IMG/VR virus record: IMGVR_UViG_3300031565_000428
Coordinates: 1-21,998 of that record
Length of the DNA stretch: 21,998 nt
Reading direction: 5' to 3' (one strand)
Origin: a virus
The first letter of the stretch is position 1; each line of letters starts with the position of its first letter. The notes under the pieces are model-generated. The model saw only the letters and a list, made by a program, of their open reading frames with translations. It was not told the origin of the DNA and searched no databases. The position numbers and the translations under genes were made by a program. Shown in pieces: positions 1 through 21,998 of this stretch.

Positions 1-3000
1 GTTAATGGTTGGAAAACAAACTCTGGATTCTTGAATGATAGTCTTCAGAGAATTCCGAATAATGAATATTATCAAAATCTTTCATATTCACTTAAATCCA
101 GTGTAGCTTTTGATAAGTGGGATGATGCGGTCAGTAGTCTTGGTCACGTTGCAGGCCTTGCAAAGTTTGCAGATCTAAGAGTAGAATCTACAGAACAAAC
201 CCCAGGTGGTTTAGTTGTAACTTCTGCACAATCTGATGTTGAAGTTGTCATTGATGTCATTAGTGAGTCAAGTATTCATTGTTGGCACGATTTTGATAAC
301 GTATCAGAAAATTCATTTTATGTTGATAGTAATTTAACTTCCGATCAAATTAATTTTGATAATAAAATTCTTGTAGATTATAACGAATCTTTTGGTAATA
401 GGGTTCTGAGTATTGATGATTTCAGTGACACTTTCAACAGTGTTGTAAGATTGGAGAAATACTCTAATGTAGGTGTTTTCCCTACAAGTCATACCTATAA
501 TAAAATTCTTACATATTGTAGAGATCAGGTTCTGACTAACCAGAGACAAATCGAATTTGTCTCTGTTCTTCATGACAATAATACAGCACATATTTCAGAA
601 TATGGTGAGGTTGATAGTGGAAATAATCTGGGCTCATTTGACTTCGTTATAAGTGGTGACCCCACAAAGTGGGAACTAAGATTTTATCCAATCAATTTTG
701 CATACAACTCTTACGATGTCAATACCCTATCATTTAGTATTCTTGACAATATTAGTGGCATAGGTACAACTTCATTCGGTGATATTATTCAAGTTGATAG
801 TACTCATGTCAATGTTTCTGCTGGCACAACTACAACAATTGTCTCCATTCCAAATACTTATAGATCTGCCAAGTTACTTGTACAAATTGAAGATACTAGT
901 AATAACTACTCTGTAGATGAACTTAATTTGGTTCACGATGGAACTGACGTATATTTCTTGGAGTACGGTAATATTTCTACTAATATAACTGGATTTGGTA
1001 CTTTCAATGTTTATGTTGATGGAAGTAATATTGATGTTGATCTCATCCCAAGCGTTGGGGTTGGACTTACTGTCAATACGTCTATTATTGCTACCTCCGA
1101 TAATACTGGTGTTGCAGGAACAACTTATCTAAACAGTGCAAAACTAGATTCTAAATTTACTTCAATCGCTGCATCTGGTTCTCCCACCGCAAATACAATC
1201 GCTAGTTACTCTGGAATAACAGAAGCTGGTTACCATATTGTTACTGTTGAAGATACTACTAACAACGAATATGAATCATTTGAAGTTATCACACTTCAAT
1301 CTGTTACTACTCCATCTGAGTTTGTTGAATATGCAAACGTTAAGAGTGGTGGTTCTCTAGGTCAAGTTGGTATTGATACGACTAGTGGTACTCTTAATCT
1401 TACATATACACCTAATGCAAGTATTAATGCTGAGGTAAGAGTATTCACTATTGGAATGGAACCTTCTACTGATAGTGGTAGACCAGATCTTATCAATTTG
1501 AATAATTTGCGTATTATCGGTGATGAAGAAACTTACATAGGAACTTTACTTGATCTTGCAACATCATTTGACCTGAAGCATGAGGGTGATCAGATTTTCT
1601 TGAGAGGATTTGATGGTAGTGATCCTGGAATCGTTTCAACAACAAATAATAGTATATCCATTCCAAATCACTTCTTTGTAACTGGTGAGGAAGTTGTTTA
1701 TAGTTCTCCTGGTGCAGGAACAACTGCAGCAATTGGTATTGCTGCAACAACAGTTCCTGGTATCGGTCTTACTGACAAGTTACCAACAACTCTATATGTC
1801 GTTGCTCCAAATAGTAAGGATCTTAAGTTTGCCACTACTAGTGAAAATGCTCTGAAACTTGATCCAGTTGTTCTAAGTATCGGATCTACTGGTATTGGTG
1901 CAGGACATAGTATTACTGCAACAAAACAGAATCAGAAGGTTCTTCTTGCAGTTGATAATATTATCCAATCACCAATTGTTTCTTTTGGTATTACAACAAC
2001 TCTCGCACAAGATGTTGTATTCCAACAGGACATCCTACTTACAGGTATCACTTCAATCTTCACTGGCGATAACCTTCGTATTGGTGATGAGATTGTTACT
2101 GTCGCATCTGTTGGAGTTGGTAATACAACATCAATCAATGTTCGTAGAGGAAGACTAGGAACCTTAAGAGGATCACACTCTGCTGGTGATCTAGTCGAAA
2201 AACTAAGTGGTGAGTATAATATTATTGGAAACACCTTGAACTTTGCATCTGCACCTAAAGGCACAGAGCCAGTTGGTGTCACTACAGCAGAAAATCCTGA
2301 TGAAACTGATTGGACTGGTATTACCAGTTACTCATCCTTCCAAGGAAGATCGTTTATAAGATCTGGTCTTATAAATTCGACCAATGAAACATACTATCAA
2401 AATTATATCTATGATAATATTTCTGATCAGTTCACTGGTATTAGAAGTGAATTTAGTATGAAAGTTGGTGGTTCTGATGTTATTGGTATTGCGACACAAA
2501 ATCCATTTGTTATTATTAACGGCATCTTCCAACAACCTACGGGAAATCAGCCACCTTCACTTCAAGTTGGTGATTATAGAATGGCCGAAAATACTGGTGT
2601 TACCAGTATCACATTCACTGGTAATAATGGTCTTCCTACTGGTTATGATCCAAATAATGGCGAGTATCCAATTGGTGGTCTGATGGTTTCCGTTGGGTCT
2701 TCTAATGGATTTGGATATCAGCCTCTTGTTTCTGCTGGTGGAACCGTAACTGTTTCTGCTACTGGAACAATTACCAATGTCAGTATCGCAAATTCTGGTT
2801 CTGGTTATAGATCTGGTATTCAAACTGTTGTTAATGTTGGTGTTCAGACTTATAGTACAGGTGTTCCTAATATTGAATTTATTGGAACTGCCGCGGTAAG
2901 TGGTGGCCATATTGTAAGTGTTGCAATCACAAATCCAGGTGTAGGATACACTGGAACAAATCTTCCAGATCTTGTATTTGATGAACCACTGAGTTATGAT

Positions 3001-4773
3001 AATATTCCTTTGAGTTACTCACCTGGTTATGTTGGTTCTGGCCAAAGTGCAACTGTTGATATTGTAGTTGGTCAAGGTTCTAGTGTTATTAGTTTCACAC
3101 TTAGAAGTTATGGATTTGGTTATGGTAATGGTGAGAGACTTACAATTGAATCTGGTGGAACTACTGGTATTCCTACTGATCCAAGTGTAACATTTGAAAA
3201 CTTCCAACTTCTGATCGATGAAGTTTATGATGATAAGTTCAACTCTTGGTCTGTTGGAGAATTAGAGGTTCTCGATACTCTTGATAATGAGTTTGATGGT
3301 CAGAAGACTAACTTCCAAATAACACTTAATGAAGACCCATTTACAATTGTTGCTGCAAAAGGTTCTCTTGTTGATGTTGAACAAACTTTAATTGTCTTCA
3401 TCAATGATATACTACAAGTTCCTGGAGGTGCATATATCTTCAAGGGTGGTAGTATCATTCAATTTACTGAGGCACCTAAGGTAGGTGATACATCTAAGAT
3501 TTTGTTCTATAAAGGAACCGGTAGTGTTGATGTTAGATTCGTTGATATTCTAGAAACTGTCAAACCTGGTGATAGTCTTGACATTGACAATAACCCAGAA
3601 CTTGGTCAGGGTATTAGTCTTGAAGAAGATTTGAGAATAGTTACTGACATTATCACTATTGATTCTGTATTCACCAATCCTTATAGTGGTTCAGGTATTA
3701 CAACTGACGCAAATCTCTTAAGACCTGTTACCTGGTGTAAACAACTTGTCGATAAGATTATTGATGGTGAGGTTGTTGGTAAGGACAGAACTCATTATGA
3801 GCCTCTGATCTACCCTTCATCCTATCTGATTCAACCAGTAAGTTTGGCATCAACCGTTGCATATGTTGATTCAGTAAGACCTCTTTATGGGGCAGAGAAC
3901 GAAGCGACTACAAGATCCTTCCAAAACAGCATTAACATTGTATCACAAAATACTTTGGTTGGAGCAACTGCTGCAGCAATTGTTTCTTCCGCAGGAACAA
4001 TTACTTCTGTCAACATCACCAATCCTGGAATTGGTTATACAGTTGCACCACAGGTCGTCATTTCTACACCTGTAGGAATTGGATTGACACAGAGGGCATC
4101 TGCAACCGCAACTGTCTCTGGTGGATCGGTCAATACAATCACAGTTGTAAATCCTGGAGCAGGTTATACATCTTCCAATCCACCAGTTGTTCTTATTGAA
4201 ACCCCAGAAGTTGTTAGTGAATTAATTCCTATCAATTCCTACAGTGGAGATTATGGAACCATTGTTGGTTTCAATACTACAAAGGTTGGTTCACAAAACA
4301 AATACATATTTGACCTCTTTATTCCAGAAGATTCATTTATGAGGGATGGATATTTGATTGGAACTGGTATTACAGTCAGTACAATTAATGTTGGTGATTA
4401 TCTAACTGTATTTGATACTAATATTGACGCTGGGGGATCATTTAATACACAGGACACCACGTCCAATGTTGTTGGAACTGCCATTACTTACTCTGACGCA
4501 GTCTATCAGGTTGCGGCAGTATCGACAGAAATGATCACCGTTACTGGTTATGGTATTACAGCTGTCAGAAGAATTACAACAAATGTTGGTTCTATTGGTA
4601 GTATTAGTTATGGATCAACTGCTACAGGACAATATAGTTGGGGTAAGATTCTCTTTAATACAAGAACAGGAATTGAGACATTTACTGCATATACATCGAA
4701 TGGATATACAGGAATATCAACTTCTGGTCTTGTTAGTAGAAATAGTCCTCTTAAATCAGACAACTATGTCTAA
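1..4773 (+). CDS. Giant beta-rich baseplate/tail structural protein at the gene 7 position (5' truncated)
   Basis: The reading frame is open from base 1, so the gene begins upstream of the window; the TTG at 31 is not taken as a start. About 1590 residues are visible. The beginning (motif YYQNLSYSLKS, near 73-105) resembles a segment I associate with large cyanophage wedge/tail proteins next to gp8. Three related beta units follow (about 550-1460) with the pattern ED-x-x-NN-x-Y and E-Y-[GA]-[EN]. Fibre-type motifs are seen at about 2505-2540 (NGIFQQP) and 3391-3450 (VFINDILQVPGGAY). Five N-x-G-x-G-Y-like modules lie at 2740-4167. The tail contains YSWGKI and AYTSNGYTGI. No membrane segment or enzyme motif is seen. 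The position before gp8 matches T4 gene 7 (wedge initiator), but I see no convincing gp7 similarity. A structural role is well supported; the exact wedge assignment is inference. Confidence 0.8.
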   Translation, partial: VNGWKTNSGFLNDSLQRIPNNEYYQNLSYSLKSSVAFDKWDDAVSSLGHVAGLAKFADLRVESTEQTPGGLVVTSAQSDVEVVIDVISESSIHCWHDFDNVSENSFYVDSNLTSDQINFDNKILVDYNESFGNRVLSIDDFSDTFNSVVRLEKYSNVGVFPTSHTYNKILTYCRDQVLTNQRQIEFVSVLHDNNTAHISEYGEVDSGNNLGSFDFVISGDPTKWELRFYPINFAYNSYDVNTLSFSILDNISGIGTTSFGDIIQVDSTHVNVSAGTTTTIVSIPNTYRSAKLLVQIEDTSNNYSVDELNLVHDGTDVYFLEYGNISTNITGFGTFNVYVDGSNIDVDLIPSVGVGLTVNTSIIATSDNTGVAGTTYLNSAKLDSKFTSIAASGSPTANTIASYSGITEAGYHIVTVEDTTNNEYESFEVITLQSVTTPSEFVEYANVKSGGSLGQVGIDTTSGTLNLTYTPNASINAEVRVFTIGMEPSTDSGRPDLINLNNLRIIGDEETYIGTLLDLATSFDLKHEGDQIFLRGFDGSDPGIVSTTNNSISIPNHFFVTGEEVVYSSPGAGTTAAIGIAATTVPGIGLTDKLPTTLYVVAPNSKDLKFATTSENALKLDPVVLSIGSTGIGAGHSITATKQNQKVLLAVDNIIQSPIVSFGITTTLAQDVVFQQDILLTGITSIFTGDNLRIGDEIVTVASVGVGNTTSINVRRGRLGTLRGSHSAGDLVEKLSGEYNIIGNTLNFASAPKGTEPVGVTTAENPDETDWTGITSYSSFQGRSFIRSGLINSTNETYYQNYIYDNISDQFTGIRSEFSMKVGGSDVIGIATQNPFVIINGIFQQPTGNQPPSLQVGDYRMAENTGVTSITFTGNNGLPTGYDPNNGEYPIGGLMVSVGSSNGFGYQPLVSAGGTVTVSATGTITNVSIANSGSGYRSGIQTVVNVGVQTYSTGVPNIEFIGTAAVSGGHIVSVAITNPGVGYTGTNLPDLVFDEPLSYDNIPLSYSPGYVGSGQSATVDIVVGQGSSVISFTLRSYGFGYGNGERLTIESGGTTGIPTDPSVTFENFQLLIDEVYDDKFNSWSVGELEVLDTLDNEFDGQKTNFQITLNEDPFTIVAAKGSLVDVEQTLIVFINDILQVPGGAYIFKGGSIIQFTEAPKVGDTSKILFYKGTGSVDVRFVDILETVKPGDSLDIDNNPELGQGISLEEDLRIVTDIITIDSVFTNPYSGSGITTDANLLRPVTWCKQLVDKIIDGEVVGKDRTHYEPLIYPSSYLIQPVSLASTVAYVDSVRPLYGAENEATTRSFQNSINIVSQNTLVGATAAAIVSSAGTITSVNITNPGIGYTVAPQVVISTPVGIGLTQRASATATVSGGSVNTITVVNPGAGYTSSNPPVVLIETPEVVSELIPINSYSGDYGTIVGFNTTKVGSQNKYIFDLFIPEDSFMRDGYLIGTGITVSTINVGDYLTVFDTNIDAGGSFNTQDTTSNVVGTAITYSDAVYQVAAVSTEMITVTGYGITAVRRITTNVGSIGSISYGSTATGQYSWGKILFNTRTGIETFTAYTSNGYTGISTSGLVSRNSPLKSDNYV
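550..1460 (+). repeat. Three divergent tandem beta units inside the gp7-position protein
   Basis: Approximate units at 550-750, 870-1100 and 1231-1460 each carry a hydrophobic strand, an acidic/Asn turn (HDNN, EDTSNNY, EDTTNNEY), then an E-Y-[GA]-[EN]-[VI] motif, a G-rich turn and a closing strand pair. They are repeats at protein level only; the DNA has diverged. Boundaries are estimates by eye. Confidence 0.55.
2740..4167 (+). repeat. Five N-x-G-x-G-Y beta modules in the gp7-position protein
   Basis: Copies end near 2808 (ANSGSGY), 2949 (TNPGVGY), 3123 (RSYGFGY), 4038 (TNPGIGY) and 4167 (VNPGAGY). Each is preceded by an alternating hydrophobic strand of the type G-x-I-x-x-V-x-I and, further back, an A-x-A-x-V stretch. 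The copies fall in two clusters separated by about 900 bases of other sequence. The same module occurs in gp8, the DUF4815-type protein and gp14. Confidence 0.65.
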
Positions 4774-4776
4774 ATA
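4770..4776 (+). promoter_or_regulatory. T4-late-like promoter motif CTAAATA over the stop codon
   Basis: CTAAATA overlaps the TAA stop (4771-4773) of the upstream gene. It matches T4 late TATAAATA in its last six bases, and the marine T4-like late motif as I remember it. It lies 104 bases before the gp8 start. Function is inferred from motif and position only. Confidence 0.4.
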
Positions 4777-4880
4777 AGTTTATAATGGATTAGAGTGATA
4801 TTGTGTCAGTTAAGGGGCAACCTACTGTTGAAAGAAAACGATTTTATTTAACTAACTAAATAACAAAAAGTCCTAACAAA
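4774..4880 (+). other. 107-base spacer between the gp7-position gene and gp8
   Basis: This is the longest non-coding stretch in the window. It holds no credible small ORF. It carries an imperfect hairpin at 4807-4827 (CAGT and AGG pairing with CCT and ACTG, a two-base bulge, loop GGCAA) followed by an AT-rich stretch without a clean T-run, and a late-promoter-like motif at 4856-4862. The hairpin is too weak to call a terminator. Confidence 0.5.
4856..4862 (+). promoter_or_regulatory. T4-late-like promoter motif CTAAATA upstream of gp8
   Basis: CTAAATA ends 18 bases before the gp8 ATG at 4881, a spacing that would give a short leader. It is the better placed of the two motifs in this spacer. 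No strong Shine-Dalgarno is visible between it and the ATG. Confidence 0.5.
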
Positions 4881-6437
4881 ATGGCAGCAATAATTACTGA
4901 TCAACTTAGAATATTGAATGCTAAGAATTTTGTTGCCGGTATCCAGTCCAGCTCAAACTCTTATTATACATTCATTGGTATTCCTAATGCAACTGATTAT
5001 CAATCGAACTGGGATTCTAATCCTCCCACTCCGATTGATAGTTTTGAAACCTACAGTAACACATGGGATTCAATGCTTGCGTTGAAAAAAATCAATGCAA
5101 GTGATGTAAGTCAAGTTGTTAGGAAAGTAACCTGGACATCGGGTACTACCTATGACATGTACCGTAATGATATTAGTAGAAATAATCCTTCACAACCTTC
5201 GGGTTCGTTTGACTTATATTCTGCTAATTATTATGTAATGAATAGTGATTATAGAGTCTATATTTGTCTCTATAATGGTGCTGACCCCGAAAACAACTTT
5301 GTTGGTAGTCCTTCTCTGGACGAACCAACTTTCACTGATCTAGAACCAAGAGAGGCGGGTAGTAGTGGTGATGGTTACATTTGGAAATACCTTTATACCA
5401 TTAGCCCAAGTCAGGCAATTAAGTTTGATTCGACTAACTATATTCCTGTTCCTAATGATTGGTATACAAACACTAAAGATTCTCCGATAAGAGATAATGC
5501 TGCAAACAGTGGCCAATTAAAGGTCGTCACAATCAGAAACCGCGGTGTTGGTATTGGTACTGCCAATAGAACATATACTAGAGTCCCTATTAAGGGCGAT
5601 GGTAATGGTGCAGAAGCAACCATTGTTATCAACAATGACTCTAAAGTAGAAAGTATTAATATTTCCAAAGGAGGTTCTGGATATACCTTTGGTTCTGTTG
5701 ATTGGGAATCTGGTGGAGTTCCTACTGGTACAACTTTACCAATTTTTAATGTAATTGTCCCACCACAAGGTGGTCATGGTGCTGATATCTATAGAGAACT
5801 AGGTGCATATAACGTTCTGACATATTCTAGATTTGAAAATGATACTGAAAATCCAGATTTTATCACTGGTAACCAGTTTGCGTCTGTAGGACTTGTAGAA
5901 AATCCATATACACAGGGTTCAAGTTCAAATCTTACACTTGATAAGGCCAGTGCAGTATATGCTCTTAGATTAACTGGTACTGGTTATAGTTCAGCAACAT
6001 TTACTCAGGACGCATACATCACTCAAACAGTTGGTCTTGGATCAACTGCTGTTGGTAGAGTTGTTTCATATGATCAAGTTACTGGTGTTCTGAAGTACTG
6101 GCAGGATAAGTCAACTGCAGGTTTTAGTACCAATGGTTCATTAAATCCTGATCCAACATATGGATTTAATATGAATAGATTTACTAGTAATACTACTACT
6201 GGTGGTAGTATTACGATTGTTGGAGGAAGTGCTAACTTGGGTATTGACACAGTATTTACCGGTGTTTCGACGGTTCTAAATAGTAGGACATATTATCTTG
6301 GTCAGTCCTTCACTAATGGTGTTTCACAACCAGAGTCTCAAAAGTATTCTGGAAACATTATTTTCCTTGATAACAGACCTTCCGTAACAAGGTCTTCGTC
6401 ACAGAAAGAAGATGTAAAGATTATCTTGCAGTTCTAA
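4881..6437 (+). CDS. gp8: Baseplate wedge protein gp8
   Basis: A structural protein of the baseplate wedge. It is recognised by similarity to T4 gp8 in the central GDGYIWKYLYTI motif (residues about 164-175), followed by an acidic/aromatic segment ending in YIPVP, and in the C-terminal end with GNIIFLDNRPSV and KEDVKIILQF (about 491-518), which lines up with the T4 GEMIYMENRPP and INILFTF ending. It has 518 residues against 334 in T4. Much of the excess lies between the central motif and the C-terminal block and includes a GGSGY module near residues 255-268 and further beta segments. The ATG at 4881 gives the start MAAIITDQLRILNAKNF; an 18-base gap from a late-like motif supports it. The stop is six bases before the next ATG, so the next gene is probably co-transcribed. 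Confidence 0.92.
   Translation: MAAIITDQLRILNAKNFVAGIQSSSNSYYTFIGIPNATDYQSNWDSNPPTPIDSFETYSNTWDSMLALKKINASDVSQVVRKVTWTSGTTYDMYRNDISRNNPSQPSGSFDLYSANYYVMNSDYRVYICLYNGADPENNFVGSPSLDEPTFTDLEPREAGSSGDGYIWKYLYTISPSQAIKFDSTNYIPVPNDWYTNTKDSPIRDNAANSGQLKVVTIRNRGVGIGTANRTYTRVPIKGDGNGAEATIVINNDSKVESINISKGGSGYTFGSVDWESGGVPTGTTLPIFNVIVPPQGGHGADIYRELGAYNVLTYSRFENDTENPDFITGNQFASVGLVENPYTQGSSSNLTLDKASAVYALRLTGTGYSSATFTQDAYITQTVGLGSTAVGRVVSYDQVTGVLKYWQDKSTAGFSTNGSLNPDPTYGFNMNRFTSNTTTGGSITIVGGSANLGIDTVFTGVSTVLNSRTYYLGQSFTNGVSQPESQKYSGNIIFLDNRPSVTRSSSQKEDVKIILQF
5521..5690 (+). repeat. N-x-G-x-G-Y type module inserted in gp8
   Basis: This stretch encodes a first strand with NRGVGIG, then GDGNGAEATIV, then KVESINISKGGSGY. 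The order A-x-A-x-V, G/D-x-V, strand, G-x-G-Y matches the modules in the gp7-position protein and gp14. It lies in the region where gp8 is longer than its T4 relative. Confidence 0.55.
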
Positions 6438-6443
6438 AGAATT

Positions 6444-9400
6444 ATGCCACAGGAAACTAATCTCAACGTTGCTCCTTATTTTGATGATTTCGATCCTCAG
6501 AGTAACTACTATAAGGTATTGTTCAAACCTGGATATCCTGTCCAGGCCAGGGAACTTAATAATCTACAGTCCATTCTTCAGAATCAAGTTGAAGATGTGG
6601 GAGATCACCTGTTTAAAGAAGGTGCTCAGGTAATTCCTGGTAACGTAACTTATAACTCAACATTCTACGCTATCCAGATTCAGGAAGAATTTCTTGGAAT
6701 TCCTGTTGCGCTATATCTTGACCAGTTGATTGGGCAGAAGATTAGTGGTAGAGATTCTGGTGTAACCGCAAAAGTTATTACATATATCACAAATAAAGAG
6801 TCAGAGAGAGGAAATTATACTCTATATGTTACATATTTTGATTCTGCAAGTACAGATGCTGTAACTGAGACTTTCTTTGATAATGAAGTTCTGGTAACAG
6901 AAGTCAATATTAACTATGCAACCACGTTCATCTCTGCCGGTGAAGGTTTTGCAAATACACTTACAACAAATGCCTCTGCCAAGGGTTCAGCATTTACTCT
7001 GAACAATGGTGTGTACTTTTTGAGAGGTACTTTTGTTGATGTGTATGATCAAATTTTGATTCTTGATCAATATTCAAACAAACCAAACTACAGAATTGGT
7101 CTACAAGTATCAGAAAGTATTATTTCTTCTGATGTAGATCCAACTCTCACAGATAATGCCCAAGGTTTTAACAATTATAGTGCTCCAGGGGCAGATCGCT
7201 TCAAAATTAGTGCAATTCTTGCAAAGAGACCCTTAGACGAATTTGAAGATAGTAACTTTGTTCAGTTATCTGAAGTTATTGGTGGCGAATTAAGATCAGA
7301 TGTCAATAAAACTGAATATAATATTCTGTCTCAAGAACTCGCCAGAAGAACTTATGATGAATCAGGAAATTACTACATTAAAGAGTTTACTACTTCTTTA
7401 AGAGATAGTTTAAATGATGGTGAAGGAAATAGAGGTATTTACGAAGAGGGACAAACCACTGCTCAGGGTAGTGTTCCTAATGAAAACCTTGCAATCTACA
7501 GAATTTCACCTGGTAAGGCATATGTGAAAGGTTTTGAGGTTGAAACCAGATCTACCACTCTCATTGATTGTCCAAAACCAAGAACCACGCGTTTACTTCA
7601 AAATCAAGCCATTAACTTTGGTTTTGGTCCCACCTTTGAAGTTGATACTGTCTTTGGATCTGCAACAATTGGTTTTAATACTTCAAATACTCTAAGTCTC
7701 AGAGATCAAAGAGTCCAAACCAATGGAACCGCTGCTGGTAAGGAAATTGGTGTTGCAAGAATCTATGATTTTGCACTAGAATCGGGTTCTTATGACACTA
7801 CAAACTCAAATCTGAACAAGTGGGATCTTTCACTGTTTGATGTACAAACAAATACAGATCTTACAGTCAATGAGAACGTAACTCTTACACTTCCAACCTT
7901 TATTCAAGGTGAATCTAGTGGTGCTTCTGCATATCTTAGAAGTCCAGTAAGTGCAGGAGCTGCTGTTACTGCATATAATGTAAAAGGTAACTTCTTTATT
8001 GGAGAAAACCTGGTATTTAACGGTGTTAAGGATAATGACAGATATGTAATTGATTCTAGATCATATGGTAACTCTGATATTCAGTCAGTTTATGGTATTG
8101 TTGGTGCAGCAAATACGTTTACTGCCAATATTGTTCCAAAATCTAATTTTGTTATTGGAAATGCAACCTTGACTGCTGGTGATACCGCGACTGGTATCTC
8201 AACTATTACAACTGCAACCACATCCTTTATTGGTATTGCTACTGTTGGTAATCTGGTAAAATACACCACAATTTCTAGTTCGGTTCCTTCTCTTGGTAGA
8301 ATTACTGAGAATAGTGGATCTGCTTTAAAAATTGTCGGTGTTGCTACAGTCACTGGTGTTGTCGAAGGTTCTGTTCCTTCTGTACTTACTAGTGTAAATG
8401 ATCTAGCAATTGTTAATAGTAAGGTTCAAAGAAACTTTGGAAGTGGAAATGAATCCACCAATCAGTCTCTTTATAGTATTTTTCCCAAGAAAAATCTATC
8501 TTCTGTTGATCTTAGTTCTTCTAATCTTGTCATTAGAAAACAGTTCCAAACTTCAATTAGTGCTGAAGGAGAGACTCCAGCAATTGATGCAGGAACAAAT
8601 GAAACCTTCCTACCATTTGATGAAGAGAGATATATTCTTATTCGCTCTAATGGAACCACAGAGGTTCTGACTTCTGATAAGGTTGTTCTTACCAATGGTT
8701 CTACTACTATTCAAATCATTGGTCTTTCTGGTGCAGATTCTGCAGGTTCAATCCTAATCACAACTCTGAGAAAGAGTTCTGTTACTGTCAAGGTTAAGAG
8801 AAAATCAATATCAAATAGTCTTATTGTTGATAAGTCCAAACTTTCTGCATCTGGTACAAATACAGGTTTTGCAGGTACTAGTCTGAATGATGGACTTACC
8901 TTTGGTAACTACCCATTTGGAACCAGAGTTCAAGACTCTGTGATTTCATTGAATGTTCCTGATGTTGTCAAAATTCACGGTATTTTTGAATCTACCAATA
9001 CTAGTCCTGCGCAATCACCAAGTATGGTTCTAGGGTCTCTTGATGGTCCTACAGCAACAACAAATGACCTCATTATAGGTGAGACCATTACTGGTACAAT
9101 CAGTGGTGCAAAAGCTTTTTATCTGACTAGAAAGACTGATACAACTGTTGGATTCATTTATTTGAATGATACTTCTTTTGAGAAGAATGAGGTCGTTCAG
9201 TTCAGTCAATCTGGTGTAAGTGGAATTGTAGGTACATTTGAAGCTGGATCCAGAAACATTACAGATCAATATACATTTGATAATGGTCAAAGAGAGACCA
9301 TTTATGACTACTCCAGACTAATAAGGAAACCAGGTTTTAAATCACCTGTAAGACAGTTAAGAGTGTATTATTCTAAGGCATTCTACGATTCTGCCGACAC

Positions 9401-12400
9401 TGGTGATATCACAGTTGTAAACTCTTATAATTCTTTTGATTATAATGGAGAAATCAATGCTATTGATGGAGTCAGAAATACTGACATAGTTGATGCAAGA
9501 CCAAGAGTAAAAGATTACTCTATCACTGCAAATTCCAGATCTCCACTTGAGTTCTATGGAAGAGATTTTGATGGTGGAGTAACTGGACAACATAGTTCAA
9601 AAAATGTTATTGCATCAGATGAGTCAATGACACTTGATTATAATTATTATCTTGGAAGAGCTGATAGAGTTTATCTTTCTCCAGATGGTGGATTGAGTAT
9701 TAAGTATGGTACTCCATCAGATGATCCAAAACTTCCTGATGAAGTTAGTGGTTCTTTGAATATTGCAAACATATTCCTCCCAGCATATCTTTACACAACA
9801 GAAACTGCAAGAGTGTCTGTTGTACAACATAAGAGATATCAGATGAGAGATATTTCTAAGTTGGAGCAGAGAATTAAGAGTCTTGAGTATTATAGTTCTC
9901 TAAGTTTGATTGAAACTAATACACTAAATCTCTTTGTTCCTGACTCAAATGGTCTGAACAGATTTAAGAGTGGAATCTTTATCGATAACTTCTCTACTTT
10001 GAATCCTCAGGATACTACTATTGGGGTTAAAAATAGTGTTGATCTTAAGAACAGAGTTCTGAGACCATCTCATTATACGACTGCAATCAATCTGGAGGTT
10101 GCATCTACTGCAATTGCAGGAATTGGAACTACAACTCAAGCAAATCAAGATTCCAGATTCGCTGAAATTGTTGCAGAAGGTGTTAAGAGAAAAGGACAAA
10201 CAGTACTTCTTGATTATACAGACACTTCCTGGTTGGTACAACCATTTGCTACTAGAACTGAGAGTGTAACTCCTTACCTGGTACAATTCTGGAATGGTTC
10301 TATTTCTCTTGAACCGGATGTTGATATCTGGATTGATGTTAATAGACTAGAAACCAGAACTGTAGAAAATGAAGGTGCATTTGAGGCAATTGCTTCGGCA
10401 CTTCAAGCAGAAGTCACTACTGCAGAAGATGGATCCAGACTTGGTGTTACTCCTGTTCAGTGGGACTCATGGGAAACTGTCGGTGTCAATGTTGATATTG
10501 ATACAGACAGTACTGGTCAAAGAAGACAACTTTCTAGGGAACAAATTAATCAGGCCGGAATTCGAGCACCATGGGGTGCAACTGGTAATGCAACTACAAT
10601 TAGAAATACCACTTCTCTGGATCAACAGAGAACAGGTTCACAATCAACTGTTACTGAAGTTATCAATAATGAAACTCTTGGTGATAGAGTTGTAAGTAGA
10701 GAACTGGTTCACTTCATCAGATCTCGTAATATTGAAGTTACTGCAAAACGTCTGAAGCCATTCACTCAAGTTTATCCATTCTTTGATGGTGTAGATGTTT
10801 CTAACTTTACCTTCAACAAACTGGTCGAAGTTCAAATGATTAGTGGAACATTTGTAGTGGGTGAGACTGTTAATGGTGAAATGGCTGCAGCCAATAATAC
10901 TGAGAATGTTCAGGCAATAACCTTACCTTCAATTTCATTCAGAGTAGCAACTGCAAATCATAAGTACGGCCCATACAATAATCCATCTGATACTTATGTA
11001 GAGAGTCCATATGATAGGAACAATAATGTTCCTGCTACATATTCAGAAACATCTACAATTTTGAATGTTGATACTTTCAGTCTTCAAAATGAAAATCAAC
11101 CTGAATTTGAGGGTAGAGTTAGACCTGGTATGGTTCTTATTGGTGGTACTAGTGGTGCAACTGCAGTAGTCAATTCTGTTAGATTGGTTACTGATAAACT
11201 TGGTGTATTGATTGGATCATTCAGAGTTCCTAATGTATCTGACCTCAAGAACCCTGTATTTGAAACCGGTAGATCTACCTTCAAACTTACGAATGATCCA
11301 ACTAATAGTCCTATTGAAGGATTCTCAACAACCGCAGGTGAGGAGATCTTCTATTCTGAAGGTAGTATTGACAATACTCAAGAAGTAACACTTTCACTCA
11401 GAAATGCAAGAGTTGAAGTCAACAGTGAGTTTGCCGAAAATAGACAACTATCAGATACTGATACAGGTCTTATTCTAAGTGATGTTACTATTAACCCACC
11501 ACCACCACCACCATCTCCACCATCTCCTCCTTCACCACCGCAACCTCCTGGTCGTGACCCTCTGGCACAGACATTCTTCATTAGTGAAGAAACTGGTATA
11601 TTCATAACAAAAATTGATTTGTTCTTCAGTCAAAAGGATGACACACTTCCTGTTACTGTTCAACTTAGAGAAACTACTATTGGTACTCCAAACCTTACTA
11701 TTCTTCCTTATTCTGAAATTGATGTTGATCCCAAGGATATTAACTTGTCTCTTGATGGAACTGTACCAACAACAGTTGAATTTGAATCGCCTGTATATGT
11801 TGCAGGACTGAAAGAATATTCTGTTGTTCTCTTATCAGATTCTCTAGAGTATAGAGTATGGATTTCTAGACTTGGCGAACCTGACGTTACAACTTTGGGA
11901 TCAGAGTCTGGACAGAAATTGGTATCATCACAACCAATTCTTGGTTCATTATTCAAGTCACAAAACGCATCTGTTTGGACACCAAGTCAGTATGAAGACT
12001 TGAAATTCACTGTTTATAGAGCGAACTTTACAGGACAAGGTTTTGTTGGTTTCTTCAACCCAACACTTCCAACTTCACTTTCTCGTATTTCTAAAGATGC
12101 TATCAGTATCGACTCTAGAAATATTAGTGTAGGTATTGGAACCACACTTCAAGATACAGAACTTGAATTTGGTAATACCATTCTACAGGTAGGTAAAACT
12201 GGTCGTGGAACATTAGTAGGTTATGCAGGATCTGCAACTTCAACACTTACAATTACAAACTCTGGTATTGGTTATACACCTTCTTCAGGTGGTTATACCT
12301 TTGCAGGTGTTGCACTTACTTCAATAACTGGTAATGGACTAAATGCAACTGCTGACATTTATGTTGAAGGTGGTATTGCAGTTGGTGCTACCATTAATAC

Positions 12401-14012
12401 TGGTGGTAAGGGTTACTCAGTTGGTGATGTCTTAAGACCTCTCACTGTTGGTAATACTCAACTTGGAAGAAACATGAAACTCTCAGTTGGTGAGATTTCT
12501 GGTAATAATGAACTTGTTATTGACAATGTTCAGGGTGAGTTTGATACTCTCACACAACTCTCTTATATCAATAAGGTAGGTATTACTACTGTAGTTAATT
12601 CGGGTATTGGTGGAAATGCAATTCCAGTTGCACCAATTAGAATTAATAGTGATGGACTTCATATGCAAGTATTCCAGAGAAATCATGGAATGCATACAAG
12701 AATCAACCGTGTTACTTTAACAGATGTTGCATCTGATGTCTCACCTTCCACTCTGACAGTAAGTTACACTGGAACTGATACTGGACTTATTAGTGTTGGG
12801 AATACAAATGTCTTTGGTCAGTTTGAAGGTGTTGGTGTTGGAACTACTAATCCAGGATATGCCAAGATTGGTAAGGAAATTGTTTCCTATACTGGAGTCG
12901 CCAACAATACTTTGACTGGTATTACTAGAGGTATTGATAATAGTCAGGTAACTAGTCACAGTGTTTCTGACTTGGTTTATAAATATGAACTTGACGGTGT
13001 TTCACTAAGAAGAATTAATAGGACACATAATCTTGGAGATGTGACTAAGGCCAATCCTATTGGGCTTGACTACTATAATGTCAAGATTGATATGGACGAC
13101 ACAGATTATGGTATTGACAGGTCTGCAGGTACCGTTTTTGGATCAAGATACTTTGAAACTAATGCAAAGGCTGGTGGTACTAATGCAAAAGGTACTTACA
13201 ACTTACCTTTCAACCTAATGATTCCTAAGATCAATACTATTGAACCGAAAGGAACTGATGTTGTCATTCAGGTAAGAACCATTTCTGAGACCAGTATTTC
13301 TGGCGGAGAAGCTTCTTATGTTGATAAGGGTTATACAGAAGTCGCAAACTTCAGAAAGAACTACTTTGAAGATCCTAGAATGATTGCTTCTCAGATTAAT
13401 GAGAACACATATCTCACTACTCAACCTGGTAATAAGTCCTTTACTGCAGGTATTAACCTCTTCAGTTCAGACAATAGATTGTCACCAGCAATTGACCTAG
13501 ACAATTCTTCTATTGTATTTGTGACCAACAGAGTCAATGCACCAATTACAAATTATGCAACTGATCCTAGAGTCAATACAACAGTTGATGATCCAAATAA
13601 CTTCACTTATGTAAGTAAGAATGTTCTTTTGGAGAATCCAGCAAGTGGTCTGAAAGTTTATCTTGATGCTTACATCTCTAGATATAATGATGTTAGAGTA
13701 TTCTATGCATTAGATCAAGATGATTCTCTGGCAGATGAGACTGTATTTGTTCCATTCCCTGGTTATGGTAACTTTGATGTCGATGGAAACCTTATCAGTC
13801 AGGTTGACAATGACGGTTCTTCGGACATAAACATTCCTAAGTATGATGACTTTATTGTTCAAAGTCCAGGAATTGACCAATTCAGAGAGTATACATTCAG
13901 TAATGATAATCTTCCTGCATTCAAGTCATTCAGAATCAAGATTATTGGAACATCGACCAACCAGTCAATTGTTCCTCAGTTTAGAAACCTACGTGCAATT
14001 GCTCTAGCATAA
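6444..14012 (+). CDS. Giant DUF4815-type baseplate/fibre structural protein
   Basis: A 2522-residue virion protein. The N-terminus (APYFDDFDP; GYPVQARELNNLQ at residues 30-42) and the block with DNGQRETIYDYSRLIRKPG (about 950-970) match what I know as the DUF4815 phage family. A short helix follows (ISKLEQRIKSLEYY, about 1135-1150), then the conserved-looking LVHFIRSRNIEV and FFDGVDVSNF (about 1420-1455). A proline-rich hinge (residues 1685-1702) leads into an 800-residue C-terminal part starting DPLAQTFF. The C-terminal part carries two GxGY modules (12217-12420), an IGKEIVSY ... RG ... TSHS module (12770-12985), and a closing domain rich in N, D and F. It occupies the interval between gp8 and gp13 where T4 encodes gp9-gp12 and wac, so it may take over the peripheral baseplate and fibre-attachment roles; that is inference. 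No frameshift is seen. Confidence 0.85.
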   Translation: MPQETNLNVAPYFDDFDPQSNYYKVLFKPGYPVQARELNNLQSILQNQVEDVGDHLFKEGAQVIPGNVTYNSTFYAIQIQEEFLGIPVALYLDQLIGQKISGRDSGVTAKVITYITNKESERGNYTLYVTYFDSASTDAVTETFFDNEVLVTEVNINYATTFISAGEGFANTLTTNASAKGSAFTLNNGVYFLRGTFVDVYDQILILDQYSNKPNYRIGLQVSESIISSDVDPTLTDNAQGFNNYSAPGADRFKISAILAKRPLDEFEDSNFVQLSEVIGGELRSDVNKTEYNILSQELARRTYDESGNYYIKEFTTSLRDSLNDGEGNRGIYEEGQTTAQGSVPNENLAIYRISPGKAYVKGFEVETRSTTLIDCPKPRTTRLLQNQAINFGFGPTFEVDTVFGSATIGFNTSNTLSLRDQRVQTNGTAAGKEIGVARIYDFALESGSYDTTNSNLNKWDLSLFDVQTNTDLTVNENVTLTLPTFIQGESSGASAYLRSPVSAGAAVTAYNVKGNFFIGENLVFNGVKDNDRYVIDSRSYGNSDIQSVYGIVGAANTFTANIVPKSNFVIGNATLTAGDTATGISTITTATTSFIGIATVGNLVKYTTISSSVPSLGRITENSGSALKIVGVATVTGVVEGSVPSVLTSVNDLAIVNSKVQRNFGSGNESTNQSLYSIFPKKNLSSVDLSSSNLVIRKQFQTSISAEGETPAIDAGTNETFLPFDEERYILIRSNGTTEVLTSDKVVLTNGSTTIQIIGLSGADSAGSILITTLRKSSVTVKVKRKSISNSLIVDKSKLSASGTNTGFAGTSLNDGLTFGNYPFGTRVQDSVISLNVPDVVKIHGIFESTNTSPAQSPSMVLGSLDGPTATTNDLIIGETITGTISGAKAFYLTRKTDTTVGFIYLNDTSFEKNEVVQFSQSGVSGIVGTFEAGSRNITDQYTFDNGQRETIYDYSRLIRKPGFKSPVRQLRVYYSKAFYDSADTGDITVVNSYNSFDYNGEINAIDGVRNTDIVDARPRVKDYSITANSRSPLEFYGRDFDGGVTGQHSSKNVIASDESMTLDYNYYLGRADRVYLSPDGGLSIKYGTPSDDPKLPDEVSGSLNIANIFLPAYLYTTETARVSVVQHKRYQMRDISKLEQRIKSLEYYSSLSLIETNTLNLFVPDSNGLNRFKSGIFIDNFSTLNPQDTTIGVKNSVDLKNRVLRPSHYTTAINLEVASTAIAGIGTTTQANQDSRFAEIVAEGVKRKGQTVLLDYTDTSWLVQPFATRTESVTPYLVQFWNGSISLEPDVDIWIDVNRLETRTVENEGAFEAIASALQAEVTTAEDGSRLGVTPVQWDSWETVGVNVDIDTDSTGQRRQLSREQINQAGIRAPWGATGNATTIRNTTSLDQQRTGSQSTVTEVINNETLGDRVVSRELVHFIRSRNIEVTAKRLKPFTQVYPFFDGVDVSNFTFNKLVEVQMISGTFVVGETVNGEMAAANNTENVQAITLPSISFRVATANHKYGPYNNPSDTYVESPYDRNNNVPATYSETSTILNVDTFSLQNENQPEFEGRVRPGMVLIGGTSGATAVVNSVRLVTDKLGVLIGSFRVPNVSDLKNPVFETGRSTFKLTNDPTNSPIEGFSTTAGEEIFYSEGSIDNTQEVTLSLRNARVEVNSEFAENRQLSDTDTGLILSDVTINPPPPPPSPPSPPSPPQPPGRDPLAQTFFISEETGIFITKIDLFFSQKDDTLPVTVQLRETTIGTPNLTILPYSEIDVDPKDINLSLDGTVPTTVEFESPVYVAGLKEYSVVLLSDSLEYRVWISRLGEPDVTTLGSESGQKLVSSQPILGSLFKSQNASVWTPSQYEDLKFTVYRANFTGQGFVGFFNPTLPTSLSRISKDAISIDSRNISVGIGTTLQDTELEFGNTILQVGKTGRGTLVGYAGSATSTLTITNSGIGYTPSSGGYTFAGVALTSITGNGLNATADIYVEGGIAVGATINTGGKGYSVGDVLRPLTVGNTQLGRNMKLSVGEISGNNELVIDNVQGEFDTLTQLSYINKVGITTVVNSGIGGNAIPVAPIRINSDGLHMQVFQRNHGMHTRINRVTLTDVASDVSPSTLTVSYTGTDTGLISVGNTNVFGQFEGVGVGTTNPGYAKIGKEIVSYTGVANNTLTGITRGIDNSQVTSHSVSDLVYKYELDGVSLRRINRTHNLGDVTKANPIGLDYYNVKIDMDDTDYGIDRSAGTVFGSRYFETNAKAGGTNAKGTYNLPFNLMIPKINTIEPKGTDVVIQVRTISETSISGGEASYVDKGYTEVANFRKNYFEDPRMIASQINENTYLTTQPGNKSFTAGINLFSSDNRLSPAIDLDNSSIVFVTNRVNAPITNYATDPRVNTTVDDPNNFTYVSKNVLLENPASGLKVYLDAYISRYNDVRVFYALDQDDSLADETVFVPFPGYGNFDVDGNLISQVDNDGSSDINIPKYDDFIVQSPGIDQFREYTFSNDNLPAFKSFRIKIIGTSTNQSIVPQFRNLRAIALA
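11496..11549 (+). repeat. Proline-rich hinge with CCA triplet run in the DUF4815-type protein
   Basis: Six consecutive CCA codons begin an 18-residue segment made only of Pro, Ser and one Gln (six Pro, then S-P-P three times, then Q-P-P). It separates the N-terminal 1684 residues from the C-terminal part beginning DPLAQTFF. Such a segment is expected to be an extended, protease-exposed linker. Confidence 0.85.
12217..12420 (+). repeat. Two N-x-G-x-G-Y modules in the DUF4815-type protein
   Basis: TITNSGIGYT (near 12248-12277) and TINTGGKGYS (near 12391-12420) are separated by a strand rich in A, T and V (NATADIYVEGG). The spacing and order match the modules in gp14 and the gp7-position protein. 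Confidence 0.6.
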
Positions 14013-14013
14013 T

Positions 14014-14241
14014 ATGGACATGTTACCAATTGAAGGTAAGGACGGGTATTTTAGGGATACCCGTTCTAATGCTATAATTAACAAAAATGAAAATGATTTT
14101 AACATGTATATGACAAATCATAAAAAACTTTCTTCTGATAAGGAACGAATCAACGACATTGAAAATGAACTTGGTAGTATTAAGGGTGATTTGAGTGAAA
14201 TTAAGATGATGCTTAATCATTTTATGGACAAACATAAATAG
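14014..14241 (+). CDS. Small conserved-type coiled-coil protein between the giant protein and gp13
   Basis: A 75-residue protein with no assigned function. The first half contains KDGYFRDTRSNAIINKN, a G-x-x-RD-x-x-[ST]-x-A-[IV]-x-N pattern that I associate with small proteins in many T4-like phages. The second half is a textbook heptad series: I46, I49, L53, I56, L60, I63, L67 and F70 fall in exact 3-4 spacing. The start ATG at 14014 is one base after the stop of the giant gene (TAA-T-ATG), which suggests translational coupling; an in-frame ATG at 14020 is the alternative. A stable hairpin lies within the first 20 codons. The position corresponds to T4 wac (fibritin, also a coiled coil), but the protein is far too small to be called that on sequence. 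Confidence 0.8.
   Translation: MDMLPIEGKDGYFRDTRSNAIINKNENDFNMYMTNHKKLSSDKERINDIENELGSIKGDLSEIKMMLNHFMDKHK
14039..14067 (+). other. Perfect-stem RNA hairpin at the start of the 75-aa gene
   Basis: Bases 14039-14049 pair with 14057-14067 (11 pairs with one G-U); the core ACGGGTAT/ATACCCGT is perfect, and the loop is TTTAGGG. It is not followed by a T-run, so it is not a classical intrinsic terminator. It begins 26 bases after the stop of the 7.6-kb gene and 23 bases after the small gene's ATG, so it could affect mRNA stability, processing or translation. Confidence 0.6.
14233..14240 (+). promoter_or_regulatory. T4-late-like promoter motif CATAAATA before gp13
   Basis: CATAAATA overlaps the TAG stop (14239-14241) of the 75-aa gene and ends 20 bases before the gp13 ATG. 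It matches T4 late TATAAATA in seven of eight positions. It would start a gp13-gp14 unit. Confidence 0.55.
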
Positions 14242-14260
14242 AAAAAAGAATGTTCTATAA

Positions 14261-15133
14261 ATGGCTAAACCCGCTTCTAGACAAGAATTAATTGATTACT
14301 GTAAGAGACAGTTGGGTTATCCTGTCTTGGAGATTAATGTTGCCGATGAACAAATTGAAGATTTGGTTGATGATGCCGTTCAGTTGTTTAATGAAAGACA
14401 TTTTGATGGTGTAAATAAGGTTTTTCTCAAATATCAATTAACTCAAGACGATATTGATAGAGGAAAAGCAAGACCACCTGGTGCTTCAGGAAGTAATCAG
14501 ACAGGAATTGCATCCACAAGTGCAACAACGTCCATTGTTGGGACTGCAACAACGTTCACTTACTACGAAAATAGTAATTTTATACAAGTTCCTGCAGATA
14601 TTATTGGAATTGAAAAGGTTTTTCAGTTCAATAATACTCTTGGATCTGGTATGTTTAATGTAAAATACCAATTTTTCTTAAATGATGTGTTCGGTCTTTG
14701 GGGCGGAGTCACAGCAGCCTCTGGATATGACATGTTGTCATATTCAATGACTATGAGTTACCTGGAAACGATGAATTTCCTCTTAAATACTCACAAACAT
14801 ATCAGATTTAACCAAAGACAAGATAGAATGTATCTTGATATTGACTATGATACTGTATCAGTAGGTGAATTCTTGGTTATTGAGTGCTACAGAGCCATGG
14901 ATGGTACAGATTATACTAGAGTTTGGAATGATTCCTTCCTAAAACCATACCTTACATCCCTAATTAAGAGACAATGGGGCCAAAATATGATGAAATTTCA
15001 AGGTGTTAAGTTACCTGGTGGAATTGAACTGAATGGAAGACAAATGTATGAGGATGCAGAGAAAGAATTAGAAGTAATTAGAGAAAAAATGTCCAATACT
15101 TATGAACTTCCACCGATGGACATGATTGGCTGA
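14261..15133 (+). CDS. gp13: Neck protein gp13 (head completion)
   Basis: gp13 forms part of the neck that closes the portal after DNA packaging and receives the tail. Similarity to T4 gp13 is clear at both ends. The N-terminal helix pair runs from RQELIDYCKRQLG to AVQLFNERHFDG (HFDG at residues 47-50; T4 has YHFDG). The C-terminus has LPGGIELNGRQ (251 onward) followed by an acidic helix and PPMDMIG, against LPGGVTIDGQR and PPFGILVG in T4. It has 290 residues against 309 in T4. A Thr/Ser/Ala-rich stretch around residues 75-105 looks like a loop insertion. The start ATG at 14261 is preceded by an A-rich leader and a late-like motif. gp14 follows directly, as in T4. Confidence 0.93.
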   Translation: MAKPASRQELIDYCKRQLGYPVLEINVADEQIEDLVDDAVQLFNERHFDGVNKVFLKYQLTQDDIDRGKARPPGASGSNQTGIASTSATTSIVGTATTFTYYENSNFIQVPADIIGIEKVFQFNNTLGSGMFNVKYQFFLNDVFGLWGGVTAASGYDMLSYSMTMSYLETMNFLLNTHKHIRFNQRQDRMYLDIDYDTVSVGEFLVIECYRAMDGTDYTRVWNDSFLKPYLTSLIKRQWGQNMMKFQGVKLPGGIELNGRQMYEDAEKELEVIREKMSNTYELPPMDMIG

Positions 15134-15134
15134 T

Positions 15135-16550
15135 ATGTTAAATCCATTTTTTCTCCAAGGATCACAATCTGAACAAAATTTAGTTCAAGATCTTATCAAC
15201 GAACAGTTGAGGATGTATGGTGTTGAAGTATATTATATGCCCAGACAGTTTGTGACTGTAAATACTGTTATCAAAGAGGTTATTGAATCGGAGTTCAATA
15301 ACTCTTACCCAATTGAGGCGTATGTTGACAGTTATGAAGGATATGGTGGTCAAGGAACACTTTTAAGTAAGTTTGGAATACAAAATTATGACGATTTGAA
15401 GATTATTATCTCAAAAGAAAGATACGAGAACTATATTTCACCTTTAGCAAAATCTATTTCTAATGGTAAACTGACATCAAGACCAAAAGAAGGTGATTTA
15501 ATTTATTTTCCTCTTGGTGACAGATTATTTGAGATTAAATATGTCGAACATGAGCAACCTTTCTACCAATTACAAAAAAATTACGTTTATACACTGACTT
15601 GTAGTTTGTTCCGTATCGAAGATGAGGTTATTGATACTGGTGTCGATGAAATCGATGATAATACTCAAGATCATGGTTATATTCAAACTCTTCAGATGAT
15701 TGGTGCTGGTTCTACCGCAACAGTAACAGCAGGTATTTGTACTGTTGGTGGTGTTACTGACGTATTCATTAAGAATATGGGTAATAATTATAATCATAGT
15801 CCAATTGTAGGTTTCTCATCAGCTCCTGCTGGTGGAACTATGACTGCCGGTATTTCTTCTATCACCAATGATTATGTCAATTGCTCAGGTGGGTCTGGAG
15901 GAAAGATCAATGCAGTTTATATGTCCAACTCTGGTTGTGGATATACTGTTACTCCTTGGGTATCATTCACAAACTTAACTAATAAGTCTGGAGCAGGAGC
16001 AGCTGCGACAACACGACTTGGAGATGGAACTATTCAAAGTGTGTCTGTTGCCAATAGTGGTTCTGGATATTTGACCAATCCACTAATTTCTTTCTCTCCA
16101 CCAGTTGGAGGAGGTACGTCAGCAACTGGTATTGGTTATATTAACGTTGCTGGTAACGTTACAGACACCTATCTAATACATGCTGGTACTGGTTATACTA
16201 CTGGAGATCTTCCTATTAATGGAACTGTTGATAATCCAACTACTGGAGTTGGAGCAACGGTTGGTATAGGAACATATTTGTTCAATGAGATTATACTTGG
16301 TTCGACTTCTGGAACAACTGCGAGAGTCAATAGATGGACTTCTTCTACCTTGGAACTTGAGATTAGTATTGTGTCTGGTGAATTTACTTCAGGTGAACCC
16401 ATTTATGGAACTGAATCTGGAGCACTGTATTCGGTAATGATACAAAAACAAGATGACTTTGTCACACCATTTGCAGATAATGATACTATTGAAACAGAAG
16501 GTGACAAACTAATTGATTTTAGTGAAGTCAATCCATTTGGAATGCCTTAA
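15135..16550 (+). CDS. gp14: Neck protein gp14 with large modular insertion
   Basis: gp14 forms the neck with gp13. The N-terminal part (about residues 1-185; NPFFLQGSQSEQNLVQDL, MYGVEVYYMPRQFV, QPFYQLQKNYVYTLTC) is the conserved gp14 core, similar to the T4 region with MRGVECYYVPREYV. About 240 residues of Gly/Thr/Asn-rich repeats follow (four GxGY-type modules, then a GSTSGTTARV module). The protein then ends with an acidic tail, LIDFSEVNPFGMP, which looks like the native gp14 terminus. With 471 residues it is close to twice T4 gp14. The ATG at 15135 is chosen: it lies one base after the gp13 stop. A TTG at 15126 in the same frame would add three residues and overlap gp13; no strong Shine-Dalgarno decides between them. 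Confidence 0.88.
   Translation: MLNPFFLQGSQSEQNLVQDLINEQLRMYGVEVYYMPRQFVTVNTVIKEVIESEFNNSYPIEAYVDSYEGYGGQGTLLSKFGIQNYDDLKIIISKERYENYISPLAKSISNGKLTSRPKEGDLIYFPLGDRLFEIKYVEHEQPFYQLQKNYVYTLTCSLFRIEDEVIDTGVDEIDDNTQDHGYIQTLQMIGAGSTATVTAGICTVGGVTDVFIKNMGNNYNHSPIVGFSSAPAGGTMTAGISSITNDYVNCSGGSGGKINAVYMSNSGCGYTVTPWVSFTNLTNKSGAGAAATTRLGDGTIQSVSVANSGSGYLTNPLISFSPPVGGGTSATGIGYINVAGNVTDTYLIHAGTGYTTGDLPINGTVDNPTTGVGATVGIGTYLFNEIILGSTSGTTARVNRWTSSTLELEISIVSGEFTSGEPIYGTESGALYSVMIQKQDDFVTPFADNDTIETEGDKLIDFSEVNPFGMP
15719..16198 (+). repeat. Four tandem GxGY-type modules inserted in gp14
   Basis: Successive units end in FIKNMGNNY (near 15789), YMSNSGCGY (near 15945), VANSGSGY (near 16070) and LIHAGTGY (near 16197). 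Between them lie G-x-G-A-x-A stretches and G-x-I-x-x-V strands. The first copy is degenerate (GNNY in place of GxGY). Spacing is about 130-160 bases. Confidence 0.7.
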
Positions 16551-16558
16551 TCTAAATA
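16551..16558 (+). promoter_or_regulatory. T4-late-like promoter motif TCTAAATA before gp15
   Basis: TCTAAATA follows the gp14 stop (16548-16550) directly and ends 21 bases before the gp15 ATG. An AGGA (16574-16577) sits just before that ATG. The layout matches the motif ahead of gp13. Confidence 0.5.
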
Positions 16559-16579
16559 GTTATAATATAGAGCAGGATA

Positions 16580-17578
16580 ATGTTTGAGTATTTTTACAAT
16601 GAAGTCTTTCGATCCGTCATTATTGGATTCGGAACTCTTTTTAATGGGATAGAGGTTCGTCATAAAGATGGAGATAATGATACTTTTAGTGTCATCCAAG
16701 TTCCTCTTGCTTATGGGCCCACTCAAAAGTTTCTTGCAAGAATGGAACAAGAGGCAAATCTGAATCGTCCAGTTCAGGTTACTCTTCCAAGAATGTCCTT
16801 TGAATTCACTAATCTTGAATATGACCCAAGTAGAAAAGTAACTCAAACACAAACAATCGTAACTGAAACACCAGATGGTTCTATAAAGAGAACCTACGTT
16901 CCAGTTCCATATAATATGACAGTTCAGCTTTCGATTATGACAAAGTTGAATGATGATATGTTACAGATTGTCGAACAAATCTTACCATACTTCCAACCTG
17001 CATATTCACTTCCCATCAAGTTTTTAGGTAACTTGAATGAAGTTAAGTATGTTCCAGTCAACCTTGATACCATTCAGATGGAGGATGATTATGAGGGAAA
17101 TTTTGATACCAGAAGAGCTCTTGTATATACACTGACATTTACTGCTAAGACATACGTGTACGGCCCTGTGAAGGATGTTAGTAGCGAAATCATTGATAAG
17201 GTTTCTGTTGGTTATATTGCCGGTTCTAAAGGTTCTAGGGCTGCAGAGAGAGATCTTACTTATCAAGTTACTCCTAGAGCAACCAAAAATTATGACGGAG
17301 ACGTTGTAACCCTATTGTCAACAAATGTTGATCTTAATGATGGCGTCATCGAAGTTGACGATGCAACAAATATTCCAGTTAGATCTTATATTATGATCGA
17401 CAAAGAGTCGATGTATATTAAATCCAAGAGTGGTAATAAACTTATCGTTGATAGGGCTCAAGATGAAACACCACTTGAGAACCATCTACTAGGTTCAAAA
17501 GTTGGTAAGATTACTGCAGCAGATAATTCTCTGATTGAAATCGGTGACAACTTTGGTTTCGATGGTAATGTTTTTTGA
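16580..17578 (+). CDS. gp15: Tail sheath stabiliser/completion protein gp15
   Basis: gp15 caps the finished tail tube and sheath and provides the surface that joins the neck. The start MFEYFYNEVFRS corresponds to T4 MFGYFYNSSFRR, and residues about 121-138 contain DDMLQIVEQILPYFQP, nearly identical to the T4 segment DDMFQIVEQILPYFQP. With 332 residues it is about 60 longer than T4 gp15 (272). The surplus is C-terminal: residues about 242-310 form a small module (VDDATNIPVRSYIMIDKESMYI ... LIVDRAQ ... H) of the same type as units in the gp7-position and DUF4815-type proteins. The ATG at 16580 is supported by AGGA just upstream. gp16 follows after nine bases, so the two are probably read from one transcript. 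Confidence 0.93.
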   Translation: MFEYFYNEVFRSVIIGFGTLFNGIEVRHKDGDNDTFSVIQVPLAYGPTQKFLARMEQEANLNRPVQVTLPRMSFEFTNLEYDPSRKVTQTQTIVTETPDGSIKRTYVPVPYNMTVQLSIMTKLNDDMLQIVEQILPYFQPAYSLPIKFLGNLNEVKYVPVNLDTIQMEDDYEGNFDTRRALVYTLTFTAKTYVYGPVKDVSSEIIDKVSVGYIAGSKGSRAAERDLTYQVTPRATKNYDGDVVTLLSTNVDLNDGVIEVDDATNIPVRSYIMIDKESMYIKSKSGNKLIVDRAQDETPLENHLLGSKVGKITAADNSLIEIGDNFGFDGNVF

Positions 17579-17587
17579 GAATAATCC

Positions 17588-18016
17588 ATGACTAAAAAGT
17601 ATGATGAATTAGACCAAACTTTTGATGTTTCTTCCACAGAAATAGAAACTACACCAGTAGAGACGGTTGTGGAAAAAAAGATTGAAAAGATAACCTCTCG
17701 TTCCGAAGATATTAAAAAAGACTACGAATACACCAGAGGTAATTTATATTCTATTATTGAAAAGGGACAGGAGGCTATCAATGGTATCTTAGAACTTGCT
17801 CAAGAAAGTGAGATGCCAAGAGCATATGAAGTTGCTGGTCAGTTGATCAAGAACGTAGCAGATGCAACAGATAAGTTACTTACACTTCAACAGAAATTAA
17901 AAGATGTAAGTGAGGAAAAAGACCTTAAGGGTCCAACAACTGTCAATAATGCATTGTTCATTGGTTCTACCGCCGAGTTACAAAAACTGTTGAAACAAAA
18001 CAGTCAAGATAAATAA
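17588..18016 (+). CDS. gp16: Terminase small subunit gp16
   Basis: The small terminase binds concatemeric phage DNA and stimulates the gp17 packaging motor. The protein has 142 residues (T4 gp16 has 164). Its layout matches the T4 protein: an acidic, Thr/Glu-rich, probably disordered N-terminus (1-40); D-Y-x-x-x-R-x-N (45-52); a helical centre with MPRAYEVAGQLI (76-87) and a second helix with a basic end (90-106), comparable to T4 SPRHMEVFATLM; and NALFIGSTAEL (121-131), comparable to T4 NATVFMGSPTEL. No Shine-Dalgarno is evident before the ATG at 17588. In T4 gene 17 follows directly; here other structural genes come next and gp17 is not inside the window. Confidence 0.9.
   Translation: MTKKYDELDQTFDVSSTEIETTPVETVVEKKIEKITSRSEDIKKDYEYTRGNLYSIIEKGQEAINGILELAQESEMPRAYEVAGQLIKNVADATDKLLTLQQKLKDVSEEKDLKGPTTVNNALFIGSTAELQKLLKQNSQDK
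18008..18015 (+). promoter_or_regulatory. T4-late-like promoter motif GATAAATA at the gp16 stop
   Basis: GATAAATA overlaps the TAA stop of gp16 (18014-18016) and ends 16 bases before the ATG of the 111-aa gene. It matches T4 late TATAAATA at seven of eight positions. Part of the match is explained by the Asp-Lys-stop codons, so the assignment is tentative. Confidence 0.45.
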
Positions 18017-18031
18017 CTAAAAAGATAAGAA

Positions 18032-18367
18032 ATGGCTGCCACTCCTGCAATTAACATTGTCATCCCACAAGGGGCAGATTTTAGTGAAGTTTTCACTTCT
18101 ACTAATTCTGATGGATCTCTTTCTAATCTTGTAGGATTTACTGGGATATCCAAGTTAAAAAAATATCCAGACTCACCAATCATTTACAATTTTGCTGTCG
18201 GTATTAATACCATAACATCAAAAGTCTCTATTGCAATGACAGCACCTGTTACCACAAAGCTGTCACCAGGAAGATATCAATATGATGTTGTTTTGACCTC
18301 CTCTACTGGAGCAGTAACAAGAATGGTTGAAGGTTCTGCTATAGTGACAGCAGGTATTTCCACTTAA
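18032..18367 (+). CDS. Small beta-sandwich-like structural protein between gp16 and the fibre-like gene
   Basis: 111 residues, function not assigned. The sequence starts INIVIPQGADFSEVF and has a middle GFTGISKLKKYP. It ends SPGRYQYDVVLTS, then GAVTRMVEGSAIVTAGIST. The closing pattern G-x-Y-x-Y-D-V-x-x-x-S-x-x-G-x-V-x-R-x-x-E-G-x-x-x-V resembles small Ig-like or upper-baseplate-like proteins near neck and tail genes of many tailed phages; this is recalled, not searched. There is no signal peptide or membrane segment. The ATG at 18032 is preceded by an A/G-rich stretch and a late-like motif. Its context suggests a virion or assembly protein. Confidence 0.8.
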   Translation: MAATPAINIVIPQGADFSEVFTSTNSDGSLSNLVGFTGISKLKKYPDSPIIYNFAVGINTITSKVSIAMTAPVTTKLSPGRYQYDVVLTSSTGAVTRMVEGSAIVTAGIST

Positions 18368-18404
18368 AACAAAACATTGTTAGATTACAGAGAATAGTAA
18401 TACT

Positions 18405-18412
18405 GATAAATA
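18405..18412 (+). promoter_or_regulatory. T4-late-like motif GATAAATA abutting the fibre ATG
   Basis: GATAAATA ends exactly one base before the ATG at 18413. In T4 late promoters transcription begins a few bases downstream of this motif, which would remove that ATG from the transcript. Either the motif is accidental, or the true start is the in-frame ATG at 18455. Confidence 0.4.
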
Positions 18413-21400
18413 ATGTATCAGGGAGAGAAATCCCAAAGTATTATTACTGATAGAATGTCTAACAAAGAGGATCTGCCATCAATAAACGATTATCTGGAGG
18501 ATAGTAACTTACCCTCATATAAAGATTTTATAGAAGAAAGGCAACAACTTCCATCAGTAGAAGATTATATTTCAGAATCAAATCAAAATATTATTGAAGA
18601 AGAGACTCAAACCATAGAAGATGAGAATGGTGAGTCATTTCTGGAAGTGGTTCAGTCTCAAGAATGGTCAGAATTGATCCGTTTGGTCAATGATGTAAGA
18701 AAAGATATCCCAAAAATACCTGAGATTAGGTATTATGATGAACAATTAGAGGAAATTTGTGATAAAATTTCACAAATTCAACAAGATTATGCAAAAAGTG
18801 AAAAAATTAATGTTCTAAGTATTCAAAATGAAGAATTTGGGGATAAATTATCTGAAATTGAGTTAAAAATCCCTACGGTCAAGTACTATGACCACGATAT
18901 TAATATAATTTATGATAAAATTACGGATATTAAGGAAGAAATCAACAATCTTCCAGAGGTAAAATACTATGAAGAAGACCTAAAATCTTTAAAATTGAGA
19001 ATTGAACAGGTAAATCAAGATATACCTACCTTTCCTGACTGGATTCAGAAAGTTCAGGAGGTTCCAGACTTCTCTTGGATTGGTAAAACCTTCAGTCTCA
19101 TTGATGATGATTTCAATAAAGTACAGGGGCATATTGATTTAATCAAAGACAAGATTGATCGTGAAGTTAGTGCAATTAATGAGTCTATTGAAGTTAAAGA
19201 ATTTGAATTCAAAGTTGATGTAAAAAATCTTAATGAAAATCTTGATCTAACAAACGATAGGATTACACAAACTAAGGATAAAATATATCAAGAAATTAAA
19301 GAAACTTCAATTAGAATTTGGGAACTTCGTAATACATTTAAAGATGATGATAAAAAATTAAAGAAGTCTATCCTCAGCGAACAGAATAAACTTAAACAGT
19401 CTCTTGAGAAACAAATTGAGAAAATTGACGAGCAGAGTGTTAAGGCCGATGAGTCTATTCTGAAATTCTTCAATGAACTCAAAGAAACTGTTGATACACT
19501 TCCTGAAGTAAAGTATTATGATGAAGATATTTCATCTATTAAAGGAGACATATCCTCACTTAAAAGTGGTCTAAAAGAATTAAACGAACTATCATCTTTA
19601 ATTAAGAAAGATCAAAAAATATTAAAGGAAAATTATCTTCTTAATGAACCACCATCAGTAAAAGAAAAGGCAGGAGGACAAACTGATCCATTAACACCTC
19701 TTGATCAGAAGTTTGCAACTCTTGATGATCTATCAAATCACTACAGACTTTTCATTAATAGGATTACTACTCAACTCTCAACGATGGGTGGTGGTGGAGC
19801 AGGATTCATCAAAGATCTTGACGATGTTAGTTTTGATCAGACAACAGGAACTAATAAACTTTTAATTTATGATGGATCTAAGTGGGTAGGTATTTCCAGT
19901 ACTGCTTTAGGTGGTGGTGGTGGTGGTGGTGGTGATGGTATAAGTGGTATAACCGTCAGAGAAGAGGGATCTGTTGTTGGCACTTCAAATAGTGTTCGAG
20001 ATATTAATATTGTTGGTGATAATTTAACTGCCACTGCATCTGGTGTCGGTGCTACTATTACATTTACTTCTACACCAACATTTACTTCTGCCGCTGTTGG
20101 TTCTGGAGTTACTATTAATGCTGATGGTATTAATGTTACTGGTGTTGTAACTGCTACTACTTTCAGTGGTTCTGGTGCTAATTTAACATCAGTTCCTAAT
20201 GGTGCATTAGATAACTCATCAGTATCTTATGGTGGAGTAGAACTAAGTCTTGGTGGTTCTGATGCAACACCGGCATTTAATCTTTCTGATGCTACTGCTT
20301 ATCCTTATACTAGTCTTACTGGTATTACTACAGAAATTGTAGGTGATACAACACCACAACTTGGTGGAAACTTAGATCTTAATAGTAAGTTTATAACCGG
20401 AACAGGTGGAGTCAATGTTACTGGTGTCGTAACTGCTACTTCTTTTGTTGGTAATGTAACTGGTAATGCGGATACGGCAACATCATTAGCAACCGCAAGA
20501 ACATTTGAATTAACCGGAGATGTTGTTGCTTCTCAGATTAGTTTTGATGGTACTGGTAATGTATCTTTAGCGGCAACAATCCAACCTAATAGTGTTGCTC
20601 TTGGTGGTGACACTACTGGTGATTATGTTGAGTCCATTAGTGGAACCGGAAATCAAATAACAGTAAGTAGTGGGACAGGAGAAGGTTCAACACCTGTAAT
20701 TTCGATTCCAAATAACCCAACACTTCCGGGAACAACAGTTACTGTTGCAACTGATTTACAAGTTAATCGCAATTTAAATGTTACTGGGAATATAACAATT
20801 GGAGGCACTTCTGCAACAATATTTGCGGAAACTTTAAAGATTAGTGACGCAGATCTTATCCTTGGATTTAGAACTGATTCTAATGGCAATGATGTTTCAA
20901 ATGACACTACAGCAAGTCATGGTGGTATTGCTATTGCATCAACAGAAGGAACTCCTCTAGTAAATCTTATTGGTGCCGGTGAAACTCTCCCGATCACATA
21001 TAAAAAGATTATGTGGTTTGAGTCTGGTGCTTTTACTGGACTTGCTACTGATGCTTGGTTGACAAACTATGCATTTGGTGTTGGAACAACATCAATGTCG
21101 GCAGGCACTAAGTTTGCCGTTGGTAACATCGAAACAGATTTTGATGATATTACGTCTGTTAGGCACATCAATTCATCGGGTGTTGTAACTGCCACTACTT
21201 TCTCTGGTTCTGGTGCATCATTAACTTCAATTCCTAATGGAGCACTAACAAACTCTAGTATTGCTATTGGTGGTGTAACACTTAACTTAGGTGACACTGA
21301 TGCGACACCGGCATTTAATCTTTCTGATGCTACTAACTATCCAACATCATCTTTAACCGGAACCATAACTAATGACCAACTTGCTGGTTCTATTGCCGAT

Positions 21401-21916
21401 GGTAAGTTAGCAAGCACATTCCTTAAAAATGTAGTAGAAGACACTACTCCACAGTTAGGTGGAAACTTAGATCTTAATAGTAAGTTTATAACCGGAACAG
21501 GTGGTATTAATGTCACTGGTGTTGTAACTGCAACATCATTCACTGGTTCTGCAGCAAATTTAACGGGATTGACTGGTGCTTCTGCTGCAACTTATGGTGA
21601 TGCATCTAATGTTGCTCAGATTGTAGTAGATGCTAATGGTAGAATAACTGGTATTAGCGAAGTTGCTATCTCTGGAGGAGGAGGAGGAGATACTGTTAGT
21701 ATTACATCTAATGCTGCTGATATTCTATCCGTATCTTCTGGAGCAATTAGTGCTGATGATGCTGGTGCAGATAAAATAGTATTTTGGGATGATTCTGAAG
21801 GCAAGTTGACTTATCTTACTGTAGGTACTAATTTAAGTATTAGTGGAACTACAATTTCTGCTTCTGGAGGTGGAGGTTCAGGACCAGATCCAGTAATCAT
21901 GGGAATGATATTCTAA
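18413..21916 (+). CDS. Large fibre-like structural protein with N-terminal coiled coil and C-terminal beta repeats
   Basis: 1167 residues, probably a trimeric fibre or appendage protein. The N-terminus has three short repeats of L-P-S-x-x-[DE]-[YF]-[IL] (residues 21-28, 33-40, 46-53). Residues about 85-400 are highly charged helix, with four copies of [IL]-P-x-[VI]-[KR]-Y-Y-[DE] (near 102-109, 153-160, 180-187, 363-370). A Gly-rich hinge follows, with eight Gly at 500-507. The C-terminal half is typical phage-fibre beta sequence: four NxxGVVTAT[TS]F units, a TGNADTATSLATART motif (near 683), FGVGTTS, and two copies of LGGNLDLNSKFITGTGG. It ends GPDPVIMGMIF. The start is uncertain: ATG 18413 gives the full frame, while ATG 18455 (residue 15) lies downstream of a possible promoter motif. 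The receptor or attachment site on the virion cannot be told from sequence. Confidence 0.85.
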   Translation: MYQGEKSQSIITDRMSNKEDLPSINDYLEDSNLPSYKDFIEERQQLPSVEDYISESNQNIIEEETQTIEDENGESFLEVVQSQEWSELIRLVNDVRKDIPKIPEIRYYDEQLEEICDKISQIQQDYAKSEKINVLSIQNEEFGDKLSEIELKIPTVKYYDHDINIIYDKITDIKEEINNLPEVKYYEEDLKSLKLRIEQVNQDIPTFPDWIQKVQEVPDFSWIGKTFSLIDDDFNKVQGHIDLIKDKIDREVSAINESIEVKEFEFKVDVKNLNENLDLTNDRITQTKDKIYQEIKETSIRIWELRNTFKDDDKKLKKSILSEQNKLKQSLEKQIEKIDEQSVKADESILKFFNELKETVDTLPEVKYYDEDISSIKGDISSLKSGLKELNELSSLIKKDQKILKENYLLNEPPSVKEKAGGQTDPLTPLDQKFATLDDLSNHYRLFINRITTQLSTMGGGGAGFIKDLDDVSFDQTTGTNKLLIYDGSKWVGISSTALGGGGGGGGDGISGITVREEGSVVGTSNSVRDINIVGDNLTATASGVGATITFTSTPTFTSAAVGSGVTINADGINVTGVVTATTFSGSGANLTSVPNGALDNSSVSYGGVELSLGGSDATPAFNLSDATAYPYTSLTGITTEIVGDTTPQLGGNLDLNSKFITGTGGVNVTGVVTATSFVGNVTGNADTATSLATARTFELTGDVVASQISFDGTGNVSLAATIQPNSVALGGDTTGDYVESISGTGNQITVSSGTGEGSTPVISIPNNPTLPGTTVTVATDLQVNRNLNVTGNITIGGTSATIFAETLKISDADLILGFRTDSNGNDVSNDTTASHGGIAIASTEGTPLVNLIGAGETLPITYKKIMWFESGAFTGLATDAWLTNYAFGVGTTSMSAGTKFAVGNIETDFDDITSVRHINSSGVVTATTFSGSGASLTSIPNGALTNSSIAIGGVTLNLGDTDATPAFNLSDATNYPTSSLTGTITNDQLAGSIADGKLASTFLKNVVEDTTPQLGGNLDLNSKFITGTGGINVTGVVTATSFTGSAANLTGLTGASAATYGDASNVAQIVVDANGRITGISEVAISGGGGGDTVSITSNAADILSVSSGAISADDAGADKIVFWDDSEGKLTYLTVGTNLSISGTTISASGGGGSGPDPVIMGMIF
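18473..18574 (+). repeat. Three L-P-S-x-x-[DE]-Y-[IL] peptide repeats at the fibre N-terminus
   Basis: LPSINDYL, LPSYKDFI and LPSVEDYI occur 12-13 residues apart with acidic spacers. They look like short linear motifs on a flexible segment, for example docking peptides for a partner protein. The binding idea is inference. Confidence 0.7.
18716..19545 (+). repeat. Four P-x-V-K-Y-Y-D repeats within the coiled-coil shaft
   Basis: IPEIRYYDE, IPTVKYYDH, LPEVKYYEE and LPEVKYYDE each precede a heptad-like helix of about 20 residues. The first three are 27-51 residues apart; the last is about 180 residues further on. A Pro-led Tyr-Tyr unit at the head of each helix suggests a repeating shaft with regular breaks. 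Confidence 0.7.
19910..19933 (+). repeat. (GGT)8 triplet run encoding an octa-glycine hinge
   Basis: Eight GGT codons in a row encode Gly500-507 between the coiled-coil half and the beta half of the fibre-like protein. Slippage would change the hinge length without breaking the frame. Confidence 0.85.
20267..20296 (+). repeat. 30-bp direct repeat, copy 1
   Basis: This stretch is identical to 21305-21334. It encodes part of DATPAFNLSDAT in the fibre-like protein. Confidence 0.85.
20363..20409 (+). repeat. 47-bp perfect direct repeat, copy 1
   Basis: This stretch is identical to 21458-21504, 1095 bases downstream and in the same frame. It encodes GGNLDLNSKFITGTGG. Confidence 0.9.
21305..21334 (+). 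repeat. 30-bp direct repeat, copy 2
   Basis: This is the second copy of 20267-20296. Its offset (1038 bases) differs from that of the 47-bp pair by 57 bases, so 19 codons were gained or lost between the two matches. Confidence 0.85.
21458..21504 (+). repeat. 47-bp perfect direct repeat, copy 2
   Basis: This is the second copy of 20363-20409. Sequence just outside the match carries synonymous differences (GTC/ATT-type and GCT/GCA changes), so the identity inside is noticeably higher than around it. Confidence 0.9.
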
Positions 21917-21919
21917 ATA
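21912..21919 (+). promoter_or_regulatory. T4-late-like promoter motif TCTAAATA before the last gene
   Basis: TCTAAATA overlaps the TAA stop (21914-21916) of the fibre-like gene and ends 18 bases before the next ATG. It is followed by the clearest Shine-Dalgarno of the window. Confidence 0.55.
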
Positions 21920-21923
21920 TAAC

Positions 21924-21929
21924 AGGGAG
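21924..21929 (+). promoter_or_regulatory. Ribosome binding site AGGGAG for the last gene
   Basis: AGGGAG lies eight bases before the ATG at 21938 and is the only strong, well-spaced Shine-Dalgarno seen in the window. Most other genes here start without one. Confidence 0.7.
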
Positions 21930-21937
21930 ATAAAAAC

Positions 21938-21998
21938 ATGGCTGCACCAAACTTAAAAAGTCCAACAACAATTACTGGAAAGACTGCAAGATATGCTG
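21938..21998 (+). CDS. Start of the next structural gene (3' truncated)
   Basis: Only 20 codons are in the window, encoding MAAPNLKSPTTITGKTARYA. The start is secure: a late-like motif and AGGGAG precede it at normal spacing. The sequence is reminiscent of conserved cyanophage virion structural proteins of unknown role in this neighbourhood. Nothing more can be said from this fragment. Confidence 0.75.
   Translation, partial: MAAPNLKSPTTITGKTARYA

Follow-up and report, generated by a model that had tools for sequence, protein, structure and literature searches.

A long VrlC/DUF4815 baseplate protein between gp8 and gp13 of a marine T4-like phage

Introduction

In phage A511, the gp106 protein makes the baseplate double-layered: two gp106 trimers per fibre are described as pyramids on the proximal part of the tail fibre, one directed toward the capsid and the other downward. 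Those facing the capsid are reported to reorient to the cell once the receptor-binding protein has bound (PMC9863714). For its small companion, gp107, a chaperone function or a place within the pyramid has been suggested (PMC11406892, PMC9863714). In marine phages, VrlC has been reported as one of five proteins shared by 31 pelagimyophage and 4 cyanomyophage genomes, with a link to double-layered baseplates in both groups (PMC7029224), and a baseplate of this type was inferred from VrlC in a T4-like phage of Agrobacterium (PMC6630229). Extracts of PMC11721090 describe Ackermannviridae without gp9-gp12 and propose that VriC forms the prongs, and VriC in Sajous1 was reported with 311 spectra (PMC10892097).

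Marine phages of the T4 type rank among the most abundant viruses of the oceans, and, among the literature matches listed, we noticed none with a cryo-EM baseplate structure for a T4-like cyanophage from the sea. The window analyzed here, i.e., the whole stretch of DNA, is a virus record of 21,998 bases. A first-pass annotation had pointed to a single 2522-aa protein at the place where T4 carries genes 9, 10, 11, 12, and wac, and had suggested that the functions of gp9-gp12 may be fused in this one chain. Whether such a protein is labeled VrlC instead of a fused gp9-gp12 matters, as the VrlC label indicates to structural biologists what kind of protein to look for at the edge of the baseplate.

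Results

Gene order at the locus

All features described here lie on the plus strand. The window opens with the C-terminal 1590 aa of a large protein preceding gp8 (1..4773), the counterpart of which is annotated as gp7 or baseplate wedge initiator in related records: it matches phrog_2885 ("baseplate wedge subunit") with an E-value of 0 and is 46% identical to the Synechococcus phage RN05-S protein annotated as baseplate wedge initiator. An interval in which no gene was found (4774..4880), the gp7-gp8 slot, separates it from gp8 (4881..6437), a 518-aa baseplate wedge subunit (phrog_438, E 4.7e-159; Pfam Phage-Gp8, E 6e-13) whose profile scored 97.2% against T4 gp8. The 2522-aa open reading frame follows at 6444..14012, with an ATG start and no internal stops, and is succeeded by a 75-aa ORF (14014..14241; phrog_473, E 8.6e-19) and by gp13, the head-tail adaptor (Ad2; 14261..15133; phrog_211, E 7.4e-45), downstream of which gp14, gp15, and gp16 appear in turn. 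ORFs and profiles thus confirm that, unlike in T4, only two genes stand between gp8 and gp13. In position, after a wedge protein and before a small gene, the large protein agrees with its counterparts in A511 and the staphylococcal phage, but the profiles do not show gp8 to be related to A511 gp105 (hhalign, 2-16%).

A longer, near-identical twin contig (L058) encodes a 99.96% identical protein in unchanged gene order, which makes an assembly accident unlikely. RN05-S likewise has one large gene and a small ORF before gp13, S-CAM22 and P-RSM6 carry additional large genes after the small ORF and before gp13, and S-SM2 and S-SCSM1 have at least one extra small ORF ahead of gp13. The ATAAATA motif occurred 4 times against 8.04 expected, i.e., less often than by chance, so that a reading of T4-like late promoters is without statistical support, and a tRNA search found none.

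Family assignment of the 2522-aa protein

The 2522-aa protein is a VrlC/DUF4815 baseplate protein of a marine T4-like phage and kin of A511 gp106 and phage 812 ORF65. Its match to phrog_358 spans residues 1-2522 (2024.7 bits), and the Pfam DUF4815 model scored 186.5 bits against a curated cut-off of 30. This match comes in three pieces (6474..6683, E 1.5e-13; 6981..7616, E 3.3e-21; 9609..10346, E 2.1e-24), which bears out the DUF4815-type region of the first-pass annotation; NCBIfam listed no model for the protein. By tblastn against annotated phage records, 1531 records matched, 392 of them with ≥80% cover of the protein. Among the best 60 of these 1531, all 16 with ≥80% cover were cyanophages, and phages of other bacteria, including Ackermannviridae and Herelleviridae, came after them with partial cover. 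RN05-S was the best isolate among the matches listed, with 55.5% identity over the full length; its orthologue is annotated "virulence associated protein", while the S-SM2 and S-SCSM1 records already label theirs VrlC and the S-SCSM1 record tags it as a virion protein. DUF4815 was found in all 11 cyanophage isolate genomes that we compared (RN05-S, S-CAM22, P-RSM6, Sf-FS3, ACG-2014f, S-RIM2, MED4-213, ACG-2014e, S-SM2, S-SCSM1, and ACG-2014d) and not in T4.

The link to better-described phages was obtained with several methods. A blastp search with the protein matched PhaxI VriC (E 2.66e-52) and A511 gp106 (E 2.02e-23), and one matching sequence was found among solved structures, the phage 812 ORF65 "DUF4815 domain-containing protein" (phmmer, E 1.8e-39). 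We then compared profiles with hhalign, using a cyanophage-only profile of 77 rows (76 relatives and the window protein, Ackermannviridae excluded): A511 gp106 scored 100% (E 9.2e-41), the staphylococcal ORF65-type protein 99.9% (E 2.7e-37), and PhaxI VriC 100% (E 3E-127). A larger profile that includes three Ackermannviridae rows gave E 2.9e-53 for A511 gp106 and E 2E-52 for the staphylococcal protein; since one of these rows derives from a contig with a 100% match to PhaxI, the PhaxI score with this profile arises partly by construction. Reverse searches led back to phrog_358 for A511 gp106 (E 4.7e-180), the staphylococcal ORF65-type protein (2.7e-171), and PhaxI VriC (0).

No sign of T4 gp9-gp12 in the chain

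The suggested fusion of gp9, gp10, gp11, and gp12 functions would fit the location between gp8 and gp13 and the modular, beta-rich chain. It would also fit the 11 isolate genomes, in which neither GP11 (with T4 as a positive control in one of two search sets) nor Fibritin_C (with T4 as positive control) was matched. The Collar domain was found in two of these isolates (ACG-2014f and ACG-2014e), away from the VrlC locus. Against this stands the profile comparison: the profile with Ackermannviridae rows scored 0.1-0.5% against each of T4 gp7, gp8, gp9, gp10, gp11, gp12, and wac, and the cyanophage-only profile 0.0-0.3% against T4 gp7, gp9-gp12, and wac, while the positive controls, A511 gp106 and the ORF65-type protein, reached 99.9-100%. 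Within the 2522-aa protein, T4_gp9_10_N (PF07880) was not detected at E ≤ 1 by hmmscan and scored 0.2% by hhalign, and GP11, Collar, and Fibritin_C gave no match at E ≤ 1 and 0.1-0.5% by hhalign; searches of the whole window record for these three domains likewise found none.

Three genomes with no match to PF07880 or PF08677, two of Herelleviridae and one of Ackermannviridae, have the same VrlC core, and tail spikes of Ackermannviridae are reported, in extracts of PMC11721090, to bear gp10-like adaptor domains beside VriC. Moreover, genes with the gp9/10 N-terminal domain (gp9/10-N) coexist with VrlC in 7 of the 11 isolates and at 18 of 44 loci (see below), which contradicts the gp9/10 part of the proposal. 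On the profile comparison with working controls and this coexistence, we reject the fusion of gp9-gp12, which now seems extremely improbable.

Predicted structure

AlphaFold models were made as single chains for residues 1-1200 and 1330-2522 separately, from alignments of 56 rows (55 of the 79 relatives and the window protein, <88% identity). The two half models had mean pLDDT of 80.2 and 76.8 and pTM of 0.65 and 0.48. For both halves, the top Foldseek matches were baseplate chains of phage 812, taken from entries before as well as after contraction, and ORF65 was the top row in VIA for the N-terminal half (Z 15.7, 305 residues, rmsd 6.4) as well as for the C-terminal half (Z 20.2, 212 residues, rmsd 4.3). 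The match of the N-terminal half is conformation-dependent, as post-contraction ORF65 chains reached Z 15.6-15.7 and the pre-contraction chain just Z 7.0, at rank 15. Several ORF65 alignments had a large rmsd (6.4-18.8), and therefore only parts of ORF65 and the models superpose. None of the best 50 rows of each structure search was recognized as gp9-gp12, a result with which the presence of such a fold would still be compatible.

Two candidate host-facing domains were delimited in the C-terminal half. The first is a lectin-like domain, here called the DPLAQ domain, at residues 1703-1862 (11550..12029): the model of this range aligned with the Cwp84 lectin-like domain (Z 11.8, rmsd 3.3, 135 aligned), and residues 1705-1882 matched ORF65 by phmmer (70.6 bits). 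A Cwp84 lectin-like match has likewise been reported for the VrlC of Deep-Blue and Vp4 (PMC11406892). The second is a putative jelly-roll-like domain at the C-terminus (residues 2263-2522; 13230..14009), where rows of Eph-receptor ligand-binding (jelly-roll) domains were obtained at Z 6-7, in a range (Z < 8) that the tool rates as common. In the alignment to chain 9euf_0, which extends to the C-terminus of the C-terminal-half model, model residues 374-1193 correspond to chain residues 790-1151 (Z 18.9, rmsd 18.8 over 252), and these spans suggest an insertion of ~400 residues separating the two domains.

Internal modules and added length

At 2522 aa, the window protein is longer than A511 gp106 with its 1151 aa. 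Blastp stretches shared with gp106 cover window residues 6-60, 184-388, 1064-1302, and 1705-1870, and the extra residues lie between these four stretches and beyond the last. The chain also contains a repeated motif, G-x-x-S-G-[AVT]-x-A, at residues 102, 489, 884, and 1567; elsewhere in the window, gp14 has a single copy and the 8 other proteins inspected have none. We delimited four "SGA" modules around these sites, at 6681..6848 (module 1), 7851..8078 (module 2), 9006..9263 (module 3), and 11091..11363 (module 4). Modules 1, 2, and 4 are based on the pattern and on module-to-module hhalign, with hand-chosen borders, and module 3, a predicted barrel, also on a structure match. The modules matched each other in 6 of 6 profile pairs, from 59.3% for the weakest (102-489) to 96.6% for the best (489-884; E 5.5e-10, 52 columns). 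Overall, the modular, beta-rich build that had been described for the protein was borne out.

Module 3 bears on another reading, namely that VrlC replaces T4 gp7. Zaragoza-Solas et al. 2020 reportedly made this proposal for cyano- and pelagimyophages. The published form of the proposal (PMC7029224) could draw on the fold of the module 3 barrel, which aligned at Z 8.0 (rmsd 1.9, 70 aligned) with residues 767-845 of 5iv5_BJ, a T4 baseplate chain of 1004 residues that is probably gp7, judging from its length and the range, and at Z 8.1 with the equivalent part of a chain from a Klebsiella phage. It could also draw on the protein before gp8, in whose profile T4 gp7 is not recognizable by hhalign (0.3%). 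However, the barrel is a common fold, with aIF2-gamma rows aligning to the same residues at Z 5.7-5.9, and module 3 showed nothing against T4 gp7 by sequence (hhalign, 0.1%). Relatives, furthermore, keep a separate large gp7 or wedge initiator before gp8, and the window counterpart matches phrog_2885, to which T4 gp7 itself has a weak match (E 1.3e-4 across 29 residues). With a separate wedge-subunit protein before gp8, replacement of gp7 by VrlC is not supported, and we regard it as highly doubtful.

The proline hinge that had been noted in the protein is present as a proline-rich linker at residues 1685-1702 (11496..11549), and a tandem repeat with a 9-base unit (11497-11539) encodes part of it. 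It is lineage-specific: ≥6 prolines were found in this segment in just 21 of the 80 aligned proteins, and each of the 34 proteins of a clade at 33% identity has a single proline there. A proline hinge as a functional feature of the family was rejected on this basis.

A gp7-gp8 slot for gp9/10-N genes

Next, we looked at where gp9/10-N genes occur. PF07880 genes accompany VrlC in 7 of the 11 isolate genomes, and by coordinates each of the seven genomes has one upstream of gp8, separated from it by no more than one annotated gene; Sf-FS3 has a second, distant PF07880 match. In the four others (ACG-2014f, MED4-213, ACG-2014e, and S-SM2), no gp9/10-N gene was detected by PF07880 and our profile A3, which was built from 20 of 23 seeds (the two rows from T4 were left out, as was L018, which nearly duplicates L028), so a separate socket is not found in every VrlC-bearing isolate. 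Weak, partial A3 matches in two VrlC-bearing contigs (G003 and G006), mostly without the motif end, were not counted. The occurrence of gp9-gp12 homologues as separate genes, which would speak against the fusion, thus holds for gp9/10-N in relatives. For the genome of the window itself, PF07880, phrog_677, and profile A3 detected no gp9/10-N gene in the 22 kb of the window or the 32 kb of its twin.

Among the 80 loci, 44 were resolvable, i.e., both the gp7 end and gp8 were visible. The gp7-gp8 slot contained a gp9/10-N gene in 18 of these, was empty (gap of <150 bases) in 26, including the window's twin, and in no case held other content only. One contig (L017) carries a 631-aa gp9/10-N gene in the slot, with VrlC (residues 1-2411) 94% and gp8 96% identical to those of the window, while L011 and L014 (86% identical) have a slot without a gp9/10-N gene, and in three loci (L021, L022, and L062) the gene is just 115-138 aa long. 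The sequence TAAATAA slightly upstream of ATGGCA is common to four junctions from three sequences, a shared stretch that could help exchange of the slot gene.

The co-occurrence of VrlC and gp9/10-N speaks against the view that either simply stands in for the other. One tentative reading, which we consider possible at less than even chance, is a hybrid baseplate that combines a movable VrlC pyramid of Herelleviridae type with sockets of T4 type: the slot gene would be gained, lost, or reduced to a stub, and host range would shift through the fibre plugged in while the VrlC core stays constant. The gp7-gp8 slot is in any event a concrete site at which to look for host-range change. In the literature searched on related subjects, we saw no mention of the gp9/10-N slot polymorphism.

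The small partner gene

The small proteins encoded after VrlC in the window, RN05-S, P-RSM6, and S-CAM22 carry [FYH]-R-D-x-x-S-x-A near the N-terminus, similar to YRDPHSGA in A511 gp107 and VRDPYSQA in the staphylococcal small protein. A small ORF was present in 72 of 80 records, with the strict motif in 44 of the 72. As the PhaxI small protein matches phrog_473 (E 2.2e-5), homology of the partner gains weak support for Ackermannviridae. A511 gp107 and the staphylococcal small protein match phrog_1074, not phrog_473, and hhalign gave 61.9% over 9 columns for gp107, 1.5% for the staphylococcal protein, and 2.9% for the PhaxI one; for the Herelleviridae small proteins, the resemblance thus appears limited to the shared motif. 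Searches of solved structures found none for the staphylococcal small protein (E ≤ 0.01) and rows at chance level for the window's 75-aa protein. By eye, the 75-aa protein looks coiled-coil-like.

Discussion

Taken together, these results place the window protein in a known kind, since VrlC has already been reported in cyano- and pelagimyophages and is named in the S-SM2 and S-SCSM1 records. New here are the cassette-like gp7-gp8 slot, the four internal SGA modules, and the small downstream partner and its shared RDxxS motif. As a whole, we consider it probable that the protein is a long cyanophage VrlC, the outer protein of a "double-layered" baseplate, with a mechanism carried over from A511. 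The observed part of this explanation comprises homology in the family core, the top-ranking fold match of each modeled half, and the gene neighborhood. In the same explanation, the extra length would consist of inserted beta modules rather than gp9-gp12, and fibre sockets, where present, would be separate gp9/10-N proteins from an exchangeable gene around gp7. The role at the baseplate periphery proposed in the first-pass annotation is likely right, given that the family sits at the baseplate edge in other phages.

By analogy with A511, the window protein would form multimers, placed at the wedge edges, with the 75-aa product possibly serving as its chaperone or cap. Upon receptor binding, these multimers would swing down toward the host, where the lectin-like and C-terminal domains may touch cell-surface sugars, and this contact could help commit the tail to contraction. 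This mechanism was described in a phage that infects Gram-positive bacteria, and its transfer here is an assumption.

A protein of the same family might instead be a static scaffold of the baseplate arm, which carries the fibres and neither moves nor binds the host itself. A511 offers a precedent for such a division of labor, as gp106 trimers are described there as linked to gp105 via gp104, with gp108 as the receptor-binding protein (PMC9863714), and in the phage 812 entries ORF65 and the receptor-binding protein ORF68 are likewise distinct chains. Conservation across the 80 aligned proteins (the alignment took 79 of 80 hand-picked full-length matches from 178 loci, one being removed for a stop or unclear residue) points the same way, being strongest at residues 1-60 and 181-390 and not in the C-terminal domains, the DPLAQ domain excepted. 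A static role is at odds, however, with the lectin-like domain predicted in the window protein and with the published reorientation of A511 gp106 (PMC9863714), and we judge it unlikely.

The movable outer VrlC protein remains our preferred reading, and it can be set against the known systems as follows. T4 gp9, gp10, gp11, gp12, and wac resemble the window protein in their place in the gene order and in their presumed place at the baseplate edge, but have no detectable sequence similarity to it, and gp9/10-N is separate in relatives. PhaxI VriC (F371_gp047, the proposed "prongs") is homologous to the window protein, yet has 1612 aa and adjoins a tail-spike cluster, unlike the window gene. The VrlC/VriC proteins of S-SM2, S-SCSM1, and RN05-S are like the window protein in DUF4815 and in their place after gp8, and differ from it in sequence and in the length of the proline linker. 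A511 gp106 and phage 812 ORF65, finally, share homologous stretches and the fold of both halves with the window protein, and in A511 and the related staphylococcal phage a small gene follows the DUF4815 gene, as it does in the window.

Candidate fibre genes and ATAAATA motifs

Downstream of gp16, a gene for a 111-aa protein (18032-18367; phrog_3304, L-shaped tail fibre assembly) is followed by one for a 1167-aa fibre-like protein (18413-21916; partial match to phrog_1469), in which a tract of 10 GGT copies (19910-19939) encodes a glycine run. We consider these two proteins a candidate pair of fibre and helper. The T4-like late promoter motif ATAAATA was found ahead of the start of gp13 (14234-14240), of the 111-aa ORF (18009-18015) and of the 1167-aa ORF (18406-18412); three of its four matches in the window lie at most ~25 bases upstream of a gene start, yet the total of four is lower than expected by chance.

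Variation around gp8 and in gp14

The protein preceding gp8 (1-4773) is named gp7 in related records, and T4 gp7 was not recognisable in it by profile comparison. The empty interval between these two genes (4774-4880) measured 111 bases in our script, taken from the near-identical longer twin L058, versus 23-83 in the 25 other empty relatives; given this greater length, a former gene, since lost, may have left a vestige there. Three relatives encode short gp9/10-N (fibre-socket) proteins between gp7 and gp8 (L021, 7993-8406; L022, 3112-3456; L062, 8047-8406); at just 115-138 aa, these are apparently sockets without a fibre part.

Finally, gp14 (15126-16550; 474 aa) includes an SGT module resembling the repeated modules of VrlC, the DUF4815 baseplate protein. 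In relatives L010 and L011, gp14 instead reaches 851 aa, and its C-terminal part is therefore variable.
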